In this document: positions 1 through 64,000 of the stretch, piece by piece
Numbering within the stretch: position 1 is the stretch's first letter
Layout of the letters: each line of letters opens with the position of its first letter
NCBI GenBank assembly: GCA_007859745.1
Contig: SMLU01000001.1
Coordinates: forward strand, 1,054,001 to 1,118,000
Length of the DNA: 64,000 bases
From: Phycisphaerae bacterium RAS1
Lineage (GTDB): Bacteria; Planctomycetota; Phycisphaerae; UBA1845; Fen-1342
Reading direction: 5' to 3'
Position numbers and translations under genes: made by a program
Notes under the pieces: model-generated
What the model was told of the DNA's origin: nothing
The model's input: the letters and a program-made list of their open reading frames with translations, nothing else
The model's database searches: none

Positions 1-2463
1 CAGTTCGCCCGCAAGATGGAGCCGTACGTCCGGCAGACGCAGTGGGATCTTGTCGTGATCGACGAGGCCCACCGGCTCCGCAACGTGTACAAACCGACGA
101 ACAAGATTGCCAACGCCATCAAGCAATCGCTCTCGCCGTTCCGGAAGGTGCTGCTGACAGCGACGCCACTGCAAAACTCGCTCTTGGAGCTATACGGCCT
201 TGTTAGCATCATTGACGAGTATTCCTTCGGCGACTTGAAGACGTATCGCACGCGCTTCACGCGGCTCGGCAATGACGAGGACTTCGCCGACCTGAAGGAA
301 CGTCTCAAACCAATCTGCAAACGGACACTCCGCAAGCAGGTGCTCGAATACGTCAAGTACACCAACCGGCACGCGCTCGTGCAGGAATTCGTGCCAACGC
401 CTGAAGAACAGCGACTCTACGACCTTGTGACCCAATACCTCCAGCAGCCGACGCTCTACGCGCTGCCAGCCAGCCAGCGGTCCCTAATGACACTGATTCT
501 CCGCAAGTTGCTCTCTTCATCCACCTTTGCCATTTCCGACACGTTGAGCGGGCTTGCATTCAAACTGGAATCGGCAGCGCGCGAGGCCGAGACCGTGCAC
601 GCGCCGCCCGAGCAACTCGTTGATGATTGGGAAGAAATCGACGAACTGGCCGACGAATGGGAGCCGGACGAGCAGGAGGAGTCGCCGCCCGACAAGCCCC
701 AGTACACGCCTGTACAAATCGACGAAATGCGGAAGGAAACTGCCAAGCTCCGCGAGTTTCACACGCTGGCCAAGTCGATTGCGAAGAATTCCAAAGGCGA
801 AGTGTTGCTGACCGCGCTGCGCCGCGGCTTCGCCGCCGCCGCCAAAGCCCAAGAGGGCCAGGGCGAGGCGACCATTCAACAGAAGGCGCTAATCTTCACG
901 GAATCCCGGCGCACGCAGGAATACCTGTTCCGCATCCTTGAGCAGACCGAGTTCGCCGGAAAAGTAATGGTGTTCAACGGCACCAATAGCGACCAAGGTT
1001 CCAAGGATATCTACCGGCGCTGGCTTGAGCGCCACAAAGGCACGGACCGAGTCTCCGGCTCGCCGGGCGCAGACATGCGTGCCGCGCTCGTGGACCACTT
1101 CCGCGACGAAGCGGCCATCATGATAGCGACCGAGGCCGCGGCCGAGGGCATCAACCTCCAATTCTGCAACCTGGTCGTCAACTACGACCTGCCCTGGAAC
1201 CCGCAACGCATCGAGCAGCGTATCGGCCGTTGCCACCGCTACGGCCAGAAGTTCGACGTGGTCGTGGTTAACTTCCTGAACAAGAACAACGCCGCCGACC
1301 AGCGCGTGTACGAATTGCTCGACACCAAGTTCCGCCTGTTCAGCGGCGTGTTCGGCGCCAGCGACGAAGTGCTCGGCGCCGTCGAATCCGGCGTAGACTT
1401 CGAGAAACGCATCGCGGGCATCTACCAGAAATGCCGCACGCCGCAGCAGATTCAATTCGAGTTTGACCAGCTACAACAGGAGCTTGATACCGAGATCGCG
1501 GCTGGTCAGCAGGACGCGCGCGAGAAGTTGCTCGACAACTTCGACCAGGAAGTCGTCGAAAAAGTCCGAATCCAAAGCACCGGCCTTCTGGACCGCTTTA
1601 ACGAACGGCTGTGGATACTAACGAAACACCTGCTCGACGGCTTCGCCCGCTTCGACGGTGACGAATACAGTTTTTTCCTCACGAAGAACCCGTTCCCCGG
1701 CGAAACCATCCACCCCGGCCCGTATCGGCTCGGGAAGGCCGTTGAAGACGCCAACACCTACCGCGTCGGACATCCGCTCGCCCAGCGTATTCTCGCCCAG
1801 GCGAAGGCCCTCGCCGTGTCGCCAGCGGAAGTGACGTTCGATTACACGGACGGCGGCAAGAACATCGCCATCCTCACGCCGCTTGTTGGCACGGCCGGTT
1901 GGCTCACCTGCTCGCGGCTCGCCGTGCAATCCCTCGACACCGAGGAACACCTGATCCTTGCCGGCGTGACTGACGCCGGGCAGCCGCTCGACGACGGCCA
2001 ATCCCGTCGCCTCTTCGACATCAACGGCCACGTCGGCAATCCCGCGACGCCATCCAGCAGCGTCAAATCGACGCTTGTCGATTCCGTCGCCCGGCGTCAA
2101 AACGAGCTGCTCGCCTCGCTGGCAACCAAGAGCGGCGAGTGGTTCGATACTGAAATGGACAAACTGGACCGCTGGGCTGAGGATCGGCGCACAGCTCTCA
2201 AGGCCGAGTTGGACGAACTGGACGAGGGCATCAAAGAGGCCAAGAAATCCGCCCGGCTTGCGCCCAACCTGCCGGAAAAGCTGGAGCTTCAGCGCAAGTT
2301 GCGCGGCCTGGAGACCAAGCGCGACGAAGCATGGCGGGCCTACGATGCTGCCAGCCGGGACGTGGACCGCCAGAAAGACGCCTTGCTCGACGAGATCAGC
2401 CGGCGGCTGGAGCAGAAGACCGAATGCACCGAGTTGTTCACGCTCCGCTGGAGGATCGCATGA
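1..2463 (+). CDS. SNF2-family DEAD/DEAH helicase, 5'-truncated
   Basis: The reading frame is open from the first base, so the N-terminus lies outside the window. The visible part begins just before the DEAH box (VVIDEAHRLRN). It continues through the SNF2 motif LLTATPLQN to a helicase C-terminal lobe with QRIGRCHRYGQ, the usual motif VI of RapA/SNF2 proteins. The last 150 residues are a charged coiled coil. The family uses ATP to translocate on double-stranded DNA. The stop overlaps the next start (ATGA), and a type III restriction system follows, so it is probably a defence-associated translocase of that operon. This resembles DrmD-like helicases, but no DISARM core gene is visible here. Confidence 0.9.
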   Translation, partial: QFARKMEPYVRQTQWDLVVIDEAHRLRNVYKPTNKIANAIKQSLSPFRKVLLTATPLQNSLLELYGLVSIIDEYSFGDLKTYRTRFTRLGNDEDFADLKERLKPICKRTLRKQVLEYVKYTNRHALVQEFVPTPEEQRLYDLVTQYLQQPTLYALPASQRSLMTLILRKLLSSSTFAISDTLSGLAFKLESAAREAETVHAPPEQLVDDWEEIDELADEWEPDEQEESPPDKPQYTPVQIDEMRKETAKLREFHTLAKSIAKNSKGEVLLTALRRGFAAAAKAQEGQGEATIQQKALIFTESRRTQEYLFRILEQTEFAGKVMVFNGTNSDQGSKDIYRRWLERHKGTDRVSGSPGADMRAALVDHFRDEAAIMIATEAAAEGINLQFCNLVVNYDLPWNPQRIEQRIGRCHRYGQKFDVVVVNFLNKNNAADQRVYELLDTKFRLFSGVFGASDEVLGAVESGVDFEKRIAGIYQKCRTPQQIQFEFDQLQQELDTEIAAGQQDAREKLLDNFDQEVVEKVRIQSTGLLDRFNERLWILTKHLLDGFARFDGDEYSFFLTKNPFPGETIHPGPYRLGKAVEDANTYRVGHPLAQRILAQAKALAVSPAEVTFDYTDGGKNIAILTPLVGTAGWLTCSRLAVQSLDTEEHLILAGVTDAGQPLDDGQSRRLFDINGHVGNPATPSSSVKSTLVDSVARRQNELLASLATKSGEWFDTEMDKLDRWAEDRRTALKAELDELDEGIKEAKKSARLAPNLPEKLELQRKLRGLETKRDEAWRAYDAASRDVDRQKDALLDEISRRLEQKTECTELFTLRWRIA

Positions 2464-2702
2464 ACAGAAAACCAAAGCGCCTGCAAAAAGCAGCGGACAT
2501 GTCGAACTCGTCGCAGTACAAAGACTTTTTCGCCGAGATCGTGGCAATGATAAAAGCGGCTCGCGGAAAACTCGCCGCAATGGGCCAGTTGGAGGCGTTT
2601 GACAAAATCGCGGCGGAAGGCGACCGGCAGGTGAGGCCAAGCCGAAGACGCCGGCCGGCCACGAAGAAGCAACAGAGGAAGGGACGCAGGAAATCATCGT
2701 GA
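2460..2702 (+). CDS. Small basic protein coupling helicase and HTH-peptidase genes
   Basis: This 80-residue gene starts at an ATG that shares ATGA with the helicase stop. Its own TGA shares GTGA with the start of the next gene. Such double overlap is strong evidence for a translated, coupled gene even without homology. The N-terminal half is helical (KDFFAEIVAMIKAARGKL). The last 25 residues are almost entirely Lys and Arg, which suggests nucleic-acid binding. I recognise no family. It could be a helicase accessory or a translational spacer. Confidence 0.6.
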   Translation: MNRKPKRLQKAADMSNSSQYKDFFAEIVAMIKAARGKLAAMGQLEAFDKIAAEGDRQVRPSRRRRPATKKQQRKGRRKSS

Positions 2703-3889
2703 CACGCGTGCAAGTCAAACCTGAGTTGCTCCAGTGGGCCTGCGATCGTGCCGGCTCAAACGTCGCTGCGCTGGCGGAGCGATTTCCGAAGTTGGCGGAA
2801 TGGTTGCGCAACGACTCTCAGCCTACATTCAAACAGCTTGAGAACTTCGCTAAGGCGACGCACGTCCCGTTCGGCTACTTCTTCCTCGCCAAGCCACCTG
2901 AAGAACCCATTCCGATTCCGGACTTGCGCACGGTTGGCAGTACTCGCGTCAGTAGGCCATCCGCCAATATGCTCGACACGATATACACCTGCCAACAGCG
3001 CCAGGACTGGTACCGTCAGTACGCTCAACTGATGGGTGAAGAGCCTTTGGCGTTCGTCGGATCTGTGCGAACGGACGCAAACGTAATCAACGCCGCCGCG
3101 GGCATCCGCGCTGCGCTCGGTCTGGATGCGCCGCTGAGCTCCGCCGCAAAGAGCGCTGCCGACGCGTTCCGGCTGCTGCTGGACCGCGCAGACGAGTTAG
3201 GCGTCATGGTCATGGTCAGCGGCATCGTGGGCAACAACACGCGCCGTCCGCTGGACCCTGACGAGTTCCGCGGGTTCGCCCTCGTCGATCCGCTCGCCCC
3301 GTTGATCTTCGTCAACGGCGCGGATACGCAGGCTGCGCGGCTGTTCACGCTTATTCATGAACTCGCGCACGTCTGGTCTGGCCAATCGGGCGTGTCCGAC
3401 ACGACCACCGCTCCGGTACCACGCGTCGGCACCGAGCAATGGTGCAACGCCGTCGCGGCCGAGGTGCTTGCGCCGCTGGCCGATTTCAAGACGGCCCTGC
3501 GGCCGCGCGCCGAGCTCTGGGAAGAAGCGAATCGCCTCGCTGCCATGTTTAGGGTCAGCACTTTGGTCGTCCTGAGGCGAATGCATGATGCCGGACGCCT
3601 CACCCGTCAGCAGCACGCCGACGCTTATGGTCGCGAATCCGCTCGGCTGAGTGCATTGATGCACGCTAGGAAAGAGTCCGCCCAGGGCGGCGGGAATTTC
3701 TACCACACGGCCAACTACCGCCTAAGCACCCGCTTCGCCGGTGCCGTTATCGCCAGCACGTGGGAGGGCCGCTCCACCTTTACCGAAGCCTTCCGATTAC
3801 TTGGCTGTCGCAGCGTAAAGACTCTGGACAATATGGCCCACAGCATCGGTCTGGCCAATCCGACGGCCTGGGAAGGCGGGCCGGGCTGA
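2699..3889 (+). CDS. HTH / ImmA-IrrE metallopeptidase-domain protein (probable antitoxin)
   Basis: The protein has 396 residues and a GTG start overlapping the preceding stop. An N-terminal helix-turn-helix-like segment (about residues 1-75) is followed by an ImmA/IrrE domain with the zinc motif LIHELAHVW near residue 220. Proteins with this layout are regularly paired with DUF4411 PIN toxins. Here the PIN gene follows with a one-base TGATG overlap, so I infer an antitoxin-toxin pair. The HTH would bind the operon DNA, and the peptidase domain may be the sensory part. It sits between the SNF2 helicase and the Mod gene and may guard that island. Whether the peptidase is active is not shown by sequence. 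Confidence 0.85.
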   Translation: MTRVQVKPELLQWACDRAGSNVAALAERFPKLAEWLRNDSQPTFKQLENFAKATHVPFGYFFLAKPPEEPIPIPDLRTVGSTRVSRPSANMLDTIYTCQQRQDWYRQYAQLMGEEPLAFVGSVRTDANVINAAAGIRAALGLDAPLSSAAKSAADAFRLLLDRADELGVMVMVSGIVGNNTRRPLDPDEFRGFALVDPLAPLIFVNGADTQAARLFTLIHELAHVWSGQSGVSDTTTAPVPRVGTEQWCNAVAAEVLAPLADFKTALRPRAELWEEANRLAAMFRVSTLVVLRRMHDAGRLTRQQHADAYGRESARLSALMHARKESAQGGGNFYHTANYRLSTRFAGAVIASTWEGRSTFTEAFRLLGCRSVKTLDNMAHSIGLANPTAWEGGPG

Positions 3890-4374
3890 TGGCATACCTG
3901 CTCGACACCAATGTGTTCATCGACGCCAAGGCCCGGCATTACGGCATGGACTTCTGCCCCGCGTTCTGGCACTGGCTGATCGACGCGAGCAAGGCCGGAA
4001 CCGTCGCCAGCGTGATCCAGGTGGCGAATGAACTCCAGGACGACGAACTCAACGAATGGCTCCCGGCTCTCGGCGAAGGGTTCTTTCGTCAACCGGATGC
4101 CGCGGTTCTGCCTGCGATGGAGAGAGTCAGCGCATGGGTGACGGCGCAGAAATACAACGCTGCGGCGAAGAGCCAGTTCCTTGAGGCGGCCGATTACCAC
4201 CTGATCGCCCACGCACTGGCCGGCGGCCACGTCGTCGTAACGCACGAACAGATCGAGCACACATCCGCCCGTATCAAAATTCCTAATGTGTGCATCGGAC
4301 TCGGCGTGCAATACGCCAGGACGCACGAGATGCTCCGGCGCGAGCGCGCCCGATTCGTGCTACAGGGAGCTTGA
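3889..4374 (+). CDS. DUF4411 PIN-domain ribonuclease toxin
   Basis: The gene encodes 161 residues. I chose the start at the TGATG overlap with the antitoxin-like gene; an open frame continues upstream but lies inside that gene. The N-terminus MAYLLDTNVFIDAKARHYG carries the first PIN acidic residue (LDTNVFIDA). Further acidic residues are in ANELQDDEL and AADYHLIAHA, with a conserved VVTHE near residue 119. PIN toxins are Mg-dependent ribonucleases, and DUF4411 members typically lie beside XRE/IrrE proteins. The likely role is growth arrest when the partner is lost or modified. The specific RNA target cannot be read from sequence. Confidence 0.85.
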   Translation: MAYLLDTNVFIDAKARHYGMDFCPAFWHWLIDASKAGTVASVIQVANELQDDELNEWLPALGEGFFRQPDAAVLPAMERVSAWVTAQKYNAAAKSQFLEAADYHLIAHALAGGHVVVTHEQIEHTSARIKIPNVCIGLGVQYARTHEMLRRERARFVLQGA

Positions 4375-4407
4375 CCGCATGACAAACCAAGAATGGGCTG
4401 AAAACCG

Positions 4408-6336
4408 ATGACCGAACCCGAAAAACTCGACCTCCGCTCGCACGACATCGCGGGCGAGAAGATCGCCGAACTGCTGCGGCTCTTCCCGGAAATTCGCACC
4501 GAGGGCGGCAAGCTCGACTTCGACCGGCTCAAGCTCGCCCTTGGCGAGACCGTGGATGTGGGCAAGGAACGCTACGGCATGAACTGGCCGGGCAAGGCCG
4601 ATTGCTTCAAGACCATCCAGACGCCAAGCGTCGCCACGCTGCGCCCGTGTCCGGAGGAGAGCGTCAACTTCGAGACCAGCGAGAACCTCATCATCGAGGG
4701 CGACAACCTGGAGGTGCTCAAGCTCTTGCAGAAGTCGTATCTCGGCAAGGTGAAGATGATCTACATCGACCCGCCGTACAACACCGGCAACGACTTCATC
4801 TATCCGGACGACTACGCCGAGTCGCTCCGCACGTACCTTGAATACACCGGCCAGGTCGATGCCGAGGGCAAGAAGGTCGGAACGAACACCGACACAGACG
4901 GTCGGTTCCACTCGAAATGGCTCACGATGCTGTACCCGAGACTCTATCTTGCGCGCAATCTTTTGCACAATGATGGAGCGATTTTTGTGAGCATCGACGA
5001 GCGCGAGTTCTGCGGCTTGCGCCTGCTGATGAATGAGGTCTTTGGTGAAGAGTGTTTCGTCGCTGCCATTACCGTGCTCTGCAACCCGAAGGGCAGGTCA
5101 CAGGACAAGTACTTCGCAACAAACCATGAATACGTCGTGGTGTACAGCAAACAACCGCTGCCCAAGGGCGCCTTCGCCATCGAAAAGGACGAGGATCAGG
5201 TCGCACAGGAGTACACCGAAGAGGACGACGGCGGACGATACCGCCTGCTTGAACTTCGCAACACACACCGCGAGTTCGGGAAGCACAATCGTCGGAATCT
5301 CTACTACCCGTTCTATGTCGATCCCGAAGGAACCGTCTCGCTGACCCCCGATGAAGGAATGACCAAAGTTCTGCCGGATTGGGATGACGGATTCGAGGGT
5401 TGCTGGACTTGGGATCGCGACAAGGCGGCCAAGGACATTGAGTTCCTTGTCGGACAGGAAGTAAAGGGCCGCTGGAAAATCTATAGGAAAAGCTACGCGA
5501 GTGGTGCCGAGCGGATGCTCAAGACCGTGTTCCTCGACAAGAAGTACTACACCGAGCGCGGCCAAAAGGCGTTCAACCAGCTCTTCGCCACCAAAGCAAA
5601 AATCTTCCAGTCGCCAAAGTCTCCATACCTGCTGGCCGACCTCATGCGGACATGCACGAGTGGTGACGACATCATTCTTGACTTTTTCGCTGGTTCTGGA
5701 ACCACGGCTCATGCCGTGTGCATGCTGAATGCTGACGAGAATACCAATCGACGATTCATACTTGCCCAATTGCCCGAACCGTGCGATCCGCAATCCGTCG
5801 CTGGCAAGGCCGGTCATGCAACCATCGCTGACATAGCGAAGGGCCGAGTGCGCCGCTTGATCGCTGCCATGACCGATACCAAAGCAGGCCAGTTGGCTTT
5901 TGACGGTAGCGTGGGAAAAGTTCCGGGCTTCCGCGTCTACAGGCTCGCCGAATCGAACTTCACGGAATGGGATGCACGCATCCTGCACGACGCCGACGTG
6001 CTGGAGAAACAGCTTGAGCTTCACGTCGAGCACATCCGCAACGGCCGGTCCCCAGACGACATCCTGTACGAACTCTTGCTCAAAAGCGGCTTCCCGCTGA
6101 CGACGCCGGTTGAGAAGAAGACGCTCGCCGGCAAGAGCGTCCACTCCGTCGCCGGCGGCGCGCTCGTGATTTGCCTGGAGCAGGCCCTCACGCTCGAACT
6201 GATCCGCGCAATCGCCGACGCCAAGCCCGAGCGCGTCGTCTGCCTGGATGCGAGCTTCGCCGCCAACGACCAGTTGAAGGCCAACGCCGTCCAGACGTTC
6301 AAGACCAAGGGCGTCACCAGCTTCAAGACGGTGTAG
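4408..6336 (+). CDS. mod: Type III restriction-modification methyltransferase (Mod), N6-adenine
   Basis: This 642-residue protein has DPPYNTGNDF (motif IV) at residues 121-130 and FFAGSGTT (SAM-binding motif I) at about 426-433. Motif IV before motif I is the beta-class order typical of type III Mod subunits. The region between holds the target-recognition segment. Mod methylates adenine in a short asymmetric site and also supplies specificity for Res. It lies 33 bases after the PIN gene and 10 bases before the TIR gene, in an apparent single transcript that includes res. Start ATG 4408 is the first in-frame ATG. The recognition sequence cannot be inferred. Confidence 0.95.
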   Translation: MTEPEKLDLRSHDIAGEKIAELLRLFPEIRTEGGKLDFDRLKLALGETVDVGKERYGMNWPGKADCFKTIQTPSVATLRPCPEESVNFETSENLIIEGDNLEVLKLLQKSYLGKVKMIYIDPPYNTGNDFIYPDDYAESLRTYLEYTGQVDAEGKKVGTNTDTDGRFHSKWLTMLYPRLYLARNLLHNDGAIFVSIDEREFCGLRLLMNEVFGEECFVAAITVLCNPKGRSQDKYFATNHEYVVVYSKQPLPKGAFAIEKDEDQVAQEYTEEDDGGRYRLLELRNTHREFGKHNRRNLYYPFYVDPEGTVSLTPDEGMTKVLPDWDDGFEGCWTWDRDKAAKDIEFLVGQEVKGRWKIYRKSYASGAERMLKTVFLDKKYYTERGQKAFNQLFATKAKIFQSPKSPYLLADLMRTCTSGDDIILDFFAGSGTTAHAVCMLNADENTNRRFILAQLPEPCDPQSVAGKAGHATIADIAKGRVRRLIAAMTDTKAGQLAFDGSVGKVPGFRVYRLAESNFTEWDARILHDADVLEKQLELHVEHIRNGRSPDDILYELLLKSGFPLTTPVEKKTLAGKSVHSVAGGALVICLEQALTLELIRAIADAKPERVVCLDASFAANDQLKANAVQTFKTKGVTSFKTV

Positions 6337-6346
6337 GAGGGGCGCG

Positions 6347-7453
6347 TTGATAATGGCACGAGAGCAACCCAAATTCGACCTTCCAGGCCGCGTGGATGCA
6401 TATCTTGCGACTCTGAATAGGCTGTACGAGCGCGCCAATGAGCCGCTATTGCGCGAGATCGTCGTAAACGGTGTCCTCTCCATTCATGAGGGCTGGGACT
6501 ATGACAACTGGGATGGCGGCACGTACGGCCATGCCGTCACTCTTGCCGTTCCCGAGGACATTTTCCTGCGCCTCATCGATACGAAAGACGAGGCTCAGTC
6601 GCGGATCGCGTCAGACCTGAACAAGCTCGACAACACCCGGAATGAGCATGTGAGCCAGGTGTTCATCGAGATGAGCACCGCTGAGCAGGATCGATGGCGG
6701 GAGGAGTCGGGGGTCTATCGGCCGCCGATGGCTTCACACTCTGTGCCAGCAGACGCGCTCAAGCGCATTTGGGGGCCGTATCACGTGCGCGTATTTCTGA
6801 GCCACAAGGCGACCGTCAAGGTTGAGACCTCTCAATTGAAGCAATCACTTGCCCAATGCGGGATCGGCGCCTTCGTAGCGCATGAGGACATCGAGCCGAC
6901 TCAGGAATGGCAAAAAGAGATTGAGCGAGCGCTATTCAGCATGGATGCCCTCGTAGCCCTGTTGTCCGCCGATTTCCACGACAGCAACTGGACCGATCAG
7001 GAGGTGGGAGTCGCAATCGGCCGCGGCGTTCCCCTCATCGCCGTAAGACTTGGCTTGGACCCGTACGGACTCATGGGAAAGGGACAAGGACTTGGCGGCT
7101 GTTCCTGGAAGGAGACCGACGCGATTGCGCTGAAGGTGTTCGATTTGCTCGGCAAGCGACTCTCGGACCAATCGCGTTTGTTCGAGTGCGCCATTGCTGC
7201 CTATTCTCAATCGCGTAGTTGGGCAGAATCGGCATGGAGTATCAAGCACCTGCTGGCAACGTTTCACGATCTTTCCGCAAGTCAGGTTGATCGGCTGCTC
7301 GCCGCATATCGCGCGAATCCCCAGAACAAATACTCGTTCGATGGAATGGACTTGCTACGTCCGCTCCTGAAGCAATGGACTGGGAAAAATTGGATCGTAA
7401 GCGAAAACGAGCTGGTATTGCCGCAGCCAACCGAGACGGAGGTTCCATTCTGA
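6347..7453 (+). CDS. TIR-domain protein encoded between mod and res
   Basis: The protein has about 368 residues. AGGAGG at 6335-6340 lies six bases before a TTG at 6347 and twelve before the ATG at 6353, so either start is possible. The first 140 residues are an unrecognised helical domain. A TIR domain spans about 145-270: it opens with HVRVFLSHKA and contains SNWTDQEVG, where Glu219 occupies the catalytic position of NAD-cleaving TIRs. Bacterial TIR proteins deplete NAD or make signal nucleotides on phage infection. Sitting between mod and res, it is probably an abortive-infection arm of the restriction operon. It could alternatively be an independent defence gene inserted there. Confidence 0.85.
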   Translation: MIMAREQPKFDLPGRVDAYLATLNRLYERANEPLLREIVVNGVLSIHEGWDYDNWDGGTYGHAVTLAVPEDIFLRLIDTKDEAQSRIASDLNKLDNTRNEHVSQVFIEMSTAEQDRWREESGVYRPPMASHSVPADALKRIWGPYHVRVFLSHKATVKVETSQLKQSLAQCGIGAFVAHEDIEPTQEWQKEIERALFSMDALVALLSADFHDSNWTDQEVGVAIGRGVPLIAVRLGLDPYGLMGKGQGLGGCSWKETDAIALKVFDLLGKRLSDQSRLFECAIAAYSQSRSWAESAWSIKHLLATFHDLSASQVDRLLAAYRANPQNKYSFDGMDLLRPLLKQWTGKNWIVSENELVLPQPTETEVPF

Positions 7454-7478
7454 TGCCCAGCCACGAGAACTACTGCAA

Positions 7479-10466
7479 ATGAAACTGCAATTCGACGCCA
7501 ACCAGCCCTTTCAACGTGACGCGATTGCCGCGTTGACCGAAGTGTTCGACGGCCAGCCTCAGGGCGCGCCGGAATACGCGGTCATCAATATGGGAGATTG
7601 GGGCGCGGCCGGCGACCTGCTTGCCGGCCAGGAGCGGACCGAGCTTGGCGTCGGCAACCAGATGCTGCTGTCGGCCGACAAACTGCTTGCCAATGTCCGC
7701 GCCATCCAGGCGAAGAACGACATCGAGACTGCCGACCCAGCCGCGGCGTTGGAGGCGTGGGAATTGTTTGACGGACCGGCAAACGCTGCCCGGACCTGCC
7801 CGCACTTCTCCGTCGAGATGGAAACCGGCACCGGCAAGACGTATGTCTATCTGCGCACGATCTTCGAGCTCTCCCGGAGATACGGCTTTCAGAAGTTCAT
7901 CATCGTCGTGCCGAGCGTGGCCATCCGCGAGGGCGTGCTGAAGAACATCGAGATCACGGCCGAACACTTCCGGGCGATCTACAACAACATGCCGTTCGAG
8001 CATTTCGTCTACGACGCCAAGAAAGTCAATCGGTTGCGCCAATTCGCTATCAGCAACACGCTCCAAATCCTCGTCATCAACATCGACGCCTTCCGCAAGA
8101 ACTTCACCGGCACCGAGGCCGAGCAGCGAAGCAACGTCATCTACAAGGAGAGCGACCGGCTCTCCGGCCGGCAGCCCATCGAGTTCGTTCAGGCAGCGAG
8201 GCCCATCGTCATCATCGACGAGCCGCAGAGCGTCGATTCGACGGAAAAGGCACAGGAAGCCATCCGAGCGCTGAATCCGCTTTGCACGCTCCGGTACTCG
8301 GCCACGCACCGCAATCCATATAACCTTGTATACAGGCTGGACCCGGTCCGGGCATTCGAGCTTCGGCTCGTCAAGCAGATCGTCGTAGGTAGCGCCGTCG
8401 CCGACGGCGGCGCCAACGATGCCTTCGTCCGCGTCGAGAAGATTGACTACAAGACCGGCATCAAAGCCAAGCTCCGTATCCACGTCCAGTCATCAGACGG
8501 CCCGAAGGAAAAATCCGTCACGGTGAAGAATGGGGCCGACCTATACGCCGTCTCCGAGGAACGTGCCGCCTACCGCCAGGGATTCGAGATTGCCGAGATC
8601 AACGCCGAGCCGGACAACGAGTACATCCGTTTCACCAGCGGCCGCGTGATGAAGCTGGGGGAAGAATCCGGCGGGATGCGCGACGACGTGTGGCGGGCGC
8701 AGATCAAGCACACGGTCAAAAAGCACCTGGAGAAGGAGCTTCAACTTCGCGAGCGGGGCATCAAGGTGTTGAGTCTTTTTTTCATCGACCGCGTTGCCAA
8801 CTACCGCGATTACAACGGCGGTGGGCAGCCCGTGAAGGGCAAATTCGCTGAGGCGTTTGAAGCAGCACTCGCCGAATTCGCCAAGGACGACCGCTACAAG
8901 GGTCTGCCGCTCTTCAAGCATCCCATCGAGAAACTCCACGACGGCTATTTCGCACAGGACAAGAAGGGCGTGCTCAAGGACACCCGCGGCGACACGCAGG
9001 CGGACGACGAGGTCTACAACTTGATTATGAAGGACAAAGAACGCCTGCTCGCCGAAGAAGAGGCACTGCGGTTCATTTTCAGCCACTCGGCGCTGCGCGA
9101 GGGCTGGGACAATCCGAACGTCTTTCAGATTTGCACGCTCAATGAAACCCGCTCGGCGCTCAAGAAGCGGCAGGAGATCGGCCGCGGGCTACGCCTGCCC
9201 GTTAACCAACACGGCCAACGGGTCTTCGACGATTCGATCAACAAGCTGTTCGTCATGGCCAACGAGAGTTACGAGGACTTCGCCAAGGCGCTTCAGATCG
9301 AGTACGAAGAGGATTGCGGCGTTACGTTCGGCAAGGTGCCGATTACGGCCATCGCTCGCCTAACGAAGGTCATTGACGGCGAGGAAAACCCGATTGGCCG
9401 CGAGGCGGCCGACGCCATCAAGACGGCGCTTGTCGGCCAGAAGATGATCGACGCCGAAGGGCGCTTGCAGCCGGCGTTCGACCCCAAGCGGCCGGACTTC
9501 AAGATCGAGCTGCCCGCGCCGCATCGTGAGCTTGTCCCGGCCGTGGTGGACTTGCTCGCGAGCTACCAGATTGAGCGGCACATCCGCCAGGAGAAGCAGG
9601 AAGGCGCCAACCGGCTCCGCAAGGAAGTCGCACTCAGCCCGGAATTCAAGGCGTTGTGGGATCGAATTAAGCCCAAGACGATGTACCGTGTCGAGTTTAG
9701 GACCGACGAGCTTGTCCAGGCGTGCGTCGCCGGCATCAAGAAGATGCCCAAGATCGAGGCGGCGCGGATTCGCGTGACTGCCGGCCAGGTCGGCGTCGTT
9801 CGCGGCGGCGTCACCGCCACCGCCATCAGCGCCGCCGAGGAGCAGGTCGCGTTCGGCAACCGCCCCGTGCCTGACGTGCTCGCCTACCTCCAGAACGAAA
9901 CGGAACTAACGCGATCGACGCTTGTCCGGATTCTCAAGGAGTCCGGCCGGCTTGCTGAATTCTTTACAGACCCGCAGCGATTCATGGACGCCGTTGCCGC
10001 GATCATCAAGCACGAGCTTCACCGCCTGCTTGTGGACGGCATCAAGTACGAGAAGATCGGTGGGCAGGGGCCGGACGCCGAATGGGAAATGCTGCTGTTC
10101 AAGAACGAGGAGCTAATCAACTACCTCACCGCTCTCCAGGTGCAGCACTCGGTGTACGAGTACGTCGTCTATGACTCGGAAGTCGAACGCGAATTCGCCC
10201 GCAAGTTAGACCAACGCGAAGACATCAAGGTCTTCGTGAAGCTCCCCAACTGGTTCGAGATCGACACGCCCGTCGGCAAGTACAATCCCGATTGGGCCAT
10301 CGTGAAACACGACGGCCAGGCGCTTTACCTAGTCCGCGAAACCAAGGGCACGAAGGACTTCCTGAAACTCCGCACCAGCGAGGCTGACAAGGTCCGCTGC
10401 GGGCAAAAGCACTTCGAGACGCTGGGTGTGCCGTTCAACGTCGTTGTATCGGCGGACGAGGTTTGA
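7479..10466 (+). CDS. res: Type III restriction endonuclease subunit (Res)
   Basis: The gene encodes 995 residues, the normal length for Res. Walker A is ETGTGKTY at about 115-122. Walker B is IVIIDEPQS with Asp247 (DEPQ in place of DEAD/DEAH, as is usual in this family). A helicase C lobe includes KKRQEIGRGLRLP. Near the C-terminus PDWA (Pro937-Asp938) is followed by RETKG (Glu954, Lys956), forming the PD-(D/E)xK nuclease. Res translocates or switches state with ATP and cuts DNA when two unmethylated Mod sites meet. It follows the TIR gene by 25 bases. All key residues are present, so the system looks intact. Confidence 0.95.
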   Translation: MKLQFDANQPFQRDAIAALTEVFDGQPQGAPEYAVINMGDWGAAGDLLAGQERTELGVGNQMLLSADKLLANVRAIQAKNDIETADPAAALEAWELFDGPANAARTCPHFSVEMETGTGKTYVYLRTIFELSRRYGFQKFIIVVPSVAIREGVLKNIEITAEHFRAIYNNMPFEHFVYDAKKVNRLRQFAISNTLQILVINIDAFRKNFTGTEAEQRSNVIYKESDRLSGRQPIEFVQAARPIVIIDEPQSVDSTEKAQEAIRALNPLCTLRYSATHRNPYNLVYRLDPVRAFELRLVKQIVVGSAVADGGANDAFVRVEKIDYKTGIKAKLRIHVQSSDGPKEKSVTVKNGADLYAVSEERAAYRQGFEIAEINAEPDNEYIRFTSGRVMKLGEESGGMRDDVWRAQIKHTVKKHLEKELQLRERGIKVLSLFFIDRVANYRDYNGGGQPVKGKFAEAFEAALAEFAKDDRYKGLPLFKHPIEKLHDGYFAQDKKGVLKDTRGDTQADDEVYNLIMKDKERLLAEEEALRFIFSHSALREGWDNPNVFQICTLNETRSALKKRQEIGRGLRLPVNQHGQRVFDDSINKLFVMANESYEDFAKALQIEYEEDCGVTFGKVPITAIARLTKVIDGEENPIGREAADAIKTALVGQKMIDAEGRLQPAFDPKRPDFKIELPAPHRELVPAVVDLLASYQIERHIRQEKQEGANRLRKEVALSPEFKALWDRIKPKTMYRVEFRTDELVQACVAGIKKMPKIEAARIRVTAGQVGVVRGGVTATAISAAEEQVAFGNRPVPDVLAYLQNETELTRSTLVRILKESGRLAEFFTDPQRFMDAVAAIIKHELHRLLVDGIKYEKIGGQGPDAEWEMLLFKNEELINYLTALQVQHSVYEYVVYDSEVEREFARKLDQREDIKVFVKLPNWFEIDTPVGKYNPDWAIVKHDGQALYLVRETKGTKDFLKLRTSEADKVRCGQKHFETLGVPFNVVVSADEV

Positions 10467-10473
10467 CCACAAG

Positions 10474-11280
10474 ATGCCCGCACACTTCCTCGACGAACTT
10501 GCAGTTGCGCCGACCGCCGCATTCAACGGAGCACTGCGCCAACTCGGCAGCGCTTTTGCGAATCGGGTCGGACCAATCGTTGAGTACGAGTTATTCCGCC
10601 GTCACAATCGCCCGGAACTCCCGACGCTAACCGAGCACTCCGATTCACTCATCGTCGGGCAAATCTCCAGGTTGCTGGACGGCCAAGCGCCTGACTCTCC
10701 CAACCTCAGTTTGCAGACAATCAACGCCGATGCAATCGCGATTCCGGCGTCGCTTGGAGCCGTCACGGCTTGGACCGCGTTTGTGAAGCGAGCCGAGGCA
10801 ACGGCCCGCGCTGTCGGCTTCGCGGATTCAGTCGCCGCAGGACTTGCGGGCGCGATCCGAGAACTGGCCGACAACATCGTCCAGCACAGCGAGGCGCCGA
10901 CCTCCGGCATCGCCGCCTTCGCTCGGACCGACGATCGCTTTGAGTACGTTGTCGCCGACTCTGGCATCGGGATGTTGGCGAGTCTCCGGCGTGCGGCGGA
11001 ATTCCGATCTCTTCGTGACGACATGGAGGCGCTTCCGCTCGCCGTAACGCCCGGCGTTTCCCGACATGGCCGCGGCATCGGCTACGGGTATGGCTACCGC
11101 GCCGTGTTTCTGCCTCTCCGAGCCGCCCACGGCGCGGTTCGGCTCCGATCTGGCGAGGCTGTCCTTGAGATGGGCGGATTCGGCCCACGTCCAGATCAGG
11201 GCACCTGTTCTCAACGGCCCTACCACCAAGGGGTAGCGGTATCAGTCGAAATCTCCCCAACCGCCAGCGGAGGGGGTTGA
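10474..11280 (+). CDS. HATPase (GHKL) domain protein
   Basis: The gene encodes 268 residues with ATG 10474, seven bases after the res stop; longer readings would overlap res. The central part has the GHKL ATP-binding signatures: N-box ELADNIVQHSE, G1 box VADSGIGML, and a glycine-rich lid, HGRGIGYGYGYRAVF. No kinase dimerisation or receiver domain is visible, so it is an anti-sigma-like or stand-alone ATPase rather than a sensor kinase. Small HATPase proteins are often paired with STAS-like DUF4325 proteins, and one is encoded immediately downstream. They probably form a partner-switching pair. Confidence 0.75.
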   Translation: MPAHFLDELAVAPTAAFNGALRQLGSAFANRVGPIVEYELFRRHNRPELPTLTEHSDSLIVGQISRLLDGQAPDSPNLSLQTINADAIAIPASLGAVTAWTAFVKRAEATARAVGFADSVAAGLAGAIRELADNIVQHSEAPTSGIAAFARTDDRFEYVVADSGIGMLASLRRAAEFRSLRDDMEALPLAVTPGVSRHGRGIGYGYGYRAVFLPLRAAHGAVRLRSGEAVLEMGGFGPRPDQGTCSQRPYHQGVAVSVEISPTASGGG

Positions 11281-11322
11281 CACCCGGCTGCGGGGTGTTA
11301 TAGTTCAGATGTTCATATGAAC
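11277..11322 (+). promoter_or_regulatory. Sigma-70-like promoter with two palindromic operators
   Basis: TTGACA at 11277-11282 overlaps the stop of the HATPase gene. TATAGT at 11299-11304 follows after 16 bases. The spacer holds an inverted repeat ACACCC/GGGTGT. A perfect 12-base palindrome, GTTCATATGAAC, spans 11311-11322 and includes the ATG at 11317 of the next gene. The predicted transcription start is only about six bases before that ATG, so the message would be nearly leaderless. A regulator bound here would block both transcription and start-codon access. The winged-helix protein encoded next is the natural candidate. Confidence 0.6.
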
Positions 11323-11955
11323 GTCTGTTCCACCATCCCGGTTGCCGAACTTGCCCGCTCGACCGACTTGGCCGGGGCAGCGGATGGTACGGTTTGGTTT
11401 CAAGCCGCCCGCCTGCGCCTCGACACGGCGGAACCCGGACTTCATGCCCTTGATTTCGCTTCGGTTCGATTGGCCACCGTGAGTTGGCTTCGTGAGGGGC
11501 CGCTCACCCTTCGGAAATACGCCGCAGCCATGCGGCCGGACATCCTCTTTATCGTCGCCAATCTATCCCCGTTGGTCTGCGAGGAACTCGAAGTCGCAAT
11601 TGAGGCCACCGGCGCCATCATGATCCGGGCGGACCTCTCGTCCGATTTTCGAGTTCGTAACCCCGTCCTGATGGGCCGGCTCGATCCCGCGCTCAGCGAA
11701 ACCCTGCGCGTTGTCGAAGGCCAGATCGAGTTTGATGCATCATTCGTTTCACGAGCGCTGCCCGGCGTCGGTCCTTCCGCCGCCAACAACCGGCTTGCCG
11801 CACTCGAAACAAAGGGAATCCTGAGATCAGAACGCCGCGGCCGCACTCGCGTTTACCGACCGCTGCTGGAGGACATTCGCTATGGGTACCGAGATGATCG
11901 CGAAGGCGACCGACAGCTTCGAGCGAAAGCAGCGGAGATGCCTGGACCTACTTGA
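11317..11955 (+). CDS. STAS-like (DUF4325-like) domain fused to winged helix
   Basis: The protein has 212 residues. The first 110 resemble DUF4325 STAS-like proteins: a strand-turn HALDFASVRLATVSWLREG followed by alternating helices and hydrophobic strands (ILFIVANLS). Residues about 145-195 form a winged helix (SAANNRLAALETKGILRSER). The fusion suggests a DNA-binding switch protein controlled by the neighbouring HATPase, like anti-anti-sigma/anti-sigma pairs. It has its own promoter with palindromes over the start codon, consistent with autoregulation. The tail after about residue 190 overlaps the next gene by 74 bases. The fold call rests on pattern and neighbours only. Confidence 0.6.
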   Translation: MNVCSTIPVAELARSTDLAGAADGTVWFQAARLRLDTAEPGLHALDFASVRLATVSWLREGPLTLRKYAAAMRPDILFIVANLSPLVCEELEVAIEATGAIMIRADLSSDFRVRNPVLMGRLDPALSETLRVVEGQIEFDASFVSRALPGVGPSAANNRLAALETKGILRSERRGRTRVYRPLLEDIRYGYRDDREGDRQLRAKAAEMPGPT

Positions 11956-12229
11956 CGAGCCTACGCTCTTCACCGGCACGCCGCAGTTGTCCATCGCCGT
12001 TGTCGCCACGCCGGACAACGGCCACGCCTTCGCCGCCGGCGAAGACTGCCGCCTCACGCTCGACAGCGACTCACGCTTGCTTGTCGTGCAGGGCGTGTCT
12101 GTTGTCGGGCACGTGGAGAATCCGCCCTCTAGCGTCATCGACATGATGCGCGGACCGTGTCCGAGCGCCTTCGGCCAGGTGAACAAGCTGTTCACGCTCA
12201 CGGGTAAGGCAGAAATCCAGTTGGAGTAG
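11882..12229 (+). CDS. Conserved-context hypothetical protein
   Basis: This 115-residue protein starts at ATG 11882, with GGAGG nine bases upstream inside the preceding gene. Its stop is two bases before the next ATG. I recognise no domain. The C-terminal 70 residues alternate strands and turns (LTLDSDSRLLVVQGVSVVGH), suggesting a small beta-rich fold. The tight packing between the STAS/winged-helix gene and the cysteine-rich gene implies a subunit or adaptor of the same system. The 74-base overlap with the upstream gene is unusually long. Only one of the two ends may be used as drawn. Confidence 0.6.
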   Translation: MGTEMIAKATDSFERKQRRCLDLLDEPTLFTGTPQLSIAVVATPDNGHAFAAGEDCRLTLDSDSRLLVVQGVSVVGHVENPPSSVIDMMRGPCPSAFGQVNKLFTLTGKAEIQLE

Positions 12230-12231
12230 TC

Positions 12232-13401
12232 ATGAATCAGCCGCAACAGACCACGCCTTTGACTGTGGGCGGGAAGCTGGCCGACCCGTCACTTTGGCAT
12301 CAGCCTGGCCAGGAGGTCAAACTCGGCTGCACTAGGTGCCCCGAGTTGCCGCAATGCGGCGGATTGGCCATCGCGGCGCCGGCCTTCAACTGCATGGACC
12401 TGTGCTGCGATAATCCGAAGGCGTGCCGCCGATATGTCTGCCCGAAACAGCGGCGCTACAGCAAACTGGTCAACGAGGCTGGCGGGTTTGACCTTCGCCC
12501 CTACAAGGGCCGCGTCGCGCCAATGCTCACAATCCCTGACTACGTCCCTTGCGTTCTCGACATTGGCGATCTTGCTGGTCCATTGCCGCTCCCTGTCGTT
12601 GCCGTCTCTTTGTACGCACTCATCGACAGCAAGACTGGCCTTCCTCGCTATCACTCTCGCCAAGAGTTGCTCGCGCGGTTTAGGGTTGACCCAGAAGCAC
12701 GCATCGTCATCACCGCAACCGGAAAGGACCGCGATGTCGAGCGGTTCTGGCATGTGTTTCGGGCGAAAAAGACAGCGGAGTCGCTCCGCCGGCTCCGCCC
12801 GGCCCTGATCGCGACCCCCAACTTCTCCATGCACGCGGATACGGTTCGGCATGACAACCTGGTGAGCATGTCGCGCATCGCCTCGTGCTTTGAGGAGTTC
12901 GCGGCCGCTGGGCTTCCCACGGCGGTGCATGTAAACGGACGAGCTCCGCATGATTTCCGTCGGTGGCTTGAGTACCTGAACGCCTCGCCGGCCATTTACT
13001 CGGTGTCCTACGAGATGGGCACGATGGGCAGATCGGCTCCGCGACGCGCGTGGCACGCCCAACAACTCGTGATGCTTGCACGCTCGGTTCAGCGTCCCCT
13101 CACCTTGCTGCTGCGCGGAGGGTTCCAGCATATTCCTGAGCTTTCCGGCGCATTCGCTCGGGTCATCGCTTTGGACACTTCTGCCAACATGAAAGCGAAG
13201 ATGCGTCAGAGTGCGCGGCGTGTCTCAGGGCGGCTTTCCTGGACCCCGAATCCCACGCCGATAGGTCAACCGATCGACGAACTGTTGATCCACAACATCC
13301 GCGTGTGCGGCCGATCCGTGCGCCGGACTCTTCGTCTTCCACTGGCGGGCCAGGCCACCGGCCATTCGTCTGTTGGCGTCTCCGCTGCCTTTCTAAACTA
13401 A
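12232..13401 (+). CDS. Cysteine-rich DUF4417-like protein
   Basis: The protein has 389 residues. The N-terminal 80 residues hold about nine cysteines (CTRCPELPQC, NCMDLCCDNPKAC, RRYVCP), a likely zinc or iron-sulfur site. The middle contains LIATPNFSMHADTVRHDNL and a repeated pattern of strand-helix units resembling the DUF4417 family (PDFS-type motif, then a Gly-Pro turn before HVNGR). DUF4417 has no established activity that I can name. It closes a four-gene group starting with the HATPase and is the most likely effector of that group. The last 40 residues are basic and low in order. Confidence 0.6.
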   Translation: MNQPQQTTPLTVGGKLADPSLWHQPGQEVKLGCTRCPELPQCGGLAIAAPAFNCMDLCCDNPKACRRYVCPKQRRYSKLVNEAGGFDLRPYKGRVAPMLTIPDYVPCVLDIGDLAGPLPLPVVAVSLYALIDSKTGLPRYHSRQELLARFRVDPEARIVITATGKDRDVERFWHVFRAKKTAESLRRLRPALIATPNFSMHADTVRHDNLVSMSRIASCFEEFAAAGLPTAVHVNGRAPHDFRRWLEYLNASPAIYSVSYEMGTMGRSAPRRAWHAQQLVMLARSVQRPLTLLLRGGFQHIPELSGAFARVIALDTSANMKAKMRQSARRVSGRLSWTPNPTPIGQPIDELLIHNIRVCGRSVRRTLRLPLAGQATGHSSVGVSAAFLN

Positions 13402-13538
13402 CCGGGTTGATGGAGCGGGAGACGCGGCCCCTCTCCCGGTCCAAACCTCGCCCTCTACCCCCTTCCGACCAGATCTCTTTCAGGCAATGCAGATAGACGG
13501 CAACCGCCGTGACGCGGGTGAGCGGCCGTGACCTGTCG

Positions 13539-14711
13539 TCATTGCCTCCGCCTCTGAGCCGTAACGATATTGCCGTCTTCGTCAATCGTGATTCGCGGCG
13601 TCGAACGCAGCGGAATCGGTAGGTGATATCGCGTGTGTTTTCTCTCGCCGGTACGGGTGAGGGCGCCGCGCTCCACCAGGTCGGCGAGGTCGCGCGTGGC
13701 CGTTGCCGCCGACGCCTTTGATATCTTCGTGTAGTTGCCGGCGCTCAGGCCGCCCTTGAATCCTTCGGGTCCCTCCCGCAGCATCCGCAGCAGCACGGCC
13801 AGTTGGCGTGCATTCAGCTCGTTGCGGAAGCGATCAAGCAGCTTTGCCTTGTCCAGAACGAATTCGACGTTGGCCAACGTGCGCTGCTGCGCTTCCAGCG
13901 CAATACCGGCAAACCACGCTAACCAGCGTGTGATTTCGTTGCACTTGTTCGCCGCCTCCAGGGTGTCGTAGTACTCCTTGCGATGTGCAAGTATCGTCGC
14001 GGCGAGGGCGGTCAGCGACGGCTGGCCCAAGCCTTGGGCGAGCACCTTTTCCGCAATCGACCGGCCAATACGCCCGTTTCCATCCTCGAACGGATGGACG
14101 CTCTCGAAATAGAGATGGGCGATACCGGCCCGCGTGAGGACGGGCAGTGGCGTCTTGCCTTTGGCAGCCGCTTCGTTGAACCACGTCAGGAATCGGCGCA
14201 TTTCCTTCGAGACGCGGCCGGACGGCGGCGCCTCGAAATGGATCGTCGGTTCGTACACCGCGCCGGACACGACCTGCATCGGCTCGGCGTGCGTTCGATA
14301 ACGACCGATGTCGTGAAGGTCGGTCCGCCCCTTCGCGACCATCTTGTGCCAGGCAAACAGCGTCCGCTCGTCCAGCGGCTTGGCATGATGCCGGAACAGG
14401 TCCACCATCATTTCGCTGATGCCCTGTTCGGCGGGCTGTACGCGGCGGTGGTCCGCCGCAAGCCCCAACTGGCGGCGAATCGACGATTGAACACTGTCAC
14501 GGTTGAGGAGTTCGCCTTCGATTTCCGAGGTCGTCAACGCCTCGTTGCTCATCGCCTCGACGACAATCTGGTCGCGGTCCTCCGCGGCCAGGTGCTTGAC
14601 CGTGCCGAGAAACTGCCCGCCACCCAGGAGGAACCGTTCCTCCGCTTTGGCCAGGCGGGATTCATCCCAGGTGAACTTGGGCCAATCAGTCTGTTGCCAG
14701 TTCCAACGCAT
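13539..14711 (-). CDS. Fic/DOC family AMP-transferase with DUF4172 N-terminus
   Basis: The gene encodes 390 residues. The N-terminus (MRWNWQQTDWPKFTWD) is typical of DUF4172. The core carries the complete Fic motif HPFEDGNGRIGR starting at about His206. The last 90 residues form a winged helix (NYTKISKASAATATRDL). A possible inhibitory helix motif of the (S/T)xxxE(G/N) type lies in TTSEIEGE near residue 60, as in class II Fic proteins that self-inhibit. Fic enzymes transfer AMP, or more rarely other groups, to target proteins. The start codon overlaps a 10-base inverted repeat, so the C-terminal winged helix may repress its own gene. Confidence 0.9.
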   Translation of the reverse strand: MRWNWQQTDWPKFTWDESRLAKAEERFLLGGGQFLGTVKHLAAEDRDQIVVEAMSNEALTTSEIEGELLNRDSVQSSIRRQLGLAADHRRVQPAEQGISEMMVDLFRHHAKPLDERTLFAWHKMVAKGRTDLHDIGRYRTHAEPMQVVSGAVYEPTIHFEAPPSGRVSKEMRRFLTWFNEAAAKGKTPLPVLTRAGIAHLYFESVHPFEDGNGRIGRSIAEKVLAQGLGQPSLTALAATILAHRKEYYDTLEAANKCNEITRWLAWFAGIALEAQQRTLANVEFVLDKAKLLDRFRNELNARQLAVLLRMLREGPEGFKGGLSAGNYTKISKASAATATRDLADLVERGALTRTGERKHTRYHLPIPLRSTPRITIDEDGNIVTAQRRRQ

Positions 14712-14784
14712 GAGCGATAGGTGTCCTTTCTATCGCTCACAGTATCGTCATTATTGATTGATAGCAACAGCTTTCTATCGCTCA
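14711..14784 (-). promoter_or_regulatory. Repeated inverted operator upstream of the Fic gene
   Basis: TGAGCGATAG at 14711-14720 faces CTATCGCTCA at 14730-14739, a perfect 10-base inverted repeat with a nine-base gap. A third identical half-site is at 14775-14784. It faces a degenerate one, TGATTGATAG, at 14754-14763. The first arm includes the Fic start codon region. Two consecutive dyads of the same sequence strongly suggest a dimeric repressor site. This is seen directly; the identity of the repressor is inferred. Confidence 0.65.
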
Positions 14785-15236
14785 CGATTGAGCAGTTTCT
14801 GAGGGCGATGCGAGATTGCCAGTTCGGCGAGCTGGACATCGTGAGTTCGCCAAAATCCTCTACCGTATTACTACCGTTTTTAGCTTTCGATACCGCGTTT
14901 TCTCGCGAAAAAACGCGATGCCGTGCGAAGGATTGCGAAACGCGAATCTGATCGCTAAGCTGCTGAGAGAAAAGAACTTTCGGGATATCCGCCACGGAAT
15001 TTCCGGGGTTTTCCCAAGCTGGACGTCGAGGGTTCGAATCCCTTCGCCCGCTTTTGGATGTAACTCATTTAGACGCACTAGCTTACATGCTCGTGCGTTT
15101 TCATTTGGAAAGCCGTAGCGGCCGATAAAAACGGCTTTCCCGGAAAAGTGGGTCAGAAGTGGGTCAGTCCCAAACCGCGTCGCTCGCGCGTACTGCAACT
15201 GCGCGGCAGCGAGCGACAAGAGTGGGTCAGTCAGGA
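14712..15236. other. Intergenic region between Fic and integrase
   Basis: About 525 bases without a supported gene. It holds the Fic operator repeats and, near 15011-15053, the tRNA fragment. Between 14790 and 15000 there is an AT-richer patch without a clear signal. Frames crossing the tRNA fragment on the minus strand encode the familiar false peptide GIRTLDVQLGK, which arises from tRNA sequence. Confidence 0.6.
15011..15053 (+). other. tRNA 3'-end fragment, probable attachment site
   Basis: The segment ends with a T-arm (GAGGG TTCGAAT CCCTT) and a seven-base acceptor strand, CGCCCGC, followed by T. No D-arm or anticodon arm with a matching GCGGGCG strand is visible upstream. It therefore looks like the 3' part of a tRNA duplicated by site-specific integration. 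A tyrosine recombinase gene ends 184 bases away, pointing towards it, which is the usual arrangement at the end of an integrated element. The parent tRNA type is not determinable. Confidence 0.6.
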
Positions 15237-16388
15237 TCACTTCAAAACCTCGTCAAGCGCGCGACGCGCCTGTTCGACCAATTCCTCACGCACTTGCAGA
15301 TAGTGCTTGCGCGTCGTCCGGATGTCCGAGTGACCCGCGAGTTCTTGCACGACGTGCAAAGGCACGGCACCGGCAAGGTTCGTGCAGTAGCTCTTCCGCA
15401 GATCATGGAACGTGCATTTCGGAACGCCGGCCCGCCTGCGAATCGCCTGAAAGTCCCGCGTAAAGTTCTGCCGCTTCACACGGTCTCCGGTCGCCGGTCC
15501 CTTGCTGTTGACAAAAACGTAACGCTGTCCGTCAGCAGCCGCGAGCTGCGCTTCCGTCAGCACGTTCGCCGCGTTGGCCGGAATCGGTACGATGCGGAGA
15601 TCCTTGTCCTTCGGCGTCCAGGATTCGCCGGCGCCATGGGCCGGCTTGCGAACGACACGAAGCTGCTGTCGCTCGAAATCGACGTCACCCCACGTGAGAT
15701 GCAGGATTTCGCCGAGACGAAGACCGCAGCAGTAGGCCAACGCGATCATGCCGCGCCACCGCAGCGACGGAGCTGCGGTGACGAAGGCACGAAAGTGCTC
15801 GGGCGACACGTACTGCCAGCCCGCGTCGCCCACCTTCTCCTGCCGAATCCCTGCGAAGGGGTTCGACCGGATAAGCTCGCAGTCGAGTGCCTCGCGGAAG
15901 ATTCGCCGCGATTCGCGGATGAGCTTGTTCACCGTCGCGGGGGCGGGCACCGGTTCATCGTCCGGCCGCTGTCGAAACGCGCTGATGAACCGGCGGGCTT
16001 CGAGCGGTGTGATTCGATCGATGCGCCGGTCGGCGCCGAAGAACTCCCGTAGCCGTCGAAGCGTCCGCTCATGTTCTTCTAGCGAGCGTGAGGACAGGTC
16101 GCCGCGGAGCTTCAGATACATCTTCTCGAACTCCTTGAGGATTGTCGGCGGCGGCGCATCACCACGGCCATCGCGGACGGCGGCCTGTTTCGATTCTGCG
16201 AAGCGTTCAGCCTCCTTTCTGGTCTCGAAGCTCTTGCTGTAACGAGCTCCGTCCGTACCGAACCAACGCGCCGCCCAGCGGCACGGCCGATTCTTTGGCC
16301 ATTCCGAGCGCGGAAGTGGACTGCCGTTGGCATCGGTGGGGATTGCGCCATGGTACTTTCGGTAAACTCCTACTCTTTCAGTCGCCAT
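15237..16388 (-). CDS. int: Phage-type tyrosine recombinase / integrase
   Basis: The gene encodes 383 residues. An arm-binding and SAM-like core-binding N-terminal half is followed by the catalytic domain. That domain shows LAYCCGLRLGEILHLTWGDV (box I Arg), the active-site HDLRKSYCTNL (His-x-x-Arg), ELAGHSDIRTT (second His) and the nucleophile in KHYLQ (Tyr). All catalytic residues are present. Its 3' end faces a tRNA fragment, suggesting it integrates its element there. An excisionase-like gene and an ImmA/XRE pair follow on the same strand, forming an int-xis-immunity module as in ICEBs1-like elements. Confidence 0.93.
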   Translation of the reverse strand: MATERVGVYRKYHGAIPTDANGSPLPRSEWPKNRPCRWAARWFGTDGARYSKSFETRKEAERFAESKQAAVRDGRGDAPPPTILKEFEKMYLKLRGDLSSRSLEEHERTLRRLREFFGADRRIDRITPLEARRFISAFRQRPDDEPVPAPATVNKLIRESRRIFREALDCELIRSNPFAGIRQEKVGDAGWQYVSPEHFRAFVTAAPSLRWRGMIALAYCCGLRLGEILHLTWGDVDFERQQLRVVRKPAHGAGESWTPKDKDLRIVPIPANAANVLTEAQLAAADGQRYVFVNSKGPATGDRVKRQNFTRDFQAIRRRAGVPKCTFHDLRKSYCTNLAGAVPLHVVQELAGHSDIRTTRKHYLQVREELVEQARRALDEVLK

Positions 16389-16480
16389 GCTTACCTCCTG
16401 GCCCTGCGGGCCCGGTGGCAGCCACGGACGACTGACCCAACGATCAGTTTACCGCAGAGGGGCGCTTGGCGTGAGATCAT

Positions 16481-16759
16481 TCACTGCTCCGTCTTCAACT
16501 CCATGAACCGATCGAGTTCCGCACGCCGGTACCAAACGCGGCGCGCGAATTTCGTCGCCTTGAGCTGTCGCTTGTCGCGCCAGTAATTCAGCGTGCGGAC
16601 GGCTGAGGCTGGGGTGTGTGCGTCAATTTCGTCGAGCCTCAGGTACTGCGCAGCCTCGATCGGCGTCAGCAACTCGCCGAAGGCGGCTGGTCGCGCCGGC
16701 CAGACGCGCAAATCACTCGAATTTGATAGCGATTCAGGGAGTCGAGTTTCGCTCTGCAC
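16481..16759 (-). CDS. Excisionase-like helix-turn-helix protein
   Basis: About 92 residues from a GTG at 16759. The longer open frame to 16966 runs into the next gene and has an unnatural Arg/Ala-rich N-terminus, so I do not use it. The sequence LLTPIEAAQYLRLDEI, followed later by YWRDKRQLKATKFARRVWYRRAELDRFM, is the MerR-like winged helix found in Xis and other HTH_17 proteins. It would bend DNA at attachment sites and direct the nearby integrase to excision. Its position 92 bases upstream of the integrase, on the same strand, supports this role. Confidence 0.7.
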   Translation of the reverse strand: MQSETRLPESLSNSSDLRVWPARPAAFGELLTPIEAAQYLRLDEIDAHTPASAVRTLNYWRDKRQLKATKFARRVWYRRAELDRFMELKTEQ

Positions 16760-16803
16760 GATCGCACTCCGTCCGCCGGCAAGTCGCCAACCAAAAAATC
16801 CGC

Positions 16804-17100
16804 TTAGCCGAATATCGGCCTCGTGATCCGCAAGCCGACGAGCTGCTGGAGCCGCTTGCGCAGTTCGATCCGGGTGGGGAACTCGCGGGCCAGCGTCGGC
16901 GTGTGCTCTTCGATCAACTCGGCGACCCGGCGATGGTTTCGGCGAGTCAACGAGACTGAGTGGCACGACAAGTCGGAGTAGCTGCGTCCCTCCGACAAAA
17001 GCAGCGCAACCGTGATGGCGAGCAACTCCGCTTCCAACGGAGGCGGAGTTGGTTCATCGCTCTGTGCGAGGGGCGTCGCGGTCAGGTCATATTCGATCAC
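16804..17100 (-). CDS. Small hypothetical protein in the integrase module
   Basis: This 98-residue protein has an acidic, Pro-rich start (EPTPPPLEAELLAITVALLL) and a helical basic second half. I recognise no family. It is on the same strand as the excisionase, integrase and ImmA genes and may be a small regulator. Its normal composition, compared with the odd alternative frame overlapping it, is the main reason to accept it. Confidence 0.45.
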   Translation of the reverse strand: MIEYDLTATPLAQSDEPTPPPLEAELLAITVALLLSEGRSYSDLSCHSVSLTRRNHRRVAELIEEHTPTLAREFPTRIELRKRLQQLVGLRITRPIFG

Positions 17101-17206
17101 GTTCAGGCCTCCATCCCCTTGGTCGCACGGCTTCGAACGACGCTAGCAGATTTCGCAATGCCATTCGCATGTGTGCATTACTGCTAACACCAACGCGCAA
17201 AAACAC

Positions 17207-17959
17207 CTACTCGTTTCGCGCCCCGCGCCCGGTGCGCTCATCTGGCGGCGATCCTCGGTCAAAAACGGAGATGGCCGAAGGCGACGCCCATGCGTAATAG
17301 AAGCGGGCCGGCAGCAGCGGACGTTGATGGTCCGTCGTCAGTCGAAGGCCACGGGCACGAATCAACGCCGCGATACGCGACACGCCAAATCGCCGACACA
17401 CTTCGGGGACCACGAGCGCCTTCCAGAGATCCTCTGATTTCTGCGTCGGCATCATGAGTTCGGACAGGCACCACTGAGGATCCAGCTTGGCGTCCTCGGC
17501 AATCCGCACCAGCTCGCGCTCCAGGTGCGGAATCGGCATCAGAAATGCAGCAGCGAACCGGTCGGCGTTGCGTTCGATTCGTTGCGATGATGCGAATCCC
17601 GGTTCATCGGTTTCCTGGAACGCGTCTGCGACCTTGGCGTGGAGCACGAAATGCCCGAGTTCATGGGCGCACGTGAAGCGGAACCGCCCTTCGTTCTGCA
17701 ACGCCTTGTCGGAAATCAGGATTTCGCGGTCCTTGATGAACGCGGCGCCGAGAACCTGCGGACCGAGGTGCGAAAGGTCTTCGATGCCGAAGCGAATGTC
17801 GAGCGCCCGCTCGATCCAGTCCTCAATGGGAATAGGCAACGGCGTTTTTTTCAGGCCGAGCTTGTGCCGGCAATACGCGAGGCATCGACGCGCCTTGCGT
17901 TCGACGATACGCAAGCCGGAACTCGGTTCAAACAGTTTGCCGTATTGGAACGCGCGCAT
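17207..17959 (-). CDS. ImmA/IrrE family metallopeptidase
   Basis: The gene encodes 250 residues. The zinc motif CAHELGHFVLHA lies near residue 100, with a downstream QRIERNADRFAAAFLMP segment supplying the third ligand, typical of ImmA. It follows the XRE repressor gene by only three bases. In ICEBs1 and related phages, ImmA cleaves the adjacent ImmR repressor after DNA damage or quorum signals and so induces excision. The proximity to the integrase and excisionase genes supports the same function here. A toxin-antitoxin role is possible, but no toxin is adjacent. Confidence 0.88.
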   Translation of the reverse strand: MRAFQYGKLFEPSSGLRIVERKARRCLAYCRHKLGLKKTPLPIPIEDWIERALDIRFGIEDLSHLGPQVLGAAFIKDREILISDKALQNEGRFRFTCAHELGHFVLHAKVADAFQETDEPGFASSQRIERNADRFAAAFLMPIPHLERELVRIAEDAKLDPQWCLSELMMPTQKSEDLWKALVVPEVCRRFGVSRIAALIRARGLRLTTDHQRPLLPARFYYAWASPSAISVFDRGSPPDERTGRGARNE

Positions 17960-17962
17960 GTT

Positions 17963-18385
17963 TCAGTCGCCCGCTTTCCGCTTCTTGTTGCCCGCCAGGC
18001 GGCGTGCCTGTTGAATGACGGAGTCCCACTGGTCAGACGTGAGATTGCGGGCCTCGCGCAGGAACGCCGGAACCTTCTCCGCCGCCAACGCATCCTGGGT
18101 TGCGATTTCCTCGACGATCGGCTGGGCCTTGCCCCACCCGGCCCGCAACTGCGACTCGTCGATGTCGTAAAGCTGTACGATCCTGAGCAGGAGTTCTTCG
18201 GACGGATTGCGCCGTCCGCACTCGATGTCGGTGAGGTGCGGCGGCGTGATGTCGAGCAACCGGGCCATCTCGCGCAGGCCCTTTTTCAGAACCGCGATGC
18301 GGCGCTGCCGGAGCACGTCGCCGATGGGCCCGTCCGATGGTCGATTCTTGGCCAAGTCAGCCTCCGATCCGCAGTGTATGCACAT
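17963..18385 (-). CDS. XRE-family repressor
   Basis: The protein has 140 residues. The helix-turn-helix lies at about 25-80 (GLREMARLLDITPPHLTDIE), followed by a C-terminal helical tail with a basic end (GNKKRKAGD). The first residues contain MCIHC, so the true start may be a TTG about ten codons later. It is co-transcribed with the ImmA-like peptidase and is the expected target of that enzyme. Upstream, at 18513-18582, is a hairpin repeat also found near 56.2 kb. Confidence 0.88.
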   Translation of the reverse strand: MCIHCGSEADLAKNRPSDGPIGDVLRQRRIAVLKKGLREMARLLDITPPHLTDIECGRRNPSEELLLRIVQLYDIDESQLRAGWGKAQPIVEEIATQDALAAEKVPAFLREARNLTSDQWDSVIQQARRLAGNKKRKAGD

Positions 18386-18512
18386 ATGCTAACGGCCCGC
18401 CCGCCGAAGTCAAGGGCCATGGTTTCACAGCCGGCGGCGGGTTTGGCTCGCATCTGACACGATCTGACCGCACGCTGAAACTGAGCCGCCGCAGTGAACG
18501 GCACGGGAACCA

Positions 18513-18582
18513 GTCGCGGGGCAGGTGACGCGCGGCGTTCGGCCGCGGGAACTGGTACCGGTGGGTTCCGCTACCCCGCGAC
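18513..18582. repeat. Structured repeat family S3, copy 1
   Basis: An outer stem GTCGCGGGG/CCCCGCGAC encloses a hairpin GCGGC-GTTCG-GCCGC and a second stem GGAAC/GTTCC. The interior, about 45 bases, is shared with 56229-56272. There the second stem reads GGAGC/GCTCC, a compensating base-pair change. This implies selection on folding, either as RNA or as single-stranded DNA. It lies 130 bases upstream of the XRE/ImmA genes. Confidence 0.55.
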
Positions 18583-19027
18583 GGAAAAAGCTCGCGGAAA
18601 ACCGTGACTTGCGCTTTCCATTGCGCTATTCTGGCCGCGTGAAACAGCGTTTCATAATCGTCAGAATCACGTGAACGCGTGGCCTGGCGTCTGAATCGTG
18701 GGATCGGACAACCGGTAAACCTGTCCACCAAACAGGCTAAGGAGGCGGACTTCATCACCCGCCATGTTCGAGTGCTCGTAGCGCTGGATGCCAGGAGACT
18801 GGCTCGTCCAGTGCGAGGGAGGCTCGGCTGAGTAATCCCAAGCTTTTGGAGTAATCCAGCCGTTCGATCCCATACACATCATGGGCGAGTCGCTTCGCAC
18901 CTGGCCGCGCCGTGGTTCGCCACGGGGCAAGGCCTCGGCCGAAGCGTCCGCCTCGTTCTTTGCATATGAAAACTGGGCGACCGGGACAGACTTGTGCTTT
19001 TGCGCGAGCCGGATCAGCCAAAGTGGG
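18583..19027. other. Noncoding stretch upstream of the structured RNA region
   Basis: No frame here has convincing protein composition, ribosome binding site or motif. Several short arms (CGCCGTGGTTCGCCACGG, CCGCGGG repeats) could fold. It may be the 5' part of the structured block that follows. Confidence 0.4.
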
Positions 19028-20010
19028 TGATGTCGCCATTGGCGGCTAATCCCCCTGCGGGGTTCGGGACCGTCCGACGCACGCGAGTGCGGCAGCGGCC
19101 CGTTCAACGTTTGCCCGGGCAGGGAGCTTGTTTGCGGCGACGCAAACGACCGGCGCGATGATAAGCGTCGGCATTCCGCATCAAACGGCGGATGGTGAAA
19201 AGCTCAACTGCGAAAGGCGGGAAACCGCTTCTGGGTGAGATCGATCGGAGACGTGCCGAACTGCGATAGAAAGACCTTCGCTGACGGGTAAGGGGAGCTT
19301 CTAGATTCGTACCCCGAAATCGTCTGCCATCCGGCGGGCGAAACGATGTCAACGGCGGAAGCCGTCGGCGTACAGCGATGCGAGCAACGTGTGCGGGAGA
19401 GACGCACGCGGAGCTTCCAGGTCAAGCGACGTGAACGATCGATTGGAGACTGGTTCTAACCGGGGAAGGGCTCTGGCAGCCGGGGTGATGCCCGGTGCCC
19501 GCTCATCGAGCGGGTGCTTCAAACGCCGGAGTCTGGGAGCGGGGCCTGAGTAGGAGCACGCGGAAGCGTGGCGGCAAAGCGGCAAGGCAGTCGCGATGCC
19601 GTTCGAGTGCTACGGGTGGTGCCGGGCATATATCGACGACGAAAGGGCCGACGAGCATTTCCCATGTTTGCAGACGTGTCGATGCGGCGCCGGGGCAGGG
19701 TTGACCTGCCCCGGCCCGTTTCGGCGGGTCGGAAGACAGCCAATGCGGTCAAACGAGGACCGTCGGAAGACGGCCGTCGTTTGGCAGCGGAATGACGATG
19801 CACAGGCGGGGTGTACCCGCGGGTGTATCGAGGTTGCGTGGCCGCAACCGCTATGTATTGGGCAACTGCAATGAATGAATCTAGCCGCATGGTGCGGATG
19901 GATGCCGATCGCACGATGCGACCCGATGGGCTGACGGCGACGCCGACAGCAAGCATCGGGTCGCGAAGGCGGGGAAGCGACGGCGTTCGGCTGGCGCCGA
20001 TGCGGTGAAA
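19028..20010 (+). ncRNA. Candidate large structured RNA with many GNRA hairpins
   Basis: About 1 kb without a credible gene is crowded with strong hairpins. Examples are GTTTGCG-GCGA-CGCAAAC (19130-19147), GCGG-GAAA-CCGC (19217-19228), ACGGC-GGAA-GCCGT (19352-19365), CCCGCT/AGCGGG (19498-19514), CACGC-GGAA-GCGTG (19557-19570), a 10-base stem at 19690-19714, and CCGTC-GGAA-GACGG nested in AAACGA/TCGTTT (19751-19781). The tetraloops read GNRA only on the + strand, which sets direction. Two ribosome-binding-site-led genes follow. It could be a large ornate RNA, a degenerate group II-type ribozyme or a long leader; no family was recognised. Confidence 0.5.
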
Positions 20011-20164
20011 GATTCCGAAGGGGCAGTGTGTTCAAGGCGTAGCGGTGAGCGGCCGGGTTCTCATGGAAGGAGGTGGTTTTGCACGCTGAGCCAGGATGCG
20101 CGGGGCGACCTGCGGGGCACGGCGTGGGAGAGGATGTGGTTTCGAGCGAAAGGAGGTGATTCGC

Positions 20165-20386
20165 ATGGGTTGGTGGCGCACGAGGAGCGGCAGCGTCATC
20201 GGCGACAGACCAGCCGACATCATCGAAGAGTTCGATGAACGATGTTGGCCGGAGCCGATGAGCATTCCGCCGGACGTGCGGGCACGCATCACGGCGTGTT
20301 ATTGGGAGGATTTCGACCGGGAGCCGACTGAGCAGGAACTCCGCGAACTACTGGAGTTCTGCGGGCCGGGTCCGGAGAGGGATTGA
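20165..20386 (+). CDS. Small acidic protein downstream of structured RNA
   Basis: The gene encodes 73 residues, starting at the ATG preceded by AAAGGAGGTGAT, an almost perfect ribosome binding site. That site overlaps the stop of a possible 26-codon leader beginning at TTG 20079, which has its own GGAAGGAGG. The protein is acidic in its second half (WEDFDREPTEQELRELLEFC). No family is recognised. The strong signal and plausible composition support translation. A hairpin and a further AAAGGAGG follow before the next gene. Confidence 0.55.
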   Translation: MGWWRTRSGSVIGDRPADIIEEFDERCWPEPMSIPPDVRARITACYWEDFDREPTEQELRELLEFCGPGPERD

Positions 20387-20426
20387 AGCTCGAACGAAAG
20401 GAGGTTCAAAAAAGGCTTCGCGGGTT

Positions 20427-20451
20427 GTGCCACAACAACCCGCTCATTTGA
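20427..20451 (+). terminator. Intercistronic hairpin
   Basis: GCGGGTTGT pairs with ACAACCCGC across a short loop, a nine-base perfect stem between two + strand genes. It lacks a strong T-run, so it may be a pause, processing or weak terminator site rather than a full terminator. Confidence 0.4.
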
Positions 20452-20469
20452 AGGGGAGGAAGGATTCGC

Positions 20470-21165
20470 ATGGAGTATCGGTGCGTCACAACGTCAGTCG
20501 AGGGATTCGTTCAGCAGCTCGCCGTCGCGTACATCACGCACGGCTACTGGTTCTATGTCGCCGGGGACATTCCGGAGAATAAGGATCCGGTCGGCGTCGA
20601 TGCGAAGCTCATCGATCGGTACGGCATCGCGATCACGAAGTGGGCGCGCTGCCGGCGCAAGAAACAGGGTCTGGCGAACATGCAGTATCTGCGGCACGAG
20701 CGGTTCTTCGTGCTGCTGGCAACGAAGGGCCAGCACGAGTTCTTCGAGCGCGAACGCCTTTCGGTTCGCGACGTGCGTCGCGTGCCGATCAAATTCACAG
20801 GATATTGTATCGGCTGTCGGAAAGGGCGCGACGGGAGGTGGCACGCGGCCGTCCGTGTCGAAACCAGAACCTATGCGGATATGCGCGCCTTTGTTTTCGG
20901 TGCGGCCATGCTCGCGGGCGATCACATATTCGCTCGGGCGCTACGAGAGTTATCGTTTGAACCTTACGCCGGGGTCCGTCGCCAATTGCTGACCGCTCTC
21001 CGCAAGGGAAACCGTGCGCGGAAGATTGCAGGGCGCGCGCCGCTGTCGCACGAGGTGTTGCAGCTTCGTCGCCGCCCAACTCAACCGTTCAGCACACAAT
21101 GCGGCGCGCCTAGCGCGGAACCGGAGGTTTTCGAGCTTCCCATGTGGCGACGAGAAACGTCGTGA
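20470..21165 (+). CDS. Hypothetical protein following the structured RNA
   Basis: This 231-residue protein starts at an ATG preceded by GGGGAGGAAGG. I recognise no family. It is basic, with a CIGCRKGRDG turn that could bind metal and hydrophobic strands (RFFVLLATKG) in the first half. The last 60 residues are Arg-rich and low in order. It ends convergently inside the 3' end of the Abi_C gene (56-base overlap). Because it follows the structured block and a coupled small gene, it could be the protein partner of that RNA. Confidence 0.6.
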   Translation: MEYRCVTTSVEGFVQQLAVAYITHGYWFYVAGDIPENKDPVGVDAKLIDRYGIAITKWARCRRKKQGLANMQYLRHERFFVLLATKGQHEFFERERLSVRDVRRVPIKFTGYCIGCRKGRDGRWHAAVRVETRTYADMRAFVFGAAMLAGDHIFARALRELSFEPYAGVRRQLLTALRKGNRARKIAGRAPLSHEVLQLRRRPTQPFSTQCGAPSAEPEVFELPMWRRETS

Positions 21166-21865
21166 CGGTGCCGGCGAGATTCAACGCGAGTTCGGCGTGA
21201 CGCGGCGCGGCACGAACAGAGGCTCTCCCCTTGCCGTGCGCGTCGCTCAAGCGATTCCTCATCGCGCCCAGTCCTTCCACCGCCGCGGTGCAGCCGCCCA
21301 GAATCTGCTTGAAGACTTGTTCCGTGTGTTGGCTTGGCGCGAGGGTCAGCTTCTCCGATGTGAGTCGGTAGAGTTTGGGAAGGTCCGCGTCGTCTGGGTA
21401 GGTCACGCCGTAATCGTCGAGAATGTGCTTGCAGACGGTCTCGATCAACATTCGAGCCGCGGTGAGCGCGCCGTCGGTGTCGCCGGTGCGACATCGCTCC
21501 AATGCCTTGTGCCACGCATCATGAATATGCGGGAGGTCTACGTGGGCGAGCGCGGCCGTTCCATGATCCTCGACTGGCGACACAGCGCCACGTTCCAACC
21601 AGCTCAGCAGTTTGTCGAATTCGGCGCGCAGAAACTCGCGTCGCTCATGATAGCTGGCAAACTTGGGCTTTATGAAGCCCCAGAACTCGTCGAGCGTGCG
21701 ACAAGTATGTACGAACCGCGGCACGAAGTCCTTGATCACAGCGTTGCCGATGAGTTCGGCCCGCAGTCTGCGAAAGTCCGCCTCGCTCGTCGCCCCACCG
21801 GTCGCGCGCGCGACCAGAATGTTCTTGAGCGTCTCTGCGGAAACAAGTATGGCGGACACATCCAT
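21110..21865 (-). CDS. Abortive infection family protein (Abi_C domain)
   Basis: The gene encodes 251 residues. The C-terminal 120 match the Abi_C pattern: AARMLIETVCKHILDDYGV, then LPKLYRLTSEKLTLAPS and MRNRLSDAHGKGR ending in a helix. The Rn-x-HG element is the most diagnostic part. Such domains resemble HEPN-type RNases and occur in abortive-infection genes. It lies one base after the DUF2513 gene and downstream of the CBASS pair on the same strand, so it may be a second effector or an independent passenger. Confidence 0.8.
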   Translation of the reverse strand: MDVSAILVSAETLKNILVARATGGATSEADFRRLRAELIGNAVIKDFVPRFVHTCRTLDEFWGFIKPKFASYHERREFLRAEFDKLLSWLERGAVSPVEDHGTAALAHVDLPHIHDAWHKALERCRTGDTDGALTAARMLIETVCKHILDDYGVTYPDDADLPKLYRLTSEKLTLAPSQHTEQVFKQILGGCTAAVEGLGAMRNRLSDAHGKGRASVRAAPRHAELALNLAGTVTTFLVATWEARKPPVPR

Positions 21866-21866
21866 T

Positions 21867-22220
21867 TCACAACCCGAGAGACCGTTTCGAAAGTGCGACC
21901 AGGAGCTGCTTCAGCACCTCGAAGCTGACCGCTCCCGCCTTCTCTCGCACCAGCCGAATGGCCGATTCCCACCGCGTGGGCTCCCGGCAGGCATCCAGAA
22001 AATCGTGTCCTTGCCATGTTAGAGCCAAAGGAATCCACGACTCCAGGTCCGTCGCTCCGCCAATCACCTCAACTAGGCGCGCTTGATGCATGATCTTGAC
22101 GTGATAGCCGACCTCGGCGTCGGAATGGTCGCCCACGTTCAATGGCGCTCCTTCCTGGTCAGCGGACTGCGCCTCGACCCGGATCAGAATCTCACGAACC
22201 AGATTCATGTCGCGTTTCAT
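21867..22220 (-). CDS. DUF2513 protein
   Basis: The protein has 117 residues from the ATG of MKRDMNLVREIL, the characteristic start of DUF2513. An eight-codon upstream extension is also open but less likely. The body has the winged-helix-like pattern of the family (GYHVKIMHQARLVEVIGG, then PLALTWQGHDFLD). DUF2513 genes are common in prophages and defence islands, with no proven activity. It lies between the CD-NTase gene (67 bases) and the Abi_C gene (one base), suggesting co-transcription with the CBASS. Confidence 0.85.
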   Translation of the reverse strand: MKRDMNLVREILIRVEAQSADQEGAPLNVGDHSDAEVGYHVKIMHQARLVEVIGGATDLESWIPLALTWQGHDFLDACREPTRWESAIRLVREKAGAVSFEVLKQLLVALSKRSLGL

Positions 22221-22286
22221 CTTGTGCTCGCCTAGCTGTGACACCTACCAGGGAAGCCAGCCGGCATTGATGCGCCGATAGCCCCA

Positions 22287-23765
22287 TCACGCGATTCGGA
22301 CGTAGGTTCTTCCCGAGCGCGCCACACAGGTGCCATCTTTGATGATGAACGCCTCAATCCAATGCGTCCCGCGGTACAACGTCGATTCCCACCGGACACG
22401 GCCGTCGGTCGACTGACCGGACTCGAACCCGCCTCGAAGGCTGCCGGCATCGAGCGCGGCACGACCGGTGTTCACAACCTGCCAGCGCACTTCATAGGGT
22501 TGCGGAACATTCGTCGTCACTTCAAATCGAAGCCCGAACTGTTTTGGTACGGGCCGGCTCGTCAGGTTCCACAGCCGCCGCTGCTGGAGCGGCTCTTTGT
22601 GGACAGTCCCTTTGACAGCCGCCTTGAAATAAGCGCGTACCGGCCATTGTGGCGCCTGACAATGACGGTAGTCCGCGAGCTTAGGTACGGCGAGCTCCCG
22701 GCTCGACGATGACGCTGCGACAATCGCGCCTGAGCGTGCGGAGGCTTCGCTAAGGAGCGATTCACCAAAAATCGGCCTCAGTGCCGCAGCCACGTCGTCC
22801 AATGACATCCCGCGCGCCGCTGTTTCAAGGTCGGCGCGGACTCTCGCGAGCCAGTTGAAGAACTTCGTCGCGCGTTGCGGATGTTCAGCCCAGCGGTCGG
22901 CAAAATTCTCCTCCAGGTTCACGGGGTTGGGGACCCAATAAACACCGTCGCGACGTTGGATGAACTTGGGCATTCGATCGACGATTGCGACGAGCGCTTC
23001 TTGAAGATCGTCCTGATTCTCGTACGCATGGCCGGCGAGCGTCGTGATGATGATGGACGCCGGTTTGTCGTCCTCGTCTTGCTGAAAGTTGATGTCTCGG
23101 TGTCGCTTCAGGATTTGCACGGCGCGTTGCAGGGGCGTTTTAACGCGCCACTCCGGCACATCTTCGATCGATGCCTGAATCGACGCGGCCAGTGCCGCGC
23201 GTTTCTGCATGAACCGAATGAGCATCCGCTGCTTGAACCACTCAGCGTAGCCGATCGGGTTGCTGTGCTGCCATAGTCGCAAGTCCTTGTCCGTGATCAG
23301 AATGCTGCTCGGACCCCCATCCGGGTCAGGTATCGCTGGCAATACGTCCATGTGAAACGGCGTCGGGTATTGCAACCGCCAACAGCGCTGCTTCTCGCTC
23401 AGCTCAGGCGCGTCGTCCTCCGTCTTTTTCGATCGCACGTACTGTCGCAGGTTCGCGCCCGCCTCAGCCTTCAAGTCGTGTTGGGTCGTGCTTTCTTTCT
23501 GCAAATCACGCTCATATACCAGGTCGATGTCGTACTCGTCGTTGTCCGTAATCGCCCGAATCATCGTGCCGAGTCGGAATGATCCCTGCGCATACACTTC
23601 CGGCTCGCGGCGCCCCTGCGCGTCATCATGCTCGATCAAGAAGGCGCCAAGCTCTTGATACTTCTCAACGGCGTCTTCAAAGAGCTCGTCTGGAATGTCG
23701 AGCGTTTCGGCAATCGCATTCAACAAGCCGTTCAGGTCACGATTGAGTTGAATTGTCGTCGGCAT
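22287..23765 (-). CDS. CBASS CD-NTase (cyclic oligonucleotide synthase)
   Basis: The gene encodes 492 residues. The nucleotidyltransferase core shows GSFRLGT at 61-67 and NDEYDIDLVYE with Asp79 and Asp81. The third acidic residue follows in FHMDVLPAIPD near residue 139. A helical OAS-like C-lobe follows. The last about 115 residues form a beta-rich extension resembling the SMODS-associated sensor domain AGS-C. It would make cyclic di- or trinucleotides on phage infection. Its ATG overlaps the patatin stop (TAATG), the tight coupling typical of effector-synthase pairs. Confidence 0.92.
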   Translation of the reverse strand: MPTTIQLNRDLNGLLNAIAETLDIPDELFEDAVEKYQELGAFLIEHDDAQGRREPEVYAQGSFRLGTMIRAITDNDEYDIDLVYERDLQKESTTQHDLKAEAGANLRQYVRSKKTEDDAPELSEKQRCWRLQYPTPFHMDVLPAIPDPDGGPSSILITDKDLRLWQHSNPIGYAEWFKQRMLIRFMQKRAALAASIQASIEDVPEWRVKTPLQRAVQILKRHRDINFQQDEDDKPASIIITTLAGHAYENQDDLQEALVAIVDRMPKFIQRRDGVYWVPNPVNLEENFADRWAEHPQRATKFFNWLARVRADLETAARGMSLDDVAAALRPIFGESLLSEASARSGAIVAASSSSRELAVPKLADYRHCQAPQWPVRAYFKAAVKGTVHKEPLQQRRLWNLTSRPVPKQFGLRFEVTTNVPQPYEVRWQVVNTGRAALDAGSLRGGFESGQSTDGRVRWESTLYRGTHWIEAFIIKDGTCVARSGRTYVRIA

Positions 23766-24757
23766 TAGGTCGAACCTCCGTCTTTCGGACCCGCCAGAGG
23801 AACATACGGCGGCGCCACATGGCTGAGGAACTGCGCTTTGAAGGACGGCGCGAGCACGCGACTTTCATGCGCGGCTTTGGCGATGAGCTGGTCGGCATTC
23901 AGTCGGTCGAGCGAAAAGAGCCCCTGTGGGACCTTGGGGTCGATTCGGCAGACCTGCTCCGCGCCCAGAAGATGAAGTGTCTGTTTGTGAACTCCGATAC
24001 TTTGCCCGCGCATGATCACGTCCACGGCCGCGTTGCGCCACTGCCACAGGCCACCGCGATCGAGGGCGTTTGTGCGGGCGACGACCGCGTCCGTGGTCCC
24101 TACGCTGAATACGTGAATGCTCGCGAGCGGGACACTGAGAACGCTCAGTGCTTCGATCACGCCCACCATGGTAGGATTGTTGGCCCAGACACCGCCGTCG
24201 ATCAATCGCATGTGGTCGACGTCACGAGCAGCCGGGAAGTACGTCGGTGCCGCGCTGGTGGCGAGCGCCACCTTCCACGCCGGAACCTTCCAATCGCGCC
24301 GAAGTCGCTCGTGGTGAGGCGTCCTGAAGATGTAAACGTCGTCTTCGCCCAGGTTGTAGGATGGAATCACCAGCCGCTTACGGCTTTGACCGAAGAGTTT
24401 GTCGCCGAACGCATCGCGCTCGCGCAGTGCCGACGCGAGCGGAATCTCCGAGAACTTCCGCGTGAAGTAATGAGAGATTGAGCGCAGTCCGAGTCGATTA
24501 CGAAAAATGCCGCCGCCGTGCCGGGTGTAGAACTGCACGATTTCGCGCGGCCGCATGCCCAAGCCAAGCCCCAAGGCGATGATGCCGCCGGTCGAAGTTC
24601 CGACGATCAAATCAAAGTGGTTTGTGACATCGACCTGGAAATCGTCTTCAAGCGACGCCAGCACGGCGGCGGCAAAAAGGCCCTTAATTCCGCCCCCGTC
24701 GAACGAGAGGATCTGGAATCGAGAGTCGATCGTCGGCTGGGTTGATGGCTGCATCAC
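23765..24757 (-). CDS. capV: Patatin-like phospholipase effector (CapV-like)
   Basis: The protein has 330 residues. It has the oxyanion glycines in LSFDGGGIKGLFAA (about 18-31), the nucleophile elbow GTSTGG with Ser55, and the catalytic aspartate in RLIDGGVWANNP near residue 187. Patatin effectors of type I CBASS are activated by the cyclic nucleotide of their partner and degrade inner-membrane phospholipids. The adjacent CD-NTase gene and the absence of E1/E2 or JAB genes define a minimal type I system. This gene comes first in the operon. Confidence 0.92.
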   Translation of the reverse strand: MMQPSTQPTIDSRFQILSFDGGGIKGLFAAAVLASLEDDFQVDVTNHFDLIVGTSTGGIIALGLGLGMRPREIVQFYTRHGGGIFRNRLGLRSISHYFTRKFSEIPLASALRERDAFGDKLFGQSRKRLVIPSYNLGEDDVYIFRTPHHERLRRDWKVPAWKVALATSAAPTYFPAARDVDHMRLIDGGVWANNPTMVGVIEALSVLSVPLASIHVFSVGTTDAVVARTNALDRGGLWQWRNAAVDVIMRGQSIGVHKQTLHLLGAEQVCRIDPKVPQGLFSLDRLNADQLIAKAAHESRVLAPSFKAQFLSHVAPPYVPLAGPKDGGST

Positions 24758-24908
24758 ACCACGCCTAGCAATTTCCGTTCCATGTTACCCCACGGATGGT
24801 ATTTCGTCGATTCAGCGCGAACTCTCTAAGCGCCGGGGGATTACCCGATCAGTAACCTAACGGCGTGGCAGGTCGCCGTGTCAAAGTGGCAGGCAACTGA
24901 AAGCGTTT

Positions 24909-26675
24909 TCAGGCAATTGTGGCGTCGGTCTGCGTCGGAGCCAGATGATGCTCACGCATCCAACCCAGCGCAATACGAAGGCGAGTGGGCTCGAAGCGTT
25001 TCTTCGATTCGTGCCAGTTTTCGCGGACTTCGGTGATGATGGTGTCGTCGGTGGCGGGGTGGCCGGCGCGGAGGAGGTCGGACCAGGCGGCGAAGAGGGT
25101 GGCGACGATTTCGGCGCGTTCGGTGTCGAACTTCTCCATCCAGGCGAGCAGGAAATCCATCTTGGCCTTGCCGGCGCCGAGATACTTCTCCGCCGCGGCG
25201 AGCAGTTGAGCGGATTTCGCGCCGGGGTGGTACGTGTGCCGGGTCTTGTCGCCGGCGATGGTTCGTTTGACGAACCAGCCGTTCTTCTGGGCGGCGCTTT
25301 CCAGTTTGTAGAGGTACTCGGCGTCTAGTGGGCCGGCGGCGGCGCGCTTGAACTCGCCTTCCAGATCGACGCCGACGTACGCCTCGGCCAGATAGAGGCA
25401 CTTTTCGAGCTGCACGCGGCCGAAAGTCGGCCGCGCGTGCAGCCGGTCGATGATGTACGCGGCGATGGCGGCACGCCTGAAGTAGATCGTGGCGCTGTGT
25501 TTCCGAGCGGGCGCTGGGGCTGCGTCCGTCGTTGTGTGAGCAGGCCGAAAGACCCTTTGGAGTAGCGAAGGGAGCAGGGCCTCAGAATCTCTCGCCGCAC
25601 GAGCACGAAGTTGTCGCAGCCGCTCGATTCTCTGAAAGAGATGCACGAGCGCTTCCTGTGCTTCGGCAGTCGGCATCGGAACTTGAAGCGCCAGGAAGTG
25701 TTCCGGGCGCGTTCGTTCGCGTCTTGCGCCAACGCCGCGAGTGAGCGTGGCCAAATTCTTCATGAACCAAGGTGTGCGAAACATCGCGGCCAGATACTTG
25801 GGGACGCCGAAGCCCGGGATGCAGCGAAAAGTGCGATATTCCGGAGAGGCGTACACTCCCACGAATTCCGTTGTGCAAACCGCAATTGCGCCTTCCCAGC
25901 CTTTCACTTGGCTGAGAACGACCGCGTCTTGATAAAGGCGATTGAACCGCTTGTAGGTTGTTTCCGAGCCGCGCACGGCCTGCTTCGCGAACATCCCGGC
26001 ACCGAAGCCGCGCAGACCAATCTGCGGATACTCGCCGTCCGGCACGATTGGGACTGACTCCTCGTGAAGCTCCAAGACCTCGCCAAGCGGGACAATTCTG
26101 TTGCGTGCCGCGTGAAAATGGGAGCTGGTGATCAGCATCTCCGATTCTTGGTCGGCTTGCTGTCGAATTCGTTGAACCTCGGCAAGTTGCACTGCGACTT
26201 GGTCGATCTGGTCCACGATCCGCCGTTGCTCCTCCAGCGGCGGCAGCGGAACCCGGTAGGCGAGCACATGGGCGGGTCTAATTGCGGCGTAATTCGTAGT
26301 TCCCTGCGCCGCGACTTGCTCGAAGAACGCAGGCGTACGAATGAAGTAGCCGAGAAAACCGCGGTTGAGCTTGGCCGAGTCGATCTCGAATAGGAAGTAG
26401 TGGCTGCTCACGATCGCGCCGTCGAGTTCGGCGGGGACAATGCCATATCCGCCCATCTTCGCGTCGATCTCGGCTACGAGAAACTCACCACTGCGGCAGA
26501 CTTGTTGTTCTTTCGTCTTGAGCGCCACTCCATCGACGACATCGCGTATCACGATGCCCTTGGCGTGAAGCTGCACGCGGCAACGCTTGTACGAGCCAGC
26601 GTCGTCGATGCGGACGAACTCTTTCCGGTGCCGCAGTACCGTTCCGAGCGAAACTATCGGCCACGGCGCACTCAC
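24909..26675 (-). CDS. hsdS: Type I restriction specificity subunit (HsdS) with extra C-terminal domain
   Basis: This is 588 residues, longer than the usual 400-450. Two target-recognition domains, each followed by a conserved helix (PLPPLEEQRRIVDQIDQ near 150; MPTAEAQEALVHLFQRIERL near 340), set DNA specificity. After residue 395 comes an additional 190-residue domain. It begins AAIAAYIIDRLHARPT, then LEKCLYLAEAYVG and a GPLD turn, and ends with IITEVRENWHESKKRF. This pattern recalls the Panacea/SocA-like fold of antitoxin proteins. The start overlaps the DUF1016 stop, so it is co-translated with the rest of the operon. Confidence 0.85.
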   Translation of the reverse strand: MSAPWPIVSLGTVLRHRKEFVRIDDAGSYKRCRVQLHAKGIVIRDVVDGVALKTKEQQVCRSGEFLVAEIDAKMGGYGIVPAELDGAIVSSHYFLFEIDSAKLNRGFLGYFIRTPAFFEQVAAQGTTNYAAIRPAHVLAYRVPLPPLEEQRRIVDQIDQVAVQLAEVQRIRQQADQESEMLITSSHFHAARNRIVPLGEVLELHEESVPIVPDGEYPQIGLRGFGAGMFAKQAVRGSETTYKRFNRLYQDAVVLSQVKGWEGAIAVCTTEFVGVYASPEYRTFRCIPGFGVPKYLAAMFRTPWFMKNLATLTRGVGARRERTRPEHFLALQVPMPTAEAQEALVHLFQRIERLRQLRARAARDSEALLPSLLQRVFRPAHTTTDAAPAPARKHSATIYFRRAAIAAYIIDRLHARPTFGRVQLEKCLYLAEAYVGVDLEGEFKRAAAGPLDAEYLYKLESAAQKNGWFVKRTIAGDKTRHTYHPGAKSAQLLAAAEKYLGAGKAKMDFLLAWMEKFDTERAEIVATLFAAWSDLLRAGHPATDDTIITEVRENWHESKKRFEPTRLRIALGWMREHHLAPTQTDATIA

Positions 26676-27901
26676 GAATGCCGCCCCCGCTTGCGTTTCG
26701 AGCTTGGACGACGGGGCGTCGGTTGCGCACTTCCCCTCCGCTCAAGCGCGGCGCGTGTGCGCTCGATCTCCTGCGCCAAGAGCCTCTCATCAGGCAACGC
26801 CGTGCGATACTCGGCCGCAACGACCTTGTTCGGCAGCCCCTCCAGTGCGTAGCGGGCGACGGCCGCATCTTTCTGGGCGCAGAGGATGAGACCGACCGGC
26901 GGATTCTCGCCGGGTTGGACCCAATGCTCGCGCGCGAAATTCAGGTATAAATGCATTTGGCCGGCGTCGGCGTGCGTGAAGCGGCCGAGCTTCAGGTCGA
27001 TGACGATCAGGCAGCGCAGCCGGCGGTGGAAGAAGAGCAAATCCACGCGATACCACTCGTCGCCGATGCGGAGCCGCCGCTGGCGGCCCACAAAGGCGAA
27101 ATCACCGCCGAGTTCGAGCAGGAACGTCTCCAACTGGTGGATGAGGGCGTCTTCGAGGTCGGTCTCGGAGTATTCGTCCTTGAGGTTTAGAAACTCCAGG
27201 ACGTAGGGGTCTTTGATTTCCTCATCGACTGTGATGGTGTCGTCCGGACGCGATTTTTCGCCCTTGCGGAGCAGCGCGGCCGTGTCGCGCGAGAGTGCGG
27301 TGCGCTCGTAGAATTGCGTCGAAATCTGGCGCTCAAGCTGCCGCACCGACCAGCCGCCGCGTAGAGCCTCAGATTCGTAGAAGCGACGGGCGAGGGGATT
27401 CTTGAGCGAGAGCAGCTTGACGTAGTGCGACCAGGGCAAGGGGAACCGCGTGGCGAGCGCGGACAGGGACGAATCGCCAGATGGTGTCTGGCGATTCACG
27501 AGGTCGGGTGATTGTGCAGGCGCTGTCTGAACAATGTTGCGGGCCGGCGATTCTTCAGACGGTGTCTGAAGAATCTGGTGGTGCGGCCAGTTGAGGAAGA
27601 AGCGACGCATCTGCGTCAGGTTTACGTAACCGAACCCCCGCCCGAATCGCGCCGTGAGGTCCGCGGCAAGCCGCCTCAACAGCGCTTCGCCATACTCCGC
27701 CCGTGAGGCGCCGGCTTGCTCATGCTCGACGATGCGGCGGCCGACATCCCAGTAGGTCGCGGTTATCAGCGCGTTCACGGCGCGGACAGACGTGCGGCGC
27801 GCCGCTTCGAGTAGGTCCACGATACCGCCGAGCACGGCGTCGTAGCCGACCGAGCGCGAGGGCTGGGCGATGGCCGTGGTCTGTTTTCGCCGTGCGGCCA
27901 T
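26672..27901 (-). CDS. DUF1016 / YhcG-type PD-(D/E)xK nuclease
   Basis: The gene encodes 409 residues. The N-terminal DUF1016 domain (about 20-230) includes SVRAVNALITATYWDVGRRI and a helical module SVRQLERQISTQFYERTALS. The C-terminal nuclease has VDLLFFHRRLRCLIVIDLK, giving the Asp and Asp-x-Lys of a PD-(D/E)xK site. YhcG-like proteins often travel with type I restriction operons. The gene lies between hsdM and hsdS, sharing the ATG/TAA junction with hsdM. It may act as an accessory nuclease or recombination protein; a role in the core restriction complex is not implied. Confidence 0.88.
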   Translation of the reverse strand: MAARRKQTTAIAQPSRSVGYDAVLGGIVDLLEAARRTSVRAVNALITATYWDVGRRIVEHEQAGASRAEYGEALLRRLAADLTARFGRGFGYVNLTQMRRFFLNWPHHQILQTPSEESPARNIVQTAPAQSPDLVNRQTPSGDSSLSALATRFPLPWSHYVKLLSLKNPLARRFYESEALRGGWSVRQLERQISTQFYERTALSRDTAALLRKGEKSRPDDTITVDEEIKDPYVLEFLNLKDEYSETDLEDALIHQLETFLLELGGDFAFVGRQRRLRIGDEWYRVDLLFFHRRLRCLIVIDLKLGRFTHADAGQMHLYLNFAREHWVQPGENPPVGLILCAQKDAAVARYALEGLPNKVVAAEYRTALPDERLLAQEIERTRAALERRGSAQPTPRRPSSKRKRGRHS

Positions 27902-29460
27902 TAGCGGCTCTCCGCGAGCACATGCTTGATTTCGTGCATGATCTCGATGATGCGCTGCTCCTTGGTCAGGATGTCCTCAACGAGCTGCTCGGGCGGGAGG
28001 TGCGCCAAATCCTCGGCGGCGCTGGGGTTCTTGATGTCGAGGTTGCAGCCCTTCGCGAGTACGTCGGCAGCCCGAACCTTCCAGGCGCGTTCGTTTTCAA
28101 CACGCTTTTTTGCGGGCCACCACGCGACGCAATCGGAAAACTCCTCGTACTGGAGCGGCTGCGTCTTCGTGTAATTCTTGCGGCCCTCGGGGAGGGGTTG
28201 CTCGTAGAACCAAACGTCCTTCGTGGCGCCGGAACGGTCGAAGAACAGCAGGTTCGTCGGAATGTTTGTGTACGGTGCGAAAACCCCGTTTGGGAGCCGG
28301 ACGATCGTGTGCAGGTTAAAGTCCTTCAGCAGCTCCTCCTTGATGCGGGCACAGACACCGTCGCCAAAGAGCGTGCCGTTTGGCACGACGACTGCGGCCC
28401 GGCCGCCGCGTTCGGAGCCGTGGCCGGGGCGTTTGAGTTTTCGCATGATGAGTTGCAGGAAGAGCATCGCTGTCTCAGAAGTCTGCTTGTCCTCCGGGAA
28501 ATTCGACAGGATGCCGCGTTCTTCCTCGCCGCCGAACGGCGGATTCGTAAGGATGATGTCCACGCGGTCCTTGTCGCCGATCTGCATCACCGGCGTTGCG
28601 AGACTGTTGCCGGTGTCAATCCGCGGGAAATCGAGACCGTGAAGCAACAAGTTCATCTGGGCTAGCAAGTACGGCAGCGGCTTGGCCTCGGCGCCGATGA
28701 TGCTCTGTTCCTGAAGTTGCTTTCGGTCCTGGACGGTCTTGCACTGCTGTTCGAGGTGGCGAAAGGTCTCGACCAGGAATCCGCCGGTTCCGCAGGCGGG
28801 GTCGAGGATCGTCTCGCCGAGTCGCGGGTTGGTCACTTTAACCATGAGGCGTACGACCGGGCGCGGTGTGTAGAACTCGCCCGAGTCGCCGGCAGCGTCG
28901 CGCATCTCCTTCAGCATCGACTCGTACAGGTGGCCGAGGGTGTGAATTTCGTCGCTGCTGGAGAAGTGAATCGCGTTGATCTTGTTGATCACGTCGCGCA
29001 GCAGGTAGCCGTTGATCATGCGGTTGACGGTGCCGTGGAAGACGGACGCGATTACGTCGCGACGGTCGCCGCCGTTGGCGCCCTGGAGCGAACGCAGATA
29101 CGCGAATAGGCCGCGTCCGCGCTTGCCGTCTGGCCGCATGGCCTCGTCCTGATTGATGAACGCGATCAGCTCATCGCCGGTGATGCCGTCGTCTTTGGCA
29201 GCCCAATTGCGCCAGCGGTACGGCGGCTCAATGGCGGGGCGAAAGCGCTTTCCGGCCAGCGTCGCTTCCTGCTCGCGGACGTGCTCCATGTCGTCGAGGA
29301 ATTTGATGAACATGATCCACGTCAGCATCGGTAGGCGGTCAAGGTCGCCGTTGAGCCCCTTGTCTTTCCGCATAATGTCGCGGGCGGATTTGACGAGGCG
29401 GCCGAGCTGCTGCGCGGTCGTGAGGGGCTCATCGATTCGAGTCTTCTTCGCCATCGGCAC
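27901..29460 (-). CDS. hsdM: Type I restriction methyltransferase subunit (HsdM)
   Basis: The protein has 519 residues; a start two codons later is equally good. The N-terminal helical domain (HsdM_N) is followed by SAM-binding motif I ILDPACGTGGFL and catalytic motif IV ILTNPPFGG, the gamma-class order of type I enzymes. With HsdS it methylates N6-adenine in a bipartite site and protects the host. Gene order is R, M, DUF1016, S on one strand with short spacings, indicating a single transcript. Confidence 0.95.
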   Translation of the reverse strand: MPMAKKTRIDEPLTTAQQLGRLVKSARDIMRKDKGLNGDLDRLPMLTWIMFIKFLDDMEHVREQEATLAGKRFRPAIEPPYRWRNWAAKDDGITGDELIAFINQDEAMRPDGKRGRGLFAYLRSLQGANGGDRRDVIASVFHGTVNRMINGYLLRDVINKINAIHFSSSDEIHTLGHLYESMLKEMRDAAGDSGEFYTPRPVVRLMVKVTNPRLGETILDPACGTGGFLVETFRHLEQQCKTVQDRKQLQEQSIIGAEAKPLPYLLAQMNLLLHGLDFPRIDTGNSLATPVMQIGDKDRVDIILTNPPFGGEEERGILSNFPEDKQTSETAMLFLQLIMRKLKRPGHGSERGGRAAVVVPNGTLFGDGVCARIKEELLKDFNLHTIVRLPNGVFAPYTNIPTNLLFFDRSGATKDVWFYEQPLPEGRKNYTKTQPLQYEEFSDCVAWWPAKKRVENERAWKVRAADVLAKGCNLDIKNPSAAEDLAHLPPEQLVEDILTKEQRIIEIMHEIKHVLAESR

Positions 29461-29468
29461 TTAGCTCG

Positions 29469-31844
29469 TTACGCAGCGTAAAGGATCGTCTGAAGCTCGT
29501 GGACGGCGTCGCGGAGCTGGTCCGGACCGCCGAAGTGGGCCGCAATCTCGACAACGTTGCCGTGGCGCGAGATCGGCGGAACCTTCAATACATCTGGAAG
29601 CAGGAACTGGGCCGTACCATGCTCTGCGTACTTTTCGAGCAACTCGTTCAGAATCGATCTCGCCTCTGGGCCATGTTGGTCAAAGAAGTCCCGCTTTTCG
29701 CGCCGCAGGCGATCTGCCCTCTCACGCCGCGTGCGAAGTGGAGCGTTATACGCGACGTGGCACAGCAGGTCGAAGGGGTCGGCGTCGGGCTGATTGGTTG
29801 TCGCCGCGAGTTCGTCGAAGTCGATGCCTCGATCCGTGAGTTTCGCGATGATTTCGGCACGGTGCTCGGGATTCGCCCAGCCGGCGCGAAGCTCCGCGGC
29901 GGTCGGATAGAGCGTCCGAACACGGTCGGCGGCGTAGTCGGTGTAGCGGACGACGCGAAGCTGCCGTCCCTGGTCGTCCATTTCGTAAACGAGATGAGCG
30001 GCAATCTCGACGTGGCCGTGGTCTACGTAGAATTTGCGACGCTCGTTTGGGGGAACCGGGTCGATGATGGTGGCGCCGGTGTTGGCGATGACGATGTCGC
30101 CGCCGTCGTCGAGCACTTCTTCTGGGTCGATTATCACTTCATTCGTCACTTGCCCGTTTTCGTCGATTTCCTGCTGAGTGACCAAAGCCGGCTCGCCGTC
30201 GAATTCGGGGTCGGCGAAATGTCGCGTGGCTGAACCGGTGTAATCGAGAATGCTGAAGAAATACTTGCCGTAGTCGTCGCGGACGCGCGTGCCGCGGCCG
30301 ATGATTTGCTTGAACTCGGTCATGGAGCCGACGACACGCGCGATCGCGATGTTCTTGCACGTTGGGGCGTCGATGCCGGTCGTGAGAAGCTGCGACGTCG
30401 TAAGGATGACGGGCGAGGTCGTCTCAAGCTCCTGGAAGCGGCTCAAGTGGCCGCGCCCGATCGCCCCCTCCTCGGACGTGACGCGGCAAACGTAATCCGG
30501 GTAGCGCTGCACTAGATCCGAATTCAGATTTGTCAGCGCGCGACGCATTTCGTCGGCGTGCTCCTGGTCCACGCAGAACACCATCGTCTTCGCGAAGCGG
30601 TCCGTGCGCTTCAGGAAGTCGGTCAGGTGGCGCGCGATGGCTTCGGTTCGTGCGCGGAGCGCGACGACACGCTCGAAATCCTTCGTGTGGTACTCGTCGT
30701 CTGGAATCTCACGGCCAAAGCGGTCGAGTTCGCCCTGGTTCGGGCGCCATCCGGCCGCATCAAACGTCGTGATGACTCGATGCACGCGGTACGGTGCGAG
30801 AAAGCCGTCGTCGATGCCCTGTCGCAAGCTGTACGTGTAGAGCGGGTTGCCGAAATAGCGGTACGTGTCGCGGTTGTCGTCGCGGAGCGGCGTAGCCGTC
30901 ATGCCGATCTGGAACGCGGGGGCAAAGTAATTGAGGATTTCACGCCAATTGCTGTCGTCGTTTGCGCTGCCCCGGTGACACTCGTCCACGATGATCAGGT
31001 CGAAAAAATCAGGAGCAAACTCGCGGAAGAGGCCGGGACGACGCTCGTCCGTGGCGATGGCCTGATAGATCGCGAAGTACATCTCGCGGCTCTTCACGAC
31101 CTCGCCGTGCTCGATCTTGTGGCGGGCATCGGCGAACGGCGTGAAGGTCTTGTCCTTCGGGTCGTCGATCAGGATGTCGCGGTCGGCGAGGTACAGGATC
31201 TTCGGTTTGCGATGCTCGCCGGTGCGGTTCCAGCGCGACGACCAGAGCTTCCAGCAGATCTGAAATGCTACGACCGTCTTGCCAGTGCCGGTCGCCATTG
31301 TGAGCAAGTTGCGTGAACGGTCCTGAAGAACGGCTTGAACCGCTCGATTGATCGCGATTTCCTGATAGTAGCGCGGCGTTTTGCCAACATGCAAGAAGCA
31401 CGGCGAGAGCAGTTTCTCGCCGATCTCAGGTGAAATCTTCTCAGCAGCGCACAGCCGCGACCACAGCTCCTGCGGTGTGGGAAAGCGGTCGAACTCGCGT
31501 TCCGTTCCGGTCAGGTAATCGAATTCGATGATGCCGTGGCCGTTTGTCGCGTAGGCGAATTGCAATCCGAGAACCTCGGCGTATTCCTTGGCCTGCTGGA
31601 GACCCGCGCCGGGTGTCCGGTACTCAGCTTTCGCTTCGACCACGGCAATCGGAAAGTCCCGCGTGTAGCGGAGCAGGTAATCGGCGCGCTTTTGGGGACC
31701 GCGACGGACTCGGCCGCCGACGACGAGAATCCGCCCGTCAGTGAACGTACGCTGCTCGGTGAAGGAAGCGGGATCGCTGTCCCAACCGGCTTCGATGAGC
31801 TTGGGGAGCACGTACTGACGGCAGGTGTCCGCCTCGTTACTCAA
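29469..31844 (-). CDS. hsdR: Type I restriction motor/nuclease subunit (HsdR)
   Basis: The gene encodes 791 residues. The N-terminal nuclease region contains RADYLLRYTRDFPIAVVEAK, supplying the PD-(D/E)xK-like Asp and Glu-x-Lys. The helicase domains show Walker A MATGTGKTVVAFQ, Walker B IIVDECHRGS and motif VI IGRGTRVRDD. The C-terminus matches EcoEI-type R subunits. It pumps DNA through the complex and cuts at collision points. It begins the operon, 198 bases from a divergent helicase gene, so promoters for both probably lie in 31845-32042. Confidence 0.95.
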   Translation of the reverse strand: MSNEADTCRQYVLPKLIEAGWDSDPASFTEQRTFTDGRILVVGGRVRRGPQKRADYLLRYTRDFPIAVVEAKAEYRTPGAGLQQAKEYAEVLGLQFAYATNGHGIIEFDYLTGTEREFDRFPTPQELWSRLCAAEKISPEIGEKLLSPCFLHVGKTPRYYQEIAINRAVQAVLQDRSRNLLTMATGTGKTVVAFQICWKLWSSRWNRTGEHRKPKILYLADRDILIDDPKDKTFTPFADARHKIEHGEVVKSREMYFAIYQAIATDERRPGLFREFAPDFFDLIIVDECHRGSANDDSNWREILNYFAPAFQIGMTATPLRDDNRDTYRYFGNPLYTYSLRQGIDDGFLAPYRVHRVITTFDAAGWRPNQGELDRFGREIPDDEYHTKDFERVVALRARTEAIARHLTDFLKRTDRFAKTMVFCVDQEHADEMRRALTNLNSDLVQRYPDYVCRVTSEEGAIGRGHLSRFQELETTSPVILTTSQLLTTGIDAPTCKNIAIARVVGSMTEFKQIIGRGTRVRDDYGKYFFSILDYTGSATRHFADPEFDGEPALVTQQEIDENGQVTNEVIIDPEEVLDDGGDIVIANTGATIIDPVPPNERRKFYVDHGHVEIAAHLVYEMDDQGRQLRVVRYTDYAADRVRTLYPTAAELRAGWANPEHRAEIIAKLTDRGIDFDELAATTNQPDADPFDLLCHVAYNAPLRTRRERADRLRREKRDFFDQHGPEARSILNELLEKYAEHGTAQFLLPDVLKVPPISRHGNVVEIAAHFGGPDQLRDAVHELQTILYAA

Positions 31845-32042
31845 GCCAGTCCCTCGTCGAACTCAATCCGGGGGCAAGGGTCTCCGACCTGCCGCCCCGC
31901 GAAAACTGCAAATCACGGCCGATTTCAACCGAGCGCATATGAGACGCCGCTCAACCACCTCATCATAACCCTCAGTAGGCATCGAGCGTATTCAGTTCCG
32001 ACGGGGAAAGCCGCCTAAATCCGAACCTGTTGTTGGAGGTCT

Positions 32043-35000
32043 GTGGCACATCGTTTCGCATCTTCGACCGCCGTTCGAGCGGACAAAACGTCGGTATCCG
32101 GCGGCCAACTGCGCTTCGACTTCGCGCCGCGGTGCGGCCATCCGCCGAATGAGATGAACGACGGGTCGCCGCTATTCAGCTTCGCAGAACAGATCGCGGA
32201 GATTCTCAGCATCGAGTCCAACACCGCAATCACGTCCGCGCGTGTTGAAGATATGTCCCGCAACATTCTCGGGGGCTCTGCCGGTCACGCACGGGATGCG
32301 TGCGACGCTGCCGAAGCCGGGATGAACATTCACCTCGGCCGTTCCGGAATCGACTTGACCAATTCACTCGCTGCAATTGAACAGCTCCTAGCTCTACAGA
32401 ATCGTTTGCCGCGTCAGACGCGCCGCGACGCAGCACAGGTGGAGCTTCAGCAATTCAGTACACCGCCATCGGAAGCGTTGCTCGTCGTGACGGCAGCGGC
32501 GCTGAGACGCGGAATGGTCGTGCTCGAACCGAGCGCCGGTACGGGCAACATCGCTGTCCTGGCACGGCTCGCCGGCGCCGACGTTGATACAAATGAGATC
32601 GACGAGCGACGCCGAAGTCTGCTGTCGCTTCAAGGATTCACACCGACCCAGTTCGATGCAGAGCGGCTCGACAACCTGCTTCCGCCCGACAAACGCTACG
32701 ACGCGGTCGTGATGAATCCGCCGTTTTCCGCAACCGGCGGGCGGGTGCAGGGGCACAGCACTGAATTCGGCGCTAGGCATGTCGAGCAGGCGCTATTACG
32801 CCTCAAGCCCGGCGGACGGCTGGTAGCTATCGTCGGACGCGGCATGGCCCTGGACCGGCCGAAGTTTCAAGCGTGGTGGGCCGACAGCGAAGGGCGCTTC
32901 CGTGTCCGAGCGAACATTGGCATGGATGGGAGCGTCTACGCGAGATTCGGCACGTCGTTCGACCACCAAATCATCGTCATCGACAACGACGGAACGACGG
33001 CCGACGAGACCGAGATCATCACCGGCAACAAACTCTCGCTTCACGAAGCCTACGAGCTTCTCAAACCACTATCGCAGGAGGACGTATATGGGCGACTTTG
33101 CAAACACGATCAGGCGGCAGGCGGCGGAAACCATGCGGAATGTGCTTCACCGGGAAGTCAGTCAACGAACGGATCCGCTGCTCGAACTGATCGCGGCGCT
33201 ATTGGAGGACGGAGCTGGGGGAATTCACATAACACCCGAAGCGCCGGTGACAACGGATCAGTGGCTGACGTGGAACCGGCTGGTAACGGAACGCGAGAGC
33301 CTGCTGGTACGGAGCATGACGCGGGTGCTGGAACGCGAACGGCTGCCACTGCCGATGGGAACGGACGCGATGCGCACCTGGGCGGCTCGTCTGCTACTGA
33401 TCACTCTCGATTGCCTGGGATTGGCGTAGGTCAGATCGACGATGAAGTTGTGCCGGCGGCGATGCGGGTTCAGGAAGGAACCGTCTTTGCCGAGTACCGC
33501 GTGCAGAAGGCGCTCGTGCGGGGAACGCAGCCGCACCCGGCCAACGTGGTTGAATCGACCGCGATGGCGTCGGTCGAACCGCCGGATGTGACTTATCAGC
33601 ACCAATTGCCGGCGGAAGTGATTAGCGAAGGCCGCATCTCGGGCCTGCAAGTCGAGGATGTCGTGTACGCCGGCCAGGCGACCGAGTTTTTGCTGCCTGA
33701 CGGTTCACGCAAGGGTCACTGGAACGGCGACGGCACGGGCATCGGCAAGGGCCGAGAGATTTACGCGTTCATGTACGAACAGCTTCAACACGGGCGGCTC
33801 AAGCACGTCCACGTTTCTGCGTCGCACCAATTGTGCGCCGACGCCGAGCGTGATCGCGACGCGGTCGGCGTTCTGCTGCCGATCGTCCATCAAGCCAAGT
33901 TCAAGCCGACCGACTCGATCCCCGCAGATTCAGGCGTCTTCTTCACGACGTACACGATGCTCAGTGCAGACTTCGGCGGCGAGCGCCCGCGTTTCAAGCA
34001 ATTGATCGACTGGCTCGGCCCGGATTTCGACGGGGCGATTGCGTTCGACGAGGCCCACCTGATGAAGAACGCAGCGGCGGCGCCGCACGGCGGTAAAGCG
34101 ACGGTGGACGAGGGGACGCTGCGGGGCAACATGGGAATCGCGCTTCAGCGGACGTTTCCGCTGGCCCGCGTTCGATATTTCAGTGCGACCGGGGCCACGG
34201 AAGCCCGGCACATGGCGCCGTACGAACGGCTAGGGCTATGGGGCGACGGCGCGCCGTTTCCTGACTTCGCATCCTTTCTGATTGCGATGGAACGGGGCGG
34301 CGTCGCGGCGATGGAGATGCTCTGCCGAGATCTCAAGTCGGTCGGCACGTACCTGGCTCGCACAATCAGCTACGGTCCGTCGCGACTGCCGGACGGAAGT
34401 GTCGTGCCGGAAAGCGCGGTCGAGTATGAACCGCTCCTCCACCGGCTGACGGAAGACGAGCAGCGGCAATACGACGAAATCGCCGACCTCTGGTCGGAGT
34501 TGCTCATCGCCTTCGAGGCCGCCGAGCAGAACGCCTGTCAGAAGCGGAATGCGAGCCGCTACGCGCAGTTCTATGCGGCACAGCAACGCTTCTTCCTGCA
34601 ACTGATGATGGCGTACACGCTACCCGACGTGCTGCCTGAGATTCAGAAAGACCTTGCACAGGGTCGCTCTGTCGTCGTCAGTCTGTTCAACACCGGGGAG
34701 GCGCAAGCCGACCGCAAGGTGCGTGATGCACGAGCACAGGGCGTCGAGCTGACCGAGTTGGACGCAACCCCGCGCGAGATGATCGTCCAGCTCATCGAAA
34801 AGCAGTTTCCCATCTACCAGTACCGCGAGGAAACCGACCCCAAGACGGGCAACGTGATCAGCGTCCGCGTCGAAGACGCGGCGGGCAACCCGGAGATTAA
34901 CCGTGAGAACCAGCGCAAACAACGAGAGTTGCTGGACCGCGTTGCCGACGTGGACTTCCCGCACAATCCGATGGACGCGCTCGTCAGTCACTTCGGCGTC

Positions 35001-36605
35001 CATAATGTCTCGGAAATCAGCGGTCGCACGCATCGCTGGGAGTATGGCAAGTACGTTCGCCGCAAGATTCGCGGCGTGCATCGCCGGCAGTTGAATGAGT
35101 ACGAAACGCGGCTGTTCCAGAACGGCCGCAAGCGGCTGGCAATATTCTCCGGCGCCGGCGCGACGGGCATCAGCGTTCATGCGGATTCGACCGCCCGAAA
35201 CCAGCAGCGCCGGGTCTTTTACGCCTTCCAACTGTCCTGGTCGGCTGACCAGCAAATGCAGGCGTTCGGCCGGGTTCACCGCTCGAATCAGGCCTCAGCG
35301 CCGATCATCCGGCTCTCACTCCTGGACCTGGCCGGCCAGAAACGGCTCGTGAACGCGATCTCGAAGCGGCTCGCAGCGCTGGGGGCGCTCACAAAAGGCG
35401 AGCGGCATTCTCTCTCCGGCGAATTGTTTCGGCCGGAAGACGTGACCGACCAGTACGGCAAGGCCGCGCTCACGCGGCTTTACCGCCAGATCGGATTGAA
35501 CGAGCACGTGGAAGTCGGCCTCGGTTTGCGTGATCTGGAGCGCATGGGCGTGTTGAACAAAGAGAAGACGGCTGTGCGGGACAACTACGTCGCGAACGTC
35601 GAGCAGTTTCTAAACCGCATCATGGTGCTGCACGTCGAGAAACAGAACCGCATCTTCGAGCTGTTCTACGAGCGCTACCTGGAAGCGGTGGAGGGCGCGA
35701 AGCGTGCTGGCGCTTTCGACTTCGGGGTGGAGGAGATTCGGGCGCGCAATCTGCGAAGCGTCGCGGAGCCGCAGACACTCTTCGTTGATCCGTCCTCGGG
35801 TGCTCGAACGATGCTGCACGAGTTGGAGGGTGAAGTGGATGTCGTGCGGCACACGTTTGAGGAGGTGTCGCGGGGATACGCGGAAGAGGGCTTCTATCGC
35901 AATCATCGCAGCGGTCGCATTTACGCTGCTGGGCCGCACCTGGAGACTCGACCCGACGAAGTGCTGCTTACCGCGGTCAAAGGCGCTCGCCGCGCGATGG
36001 AGCGCTTCGAATTGAGCAAGAAGTACGAGCCGGTCGCGACTGAGGACGCACGGGCCTGGTGGGACGCCGAACACGCGAACGCGCCGGCGACGGAGCCGCG
36101 GCGATTTCACATCCTGAGCGGGGCCATCTTCCCGATCTACGACAAGATCATGGGTTCCTCGGGAATCCAGAGCATGAAAATCGCCCGCGCGATCCTCGTG
36201 GATGGCCGTGCGCTGGTGGGCCTCAACCTCAGTGCGACCGACGTGCCGAGCGTCAAGCAGCGGCTCGGGATCGGAACACCGCTCGCCGAAGCATCGGCGA
36301 CGGAGATTTTGAGTCTACTGGTCGCGGGCGCGGTCATCGAGCTGGACAACGGGTGGCGGCTCATAACGGCGCGTATCGCCGGAGACGATGTTGTCGAAAC
36401 CGTGCTCAACGGTGTCCCTGCGAATCGCAAGGAGCTTCGCCGTTACGGCCTGTGCGAGGAGATCATCAACTTCAAACGGCGCTGGTTTGTCGTCCAGGAC
36501 GATGCACCGGAAGTGCTGGCGCAACTGCTGACGCATCGCAAAGCGATCCGTGATATGGCCTCGATCGAAGCGCCGGTGATTTCCGATGACGATCCGGGCG
36601 CATAG
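32043..36605 (+). CDS. Class I methyltransferase fused to strawberry-notch helicase
   Basis: One uninterrupted 1520-residue frame. Residues about 140-345 are a SAM methyltransferase (LEPSAGTGNIAVLARLAGAD, then DAVVMNPPFSA). From about 480 on is a strawberry-notch-type SF2 helicase: GTGIGKGREIYAFM (Walker A region), AIAFDEAHLMKN (DEAH) and QQMQAFGRVHRSNQA (motif VI). Such fusions are characteristic of large plasmids and integrative elements. Between the two domains (residues 349-462) the protein is Gly/Asn/Thr-rich and disordered-looking, and another reading frame there has better codon structure. The start codon is uncertain. Confidence 0.88.
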   Translation: MAHRFASSTAVRADKTSVSGGQLRFDFAPRCGHPPNEMNDGSPLFSFAEQIAEILSIESNTAITSARVEDMSRNILGGSAGHARDACDAAEAGMNIHLGRSGIDLTNSLAAIEQLLALQNRLPRQTRRDAAQVELQQFSTPPSEALLVVTAAALRRGMVVLEPSAGTGNIAVLARLAGADVDTNEIDERRRSLLSLQGFTPTQFDAERLDNLLPPDKRYDAVVMNPPFSATGGRVQGHSTEFGARHVEQALLRLKPGGRLVAIVGRGMALDRPKFQAWWADSEGRFRVRANIGMDGSVYARFGTSFDHQIIVIDNDGTTADETEIITGNKLSLHEAYELLKPLSQEDVYGRLCKHDQAAGGGNHAECASPGSQSTNGSAARTDRGAIGGRSWGNSHNTRSAGDNGSVADVEPAGNGTREPAGTEHDAGAGTRTAATADGNGRDAHLGGSSATDHSRLPGIGVGQIDDEVVPAAMRVQEGTVFAEYRVQKALVRGTQPHPANVVESTAMASVEPPDVTYQHQLPAEVISEGRISGLQVEDVVYAGQATEFLLPDGSRKGHWNGDGTGIGKGREIYAFMYEQLQHGRLKHVHVSASHQLCADAERDRDAVGVLLPIVHQAKFKPTDSIPADSGVFFTTYTMLSADFGGERPRFKQLIDWLGPDFDGAIAFDEAHLMKNAAAAPHGGKATVDEGTLRGNMGIALQRTFPLARVRYFSATGATEARHMAPYERLGLWGDGAPFPDFASFLIAMERGGVAAMEMLCRDLKSVGTYLARTISYGPSRLPDGSVVPESAVEYEPLLHRLTEDEQRQYDEIADLWSELLIAFEAAEQNACQKRNASRYAQFYAAQQRFFLQLMMAYTLPDVLPEIQKDLAQGRSVVVSLFNTGEAQADRKVRDARAQGVELTELDATPREMIVQLIEKQFPIYQYREETDPKTGNVISVRVEDAAGNPEINRENQRKQRELLDRVADVDFPHNPMDALVSHFGVHNVSEISGRTHRWEYGKYVRRKIRGVHRRQLNEYETRLFQNGRKRLAIFSGAGATGISVHADSTARNQQRRVFYAFQLSWSADQQMQAFGRVHRSNQASAPIIRLSLLDLAGQKRLVNAISKRLAALGALTKGERHSLSGELFRPEDVTDQYGKAALTRLYRQIGLNEHVEVGLGLRDLERMGVLNKEKTAVRDNYVANVEQFLNRIMVLHVEKQNRIFELFYERYLEAVEGAKRAGAFDFGVEEIRARNLRSVAEPQTLFVDPSSGARTMLHELEGEVDVVRHTFEEVSRGYAEEGFYRNHRSGRIYAAGPHLETRPDEVLLTAVKGARRAMERFELSKKYEPVATEDARAWWDAEHANAPATEPRRFHILSGAIFPIYDKIMGSSGIQSMKIARAILVDGRALVGLNLSATDVPSVKQRLGIGTPLAEASATEILSLLVAGAVIELDNGWRLITARIAGDDVVETVLNGVPANRKELRRYGLCEEIINFKRRWFVVQDDAPEVLAQLLTHRKAIRDMASIEAPVISDDDPGA
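33088..33429 (+). CDS. Overprinted gene inside the methyltransferase-helicase linker
   Basis: 113 residues in the +1 frame relative to the large gene. AGGAGG at 33077-33082 is five bases before the ATG. The protein looks folded and helical (ETMRNVLHREVSQRTD, LTWNRLVTERESLLVRS). Counting by eye, its third codon positions are clearly G/C-rich. The third positions of the large frame over the same bases are near 45% G/C. The host frame here encodes only a low-complexity linker. I infer a real gene nested in, or overprinting, the linker. No family is recognised. Confidence 0.6.
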   Translation: MGDFANTIRRQAAETMRNVLHREVSQRTDPLLELIAALLEDGAGGIHITPEAPVTTDQWLTWNRLVTERESLLVRSMTRVLERERLPLPMGTDAMRTWAARLLLITLDCLGLA

Positions 36606-37034
36606 CACAGCCGAACGAATGTTCAAAACAAAGTTTGATTAGCGTCCGAATTGCGTGATAGGTTCGGCGAGTGAAGACACCAAGATCACCACCATGACCC
36701 GAAAGCCGGCGGCGTTTCATGGCCGCTTGCGTGTAAATAGCTTTGGCAGCCCGCCCCGGCAGTCCTGAACGCAACCGTCGTCGAGAGAACATAGGATGTG
36801 GCGTTGATCGAAGGGGCAGACGCAGAGCTATTTACGGGCGAGCGCACTTTAATCGCGAGCTCGATATGTGTCACGCACGCGCGTGCGCACCATAACACGT
36901 CCAGAGGACGAGGAAGCGGGTCCGCCGGAACGATGCTGGCTCTGGGCGATGCCGTAGGTGCGGCAGCGCCGAGAGACCGGTGGTGCGGTTTCTGGTTCAG
37001 GACGGTCCAAACGGACCCCAAGGAGGTTCTTCTT
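36606..37034 (+). other. Intergenic leader before DUF932 gene
   Basis: About 430 bases with no supported gene. A self-complementary GCACGCGCGTGC lies near 36872-36883. A strong AGGAGG at 37021-37026 serves the next gene. Open frames on both strands have no motif, and the minus-strand one runs into the DUF932 gene antisense. Confidence 0.4.
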
Positions 37035-38141
37035 ATGCAAAATCTGACGCAAGCAAGCGATGAGCTGTTCCGGCGCGGGCCGGACGAGTGCTTCGCCACG
37101 TTCGACGAGTTGTGGCGCCACTGCCAGGAGTCCAAGGCGGGCTCCGTGGATCGCTGGCACCCGCCCCGCGACATCCGGCTGGAACCCCACGGGGGCCGGT
37201 TTGGCCTGTCGCTCGGCGGAGACGGGACGTTCCGGCTCAACGAGTGGAGTTTTTCGCAACTCTGCACGCTGGCCGGCGTGAACAAGGGCACGGTGAACAA
37301 GCTGACGGCCGCGACTTCGCTTCAGGTCTTTTCCGAGACGTTGCCGCAAAGCGGCGACAAGCCGCTGCAACTGCTGACGGCTGGACGCGAGTTCGGTGAG
37401 ACGATTCGTTCGATTCACGGTGCCAGCTACACACGGATGTACGACGTGGATCTGCTGTCGATGGTGCGGGAGTTCGGAACGGATTTCCAGCCGCCACAGG
37501 AAGCCGGATTCGTTCCGGGCGGCGGATCGCCTTCTACTGCCGGTGACGGCGACGATGGCGGTGCATCCACGAAACGCGGCGGCGCCGGCCTGTACCGCGG
37601 CGAGCAGGACATGTTCGTGTTCCTGATCGACCCGACCGGCTGGACGGAAATCGACGGCCAAGCCTTCGCTCCCGGATTCTTTCTGTGGAATTCGGAGGTC
37701 GGAAAGCGCTCGGTGGGCATTCAGACGTTCTGGTTTCAGGCGGTCTGCCAGAACCACATCGTCTGGGATGCCGTGGAGGTCGTCGAGTTCAGCCGCAAGC
37801 ACACCGCGAACGTGCATGATGCGTTCGCCGAGATCCGTCGCATCGTCGAGCGACTCGTCGCCAAACGCGACGAGCGTCGCGACGGATTCGCTCGTGTCAT
37901 TCGCAAGGCGATGCAGACGCGCATCGGCGAGAACGCGGATCAGGTCATGAAACTGCTCACGGACAAGGGCATCACCCGTTCCCTCGCCAAGGAGGCATTG
38001 GAATCGGCCCGGCAGTCCGGACGGTTCACAGTGTTCTCGCTCGTGGATGCGCTCACGCGCATCGCGGGTCGCATGAAGTTCGCCGGCGATCGGACGGATG
38101 CGGATGCGAAAGCGTCGGCTCTGCTCGCACTCGCGGCGTAG
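37035..38141 (+). CDS. DUF932 domain protein
   Basis: The gene encodes 368 residues. The ATG at 37035, with AGGAGG nine bases upstream, is preferred over an open frame running back to 36798. The family pattern is clear: GKPxQ-like LTAGREFGETIRSIHGASYTR, then MFVFLIDPTG, FFLWNSEVGKRSVGIQTFWF and CQNHIVW. DUF932 proteins are frequent on large plasmids, phages and integrative elements, with no proven activity. The gene lies downstream of the helicase fusion and before the oppositely oriented PcfJ-like and recombinase genes, placing it in the element backbone. Confidence 0.9.
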   Translation: MQNLTQASDELFRRGPDECFATFDELWRHCQESKAGSVDRWHPPRDIRLEPHGGRFGLSLGGDGTFRLNEWSFSQLCTLAGVNKGTVNKLTAATSLQVFSETLPQSGDKPLQLLTAGREFGETIRSIHGASYTRMYDVDLLSMVREFGTDFQPPQEAGFVPGGGSPSTAGDGDDGGASTKRGGAGLYRGEQDMFVFLIDPTGWTEIDGQAFAPGFFLWNSEVGKRSVGIQTFWFQAVCQNHIVWDAVEVVEFSRKHTANVHDAFAEIRRIVERLVAKRDERRDGFARVIRKAMQTRIGENADQVMKLLTDKGITRSLAKEALESARQSGRFTVFSLVDALTRIAGRMKFAGDRTDADAKASALLALAA

Positions 38142-38200
38142 GTTCAACGACGATGGTCGTCGTTGCGGGTTTCTTGAGGCTCACCGCACCACCGGGCCTC

Positions 38201-39544
38201 TCACCTTTCATCGTAATCAATCTCGGGCTCTGCTTCCGAGGAACAATTCGGCATGCGCCTCAGCCATGCCGCGAGAGTGTCGTGCAATTCTTGCGAAGGC
38301 GGCGCGTTGCACACGCCCTTCAACTCTGCACATACCCAGCGTCCGCCATCGCGGCGACGAATCCGCAGGGTTGCACGCTCGGTCTGATGGTGGATGCTGG
38401 CGATGGCAACGTCGCCCGACGCCGCGTCGCGAAGGTAGCTGAGAGCACAATGCTGCATCGCGGCGCCCTCCTCGCGAAGCGCCCCTCCGCAGCGAATCCA
38501 CGTGACAAACCCAGGTTCGTCCGGTAACGGCGGTTCGGGGAAACAAGTCCGGTCACCATCGGCACCGAGCACGCTCTCGTGAAGGTCGGAAACCTGCTGA
38601 CACGCGCGGCCAAGCTGCGTTAACGAACGCAACCGTCGCGGCGCCGGGGACTCGCGGCCTCGGCGAGTCAGTTCTGCTTCCATCCGCAGCAGCGAGCGAA
38701 ACTGTCCGATCGCCTGGAGAGCGGGCGAGCTTTCCAATGCGCTGGACTCCTCCACCAGTGGCCACGCCAGTCGGTCCACAAGTTCCGCAGGGCGCGAAAC
38801 GCTCCATGCGACAAAGTCGTTGACGCGCTTCAGATGAGCCAGTCGCAGCGCGGTTGGCGCATCATGCGAAACCTGTCGCATGGCGTGCAGCACCCAGAAG
38901 TTGGAGGATTCCGCGGGTAGTTTCCGCATCAGGCGTGCGGCGGACTTGGTGTCCGGCCAACCGAGCTTGCCAAGTACGACGTGCTGCGGCTGCCACACCC
39001 AGCTTTTCATGGTTCGCGTCGGGTTTCGCGTGGCGCTGAATCGGTCGATGGCCGCGAGCGCCGCACATAGTCCGCGTGCTCCGCCGTCGTGCAGGTCCGC
39101 GGCGGCGTTGCCGCAGCGAACGAAGAACCCGAGCATTCGAAAGTGCATCGGCTCGGGATAGAGCCGTGCCCGGTCAACGATCCCCTCCGGAAGTGACGTT
39201 AAGAAATCCCGACACGCTGCCGTCGAGGCGTACAGCGGAAAGAACAACAACTGTCCGTCGGAATCCTGGGTCGCCTGGCTCGCGAACCTGCCGACGACGT
39301 CAAGCGAAATGTGCCGCCGCGAGCCGTGGAACGTGCCGTTCGTACGCACGAGCCACTGTCGCACCGTGCCGGCTTCGACGGCGATGACCTGGAGGCGACG
39401 GTGCGTGAAGATGTACAACCGCGAGCCGGTGGCGGTTTTTCGAAACGCGTACCCGTCGCGGAACACGCGTCGCGGCCGGTCCCCGGCCAGCGCGTCGGGG
39501 GAAACAGTGCCGCTCGTCTTCGTTTTCAGAGTGCGCTCGGTCAT
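38201..39544 (-). CDS. PcfJ-like protein
   Basis: This 447-residue protein starts at an ATG preceded by GGCGGAG; the open frame extends 21 bases further. The C-terminal 120 residues carry the PcfJ-like signature: LREEGAAMQHCALSYLRDAA followed by an anti-parallel sheet (RATLRIRRRDGGRWVCAELK) and a final helix. PcfJ-like genes were named on enterococcal pheromone plasmids and are widespread on mobile elements; the biochemical role is unknown. The N-terminal 250 residues are helical and family-specific. It ends 59 bases from the DUF932 gene, convergently. Confidence 0.75.
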   Translation of the reverse strand: MTERTLKTKTSGTVSPDALAGDRPRRVFRDGYAFRKTATGSRLYIFTHRRLQVIAVEAGTVRQWLVRTNGTFHGSRRHISLDVVGRFASQATQDSDGQLLFFPLYASTAACRDFLTSLPEGIVDRARLYPEPMHFRMLGFFVRCGNAAADLHDGGARGLCAALAAIDRFSATRNPTRTMKSWVWQPQHVVLGKLGWPDTKSAARLMRKLPAESSNFWVLHAMRQVSHDAPTALRLAHLKRVNDFVAWSVSRPAELVDRLAWPLVEESSALESSPALQAIGQFRSLLRMEAELTRRGRESPAPRRLRSLTQLGRACQQVSDLHESVLGADGDRTCFPEPPLPDEPGFVTWIRCGGALREEGAAMQHCALSYLRDAASGDVAIASIHHQTERATLRIRRRDGGRWVCAELKGVCNAPPSQELHDTLAAWLRRMPNCSSEAEPEIDYDER

Positions 39545-39572
39545 CGTACGTTCTCCGCCCATCATCCGCAGT

Positions 39573-40601
39573 TTAGATCGCGATGCGCTCCACGTCGTCC
39601 AGCGTGATGTCGTCCTGGCGGCGGTCGTACAGCCCGGTCGTGCGGGAAGATTCGTGGCCGGCCATGTACTGGGCCTTCTCCAGCGTGCCGCCGTTTTTCA
39701 GGTAGGTGGTAATGCCTGTTGCCCGGAATGTGTGACAGCCAATCTCCCGCGGCAGGCCGGCCAATCGTGCCCGACGCTTCACGACCGACCAGATGAGCTG
39801 CCGCGACATGGCGGTCGCCGTGAGTGTCGTGTGCCGATGCTTCGCCACACGCCGGAAAAGTGGCCCTTTTCGGTCGGTGCGGATCGCGGCGGCGTCGAGG
39901 TACGCATCCAGGTACGTTTCCAGGTTGTGATGCACACGCATCTCGATGAGCTTGCCGTTTTTCTCATGCAACCGGACGGACCAACGCTTGCCGTGCTGGA
40001 AGTAGTCATCCACCTCCAGATTTGCAACGGCGCCGACGCGAGCGAACGTGTACACCATCATCGCAACCAGCGCCCGGTCACGCAGACCGACAATCGTCGT
40101 TGTGTCGATCGCATCCAGCAGTTGCCGGGCCTGCTCCGCATCTAGGACGGGCGTCTTACCGCGTCGTAGCGAATACCGCGGGCCGCGAACGGATGAGGCG
40201 GGATTGAACGGCATGACGTGGCCGGTGACGAACCAGTCAAAGAGCATCCGTATTGCCGCAAGCGCCTGTTTGACCGTTGGCTCTGGACGATGCTGCTGGA
40301 GTTGCTCGATGTACGCGGCGACCAGCACGGAATTGAGTTCCACCAATTGGACCTGTCGGTCCTCGCACCAACCCGCGAAGTGACCCATCGCCCGGTGGTA
40401 CGCCGCGCGAGTGTGCGGGTTGCGAATCCGTGCCGCGAAGAACTCGATGAACCGGTAGCGCGCGCGCGGGCCGGCGAACTCGATTAGCTTTGGAACGTTT
40501 CCCGAGCCGCCAAATTCGCAAACCGCGTTTGATTCCGGCGCCGGAACCACCGTCAAACGGAGTTCGATTTCTGGTTGAAGAATGTCAGGCTCGTCAGACA
40601 T
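39573..40601 (-). CDS. Tyrosine recombinase (XerC/D-like)
   Basis: The gene encodes 342 residues. The N-terminal core-binding domain (about 60-140) is followed by a catalytic domain with VYTFARVGAVANLEVDDYF (box I Arg), CHTFRATGITTYL (His-x-x-Arg), AGHESSRTTGLYDRR (His and Tyr). All catalytic residues appear present. It is unrelated in sequence style to the first integrase and lacks the integron-integrase insertion. It could resolve element multimers or act at its own sites. A long hairpin repeat lies 80-170 bases upstream of its start, also present near 56.3 kb, and could be its substrate. Confidence 0.92.
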   Translation of the reverse strand: MSDEPDILQPEIELRLTVVPAPESNAVCEFGGSGNVPKLIEFAGPRARYRFIEFFAARIRNPHTRAAYHRAMGHFAGWCEDRQVQLVELNSVLVAAYIEQLQQHRPEPTVKQALAAIRMLFDWFVTGHVMPFNPASSVRGPRYSLRRGKTPVLDAEQARQLLDAIDTTTIVGLRDRALVAMMVYTFARVGAVANLEVDDYFQHGKRWSVRLHEKNGKLIEMRVHHNLETYLDAYLDAAAIRTDRKGPLFRRVAKHRHTTLTATAMSRQLIWSVVKRRARLAGLPREIGCHTFRATGITTYLKNGGTLEKAQYMAGHESSRTTGLYDRRQDDITLDDVERIAI

Positions 40602-40682
40602 AACGTCCTTTATGTCCTACGCCGATTCGCTTCGCAGCGCAAGGCGAAATCTCGTTTTCAAACGCTGTTCGGAGCTGGAATC

Positions 40683-40770
40683 TCTGCCGTACACGGCCGT
40701 CATCATCGGGGCTCGCCCCGCCGAGGCCGTCAGGCCCCTGGCCCCGATGAAGGCGGACGTGGCAGGCAGA
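40683..40770. repeat. Long-hairpin repeat family S2, copy 1
   Basis: TCTGCC and the following 25 bases fold back on a matching arm ending GGCAGA at 40770. The inner stem TCATCGGGGC/GCCCCGATGA is perfect. The left arm of about 32 bases is shared with 56302-56335. There the stem reads TCGTTGGGG/CCCCGACGA, so paired positions have changed together. It sits between the second recombinase and a minus-strand gene. Confidence 0.55.
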
Positions 40771-40839
40771 CGGTTGCGCTGTAGTCCCCATCTGCCGGTA
40801 TGGACCCGAATCGAAGGGCGCTCGTCCGCGATCGCGTGC

Positions 40840-41823
40840 TTAGATGGTTGCTCCCGTCGTTTCGGAATCAGCGAACAGCGTCGAGTCGCCGAGCCGTCGA
40901 AGTTCCTCCTCAATCCACTGCAAGCGACCCAGTCCGAGACTGACGTGCCGATATTTCAGCGCCAATGCGCTGGCGCGGGCCATCGCATCGCTCGTGTGGG
41001 CGATTTCGCGGTCGTAGCGGCTGAGCGTTTCTGCGCCATGTTCCACGATGGCCTCATAGCGCTGCCTGTCGGCTTCAAGATTTTGGCGCTCGCGTTCAAA
41101 ACGCTCGCGAAGTGCTGCGACTCTTTTGGTTCGATTCTTTGGCAGATCGTCATCGAGGAATCCGCCGGCGTCTAAATCGGCCGGAATCTGGTCTACGGGC
41201 GTCGGGACAGCATCGTCGCCCGCATGGTAGTAATGCCAGGGATGGGTCGGCGGGTAACCGGCTGCTGTTCCCGTGATCTGGTCAGCCGAGACCCTTCTCA
41301 CCCAGGCGTCCAACCTTGCAGCGGCCTCATCGCCGAACGCTTCGGCATACGCCGCGACCGCATCCGAATAGGCCGCCGTGAGTCGTTTGGCTTCGCTTTC
41401 CATTGTTCGCGCGAGTTTGGCTTGAGACTCGGGCGTCCGGGGCGTTCGGCCCGTGTGTGGGTCGCAGCCAGTACGGGCAGCATCCGTTGCCGCGTGCAGG
41501 TCACATTGCAAAATGATCATCTCGTGCGCGTGCTCCTGCGTAATCGCCTCGACCTCCTCGCTGTCAGGATCAATCGGCCCGTCGTCGGTCAGGCCGAAGA
41601 TGCCCGCGTCGATCGCCGCTCGCCGCGGCATCGCGATTGGTAGATCGTCCAAGCGCGGCACGGCCGCGCCGGCGTCGTCCGCTTCGGACACTGGCAGCTC
41701 AGGCAGAACAACTTCCGACACGACCGGCAGCGGATCAGGATTGGTGCGGTCGGCTGTCGGGTGTGCGTCGCGTCCTGACGGCTCGTCCCACGCGAAACAT
41801 TTTTGGACCGGCTGCATTGGCAC
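40840..41823 (-). CDS. Hypothetical protein with coiled-coil C-terminus
   Basis: The protein has 327 residues. The first 60 are Pro/Asp-rich and probably disordered. Residues 230-320 contain a long charged helix (ERFERERQNLEADRQRYEAI). A DPHTGRTPRTPESQ segment in the middle is unusual. No family is recognised. It is one of several minus-strand accessory genes in this part of the element; its start could be either of two closely spaced ATG codons. Confidence 0.6.
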   Translation of the reverse strand: MPMQPVQKCFAWDEPSGRDAHPTADRTNPDPLPVVSEVVLPELPVSEADDAGAAVPRLDDLPIAMPRRAAIDAGIFGLTDDGPIDPDSEEVEAITQEHAHEMIILQCDLHAATDAARTGCDPHTGRTPRTPESQAKLARTMESEAKRLTAAYSDAVAAYAEAFGDEAAARLDAWVRRVSADQITGTAAGYPPTHPWHYYHAGDDAVPTPVDQIPADLDAGGFLDDDLPKNRTKRVAALRERFERERQNLEADRQRYEAIVEHGAETLSRYDREIAHTSDAMARASALALKYRHVSLGLGRLQWIEEELRRLGDSTLFADSETTGATI

Positions 41824-41917
41824 GTCAAAAATAGGGACCGGCGCCAGCCCGGCATCTTTCGAGGCGCGGCCAGCGCGGCGGTCCGATGATGAAGTATCTG
41901 TCGTGTTATGGCTCGAC

Positions 41918-42625
41918 TCACACGGAGTGTGCCGTAAGCCCTTTCAGGTCGCCGCCGCCCCCCTTCCGCGGCGTCCAGCGAACCGGAGGAATCGTGTACT
42001 GCCGTGGATCGTCGAACGGAATCTCGGGACTGTGATACGAGAGCAGCAGCAGATCCTCGCCGGGCGCGCTGAAAGTGTGCAACAGGTTGCGTGTGAAAAT
42101 CAGCACGTCACCAGCGCTCACGCCGACGTTGCGCACGCCGGCGCCGGCAAACTCATTCAGCGACTGATTCGACCAGTGAAAGTGGCCGCAACCTGCGAGC
42201 ACGATAATGAAGCGGTCAGAAAACTCATGCACGTGCAACGGCAGGTCGAGCGTTCCGCGGTCGAAACGCAACTTGGCGAGACCATCCTCACGGTACGTGC
42301 CGAACAGTTCGCGCCCCGACCACAAGGCTCCCGCGATGGACTCCGTTCCCTCGAACGGGGAGCGCAGCTCGATCGGATAGTCGCGGTCAACGACCTCGGC
42401 CAAACGAGCCATGTCGCCGTCCAGGCCGAATCCCTCGGCACCACCCAGCAGGAACGCGCGTTCGCGGAATCGTCCCACCCGGATGTCAGCCGAGAGATGG
42501 CTGAGCACGCACTGACCGATGTCAAAGAACTGCGCCAACGCCCCCAAACGCCTGGTCGGGACGTCACGAAGCGCGCCCTCCACGACGCGCAGATTACTGG
42601 GCGAAGCCCCGGCCTGAGCTGTCAC
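41918..42625 (-). CDS. Cupin-domain protein
   Basis: About 235 residues from a GTG preceded by AAAAGGAG (the open frame runs ten codons further). The C-terminal half is a cupin barrel: LDLPLHVHEFSDRFIIVLAG holds the His-x-His and a downstream SAGDVLIFTRNLLHTF the third His of a metal site. The N-terminal 110 residues form an unrecognised mixed domain. Cupins range from oxygenases to sensor domains of regulators; no DNA-binding part is visible. Function remains open. Confidence 0.7.
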   Translation of the reverse strand: MTAQAGASPSNLRVVEGALRDVPTRRLGALAQFFDIGQCVLSHLSADIRVGRFRERAFLLGGAEGFGLDGDMARLAEVVDRDYPIELRSPFEGTESIAGALWSGRELFGTYREDGLAKLRFDRGTLDLPLHVHEFSDRFIIVLAGCGHFHWSNQSLNEFAGAGVRNVGVSAGDVLIFTRNLLHTFSAPGEDLLLLSYHSPEIPFDDPRQYTIPPVRWTPRKGGGGDLKGLTAHSV

Positions 42626-42717
42626 GAGCGTTCTCCTTTTCGTTGGCGAACACACCGGGTTTCCCGGCGAATCGTTTCCTGCTACGCATGAAGTCGAGAG
42701 GGGACGGCACTTTCAGA

Positions 42718-43329
42718 ATGAACACACCGCACGCGCCGATCGGCGAAAACGAGCGAGTTCGAATCCTCCTGGAGGAGTACCGGGTCTTGTACGCACTGCT
42801 CACATTCCGGCTCGGCGCGATCGATCGGCGGCTGCCGGTCGCGGGCGGAACCGTCGCAGCGCTCCTGGGCGGCGTAATTGCCCTTCCGTCCGACGCGAAA
42901 GGCGTGGCGCTGCTTGCGACGCCGGCGCTGGTTCTCTGGCTGTTCCGCACGACCGCAGCCCACTCGCGCTCGAAGGAGGACGTGCTCCGCCGCATCGATG
43001 AGATCGAGCGGCATGTGAATCGAATCGCCGGCGAAGAGCTGCTCGCGTTCCAGTCGCAGCACCCCAACCAAGGGCGGCTGGTCGGGGGTCGCTCCGGAAT
43101 CGGCTCGGTTCTGGCCGTGCTCTCGATATGCGTTTCGTCGCTATCAGCGTGCGTTTTTCTGGCCGGACGAGCATTCGAGACAACCACATGGAGCTTTGCG
43201 GGGTACGCAGCATACGTCGCGCTCGCAATCGCGGATATCACGCGCTGCTCCCTCGGGCTGGTCCGTTACCGATACCGCCGCGTTCGCACCGAACGCCGCA
43301 CGGTATTCGCTGCGTTCTCGACCGACTGA
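42718..43329 (+). CDS. Small membrane protein with four predicted helices
   Basis: About 203 residues from ATG 42718; ATG 42688 and a TTG at 42643 are alternatives. Two hydrophobic pairs are visible: VAALLGGVIAL with VALLATPALVLWLF in the first half, and VLAVLSICVSSLSACVFLAG with AAYVALAIADI in the second. A charged cytoplasmic loop (SRSKEDVLRRIDEIERH) lies between. The layout resembles small helical membrane proteins of defence and mobile elements, but no family is recognised. Confidence 0.6.
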   Translation: MNTPHAPIGENERVRILLEEYRVLYALLTFRLGAIDRRLPVAGGTVAALLGGVIALPSDAKGVALLATPALVLWLFRTTAAHSRSKEDVLRRIDEIERHVNRIAGEELLAFQSQHPNQGRLVGGRSGIGSVLAVLSICVSSLSACVFLAGRAFETTTWSFAGYAAYVALAIADITRCSLGLVRYRYRRVRTERRTVFAAFSTD

Positions 43330-43441
43330 CGATCCGTTAAATGATCGGATACGAACTCGGTACATATTATAGATATCGTCCTTCTGCGAAACTTCAAGGG
43401 GTGTGTCGAAAGATTTTCGACAGCGCATAGGATGTGCCGCG

Positions 43442-43786
43442 ATGGCGAAGAAACTCCCCGAACTGCAGCGCGATTTCGGCCGGCGCATCCGGGAGCTGCG
43501 GCTGCGCGCCGGGCTCACACAGAAGCAGCTCGGGGACCGGTGCGGAAAGCGCTATTCAATGCAGCGCATCGGGCAGGTGGAGCGTGGCCTGACCAATTGC
43601 ACGCTCGAAACGATCACGTCGCTGGCCCGCGGGCTGCGGTGCGAACCCATTGAGCTGTTTCTATTTGAGACGACGCGCTCGATCGGCGGGGTGTCGCTTT
43701 CCGACGCGCGTCTCAGCGACCTGTGGCGGGCGCTGAGCGAGGAAAAAAAGCAGAAGCTCCTGCGGGTGCTGGGCGAGCTGATGTGA
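43442..43786 (+). CDS. XRE-family regulator
   Basis: The protein has 114 residues from ATG 43442. The helix-turn-helix at about 8-65 (IRELRLRAGLTQKQLGDRC, then IGQVERGLTNCTLETI) is a standard Cro/C1-type domain. A 40-residue tail contains a helical dimerisation-like segment (SDLWRALSEEKKQKLLRVLG). It follows the membrane protein gene by 112 bases, where AT-rich TATTATAGATAT near 43363 may be its promoter. It could control the neighbouring minus-strand operon. Confidence 0.85.
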   Translation: MAKKLPELQRDFGRRIRELRLRAGLTQKQLGDRCGKRYSMQRIGQVERGLTNCTLETITSLARGLRCEPIELFLFETTRSIGGVSLSDARLSDLWRALSEEKKQKLLRVLGELM

Positions 43787-43828
43787 CGATTCGCCTCGCT
43801 CACGACGCCCGTCCATGCACGCCCGCGG

Positions 43829-45190
43829 CTACCTCTCCAACATGCCGAGCTCAACCATCGTCGGGCCGAGATCGATGAGATACGCCTGTGCCTTCTTGAC
43901 CTCCTCCAATTGCTCCGGCTTGATTCTCTTGATGTCGGAGTTGTAGGGCCAACGCGGCCGGACCTTGTCGAGATCGCCGTAATGCGGGTCTTTCGTCGCG
44001 ACCTGGAGGAGCTTCCGAATTCCGAGCGCCGTGGGCTGAAGCGCGCCGAACGCGGTGAGCTTCGCGTAAGAGACAGGCTTCAGGTCGATGTTGGCCCCGG
44101 TTCTGTCGCCCGGTTGCCAGTAGCCCTTGGTCAGGAATGGTGCGAGTATTTGTTGAACGGCCGGGTCGCGACATTGCTGGATCCGCTTCTGCTTGTCCGC
44201 CGCGTCCTCGATCTTCTGCTTTTCGATGTCAGCCGACACGTCGTCGGCGTTTCGGCGGGCTTCGGCAAGTTGGCGCGCTCGTTCGAGTTCGGCCATGAGG
44301 TCTTTGTGGCGAATCTCAGCCTCGATGGACTGCCGCTTCAGCTCGGCTTCGAGCGCCTTCAGCCGCGTCTCGTACTCGATTCGCTGTCTTTCCTGTTCTG
44401 CGCGCGACTCACGGAGGAGGCGCTCGGCCTTCGCGCGTTCCTCCTCTCCCTGCGCCTGTTTGGCCGTATCGCGCAGGAGTTTTTCCATTTCGCGCCGCGC
44501 TTCGTCCCGTGATTCGGTCACGGCACGGATGTACGCCTCGCGCTCATCCGCTTGAATGCGCTTGATCGCCTCTTCCAGCGTCGTCCGCTTGGCGAGGTCG
44601 AGATCCTTAGGCGCTTTGGAGATTGCTGTGTCGAACCACGCTGCGTGCGAGTTGATGGCGGACAGGCGGTCGTTCGTCCAGGAGGCCGCATCTTCCACCT
44701 CCCGTCGCGATGCCTCGCCCGGCAAATAGCCCGCGCTGGGATGCTGCAACTCGTCCTGAAGACCCGCCAGAATCGAGTCGATCGACTTTTTTCGAGCCGC
44801 AACCCGCTCGGGACTCACTAAAGGCTGCTCCAGCGCCTGCATGAATCCGTGGAACGCCGGCCGGTCGGCCGCAAGTCGCTTGCCGTCCTCGTTCGTCAGC
44901 AGCGCCTTCATGCGAATGTCCAGTGCCTCCGTTTTCTTGGCCAGTTCATCCAGCGCGGCGGCTACCTCACGGGTGCGGTCCGCAAACTGCTCGATCAGGC
45001 GCTGGATTCGCCGACGTTCCTCCTCCTGCTGGAGGCGCAGGCGCTCGTCGATGCGCTGCTGCGGGTCGGCCAGCTGGGTCGAAGGCGATTGCGCCCACGT
45101 GTTCAAAGCCACAAAGGGTGACGGCATGATCGTCAGCATGATGAACAAAAACAGGAACTCGCTCACGTGGCTTCTCGCGCGAATCGTCAT
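43829..45190 (-). CDS. Exported coiled-coil protein
   Basis: The gene encodes 453 residues. The first 35 form a signal peptide or membrane anchor (FLFLFIMLTIMPSPFVAL). Residues about 40-110 and 215-350 are strongly heptad-repeated, Glu/Arg/Lys-rich coiled coil. The last 110 residues (DLKPVSYAKLTAFGALQ) look globular. No family is recognised. The start overlaps the stop of the upstream membrane protein gene (ATGA-type), so the two products probably work together at the cell envelope. Confidence 0.7.
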   Translation of the reverse strand: MTIRARSHVSEFLFLFIMLTIMPSPFVALNTWAQSPSTQLADPQQRIDERLRLQQEEERRRIQRLIEQFADRTREVAAALDELAKKTEALDIRMKALLTNEDGKRLAADRPAFHGFMQALEQPLVSPERVAARKKSIDSILAGLQDELQHPSAGYLPGEASRREVEDAASWTNDRLSAINSHAAWFDTAISKAPKDLDLAKRTTLEEAIKRIQADEREAYIRAVTESRDEARREMEKLLRDTAKQAQGEEERAKAERLLRESRAEQERQRIEYETRLKALEAELKRQSIEAEIRHKDLMAELERARQLAEARRNADDVSADIEKQKIEDAADKQKRIQQCRDPAVQQILAPFLTKGYWQPGDRTGANIDLKPVSYAKLTAFGALQPTALGIRKLLQVATKDPHYGDLDKVRPRWPYNSDIKRIKPEQLEEVKKAQAYLIDLGPTMVELGMLER

Positions 45191-46272
45191 GGTTTGCTCC
45201 GGTCGGGGGTATCGAGGGGCCGCTCGAAGCGATCCGCCTCCAGCATGACTCGAATGTGATCGATATTGGACCGCTGCCGGCGCGTTCGTTCAAGCGCCGC
45301 CTTGGTCCACGTTTCCAGCTCGGCGACAGCGGCCGAATCGGTTTTCCGCAACTCCGTGTCGGTGAGCCGCTTCTCGATGGCCTCTAACGCGCCACACCGC
45401 TCCTCAAGCTCACTGCCGTCGATTCGGTCCGCAAGAATGGCCGACCAGGCCTCTTTTACAGAGGCGTGATGCGCAATGGCAAGTTCCACGGCGTCGGAGC
45501 GGCTCGATTTCTTCGATGCCGCATCCGCAAGAGTCACGGTCGCGACCTGTTCGAACTCGCGGGCGACGATGGTGACCTGCTCCTCCACCCGCCGCAACGC
45601 CGCGCGAACGCTCTCGCAGGTGGTCGCCAGCTCTTGCGCTGTCGGCTCAGGCTTCGCGAATCCTCCACCGTCAACGGCATTCCGCGAAGTCGGTTGCGGC
45701 CCGACCGATCCGGCAAGCGGAGCCAGCGCAAGAACCAGGCTGCGGCCGCCCGCGGCTGCGACTCCGAGAACCGCCACGTAGGCCAATCCGAGTGCCAGTC
45801 GCTGACCGGTCGAGCGGTTGCGAAAGACACCGCCCAGGAGGTAGCGCTGAATCCACTGCTCCAAGCGCTGGCCCCAGCGCATTCGCAGGTGCGACATCGT
45901 CCGCGGGTCGTATCGCACCCACGGCGGTACTGTCTGGCCCGGAAGGCACACGGCGAACAGCTCGCGTTGCTGCGGATGCTGGAACGGTGTGATCAGGCAC
46001 AACGCACAGAATCGAACGAACGTGTCTGCCTCGCCGTCCCGGATCGGAATGTTGGTTTCTTCGCGGGCGGATTTCAGCAGGTCCCGGTACAGCTCCACGT
46101 TTTGCGGCACGCGCAGCACGCTGAACGCACTGCGCACCTCGGCGCTGATGGCCGCCAATTCGCCGTCCGCGGCCTCGACCACGTCCAGCCAGCGCGCTTC
46201 GACCTGTTCGACCGTCGCGATCGGCGCCAGGCCGGCGACTTCGAATAGCGTGCTGGGGGACGGTCGCTGCAT
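45187..46272 (-). CDS. Single-pass membrane protein with J-like N-terminus
   Basis: This 361-residue protein starts at an ATG with GGGAG nine bases upstream. The N-terminus (LFEVAGLAPIATVEQVEARW, then RVPQNVELYRDLL) has the spacing of a J-like or related four-helix domain, but the HPD tripeptide is missing. A transmembrane helix lies near 160-190 (GLAYVAVLGVAAAGG). The C-terminal half is a long charged helix. A -10-like TATAAT lies just upstream (46306-46311, minus strand). It is translationally coupled to the exported coiled-coil gene. Confidence 0.65.
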   Translation of the reverse strand: MQRPSPSTLFEVAGLAPIATVEQVEARWLDVVEAADGELAAISAEVRSAFSVLRVPQNVELYRDLLKSAREETNIPIRDGEADTFVRFCALCLITPFQHPQQRELFAVCLPGQTVPPWVRYDPRTMSHLRMRWGQRLEQWIQRYLLGGVFRNRSTGQRLALGLAYVAVLGVAAAGGRSLVLALAPLAGSVGPQPTSRNAVDGGGFAKPEPTAQELATTCESVRAALRRVEEQVTIVAREFEQVATVTLADAASKKSSRSDAVELAIAHHASVKEAWSAILADRIDGSELEERCGALEAIEKRLTDTELRKTDSAAVAELETWTKAALERTRRQRSNIDHIRVMLEADRFERPLDTPDRSKP

Positions 46273-46651
46273 GGCCGATCAGCTCCCTGAACGTGAAAAC
46301 GGAGCATTATACGCGCCCTGCCGCACTTCTCACGAGGTGCTCGGGCGGGCTGCGCGGGGCGCGGGGGGCTTGATGGGGTGTTTTTTCCTTGGCGCAGCGG
46401 GCGGCTGCGGATAGCCTCGCGGGCTGTTTTCTTGTTCGTTTCGAGCTTCGTGAGTTCTTCACAACTCGAACCGTGCAACGATCCTGCGGCTCGTTTGGAT
46501 CGCGGAAAGAAACGGGCCTTGCTCTTTGAGAAATCGGTGCCTCGTATGACTCTGACCTGCCTGAGCTTTCCTTACAGGGACGCTCGCGGAGGTATGAAGG
46601 TACTCCAACGGCTGAAAAGTCGAATGAACAACCTTCAATTAGGAGAAACAT
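46273..46651 (-). promoter_or_regulatory. Intergenic region with TATAAT for the J-like operon
   Basis: Reading the minus strand, a perfect TATAAT occupies 46306-46311. It would place a transcript start about 25 bases before the membrane protein ATG. A matching -35 is not obvious. The rest of the 380 bases holds no supported gene; AATTAGGAG at about 46637-46645 serves the + strand gene at 46652. Confidence 0.5.
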
Positions 46652-46960
46652 ATGATGCAGCAAACCTATGCGCAACGAAAGTCGCGCATTATTTCTTACG
46701 GAGCAGATCGTTGGGCGCCGTCGCTGACAACCGTCGGTCGAATTGCGATCGTCGGCCCGAAATGGAAACAGCCCGTGATCCTCAATGGTGGTTTCACCTT
46801 GACGATCATGGAGTCACGGAAACAGGACCTGCGAAGGGCCTTGATCCGTTTCCATGACGGTCCTGGAGGCAGTTGGTGGAACTGGTTCGTGTTCCTGGCC
46901 GCCTTCGGATTCGGCGTTGCAGCAACGAGGAACTTTTACGAGTTCTTCGTCCTTCGCTGA
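46652..46960 (+). CDS. Small protein with C-terminal membrane helix
   Basis: 102 residues from ATG 46652 (AGGAG eight bases upstream; a second ATG follows directly). The first 70 residues are soluble and mixed alpha/beta (SLTTVGRIAIVGPKW). The end is a hydrophobic helix, WNWFVFLAAFGFGVAA, followed by an aromatic tail. No family is recognised. A hairpin terminator follows, shared with the convergent small membrane gene. Confidence 0.6.
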   Translation: MMQQTYAQRKSRIISYGADRWAPSLTTVGRIAIVGPKWKQPVILNGGFTLTIMESRKQDLRRALIRFHDGPGGSWWNWFVFLAAFGFGVAATRNFYEFFVLR

Positions 46961-46985
46961 TACGGGCTCAACGAGCCAAAAGTGT

Positions 46986-47011
46986 GCGGAGGTTGCGAAA
47001 GCAACCTTCGC
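46986..47011. terminator. Bidirectional hairpin between convergent small genes
   Basis: GCGGAGGTTGC pairs with GCAACCTTCGC around a GAAA loop, an 11-base stem with one mismatch. It lies between stops of a + gene (46960) and a - gene (47024). The position fits a shared terminator; T-runs are short on both sides. Confidence 0.55.
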
Positions 47012-47023
47012 CCCTTTGAACGT

Positions 47024-47188
47024 TCACGGCCCCCAAAGGCCCAGACATAGCAGGACGGTGGTGACCAGCATGCCGGCCGACAAACCCAGCGCGGCCAGTC
47101 GCGCCGGCGAACCGTCGAGTTCTTGGAGCAGCCGCCGCATCGGGGAGGGTGAACACTCAATCGTGGAGAGGCATCGAATTTGTTTCAT
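47024..47188 (-). CDS. 54-residue membrane peptide
   Basis: A short gene of 55 codons: a soluble, basic N-terminus with two cysteines (MKQIRCLSTIECSPSPMRR) and a C-terminal hydrophobic helix (LGLSAGMLVTTVLLCLGLW) ending in GP. Composition and the single clean membrane helix support a real peptide, but no ribosome binding site is evident. The IS1380 element inserted ten bases upstream of its start, so its natural promoter is probably separated from it. Confidence 0.4.
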   Translation of the reverse strand: MKQIRCLSTIECSPSPMRRLLQELDGSPARLAALGLSAGMLVTTVLLCLGLWGP

Positions 47189-47201
47189 GCGCTGACGCTA
47201 G

Positions 47202-48798
47202 CCCGGATATTTCATCAGTTCGTTGCTGCGTTGAAATAGACATGGCCTCGAAGCCTTGTAAACTGGGGACTTGCTAGAGGTTCGCCAGTGTTCAGGCAAG
47301 GAGGCCACGTGTGACAGAGTGTAACGGCCAGGGGTTGCTGTTTTCCAGTCTGGGGCGGCAGAAGATTGTGGGCGATTTTGCGGGTGGGCGGCTCACGACG
47401 GATGCGGGCGGGTTGCTGCTGCGGGAAGTGGATCGGCGTGTGGGCCTGGTCGAGGCGCTGGCCGGGTGTCTGACTGATCCGCGTGATCCGGCGAAGATTG
47501 TGCATGCGCAGCGGACGATGTTGGCGCAGCGGATTTTCGGCATCGCGCTGGGCTACGAAGATCTGAACGATCACGCCACGCTGCGCAGCGATCCGCTGTT
47601 TGCGGTTCTGGCCGAGCAGACGCCTGACGCCGCGGCGCCGCTGGCCAGCGCGCCGACGCTGTGCCGGCTGGAGAATCGCGTCGATCGCAAAGCGCTGGGG
47701 CGTCTGGCGGCGGCGCTGGTCGGGCAGTTCATCGCGTCGTATGACGCGCCCCCGGCGGAACTGGTGCTGGACTTCGACGCCACGCACGACCCGCTGCATG
47801 GCAAACAGGACGGCCGCTTCTTTCACGGCTTTTACGACTGCTACTGCTTTTTGCCGCTGTACGTGTTCTGCGGCGGTCGGCTGCGGGTCAGCTATCTGCG
47901 GCCCAGCAACATCGATGCGGCTCTGCACAGCGCCGCGATTCTCAAGCTGCTGGTGACGCGGCTGCGGCAGGTCTGGCCGGCGGTGCGGATCATCGTGCGC
48001 GGCGATTCGGGCTTCTGCCGCTGGCGGCTGATGCGCTGGTGCGACCGGCACGACGTGCAGTACGTGCTGGGCCTGGCGCGCAACAAAACGCTCGAAAAAC
48101 AGGTCGCACCGTGGATGGCGGCGGCCCAGGCACAATTCGAGGCCGCGAATCAGAAGGTGCGCAACTTCCACGAATTCGAGTACGCCGCGCAGACCTGGGA
48201 TCGCGCGCGGCGCGTGATCGTGAAGGCCGAACATCTGCCGCAAGGCCCGAACGTCCGCTTCGTGGTCACCAACCTCATCGATCGCCGTCCGCAGCAGATC
48301 TACGACGACCTCTACACGCAGCGCGGCGAGATGGAGAATCGCATCAAGGAGCAGCAGCTCATGCTGTTCGCCGACCGAACCAGCTGCCACGCGTTCATCG
48401 CCAATCAATTCCGGCTGCTGCTGTCGAGCGCCGCCTACGTGCTGGTCGAGCACCTGCGCCGCACCGCGCTGCTCGACACCGAACTGGCGCAGGCCCAGAC
48501 CGACACCATCCGGCTCAGGCTCTTCAAGGTCGCCGCGCGGATCGTCACCAGCGTTCGGCGAGTCGTGCTGCACCTGTCGAGCGCCTATCCCCTGCACGAA
48601 CTATTCGCCCGCATCCTCGCCCGCCTACGCACCGGCCCGCCCCGGCGACCCGCCCCGGCGTAGCCCCCAACAGCCCGAATCGCGACCGGGGGTAAGGGGG
48701 CGCTGCGCGCCAAAACCGCTCAAACCACACAAACAACCCACGCCAACCCGAACGCACAGCAACCGGCAGCCCAAGCGACAACTGATGAAATATGCGGG
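47202..48798 (+). mobile_element. Intact IS1380-family insertion sequence
   Basis: Terminal inverted repeats are CCCGGATATTTCATCAGTT at 47202-47220 and the complement of 48780-48798, differing at one position in 19. Both ends are flanked by the four-base duplication CTAG (47198-47201 and 48799-48802). The 1597-base element contains one transposase gene. Perfect duplications and near-identical ends indicate a recent, complete insertion. Removing it rejoins sequence just upstream of the 54-residue peptide gene. Confidence 0.93.
47311..48663 (+). CDS. IS1380-family transposase
   Basis: The gene encodes 450 residues from a GTG. DDE motifs typical of IS1380 are visible: LVLDFDATHDPLHGKQ (first Asp), IIVRGDSGFC (second Asp) and the YTQRGEMENRIKEQQ block with the catalytic Glu. 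It catalyses cut-and-paste movement of the surrounding element and appears intact. Confidence 0.97.
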   Translation: MTECNGQGLLFSSLGRQKIVGDFAGGRLTTDAGGLLLREVDRRVGLVEALAGCLTDPRDPAKIVHAQRTMLAQRIFGIALGYEDLNDHATLRSDPLFAVLAEQTPDAAAPLASAPTLCRLENRVDRKALGRLAAALVGQFIASYDAPPAELVLDFDATHDPLHGKQDGRFFHGFYDCYCFLPLYVFCGGRLRVSYLRPSNIDAALHSAAILKLLVTRLRQVWPAVRIIVRGDSGFCRWRLMRWCDRHDVQYVLGLARNKTLEKQVAPWMAAAQAQFEAANQKVRNFHEFEYAAQTWDRARRVIVKAEHLPQGPNVRFVVTNLIDRRPQQIYDDLYTQRGEMENRIKEQQLMLFADRTSCHAFIANQFRLLLSSAAYVLVEHLRRTALLDTELAQAQTDTIRLRLFKVAARIVTSVRRVVLHLSSAYPLHELFARILARLRTGPPRRPAPA

Positions 48799-48840
48799 CT
48801 AGCACGAATCGCGGCGGGCATTCAAGCCCGAAAAATCGGC

Positions 48841-48869
48841 TTGAACGCGGGCGTGTTCGAGTGTATGCT
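48841..48869 (+). promoter_or_regulatory. Sigma-70-like promoter just right of the IS
   Basis: TTGAAC at 48841-48846 and TATGCT at 48864-48869 are separated by exactly 17 bases. An eight-base inverted repeat TTCAAGCC/GGCTTGAA (48821-48845) overlaps the -35, as an operator would. It points + into a region with no protein gene but a strong terminator. Confidence 0.5.
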
Positions 48870-48875
48870 AATGAG

Positions 48876-49012
48876 CAATTAGCGTGCATCCTCGACAGCT
48901 TCCGGACGATCGCAAGAACACGGAGCTTCGAGGCAAACCCCAGGACAATTGAAAAACGCTGGGGCAGCACGAATCAGACAACGGATCCCTGCGGGGGTCC
49001 GTTGTCTTTTTC
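48876..49012 (+). ncRNA. Candidate small RNA ending in an intrinsic terminator
   Basis: From the promoter above, about 135 bases lead to GACAACGGA (48977-48985) pairing with TCCGTTGTC (48998-49006) and TTTTT, a textbook terminator. An inner hairpin CCCCAG/CTGGGG precedes it. No open frame with a ribosome binding site lies inside. The 3' end is antisense to the last codons of the coupling-protein gene, so it could regulate that message by pairing. Read directly from sequence; transcription is inferred. Confidence 0.5.
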
Positions 49013-51181
49013 AGGGTCGTCCTTCGGCGCCGGCGGTAACTTCCGCCGAATCGCCCGGACCACGCGGGCCGGGACCACGTCCTCGGCGCCGGTCGCCGAC
49101 ACGTCAAATTCAGCCGCCAATCGCCCGATTTCTGAATGCGATACGCCCCAGGACTTCGAAAGGTCCTTTACCGTACGGGCTTCCGGGAGCATGTGGTCAA
49201 CAAAGTTCGCCGCCAGCAGGCGGATGCGCCGCCGCAGTTCGCGGCGTTCCTTGTGATCTTCGACATCCACCGACCTCGTGTCGCCAGCACCGGACGGCGC
49301 CTCGCTGGACGGCGTCCCCGGTTTTGGGTTGTTGCGGCGTAGCCGATTGACCGCGTCGGCGGGCACACGGGCGCGCGCCTTTTGGTAGTACGCGTCGGTT
49401 TCCACCGACTTTCGTTCCCAGCGCGCCTTGGTCATGCCCTCCGCCTCGGTCGGTGTGAACGGATAGAGCCCGAGCACCAACGTGGGAAGGCCGCCCAGGG
49501 GCGTCGCGGATTCGACGTCGGTTGCATGCACATGAATCAGCGAGAGCAGCGGCGTGCCGTTTACCGCGGCGATCGCTTCCGGCGTGAGTCCGGGAATCGC
49601 CTCTTCGCGCCAGCTCTTCGTGTCGGTCCTTCCTTCCGTCTTCGAGGTGCTCGACGACTGCGAAGAGGCACTGCCGGATGTATGGCTCGAACCGATGGTC
49701 GTTGTGGGTGACGTGAACCAACCGGAAGTGTCCGCCCTGGAGTCGCCCGACGACGACGAGCTGCCGCTTGTGGATCCTTCCGACGTCCCCGTTCCCTTGG
49801 AGCGCGCCTCCGAACCGCCTTCCCTTCGCTCGATCCTTCTGCCGGAGACCATCTGCAACTGCTCGACGATGTTGCTGCTCGTGAGCGACAGGAACTGCTT
49901 GTAGCTGCACAAGTCGGCGATCATGCGGTACAAATCGGTCTCTCGCGTACGGAGCGATTCAGGCGATTGATGCGAGAGGAGAAAGCCGACTTGCAGCGAG
50001 CGCGAGTCCTCCAACACTTCGACGATATTCTGCGCCGCCAACCGCTGGAACTCGTCGATCGCGACGAACACCTGCCGCGCCGTGCCCTCCTTCTTGCGCT
50101 CGGCGGCGGTTTCCATCAGCGCGAATACAACCAGCTTGCCGATGACCTTGGCATCAATCGACTGCGATCGCGAGTTCAGATGCACGTACAGCACTTCGCC
50201 ATTCTCATAGAACCGGTCAAGATCAACGAGCTCGTCCCCGGCGGTGTTTTCCTCGGCGCTCACCAGGTGGAACGAGTACTGCAACGGCGCCAACGCGCTG
50301 TACAAGCCGCGCGCATCCTTGTTCTTTTTTGAGCCGCGCGTATCACGGTCCACGTACTCGATCAGCTGGCGGAGCGTCTCCGGTCTGTCGTTGTAGAGCG
50401 TCTTCAGCAACTGCGTGTGCTGCTCGGCGGTGAAGAAGTCGGAGCCGTATCCTTCCTTGTAGATGAGCGAGAGCGCCTTCAGGATGGTCTCAGCCTTCTT
50501 GAGCGGATAGTGAATCGACCGAAGGCAGTAGAGTGGGTCGAACCGCAGGCTCTCATAGTCCGGGTCGTTCGAGAAGAACCTCAGCGTCTGGTTCCTTTCC
50601 GCCGCGATGTGGCTGGCCAGGCTGCGCAGATAGTTGTCACCGCCCTCCTTCAGGTCGATGATCAGAAGGGGCGGCGGCGGGTGATTCCGCCCGTCCTTGT
50701 CGGTGTGCTCCTCGGCGAGTTGCACCAGAAGCTGCGCCAGCGCCTGCGATGTCTTCCCGGTCCCCGGCAACCCGAGAATGTAGGAATGATGTCGAAAGAC
50801 GTCGCGCGGCACAAAAATCGGCCAGCGCGCTTCGGGTTTCGGGCCGTCGAGACGGTACTGCAATCCGACGAACACTTCGCCTCCCCACGGCGCGGGTGAA
50901 CGGCGCCGCAGACTCTGATAGCGGCGCCATTCCGGTTCGGGGTCGTTCGGGCACAGCTCGTTGACGCGCTTGCGCTGGAGTATGTTCCACCACAGCGCAG
51001 CCGGGATTTCATTCCAGACCTGCTCGAACGTGATCGGCTCGACCGGTTGCAGCAGCTCAATCGGCGGGCGCGTCGTCGGCCCGGTCGGCGCGAGCGCCCC
51101 CAGCGCCGGACCGGCGGTCTGCTCGACGAAGGCCTGGACACCAGTCAGGTCAAGCGGCTTTGAATTCTTGGGCGAGCGCAC
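48974..51181 (-). CDS. VirD4/TraG-like coupling ATPase
   Basis: The gene encodes 735 residues. Walker A is LGLPGTGKTSQAL (about 137-149) and Walker B is VFVAIDEFQRLAA (near 366). A FLLSHQSPESLR segment follows, as in TraM-recognition/TraG_D ATPases. Residues about 480-545 are a striking Ser/Thr/Gly-rich linker. The end contains a small helical DNA-binding-like unit, VKDLSKSWGVSHSEIGRLAAEF. It lacks N-terminal membrane helices. The likely role is DNA handling or transfer coupling; no relaxase or channel genes are seen nearby. Confidence 0.75.
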   Translation of the reverse strand: MRSPKNSKPLDLTGVQAFVEQTAGPALGALAPTGPTTRPPIELLQPVEPITFEQVWNEIPAALWWNILQRKRVNELCPNDPEPEWRRYQSLRRRSPAPWGGEVFVGLQYRLDGPKPEARWPIFVPRDVFRHHSYILGLPGTGKTSQALAQLLVQLAEEHTDKDGRNHPPPPLLIIDLKEGGDNYLRSLASHIAAERNQTLRFFSNDPDYESLRFDPLYCLRSIHYPLKKAETILKALSLIYKEGYGSDFFTAEQHTQLLKTLYNDRPETLRQLIEYVDRDTRGSKKNKDARGLYSALAPLQYSFHLVSAEENTAGDELVDLDRFYENGEVLYVHLNSRSQSIDAKVIGKLVVFALMETAAERKKEGTARQVFVAIDEFQRLAAQNIVEVLEDSRSLQVGFLLSHQSPESLRTRETDLYRMIADLCSYKQFLSLTSSNIVEQLQMVSGRRIERREGGSEARSKGTGTSEGSTSGSSSSSGDSRADTSGWFTSPTTTIGSSHTSGSASSQSSSTSKTEGRTDTKSWREEAIPGLTPEAIAAVNGTPLLSLIHVHATDVESATPLGGLPTLVLGLYPFTPTEAEGMTKARWERKSVETDAYYQKARARVPADAVNRLRRNNPKPGTPSSEAPSGAGDTRSVDVEDHKERRELRRRIRLLAANFVDHMLPEARTVKDLSKSWGVSHSEIGRLAAEFDVSATGAEDVVPARVVRAIRRKLPPAPKDDPEKDNGPPQGSVV

Positions 51182-51887
51182 CCAGGGCCTCCTCCAGATT
51201 GGGAATCATCGGAACCAGTTCGACGCGGACGGGCGCGACTTCCCGTAGCAGACGCCGGTCGTGCTCGTCGAGTTGGGCTTCTTCCAGCACCGCTTTGAAA
51301 TCAGCTTCGCGGTTGGGCCGCTCGACCAGAATCGTATGCACATAGCGGCCGTGCCGAATCCACGGGGATAGCTCCTTCACAGCCAGCGCGTCCCGCAGGT
51401 GGCTCCGGGTTTGCGTCAGCATGTCGTCGATCGAGGTCGTCACACCCGGCGCGTAGATGTGATGGACGCACTTCGCGTGTGCCCCGCTCTCAAGACAGTG
51501 GTACCGCCCGATCTTCGCCTTCGCCGGCGTGCTCAACAGTTCGTCGCGCTCCTTGGGCAGCAGGAAGACACGCGAGCGTTGCTTGAGAAAGCAAAACGAG
51601 AGAATCGCCACGCTCGTTTCCAGCGCCTCACTGCCCAGATTGTCAGCGACTCGCCGTCGGGCGTCGATGGCCGCGCCGCCCTTGCTCGTGAGCTTGTAGG
51701 CACGGCGGTTGCCGCCAAATCCCGGCTGCGTGTCCACGAGTTCCTCGTCCTTGAGGCGATTGAGCACCTTCTGCGGACTGCCGCCGTCGAAGAAGAGGGC
51801 GCCAAGGATTTCCTGAAACGTGAGCCGATAGCGGCCGATATGCTCCAGGATCTGCCGGTCGAGGCCTTGCCGTTCACCAGATTTCAT
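51150..51887 (-). CDS. Replication-relaxation-type winged-helix protein
   Basis: The protein has 245 residues. An N-terminal winged helix (ILEHIGRYRLTFQEILGALF, then NRLKDEELVDTQPGF) is followed by a domain of helices and strands with CVHHIYAPG and a final helical tail. This resembles the replication-relaxation (RepRelax-like) family found beside coupling ATPases on plasmids. It overlaps the ATPase start by 32 bases and the upstream gene end by 14, implying a single operon. DNA binding at the transfer or replication origin is a reasonable inference. Confidence 0.65.
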   Translation of the reverse strand: MKSGERQGLDRQILEHIGRYRLTFQEILGALFFDGGSPQKVLNRLKDEELVDTQPGFGGNRRAYKLTSKGGAAIDARRRVADNLGSEALETSVAILSFCFLKQRSRVFLLPKERDELLSTPAKAKIGRYHCLESGAHAKCVHHIYAPGVTTSIDDMLTQTRSHLRDALAVKELSPWIRHGRYVHTILVERPNREADFKAVLEEAQLDEHDRRLLREVAPVRVELVPMIPNLEEALGALAQEFKAA

Positions 51888-52518
51888 AGGGCAGACCCTC
51901 GCGCCAACAAAACTCGTGAAACTCCGCCAGCTTCTCCGTCGAGTACGCGCCGCCGATTTCGATCACGGTTCGAACGCCGTCGATTTCAACCATTGCGTCC
52001 GGCAACCGGGTTTGGTCGCCGAACCCCAGCCGTCGCAGCCGGGCTTCGGATTGCCATTCGGCCTCCTTCGGTGCCCGACGGCGCCAGTTCAAATATACAG
52101 CCGCGACGGTCAGATCGTGACTGGCTTCGCTCCGCCGCGGTCGTCGACCGCCATCGCCGCCCATCCAACGGCCGGCGGACCGAGTGGCGACGACCAACCC
52201 GGTCGCCGCGACCGGGGCGGTCCAGCGTTTGAGCAATCGACCAGAGAGCGGCGCCAGTCGTGGCGGCGGGTCGCCTGGCTTCCAGCATGCGATGGGCTGC
52301 GTCAGTCGGAGTGGCGGCCGAACCTGAGCGGTGAAGCACTCGACCAAGCCGGACCGAGCCAGCTCGTTGGTTCGCCGACGAGCATTTTTCACCGGCTCGG
52401 CTGTACGGCCAAACCACTCCGCCGCGATCTGCTTGACCGCCAGCACGCGCACGCGGAGCGTGAGAGCGTCGAGGAGGTCGCGGTCGCGGTCCGTCAGATT
52501 CGCGCGGTTGAATTCCAT
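51874..52518 (-). CDS. Winged-helix protein with nuclease-like C-terminus
   Basis: The gene encodes 214 residues. The N-terminus DRDRDLLDALTLRVRVLAVK is a winged-helix start like its neighbour. The C-terminus LPDAMVEIDGVRTVIEIGGAY has the Pro-Asp ... Glu-x-x pattern of PD-(D/E)xK folds, though the usual Lys is replaced by Gly. It may be a degenerate or non-cutting nuclease domain used for DNA binding. Overlap with the downstream gene suggests the two proteins act together. Confidence 0.55.
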   Translation of the reverse strand: MEFNRANLTDRDRDLLDALTLRVRVLAVKQIAAEWFGRTAEPVKNARRRTNELARSGLVECFTAQVRPPLRLTQPIACWKPGDPPPRLAPLSGRLLKRWTAPVAATGLVVATRSAGRWMGGDGGRRPRRSEASHDLTVAAVYLNWRRRAPKEAEWQSEARLRRLGFGDQTRLPDAMVEIDGVRTVIEIGGAYSTEKLAEFHEFCWREGLPYEIW

Positions 52519-52772
52519 GTTTCGGCACGCCGATCGTCAATCTTGGCAGCGCAGGGAGTTGCGCACAAGCTCGGTCGTAACCGATTAGCCGGCCATGATT
52601 TACAAAGTTGGAACGGGCTGTTTCATGGGACGGATTGGACCGGGACAATCATCCGAGGTGGCTGGCCTGAGGTTGGGGGCGGGACGCGGGCTTTCCGGGG
52701 ACAGCCCGTGCGGCCGACCCGGCCGCTGGAACGGTCGGTGGATGCTCGCGCTCAACGAGCATCCGGTGGCGG
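52519..52772. other. Intergenic hairpin region
   Basis: Two hairpins are visible, CGGGCT/AGCCCG near 52686-52706 and GATGCTC/GAGCATC at 52740-52762. They may end transcription of the methyltransferase gene, which terminates at 52773 on the minus strand. No gene is supported. Confidence 0.4.
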
Positions 52773-53465
52773 CTATGCGGCTTGGCCAGCCGTTCGTGTT
52801 GGACCGATGCGTTTGAAGACGACGCAGAACTCATGTCGGATGGGAGGGTCTTCCAGGCCCGCGTAAGAAACGCGGTCGGACTGGCAATTGTGCTGGGCCT
52901 TGATGATGATGGAACGAACCTGGCCGATTTCGCCTTCGAGGTTGAGCACGTCGCGGACAATGGGGATGTACTGGCCCTGCCGCCGCACGTCACCGACCAA
53001 TACCGCCAGCCGCCCGCCTGGATTGACGGCCATGAAGCAGCGATTCAGGCAGAGCCGCAGTGCGTCCCTGAACAGTTCGTAGTCGGGCAGGCTGCTGAGG
53101 TCGTCGGGGTGGTTCCCGTACCGGATGATGTTCCAGTACGGTGGGTGAATCCACACCAAGTCGAAGCTGCCGGGGATGTCCTGCTGCAGCAGGTTGAAAT
53201 TCTGTCGCAGGTCGCCGCCCCAGTACGAGATGTTCATCGCGTGCTGACCGTTCAGCCACTTCACGAGGTCGCGGCTCGTTCCCGAGCCGGCCATCGGGTC
53301 GGCCACGCTCCGCGGGCGATAGCGTAGAATCAGGTCCAGAATCAGCCGCCCGTCGCAGTTTCCGCGGTAGCGGGCATCGCCCCACAGCGGGCAGCGTGTC
53401 GGGTACGAAACGATGGAGCCGTCGTTCGGCTTTGGCAGAGAGCTGTCGGTTTGTTTGTCAATCAT
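52773..53465 (-). CDS. Orphan DNA methyltransferase
   Basis: 230 residues from an ATG with GGAGG seven bases upstream; an open frame continues 13 codons further. SAM motif VADPMAGSGTSRD and catalytic DLVWIHPPYW are present, with the SAM motif first. It is short, without a recognisable target-recognition domain, as in plasmid-borne orphan methyltransferases. No restriction gene is adjacent. It may protect the element from host restriction, complementing ArdA. Confidence 0.85.
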   Translation of the reverse strand: MIDKQTDSSLPKPNDGSIVSYPTRCPLWGDARYRGNCDGRLILDLILRYRPRSVADPMAGSGTSRDLVKWLNGQHAMNISYWGGDLRQNFNLLQQDIPGSFDLVWIHPPYWNIIRYGNHPDDLSSLPDYELFRDALRLCLNRCFMAVNPGGRLAVLVGDVRRQGQYIPIVRDVLNLEGEIGQVRSIIIKAQHNCQSDRVSYAGLEDPPIRHEFCVVFKRIGPTRTAGQAA

Positions 53466-53532
53466 AATCCTCCGGGTTGGTTGTTGTTCGTCGGGGCAAG
53501 GCACGGCGACCGGACCGCCGCCGTGTCAGTGG

Positions 53533-53802
53533 TCAGTAGTCATCGCGTAGCAGGATGGTCGTCGCCGAGCGGTCCGCCTCGGTGATAATCCAGAATGTCG
53601 TGCCGTTTCGGTCGTGGTAAACCGACAGCAGCCGGAATCCACGCGACATCGCAAAATCATTCTCGCGCGCGTCTTCGGTGCAGCAGTCACCCCAATCGCC
53701 GTTGGCATGCCGATGCAGGGACGCTTGAATATCCTCGGCGTGAACGGCCGTTAGAGCGGCCGGCGTGATGACGGTTTGGCCAAGGCTGAATTTAGCGTTC
53801 AT
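53533..53802 (-). CDS. Plasmid-type small protein
   Basis: The protein has 89 residues from the ATG of MNAKFSLGQTVITPAA. A common pattern on large plasmids is visible: an SH3-like start (GQTVITPAALTAV), a GDWGD turn and a terminal FWIITEADRSATTILL. Members are often called plasmid-related proteins with no known function. It overlaps the next gene by 11 bases. Confidence 0.7.
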   Translation of the reverse strand: MNAKFSLGQTVITPAALTAVHAEDIQASLHRHANGDWGDCCTEDARENDFAMSRGFRLLSVYHDRNGTTFWIITEADRSATTILLRDDY

Positions 53803-54100
53803 CGGCGCCGGCCTCCTCTTCCGCGATTTCGGCATCCATTGCGGGAATCTCGCGGTACTTCGAGAGGAAGCGGTCGATGATTTCCCACGCCTCCCATTCC
53901 CCTTCCAGATGGTCGAACACGTTTATGCCGGCACACCACCGGAGGCGATGTTCAGTGCATACGAACCAGTTTTCCTTCAGCACGTTGAAGGGACCTTCGC
54001 TGTATCCGCAAATGGGACAACAGCCGTAGTGGCCGCCGTAGGCACCCTGTGCTCGGCGGCGGATTTGCTGTTCGCGGCTTATTTTGGGTTCGGTCGTCAT
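53792..54100 (-). CDS. Small zinc-finger-like protein
   Basis: This 102-residue protein contains CCPICGYSEG and, about 20 residues on, WFVCTEHRLRW, a probable zinc-binding pair. A helical acidic tail follows. It overlaps neighbours at both ends in a run of small plasmid genes. A role in DNA or RNA binding is possible; no family is named. Confidence 0.6.
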   Translation of the reverse strand: MTTEPKISREQQIRRRAQGAYGGHYGCCPICGYSEGPFNVLKENWFVCTEHRLRWCAGINVFDHLEGEWEAWEIIDRFLSKYREIPAMDAEIAEEEAGADER

Positions 54101-54327
54101 AGGCTCCAGCCCTCCCCGCGAACTGTCGGCGTCGAAGCTTCGTTTGGAATGGCCGTCGGAATCCCGACCAGGTGGAATCGAACCGTGTTCAAGGCGTCGA
54201 AGAAATGTTCATCCGCAAGCACGGAAATGACGTCGTACCACGTCGTTTGCCAGAAGCACCCTAGGATGAGGTCCAATGCCTGTCGAAGGTCTTCCGGCAA
54301 TGGAGTTGGTGTATATCCGTCGTTCAT
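54097..54327 (-). CDS. Small helical protein below repeat S1
   Basis: 76 residues from ATG 54327 (GAGG upstream). Mainly helical (LPEDLRQALDLILGCFWQ) with no recognised family. The longer open frame to 54678 runs through the repeated element and is rejected. The gene begins 25 bases after one copy of the 320-base S1 repeat, exactly as ardA does with the other copy, so the two may share regulation. Confidence 0.5.
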   Translation of the reverse strand: MNDGYTPTPLPEDLRQALDLILGCFWQTTWYDVISVLADEHFFDALNTVRFHLVGIPTAIPNEASTPTVRGEGWSL

Positions 54328-54350
54328 ATGCAAGTCCTCGTTCAATAGAG

Positions 54351-54673
54351 TCGGCTGCGCCCTCTGCCGCCGAAAGTTTGTCCCGTGGAAGGCTGCCAGA
54401 GGCAGCTTTTTTCCGGAGGGCCGGGGGTTTTGTTCACTCGTAGTTCCAGTGAACAAACCCCGGCCCAGAGGAAAAAAGAAAGAATGCATCGGGCGCAAGC
54501 CCGATTCCTCAGACAGCACGCGGCTGCCGGTGCAGGCGGCGGGCGGCGGGGCAAGAGCAAGGACCGTGACCGCGGAGCGGCCGGCGCCAGCCGGCGGCCT
54601 TGGCCGGCGCGGTCCTTGCTGACCCGCAACCAGAGCCAAACGGCGGCTGCGACGACGCGGCCGGCGCAGCCGG
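54351..54673 (-). repeat. Structured direct repeat family S1, copy 1
   Basis: A roughly 320-base element also present at 55365-55689. It contains consecutive stems: GCTGCC-AGA-GGCAGC followed by six T (54392-54412, + strand), CCGGGG...TGTTCACT with AGTGAACA...CCCCGG (54421-54463), ATCGGGC-GCAA-GCCCGAT (54488-54505), and a long AGCAAGGACCG/CGGTCCTTGCT pair. It lies immediately upstream of a minus-strand gene. Confidence 0.75.
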
Positions 54674-54775
54674 ACCACTTCCGGGCCGAACGTTCGACGC
54701 AGTTGCGATTTCGCGGCGCTGACTCAACTGCGAGCCGAAGTCTCCGCGACGTGCAGCCGCGGAGTTGTTGGCGAT

Positions 54776-55345
54776 TCAAATCTGTGCGTCGAAGACGTGC
54801 AGCTTTCCACCGCAATGGACCGTGAAAACGTCGCCGCCCAGCTCCATGTCACGACCGATGCCGTCGTAGTCGATGTGATAGCGGATGAAATCGGGCAGTC
54901 CCTTCAGCGCGTCGGCGTAGCAGTCCTTGACGAAATCCGATGCGTAGTCGGCGAGGCTGTCGAACGCGCCGCGATACGCCTCCTCCATATACCGGCGGGC
55001 TTCCTCAACATTGGATGCGTCGCCGACGTGATTCAGCAATGCAGCGAACAACGTGCCGTGCTCAGCCATTCCACGGGCGACATCCGCGACGTGCTCCAGG
55101 CCTTCGAACTCTGACAGATGCAGACTGCCGAAGTTGTCGTAGTCGTAAATCGCCCAGTCCTCGGCAATCGGCTCGCGCGATGCCGCGAGCATCTTCGCCA
55201 CTGCTTCGCGGATGGCCTCCACCGGCTGATTGGCGTCAATCCAGCAGCCGTGCAAGTAGCCGGCGTTGTAGTCCGCCAGTGACGCCACGTAGATGCGTGG
55301 AGTTTCGGTCGCCGGCGTCGTCTCGTTGGTGCAATCTGTGTTCAT
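54776..55345 (-). CDS. ardA: Antirestriction protein ArdA
   Basis: 189 residues from ATG 55345 (five further codons are open). The family pattern is clear: PRIYVASLADYNAGYLHGCW at the start, an acidic middle (EDWAIYDYDNFGSLHLSEFE) and RYMEEAYRGAFDSLADYASD near the end. ArdA is a highly acidic DNA mimic that binds and blocks type I restriction and modification complexes, usually expressed early during conjugative entry. Its presence in an element that also carries type I and III systems is functionally meaningful. Confidence 0.93.
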   Translation of the reverse strand: MNTDCTNETTPATETPRIYVASLADYNAGYLHGCWIDANQPVEAIREAVAKMLAASREPIAEDWAIYDYDNFGSLHLSEFEGLEHVADVARGMAEHGTLFAALLNHVGDASNVEEARRYMEEAYRGAFDSLADYASDFVKDCYADALKGLPDFIRYHIDYDGIGRDMELGGDVFTVHCGGKLHVFDAQI

Positions 55346-55364
55346 GGTGTTCCGTGTCAATGCG

Positions 55365-55689
55365 TCGGCCGCGCCCTCAACCGCCGAAAGTTGTCCCGTC
55401 GAGGCTGCCAGAGGCAGCTTTTTCCCGGAGGGCCGGGTTGTTGTTCATTCGCAGTTCCCATGAACAAAACCTGGCCCACTGGGAAAAGAAGCGAACCGCA
55501 TCGGGCGCCAGCCCGATTCCTCAGACAGGTCGCGGCTGCCCCTGTAGGCGGCGGGCGGCGGGTCGAAAGCAAGGACCGTGACCGCGCAGCGGCCGGGCCT
55601 CAAGCCGGCGGCGCCAGCCGGCACGGGCGTTGCTGGCCCGCAACCAGAGCCGAAGCGGCGGCCGCGACAACACGGCCGGCGAAGCCGGT
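55365..55689 (-). repeat. Structured direct repeat family S1, copy 2
   Basis: The second copy, about 20 bases above the ardA start. Its stems keep their pairing while changing sequence: GTTCAC/GTGAAC in copy 1 becomes GTTCAT/ATGAAC here. ATCGGGC/GCCCGAT is unchanged with a different loop (GCCA). This pattern indicates selection for structure. It may act as RNA leader, promoter or single-stranded DNA signal for ardA. Confidence 0.75.
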
Positions 55690-55724
55690 TGGCCGGCGAA
55701 GCCGGTTGGCCGGCGAAGCCGGTT
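55674..55724. repeat. Three tandem 17-base palindromic units
   Basis: GGCCGGCGAAGCCGGTT is repeated three times head to tail. Each unit can fold (GCCGGC-GAA-GCCGG), and the first overlaps the end of S1 copy 2. The copies are identical, suggesting recent slippage or a repeated binding site. Confidence 0.6.
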
Positions 55725-55842
55725 CAACCGAGGCGATGACGGCGATGGTTACTGCGGGAATTTGAGGAGCAGGTGGTTCCGGCCTTCGGCTAGAACCACG
55801 GAATGAGCAACCTCAGTGAAATGGAACGCGATTGCGAAGGAA

Positions 55843-56121
55843 CTACGTGGTCGTGGGTTCCGTCTCCGTCGCCGGCTTGCGCTCGGTGTGGGCGTGAATC
55901 CATGAATGCACGTCGTACGCCAGCTTGGCGATGATGGGCAGGTCCTCGGTGTTGAAGCCGGAGGTCTCCTTCCATTCCTCGCCGTCCTTATAGAGCCGCG
56001 CGAGGGTCACGTTGTGCATCGTGCCGTTGGTGGTCTGGTTGCGCCAGATCACGGCCTTGATGCCGCCGTAACGAATCTCGTGGGCGGGCCTGTTCTTCTC
56101 GCTTTTCATGTCGTTCTTCAT
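55843..56121 (-). CDS. Small plasmid-backbone protein
   Basis: 92 residues from an ATG with AAAGGAG seven bases upstream. A typical pattern of plasmid-borne small proteins is visible: HEIRYGGIKAVIWRNQTTNG then NVTLARLYKDGEEW, ending in a short helix (AKLAYDVHSWIHAH). The fold looks like a beta sheet with a C-terminal helix, as in some single-strand-DNA-binding-like proteins, but I cannot assign activity. Repeats S3 and S2 lie upstream of it. Confidence 0.7.
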   Translation of the reverse strand: MKNDMKSEKNRPAHEIRYGGIKAVIWRNQTTNGTMHNVTLARLYKDGEEWKETSGFNTEDLPIIAKLAYDVHSWIHAHTERKPATETEPTTT

Positions 56122-56218
56122 CGTTTTCTCCTTTCGCAAAGGGCGGATTTCCACCTGCTACGGGTTGTTATGCACGGGTCGCGAAATCGTGTGCTGTTCC
56201 CGGGTGATACAGGCGTAT

Positions 56219-56280
56219 GCTCGCACGTTACGCGCCGCTTCGGCGGCGGGAGCTGGCACCGGTGGGCTCCGCGTGCTCGC
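56219..56280. repeat. Structured repeat family S3, copy 2
   Basis: Matches 18513-18582: GCCGC-TTCG-GCGGC (a UUCG-type loop) followed by GGAGC/GCTCC around CTGGCACCGG. Relative to copy 1 the second stem shows a compensating change. It lies about 100 bases upstream of the start of the small plasmid gene. Confidence 0.55.
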
Positions 56281-56303
56281 AGCGCATCTGAAGCGTGTGT
56301 TAC

Positions 56304-56377
56304 CTGCCGTATTCGGCCGTCGTCGTTGGGGCTCGTCAGCGGGGGGTCCCCGACGAGGACGGCCGATGGCGGTCAGG
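56304..56377. repeat. Long-hairpin repeat family S2, copy 2
   Basis: The left arm beginning CTGCCGTATTCGGCCG and the right arm ending GGCGGTCAG form a stem of about 23 pairs with few mismatches. It corresponds to the hairpin at 40683-40770 with compensated differences. It follows S3 copy 2 by about 25 bases, so the two structures may act together here. Confidence 0.55.
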
Positions 56378-56638
56378 TATCAGCCCTCCCCCTCTGACTC
56401 ACCTGCCGGATCGGTCCCGAGTCGGAGGGCTCAGGCTGCGACCACCTGAAACCGAACCAGCCAATTGCGGAATCGTCGATCTGCGAAACAGCGTGATTAA
56501 AGAGTCGTCGCGGGATGGTTCCGGTCGAAGCGAAGGGCAGCGGACGTGACAGGCCCGGCCGCAGGCGCTTCTTCGGGCCTGGCGCGGCCGATGCAGCGAA
56601 GAACGGCGTGACTCAAGAGACTTGTGATGAATCGCCGG
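56378..56638. other. Noncoding remainder above the S2 repeat
   Basis: No supported gene, promoter or hairpin of note between the S2 repeat and the next gene end. Confidence 0.35.
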
Positions 56639-57118
56639 TCAGGTTTCGTCGGCATCCAGCGACGCGGCCGCGCGCATCCCGTTGACGAACGCCTGCGCCA
56701 GCCGATGCTCGAAGCGTTCGCGCTCTGCCTCATGGCCCGGCGCGTTAGCCGGAAGCTTGCGCCGCCCGATTCGAACGGCTTCGCGCTGCACTGAATCCAT
56801 GCAGTGAGCGACACCCCGCAGCATTATGCGCACCACGTGGCTGGTGCTGAGTCGCGTTCCGGTGGCTCGGCGATACAGATCGACGAGCCGCGTCAGCGTG
56901 TCGTCGGTTGAGCCCGTCAGAACGACTTCGCGTTTGATCATCATCGGCCGCTCGAAGGACTCCGTTCGAGTTGTCGCGGCGGCCTTACTGACCGACCCGG
57001 AAACGGCATTCGCCGCCGGCTTCGGCGTTGTCGTCGCAATCGCCCGCGCCGCGGCGTCAGCATCCAACAATCGGGCGATGGAACTGGAAGGAGGCGGTCG
57101 CTGGAGCGGCTTGGCCAT
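56639..57118 (-). CDS. Partition accessory-like protein
   Basis: 159 residues from ATG 57118 (a GTG three codons upstream is the alternative, almost touching the ParA stop). The first 60 residues are Ala/Thr/Pro-rich. A helical region follows (DDTLTRLVDLYRRATGTRLS, THVVRIMLRG) that resembles ribbon-helix-helix or ParG-like DNA-binding partners. Gene order, directly after parA, supports a centromere-binding partner, but the family is unconfirmed. Confidence 0.6.
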   Translation of the reverse strand: MAKPLQRPPPSSSIARLLDADAAARAIATTTPKPAANAVSGSVSKAAATTRTESFERPMMIKREVVLTGSTDDTLTRLVDLYRRATGTRLSTSHVVRIMLRGVAHCMDSVQREAVRIGRRKLPANAPGHEAERERFEHRLAQAFVNGMRAAASLDADET

Positions 57119-57130
57119 CGTCGGCACCGC

Positions 57131-58042
57131 CTACGGATTCACAAATACGGTCTGGTCGCTCAGGTCGCTGAATTCGTCCGGTGTGTGCGGCGTACAAACG
57201 GTCGCGGATTGAAACGGGCCGAGATCGCCGCGCAGAAAGGCCTCCCGGTGCAGCACGCGGTGCTCGATTTCCGCAGCGAGGCGAAGATACTGGTTGGCGA
57301 CCTTGAGCTTCGTGAATCCCGGAACCTGAAAGACCGACTTGCCCTTGCCCGAAAGCTCTGGCAGTACAACGGCCTGCGAAATCGAAGTCTCAAACCGTCG
57401 TCCAGGCAGTGCCGCATTCACGACCACCTCCAGCTCCGCGCGCAACTTGGTCGCCCGGCCATCGACGTTGGTAAAGATCACGCCTAACACTTCGAGCTTC
57501 GGATTGCGATGCCGACGCACGTCGGCGTTGTCCTTGAACGCCTCCGTCAGTCCGCCGAGCGATAGCGGATGAGGAAAGGCCGACAACAGGAACCACTCGG
57601 CCGTGGAGTACGCAGCGACGGTGGTGATGTCGGCCGCGGCCGGCGCCGTATCCAGGAAGATGAAGTCGTAGCGCTCACGCGCGTCCGCAATGGGTCGTTC
57701 AAGGATGGTGGTGCGATCGACAAACTTCGAGAGGAGCGTGTCGAGCTCCGACAACTGCGCCCGCGACGGAACCAGGTCCACGCCGCGAGGCATTTTTTCC
57801 GTGATCACGAGGTGGTCGATGGTCTCGTCGGTCGTAAGAAGCTCCAGAGTTCCAGCGAAGCTGTTTTGAGGTATCCCCAGGTGCTTGGTGGCACCGGCGG
57901 CCGGGTCCAGGTCGATGATCAGGCAGCGATAGCCGCCTTGACCGAGCGCGGCGGCAATGTTGACGCTGTTGGTCGTCTTGCCGACTCCGCCTTTCTGATT
58001 GCCGACGGCGATCAGGGTTCCAAGGGTCGCTGATTCAGTCAT
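57131..58042 (-). CDS. parA: ParA partition ATPase
   Basis: 303 residues from ATG 58042 (GAGGAA six bases upstream). Deviant Walker A is GNQKGGVGKTTNSV with the signature Lys; later come DLDPAAGATKHLG and FIFLDTAPAA (Walker B). It drives segregation of low-copy replicons or stabilises integrated elements. It is divergent from the candidate replication gene, with a 617-base region between them that may contain control sites. Confidence 0.93.
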   Translation of the reverse strand: MTESATLGTLIAVGNQKGGVGKTTNSVNIAAALGQGGYRCLIIDLDPAAGATKHLGIPQNSFAGTLELLTTDETIDHLVITEKMPRGVDLVPSRAQLSELDTLLSKFVDRTTILERPIADARERYDFIFLDTAPAAADITTVAAYSTAEWFLLSAFPHPLSLGGLTEAFKDNADVRRHRNPKLEVLGVIFTNVDGRATKLRAELEVVVNAALPGRRFETSISQAVVLPELSGKGKSVFQVPGFTKLKVANQYLRLAAEIEHRVLHREAFLRGDLGPFQSATVCTPHTPDEFSDLSDQTVFVNP

Positions 58043-58660
58043 GTGCTTCCTCAAAAAACAAATCCCGTCGTGCCGGTGGCAGTCCTATGGCTGACGGGCA
58101 AGCCGGCGCTCGGGAATGCGCGCCGGCCAGCCCGCCGGCCCGCGGAAAGCGTGTCTCGTTGAAGTAGCACGTGCGTACGCGACGCGCAAGCGTCATTGCG
58201 ACCCCTTGAGCAAGATTCGTGTTTGTTTGCACGGGAATTGTCGCGGAGGCTAAACGGGTGTGCCGGCCTGCTGGCCATCCGGCCTGCCCGCAATCCCGGT
58301 CTGTACGGCCGTGAGAATCCCATCTTGCGCAGAGCGGTGCCGCGCGATAGCGTCAAACCGTGCGATTCCGTCCGCACCAATTCGGGGTTGGGCGGCATCT
58401 CGCAAAGAACATGAGGGGGTTATGAGCTGAAGGAGGAAGGAACGAAAATGGCGACTTGACGGTCGCCATTTTTCGGCTGCAGATCGACGGGCGTCGAACG
58501 CTGCACAGGATGATTCTCGCAAAGTCACCCTAGCGCAGGTCCGCGCAGACTGTCAACCCACGATCCATCCGAACGGCCTACGTGTCGTCGAATTTCCATC
58601 GCCTCGGCTCCGGGCAAATCGGACGCCCGCCAAAGTGTCCGTCCAAACAGAGTTTGGATC
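58043..58660. other. Divergent parA-rep intergenic region
   Basis: Over 600 bases with no gene. Several short inverted repeats (GGCGCGCAT patches near 58100, palindromic GTGCGTACGCG near 58170) and the strong hairpin at 58446-58473 are present. It is a natural place for an origin, partition site or copy-number control RNA. Confidence 0.5.
58446..58473. terminator. Strong hairpin with T-run, preceded by mini-ORF
   Basis: AAATGGCGAC pairs with GTCGCCATTT around a six-base loop, followed by a five-T run on the + strand (with A-rich sequence on the other side, so it could work both ways). A near-perfect GGAGGAAGG precedes ATGGCGACTTGA, a three-codon frame that runs into the hairpin. This is the layout of a translation-linked attenuator or of a countertranscript RNA end. 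Confidence 0.65.
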
Positions 58661-60034
58661 ATGGGAAATGAACCTCTTGAAAACAGCGTTCGACGTGCGT
58701 GGAACATTTCGTGGAACATTCGAAAAAGCGCCCACGCCCGGCCGAAGCCGGATGGCGGGTTCTGTTTCATCCCGGCGATGGCACTTATGCGAGCGTGGCG
58801 AGCCTACAAACGCGAGATCATCCGGCTGTATGACCTCCGGGTATGGTTCGCCTGTTTCGAGCTCGTGGCGCGGCGTTGCAACGTTGCACCCAATCGATTT
58901 CCGCGCTACTCGTTTGACGAGGTTCATTGCCTCGTGGGAGGCGGCGATTCGGCCTACGTCCAAACAGCGGTTCGACGACTGACGAATGCCGGCTTGCTTG
59001 ACTGGTCCGAGCGTCGAATCCGATTCCCGCCCGTGGTCGTAGATGTCGAAACGGCGTGCGACGCCGAATGGCAGCGAATGGTTGATTTGGTCGTAAACCA
59101 CCGCCGCAAAGTGCCTGTCCCACGGCGGACCTTGCGATTCTTGGCCGAACTGTCCAGACCCGTCGGTATCGCAACGGTGCTCGGCCATCTATTGCGCTGC
59201 CTCTACTACCGAAACGGGTTGTGCGCACCGGACGGTCGCTGCAAGGCTTCCTGGATCGCCGAGGTGTTCGGCGTCGATGCTCGAAACGTAAAAGCCGCGC
59301 GCCGGCGATTGTGCAAAATCGGTTGGCTCGCGGTCGAGGAATCGACCCAGACGGCACTGAACCGCTGGGGCGCTGCTGTGAGGGTCAACCTAGCGTGGAA
59401 GAACGAGCGCGAATCTGAGGAGGGATCACCACCGCCTGCGCCAGCCGAGCGGCCCCAATCACCACCCCCAAGAGATAACCGGGAACTCTCTTCGAGAATG
59501 ATCAACCAGAAGCCCGCGTCAGCGGTTCGAACTGGTGCTCGCCGCGAAGCGGATAAACAGGCGAGGCTGACGCACGTGACGCCGGAAGATCTCAAGAATC
59601 CGATTCGCCTCGAAGCGCTCTTCGTTCAAGCACAGCAATGTGGATGGACGCCGGGCGGTGAAGCCGCGCGGCTGCGGTTCATCGCTGCCGCAGAGCACGC
59701 GGGCCGAGTTGGTCGGCGCAATCCGCCCGGCCTTTTCGCGAGCATTGTGCGTCGCGGGCTGTGGGCGTTCATTTCCGCGGCGGACGAGGATGCTGCGAAG
59801 AACCGACTCCGGCAACGCTGTGTGCGAGACGGTGCCGGTGAGCGTTGGCATCAGCCGGCCACGCGTTGTCCGTCACGTGTGCCGGTTGCTGTAGCTGATC
59901 TGGTTGGTGGACTAATCGACAACCTCGGGTGCCGGTTGGAAATCGCGCGCCGTAGAAACACAGCCGATGGTGAGTCGGCCTGCGATGCCACGCGGTTACA
60001 CTCACAACGAGATGAAGGTCTGGGACCGGGCTGA
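58661..60034 (+). CDS. Putative replication protein (winged-helix)
   Basis: The gene encodes 457 residues; the ATG is the first in frame but has no clear ribosome binding site. Two winged-helix-like segments are visible (VQTAVRRLTNAGLLDWSERR; VKAARRRLCKIGWLAVEEST), a pattern used by plasmid replication initiators. A Pro/Ser-rich linker (about 255-285) and a basic C-terminus follow. Divergence from parA supports a replicon role. I could not match a named Rep family, so the function is inferred from layout. Confidence 0.55.
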   Translation: MGNEPLENSVRRAWNISWNIRKSAHARPKPDGGFCFIPAMALMRAWRAYKREIIRLYDLRVWFACFELVARRCNVAPNRFPRYSFDEVHCLVGGGDSAYVQTAVRRLTNAGLLDWSERRIRFPPVVVDVETACDAEWQRMVDLVVNHRRKVPVPRRTLRFLAELSRPVGIATVLGHLLRCLYYRNGLCAPDGRCKASWIAEVFGVDARNVKAARRRLCKIGWLAVEESTQTALNRWGAAVRVNLAWKNERESEEGSPPPAPAERPQSPPPRDNRELSSRMINQKPASAVRTGARREADKQARLTHVTPEDLKNPIRLEALFVQAQQCGWTPGGEAARLRFIAAAEHAGRVGRRNPPGLFASIVRRGLWAFISAADEDAAKNRLRQRCVRDGAGERWHQPATRCPSRVPVAVADLVGGLIDNLGCRLEIARRRNTADGESACDATRLHSQRDEGLGPG

Positions 60035-60211
60035 GCACGGTACGTGTCATGTCTTCGGCCACTGCCACGGCCCGCATCTCGAAGATCCGGATGCACCGAC
60101 GTGCGCGTGGACCGCAACTCCTTTCGTCCGTTCAGTCCTGATGAAATCGGGCCTTTGAGAATGTCAATGTCTTCGTGCTACCCGACGGCGCTGGCGGGAT
60201 GCGACCGCTCA

Positions 60212-61915
60212 CTACGGGCCAACACGGAAGTTGCGCATCATCCCGCCATCCGCGTGCTCCAAATTGTGGCAGTGATACACATACTCGCCTTGGAAGTCGC
60301 TGAAGCGGATCAACAGCTTCACCCGTTCGCCGGGCATGGCCAGGAACGTATCCTTCCAGCCCTCATCGACGTATCCCTGACGCACCGACTCCCAGCCATC
60401 GGCGAACTCAGGCATCACGCGCCGCTCCAGAATCTGAAACTGCGCGCCGTGAATGTGCAGTGGGTGGTTCATCGCCATCGGGCTGGTCTCGTTCACGAAC
60501 TCCCAGACCTCCAAGGCGTCGAATGGAACGCGCTCGTCCTCGGACAGTCCGTTGAGCTGGAAGGTTCGGCCGTCGAAACCCCATTGCATCCCGCTCATCA
60601 TCTGCATGCCGACGCTGATCGAAAATGTCCGCGGGTTGGCCGCGTTAACCGCGTCGTCCGTCCGGTACCGGGTGAACGTCGAGAGTTTGGCTGGAAGCGA
60701 CCGCGTTTCCTGCTCCTGACGCTCCACCCGGATTCGGGCGATGCGCATGGCCGCTCCGTTGGGAACGCCGCCGCCACTGCCGTCCATCATCTGCGCCGTT
60801 TCGGACGATGCGCCTCGCATGTTCGACCCGCCCATGCCCATCATTCCGCCCATTCCCATTCCGCCGCCCATGCCCATCATGCCCATGCCGAAGTCCGCTC
60901 CGGTGAACTCCTGGCTTTCCAGAGTGACCTCGCTGCCGACGGGGTACTTCGAGAAATCGGCCCAGAGCTCGACCCGCTCGCCCGGCGCGAGTGTCACATG
61001 CTCGCGTTGGACAGGCGTCTCCAGCAAGCCGCCGTCAGTGGCAATGACTACTAGCGGTGTACCGTCGCTCCACGCGAGCTTGTAGGTGCGCGAGTTGGAG
61101 CCGTTCAGCAATCGCAGACGATACGCACGGGTCGAAACCGCCAGCTCGTGGTTGGCCTGACCGTTCACGAGCATCTGGTCACCGAGAAACCCGTCGAGCA
61201 TCGTGCCGTCGTGCGGCGGATAGACGAGTTGATTGTTGCCGTCGAACAAGCGATCTTGAATCACGAGCGGCAGGTCGAAGTCGCCGGCGGGCAGCCCGGC
61301 CGCATCCTCTTCGTCGTCGGAGACCAGCAGCAGGCCGGCGAGCCCGCGATAGACCTGGCGGCCGGTGACGCTGTGCGTGTGTGGATGGAACCAGTATGTG
61401 CCCGCGCGATCGCGGACTTCAAACTCATATGTGAACGCCTCGCCGGGATTGATGGAATACCGCGTGTGACCGTCCTGCACCGCCGGAACGCGCATCCCGT
61501 GCCAGTGAATGATGGTCGGCTCATCCAGGTCGTTTGCCAGACGAACGCGAAGGCGGTCGCCTGTGCGCGCGCGGATAATCGGCCCCAGATACGAACCGGG
61601 CAGGGATGCGACCCGTGCCGCGTCGCCGGCGATGACGCTCGGCGCGTACGTGAGCACAGCCGTGGTCTGTCCGGGCAGGATCTGCTGCGCGCTCGAAGTC
61701 GCCTTCAGTTCGACATCCAGAGTTGGCTTGAACTCAGCCGTGGGTTTACCGACGTTTGCCGCAGTTTGTTGAGCTTCGGGACTGTTTCCCGCGAGCGGAC
61801 ACCCGCCAACGCCCCCGAGACTCAGGATTGAACCGAACACGATGACCGCTGCCGGGCGCGATCCGAACGTTGACCAGCGCGAGCTTTGGTTGACGGCTGG
61901 CGAATAAGATGCCAT
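60212..61915 (-). CDS. Multicopper oxidase, copper-tolerance type
   Basis: 567 residues from ATG 61915, preceded by GAGGAGG. A lipoprotein-like signal ends GGVGGC near residue 40. All four copper motifs appear: HWHGM, FHPHTH, NHPLHIHG and YHCHNLEHADGGM (His, Cys, His and axial Met of the type 1 site). A remarkable Met/Gly-rich loop (GMGMMGMGGGMGMGG) in the middle likely binds Cu(I), as in CueO. It would oxidise Cu(I) at the cell surface. It follows the Met/His-rich lipoprotein gene. Confidence 0.93.
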   Translation of the reverse strand: MASYSPAVNQSSRWSTFGSRPAAVIVFGSILSLGGVGGCPLAGNSPEAQQTAANVGKPTAEFKPTLDVELKATSSAQQILPGQTTAVLTYAPSVIAGDAARVASLPGSYLGPIIRARTGDRLRVRLANDLDEPTIIHWHGMRVPAVQDGHTRYSINPGEAFTYEFEVRDRAGTYWFHPHTHSVTGRQVYRGLAGLLLVSDDEEDAAGLPAGDFDLPLVIQDRLFDGNNQLVYPPHDGTMLDGFLGDQMLVNGQANHELAVSTRAYRLRLLNGSNSRTYKLAWSDGTPLVVIATDGGLLETPVQREHVTLAPGERVELWADFSKYPVGSEVTLESQEFTGADFGMGMMGMGGGMGMGGMMGMGGSNMRGASSETAQMMDGSGGGVPNGAAMRIARIRVERQEQETRSLPAKLSTFTRYRTDDAVNAANPRTFSISVGMQMMSGMQWGFDGRTFQLNGLSEDERVPFDALEVWEFVNETSPMAMNHPLHIHGAQFQILERRVMPEFADGWESVRQGYVDEGWKDTFLAMPGERVKLLIRFSDFQGEYVYHCHNLEHADGGMMRNFRVGP

Positions 61916-62044
61916 GACTTTCCTCCTCTTACGCCAACGAATCGACTGGCGCAATCTGATTGGGAACGTTGCAGTGGAGTTCGCGCAAGTCACGCTGCGT
62001 CGGCGATTCTCGTACAACAATTGTGCGCAACGTGCAGCGTGCAG

Positions 62045-62797
62045 CTACGGCGTGCTCCTCATGCCGCCGAACATACCGCTACCCGAGAATAACCCGCCCA
62101 TCATCCCCGCGGTGGACGTGCCGGCACCGTTTCCATGGGAGTTCATGCCGTTCTGGCCCATGTGGCTCTGCATCGCGCTCGTGACCGCGACGAACTCCTG
62201 CGTGTCGCCATCCTGATCGAGATCATTCGTGTCCTGCATCAACGTGCAGGAAAAGTCGCCGCCGCAGTCGAAATCCGAGTTCAGGAACCCCGGCACGCAG
62301 AAACGGTTGTCGATTTCCGTACCGTCGCCCATGTGGGCGGCCATCTGTCCGACATTGGTGAGGCTGCCCATGCCGACCATCTCCGCGCAGGGCATCTGGA
62401 AGTCCACGGACTCGCCGGGGCCTACGACGACCTCCTGCGTCTGCTCTTGCACGCCATCGGGACTCGAAATGAACGCAAAATGGAACGTGCATGGCTGCCC
62501 GGTCTGGTTGGCAAGCTCCATCGTCATCATGCCACCGTCCTGCGCGAGATACTCCGTGCCGTGGAAGCCCATGTGGTCATCCATGTGGCCGCTGAATCCG
62601 TTCATCATCGCGCCGCCGAAGCCGTCTGCCCCGCCGATGTTGGCCGCAACGGATTCAGCTTTTGCAGCGACTTCAGCCGCTACACCCGTGGGTTCCTGGT
62701 TCCCGAAAATGTCAGTCAACCCGCCGGGAACACAGCCGGCCAATCCTGCTGCCAAGGAAACGACGCCCATCGTCGGCCACATGAGCTTGCGAGACAT
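62045..62797 (-). CDS. Met/His-rich lipoprotein
   Basis: The protein has 250 residues. The signal ends AAGLAGC (lipobox) near residue 22. The body has Met/His/Gly-rich stretches (GHMDDHMGFHG; TAGMMGGLFSGSGMFGGMR) and several cysteines (MPCAEM, RFCVPG, DCGGDFSC). It lies upstream of the multicopper oxidase on the same strand and probably binds copper in the envelope. No enzyme domain is recognised. Confidence 0.75.
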   Translation of the reverse strand: MSRKLMWPTMGVVSLAAGLAGCVPGGLTDIFGNQEPTGVAAEVAAKAESVAANIGGADGFGGAMMNGFSGHMDDHMGFHGTEYLAQDGGMMTMELANQTGQPCTFHFAFISSPDGVQEQTQEVVVGPGESVDFQMPCAEMVGMGSLTNVGQMAAHMGDGTEIDNRFCVPGFLNSDFDCGGDFSCTLMQDTNDLDQDGDTQEFVAVTSAMQSHMGQNGMNSHGNGAGTSTAGMMGGLFSGSGMFGGMRSTP

Positions 62798-62877
62798 GCT
62801 TGGATTCTCCTGTGTAAGTTCTGTAGTCTTAAGCGTTTACGATTGGCCGCCGGTCGCATCGCGACCGCCGCCTCCAC

Positions 62878-63408
62878 TCAGTTGTTTCCGGCAAGTTGTG
62901 CGCCAACGGAAACGCCAGATCTGGGGAGTCCCCCCAGACATCGGTTCCGCTGCCGGGCGGGAACGCGGCCTTCGGCGTGAAGCAGTCGAAGGCGCCGCGC
63001 GGGGACCGGGTGCGATCCGTCGCCGTTAGCACCTGCGGCTCTTCCCCGAACGAGGTGGCGCAACGTAACGTCACAGACCGCTCGTCTCACGTCACGCTCG
63101 CTGGCGGGCCAACGCAGAATCGCGCCTGCACCCAGTCGGTGCAATAGTTCGGCTTCGTCGCGCGCACCGCGGTCCAGGAGTGCGACCGTCCCGCTAGAGA
63201 TTCGATGGGTCTGAAGCCACTTCAGTAGGGCGATGGCGAAGCCGTCCATTCCCGCGGTTTTCACGAGGATCGCATCGAACTCCTGATGTCGGAGCAGGCG
63301 GCACGCTCCGAAAAAGCTCCCGATGGCGACCGATTCGAAGCGGCCAACGAACAAGTCGTAGAGCCGACGCCGTGACGCGCTTTCGCGGTCCAAGATGAGG
63401 AGGGTCAT
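62878..63408 (-). CDS. Receiver-like signalling protein
   Basis: 176 residues from an ATG with GGAGG upstream. TLLILDRESASRRRLYDLFV at the start, FDAILVKTAGMDGF in the middle and GTVALLDRGARDEAELLHRL follow receiver topology. The phosphate-accepting Asp in the third strand is replaced (Lys-Thr after LV), so it may be a phosphorylation-independent receiver. The last 60 residues are Arg-rich and of uncertain reading, because another frame overlaps. Confidence 0.55.
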   Translation of the reverse strand: MTLLILDRESASRRRLYDLFVGRFESVAIGSFFGACRLLRHQEFDAILVKTAGMDGFAIALLKWLQTHRISSGTVALLDRGARDEAELLHRLGAGAILRWPASERDVRRAVCDVTLRHLVRGRAAGANGDGSHPVPARRLRLLHAEGRVPARQRNRCLGGLPRSGVSVGAQLAGNN

Positions 63409-63476
63409 GAGAATAACCTCCAAGGGGGCGCTCGCGTTCCCAAGATCGGACCAGTTGGTCACGCTTCGTTGGGAGT

Positions 63477-64000
63477 TCACGAGTGTCTGACTCTCAGTTC
63501 TTTAGATGCGCGCCGTGGCTCCGTCCTTCCCACGAACCCGGGTGGGTCGGCGCGAATTTCCTCTCTCACGGCGCGAATGGCGAGGATGATGTCCAAGTAT
63601 GCGCTCTGCACGCGCGTGATGCGAAAGCCTGCCAACTGCACGTTGCGCAGCGTGTCGCGGTTCATCTCGGTGCCGCTCCATCGCGTCCACAGCGTCATCA
63701 AATCCAAGACGAGACCCAAGACGGGGTTGCGGCTGCGCACGTGCTCAAACATCAGGAGCTGGCCGCCGGGCCGTAGAACCCGGTGAATCTCGCTCAGCGC
63801 ACGACGGGGATCAGGCACCGAGCACATCGTGCAGGACGTCACGACGGTGTCGAAGTAGTCGTCGGGAAACTCCAGCTCCTGCGCGTCCATTCGCGTAAGT
63901 TCGAGCCTTCCCCGGTAGCGCTCAGCGCGAGGTCTCGCGCGCCGCAGCATCTCCTCGCTGATGTCGATGGCGATGATCTCGCGGTCGGGCGGGAAGTGTT
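63477..64000 (-). CDS. SAM-dependent methyltransferase, truncated
   Basis: The frame remains open past the window end, so the N-terminus is missing. Visible parts are the end of SAM motif I (IIAIDISEEML), acidic motif II (RMDAQELEFPDDYFDTVV) and motif III/IV (HRVLRPGGQLLMFEHV), the UbiE/arsM-like class I small-molecule pattern. It follows the copper cluster and may belong to it or to the chromosome. Confidence 0.8.
   Translation of the reverse strand, partial: HFPPDREIIAIDISEEMLRRARPRAERYRGRLELTRMDAQELEFPDDYFDTVVTSCTMCSVPDPRRALSEIHRVLRPGGQLLMFEHVRSRNPVLGLVLDLMTLWTRWSGTEMNRDTLRNVQLAGFRITRVQSAYLDIILAIRAVREEIRADPPGFVGRTEPRRASKELRVRHS

Follow-up and report, generated by a model that had tools for sequence, protein, structure and literature searches.

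What is the RNA in a block of about 1 kb whose GNRA-capped hairpins all lie on one strand, and what does the gene behind it do? The block (19028–20010) is part of the window, i.e., the whole 64,000-nt stretch of the Phycisphaerae bacterium RAS1 genome analysed here. Our main reading, held with a probability of about 0.8, is that the locus carries a circularly permuted (CP) group II ribozyme and AcpG, a protein that would act as its miniature, RT-dead maturase, on an integrase-bearing element; catalysis, co-transcription, binding, and maturase function are inferred. Directly established are the domain order, the covariation, the likeness to published members, the gene pairing, the AcpG homology, and the absence of a DD motif.

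The sequence-only reading had proposed a ribozyme or large ornate noncoding RNA, citing five GNRA loops on the + strand of a gene-free block ahead of two strongly led ORFs. The one-sided distribution of hairpins held: a scan for GNRA tetraloops on stems of at least 4 bp finds six on the + strand (loops starting at 19083, 19137, 19221, 19357, 19562, and 19765) and none on the − strand, while 300 dinucleotide shuffles of the block yield 0.8 on average and never more than 4. The minimum free energy, −495.8 kcal/mol, is far below that of shuffled sequences (z = −8.7, 30 shuffles). The two ORFs also held, with Shine–Dalgarno-like leaders at 20148–20167 and 20453–20472. As for the absence of genes, ORFs of 65–145 aa, read from the sequence and without a family scan, overlap the block on both strands; a conserved protein frame there is argued against, since the RNA structure covaries (see below). 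The limits were off, the RNA beginning upstream and its common core stopping at about 19762. On the left, P1 starts at 18720 and D5 at 18780, and similarity among copies in the same genome extends to 18657; on the right, the core ends where the likeness to the copy at 2.84 Mb stops, and the last ~250 nt of the block, including the hairpin at 19765, fall outside it. The proposal itself is supported, in that the evidence points to such an RNA, with catalysis inferred.

The Rfam scan gives one match above the gathering threshold in the whole window, to group II D5–D6 (RF00029, 46.3 bits, 18779–18873, + strand), just upstream of the block. No Rfam family reaches threshold within the block, and no tRNA genes were found in the 64,000 nt. 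A group I intron and an OLE- or GOLLD-like RNA were also considered and dropped, the block being without an Rfam match. The sequence-only reading had covered D1–D4 only, and missed D5–D6, the splice sites, and the identity of the downstream ORF. We conclude that 18720–19762 is likely a CP group II ribozyme, with the block as its D1–D4, and a further member of a described class; its catalysis is inferred. The elements follow in the order P1-P2-D5-D6-linker-D1-D2-D3-D4:

18720–18736, + strand: P1 hairpin, class-specific, 5′ of D5 (from the sequence; similar stem in homologues)
18744–18763, + strand: P2 hairpin, loop AUCAC complementary to GUGAU of the D2 loop (read from the sequence)
18779–18815, + strand: domain 5 (D5) with AGC triad, GAGA tetraloop, and bulge (RF00029, covariation)
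18816–18873, + strand: domain 6 (D6) with bulged branch-site A at 18867 (side-by-side relatives, covariation)
after 18873, + strand: 3′ splice site, CCCAU and then the cut (splice-site rule)
18874–18974, + strand: linker enclosed by the reversed splice sites, predicted to form an RNA circle of 101 nt (splice-site rule)
18975–19463, + strand: 5′ splice site, the cut and then GGGCG, and domain 1 (aligned relatives, consensus structure)
19303–19308, + strand: EBS1, AGAUUC, in a D1 hairpin loop (covariation with IBS1 in homologues)
19468–19535, + strand: domain 2 (consensus structure)
19543–19649, + strand: domain 3 (consensus structure)
19689–19715, + strand: domain 4-like hairpin, named by position (core ends at about 19762)

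Several features that define the class are present. D5 and D6 are located 5′ of D1 (18779–18873 precedes 18975), and the splice sites are internal and reversed; the canonical group II order, with D5–D6 at the 3′ end, is not met, as D5–D6 are upstream in the window. D5 with its AGC triad, tetraloop, and bulge and D6 with its bulged A are seen both in the sequence and by covariation; the splice motifs GGGCG and NU are present (GGGCG at 18975, CCCAU before 18874); D1, D2, and D3 form a secondary structure of 165 predicted pairs; and the P1/P2 stems and the pseudoknot between the P2 and D2 loops are supported in relatives by test and in the window by reading of the loops AUCAC and GUGAU. The linker holds a strong stem-loop (fold z = −3.1).

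Side by side, 32 sequences with a D5 match show a single order: D5, then D6 (last letters CCCAU or a near variant), a variable linker, GGGCGA, and a large conserved domain. The CP anatomy is assigned because the relatives share this order (PMC8637638). The 3′ splice site of one relative (L037) was mis-set in this comparison. Applied to the published pPNAP05 RNA of P. naphthalenivorans, the splice-site rule gives a linker of 32 nt (L012, 213–244, counted by eye), and the published linker is 32 nt (PMC8637638). A 5′ splice site at 18883, which would leave a 9-nt circle, was dropped, as the GGGCG there is not conserved in relatives, whereas that at 18975 is. The block might instead be an unrelated new class of large ncRNA with a group II-like D5–D6 nearby by chance. 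In favor of this, Rfam sees only D5–D6, and nothing in the block reaches a family threshold; against it, the 32 sequences all have D5–D6 together with the block's 5′ splice site, in one order, and the splice-site motifs, EBS1–IBS1, and P2–D2 match the published class. This explanation is practically ruled out.

Covariation across relatives supports D5, D6, D1–D3, EBS1–IBS1, and the class-specific P2–D2 pseudoknot. In D5/D6, 17 of 22 pairs are changed on both sides, with 98.9% of cells paired, and none of 500 shuffles does as well (31 sequences, 30 distinct). In D1–D3, 120 of the 165 predicted pairs show two-sided changes with pairing retained (22 sequences; RNAalifold, one alignment, no R-scape); hence, the outcome that the sequence-only reading had named as a refutation, homologues without covariation, is not met. 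The D1–D3 structure was predicted from the very alignment used for pair counting, without phylogenetic control. The P2–D2 loops show a mean complementary run of 5.16, compared to a shuffle mean of 3.91 and maximum of 4.42 (2000 shuffles; 45 distinct homologue rows). For this test the loops were taken from the alignment; two earlier P2–D2 tests, with faulty loop extraction, gave no significant excess. The window is not among the 45 rows, its stem having missed the pattern.

EBS1–IBS1 pairing was assessed in a fixed register, with 10 of 70 rows removed for lack of the motif and 53 further rows collapsed to 46 distinct ones. At the three splice-proximal positions, 99 of 138 pairs are formed in these 46 relatives (shuffle mean 58, maximum 83, 2000 shuffles). 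A free-register search for EBS1 shows no excess over shuffles (4.99 vs. 4.87, maximum 5.11). The window's own subclade (seven rows) is only partly paired, position −3 never pairing; since IBS1–EBS1 is incomplete there, this subclade may be impaired or rely on other pairings.

The incomplete pairing raises a rival explanation, in which a canonical group II intron was rearranged and has decayed to an inactive remnant; that two canonical, RT-bearing group II introns are present in this genome lends it further weight. Against it, the genome has three copies of the element (the window; C1:2.84 Mb; C1:1.009 Mb) that, at ~86% identity, all retain D5, D6, D1–D3, P1, and P2; a compensatory change in D5 is seen between these copies; and covariation is strong class-wide, with the class-specific pseudoknot conserved. 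We consider decay very improbable.

At the DNA level, the ribozyme matches 39 of 101 genomes, own included. We also built a search model, R1, from 21 sequences without the window. R1 recovers the window end to end (107.4 bits), the reversed 5′ splice site included, and matches 65 genomes among 150 relatives at E 0.001. The scores are almost bimodal, with 58 places in 41 genomes at ≥58 bits and a tail at ≤53 bits. Part of the low tail consists of canonical introns; an own-genome pair (40.5 and 37.2 bits) lies just behind RT genes. As R1 scores of 24–41 bits fit canonical introns too, those of pPNAP05 (34.6) and pTT8 (14.8) cannot alone separate permuted from canonical; their permuted status rests on published identity and the 32-nt linker. 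Besides the three permuted ribozymes, the genome thus has two canonical, RT-bearing group II introns (G000, C2:32681–33861 and C2:409941–411124), in which the RT precedes D5–D6.

In a sample drawn evenly across the phylum, R1 exceeds 80 bits in 9 of 392 genomes, own included, and related named contigs are mostly from Phycisphaerae and other Planctomycetota; a search of viral contigs gave no match. The element is probably concentrated near the host's order, with the reservation that R1 was built mainly from relatives of the host, so that its high scores and the raised rate in that group partly reflect how it was made. The main text of PMC8637638 names neither Planctomycetota nor Cyanobacteria; both have members here. 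The window has a predicted circle of 101 nt, and those of relatives range from 12 to 220 nt, compared to 15–86 nt published (PMC8637638); both extremes, 220 nt in one relative (L026, 1083–1302) and 12 nt in Leptolyngbya (L014), are beyond the published range. A Calothrix plasmid (L007) has two permuted D5-D6-5′ splice site units ~2 kb apart (1850–1988 and 4001–4130), with an acpG-like gene found after the second only.

Downstream of the RNA, on the same strand, are two ORFs:

20096–20386, + strand: small ORF between the RNA and acpG, 96 aa, with the start more likely at 20165 (73 aa); same place and strand in 7 of 20 loci
20470–21165, + strand: AcpG homologue, 231 aa, with predicted RT palm and thumb and no catalytic Asp pair (profile match, predicted fold)

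The small ORF at 20165–20386 (MGWWRTRSG...) has no family match. Pfam and NCBIfam give no match for the 231-aa product, and PHROGs none that is significant. AcpG was described as associated with CP RNAs and as homologous to no known class of protein (PMC8637638); its Thermus representative is TTHC007, which, from its size and place, we take to be TTH_RS11295. The profile of the window's family matches that of five Thermus AcpG along 165 colinear columns (probability 96.8, E 2.5e-10); because of this match, the product of 20470–21165 is identified as a distant AcpG homologue. The window protein is only 17–19% identical to Thermus AcpG, BLASTP against TTHC007 finds nothing, and single-sequence hhalign gives a probability of 35.7.

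Pairing of the gene with the RNA is seen from both sides. For strong RNA matches in the 150 relatives, an AcpG-family ORF is found within 8 kb in 47 of 58, always on the same strand and beginning 1.06–1.95 kb past the start of the D5 match; the remaining 11, to which one of the three copies in the own genome belongs, have none within 8 kb. For loci selected by the protein (the best 80 of 107 relatives found in genome contigs), the RNA is upstream on the same strand in 69; of the 11 without it, 8 have <1.2 kb of upstream sequence. The two counts overlap partly and are not independent. The pairing spans many genera and, by MAG record titles, several phyla, where contigs assigned to other phyla may be misbinned. 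Relatives of the ORF are present on named plasmids in nine records. Long ORF-free gaps precede the acpG-like gene in Planctomycetes K2D, Leptolyngbya, Calothrix, and Planococcus, and D5–D6 were found in these gaps. In Thiothrix the RNA match is divergent from the acpG-like gene, as in Thermus; for the Gluconobacter acpG-like gene, no RNA match was found in its 10 kb. Co-transcription of acpG with the ribozyme is likely, by inference. The gene is downstream and co-directional here, compared to mixed orientations in PMC8637638. The window protein and TTHC007 share remote homology and a CP RNA neighbor; they differ in length (231 vs. 259 aa), in orientation (co-directional downstream vs. divergent in pTT8), and in that an RT-maturase fold is proposed here, whereas no homology was found in PMC8637638.

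The fold of AcpG was predicted with AlphaFold from 69 sequences (pLDDT 91.5, pTM 0.84). Its secondary-structure order, H-E-H-H-E-E-H-E-E-E-H-H-H, reads in this model as the RT motif A strand, helices, the motif C hairpin, motif D/E strands, and a three-helix thumb. In Foldseek, the top PDB match of the full model is a group II intron RT (E 3.6e-3); neither the full model nor the palm has a match at E ≤0.001. VIA-align ranks group II RT entries first: 8h2h_D (Z 9.7, rmsd 4.0, 189 aligned), 8t2r_D (Z 9.3, rmsd 3.7, 181 aligned), 6me0_C (Z 9.0, rmsd 4.1, 181 aligned), and 8fli_B (Z 8.8, rmsd 3.8, 187 aligned); the Prp8:Aar2 entry 4i43_B follows with Z 7.8 (rmsd 4.7, 198 aligned), and retrons and RdRps score lower. 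By title, the top 50 VIA-align rows are palm-type polymerases or Prp8, with the spliceosome chains counted as Prp8.

Since models without a clear match often reach Z 7–8 in VIA-align, the palm alone (residues 1–131) was also predicted (pLDDT 94.6) and searched. Nine group II RT entries come first (Z 8.6–7.8, rmsd 3.2–3.8, 102–121 aligned), followed by a drop to 6.3; four further group II or G2L4 RT entries reach only Z 5.5–6.0. Foldseek with the palm puts 8h2h_D first (E 0.014), the following matches being unrelated. The RT palm and thumb fold is met on the predicted model (8h2h_D; palm alone Z 8.6, rmsd 3.8, 121 aligned).

Sequence support for descent of AcpG from an RT is weak. Pfam matches of the 69 AcpG members include no RT or maturase families, and a PDB sequence search with AcpG finds nothing at E up to 10. 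Hhalign of AcpG with canonical RTs gives a weak match (E 0.017) limited to the FLGF/thumb stretch, its score of 26.83 barely exceeding the maximum of 150 column-permuted controls (26.35); the Thermus AcpG profile gives nothing against canonical RTs (E 0.45). A forced global alignment of AcpG with RTs leaves YxDD unaligned, hence the equivalence of motif C rests on the fold. The hairpin expected to bear YxDD has Y-x-R in all 69 members and DD in none. The catalytic motif of an RT is not met, and, because DD is absent throughout, AcpG is classed as maturase-like, not as a reverse transcriptase. RT derivation is likely, on a model-predicted fold with weak sequence support; that AcpG is not an active RT is also likely; and a maturase is the most likely function, inferred without binding or activity data. 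An RT in trans is not obviously required: the first 61 relatives include 24 CP-positive genomes, half of which (12) lack an RVT_1 match, 10 of these 12 at ≥93% completeness.

A more serious rival keeps the CP group II ribozyme and denies that AcpG is its maturase, the RT-like fold being used otherwise (e.g., in a regulator of the element) by a mere co-traveller. In its favor, fold likeness proves no function, the original authors caution that association may not mean physical interaction (PMC8637638), and some CP RNAs lack acpG, including those reported without a nearby acpG in PMC8637638. Against it, the pairing is frequent, co-directional, narrow in distance, and spread over many genera in the loci examined, and the top fold matches belong to the protein family that assists group II RNAs. 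We regard this rival as unlikely, and retain the maturase reading.

Upstream of the RNA, on the opposite strand, are genes of the presumed host element:

17963–18385, − strand: XRE-type regulator, divergent from the RNA (Pfam HTH; 10 of 20 loci)
17207–17959, − strand: ImmA/IrrE-type M78 peptidase (PF06114; 9 of 20 loci)
15237–16388, − strand: tyrosine integrase (PF00589, E 4e-29; 7 of 20 loci)

The 20 loci (13–20 kb, chosen on long contigs, two of them own-genome copies) have AcpG in 18 and an excisionase-like ORF in 5; XRE, M78, integrase, and the excisionase-like ORF recur upstream on the opposite strand. A tRNA-Gly-like 3′ end (15021–15051) adjoins the integrase gene; it has an exact 31-nt copy at C1:1167606 and five near copies, and the motif occurs with two mismatches in two intact tRNA-Gly genes elsewhere in the genome. 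As the tRNA 3′ end beside the integrase recurs exactly at C1:1167606, an integrative island of ~98.6 kb fits, and this 3′ end is likely its att site. By analogy, the RNA-acpG unit might be switched together with the element via the divergent XRE/M78 pair; this is no more than a possibility.

The same presumed island carries, on the − strand, a CBASS pair (22287–24757), an oligonucleotide cyclase (PADLOC, E 1.7e-164) and a phospholipase effector (E 6.3e-106). Type I restriction-modification-like genes lie at 24909–31844, − strand (24912–26675 scanned, the remainder read from translations); an AbiJ-like gene (21110–21865) lies beside acpG. A self-complementary 71-nt block at 18511–18581 (UCGCGGGG...CCCCGCGA; fold z = −2.0) has a 93% match in the 1.009-Mb copy and is visible in the 2.84-Mb copy, while the intervening stretch up to the ribozyme differs among copies; it may tentatively be taken as a further small RNA element.

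If the reaction follows that of the published class, the branch-site A at 18867 would attack the 5′ splice site at 18975, and the freed 3′ end would then attack the 3′ splice site after 18873; the predicted products are an RNA circle of 101 nt and a branched, T-shaped RNA. No spliced product was seen in the one host tested so far (PMC8637638). AcpG (231 aa) would be a shrunken group II RT that has retained the palm and thumb and lost the fingers and catalytic aspartates. Its most likely role would be that of a maturase for splicing only, which binds and stabilises the permuted ribozyme of its own locus, in the manner of MatK or Prp8 elsewhere; the ribozyme-acpG pair would be part of an integrase-bearing mobile element.

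The window RNA shares with the published CP group II ribozymes, "T-large" RNA (Roth et al., 2021; PMC8637638), the D5-D6-D1-D2-D3-D4 order, the bulged branch-site A, P1/P2, the reversed GGGCG/NU motifs, the P2–D2 pseudoknot, EBS1–IBS1 (only partly paired in the window's subclade), the lack of an internal RT ORF, and a nearby acpG; IEP ORFs were never observed near CP RNAs (PMC8637638). In its predicted fold, AcpG shares the palm and thumb topology with group II intron RT/maturases (PDB 8h2h, 8t2r, 6ar1), its best structural matches, but has no fingers RT0–RT2 region, YxDD, or endonuclease part; it is encoded downstream of D4, not within it. Like the proposed AcpG, MatK is RT-derived with RT motifs lost, Prp8 keeps the RT fold, and both are tied to group II-type splicing (PMC4424553); both, however, are organellar or nuclear and much larger, and MatK retains domain X by sequence, whereas the likeness of AcpG is mainly via the predicted fold.

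In the literature searched, we found no description of the co-directional RNA-acpG unit or of an RT-maturase fold for AcpG, and the only relevant mention of AcpG with "group II", or of TTHC007, is in PMC8637638. A bolder reading, which we favor by a narrow margin, is that AcpG proteins are the missing maturases of CP ribozymes, a bacterial family of miniature, RT-dead palm-thumb proteins descended from the intron's own RT when the RNA was permuted; the two would form an RNP module of integrative elements serving splicing-type chemistry (circle or branched RNA) and not retromobility, a bacterial parallel to the spliceosomal Prp8.

The roles of CP ribozymes and AcpG were left open by PMC8637638; a maturase-like fold would give AcpG a testable job, and suggests a function for a protein family that had none assigned. 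AcpG also provides a protein handle to locate CP RNAs. If true, the maturase reading could account for the folding of a permuted ribozyme at cellular Mg2+; AcpG would then be a bacterial example of an RT turned splicing-only cofactor, bearing on the origins of Prp8 and MatK.
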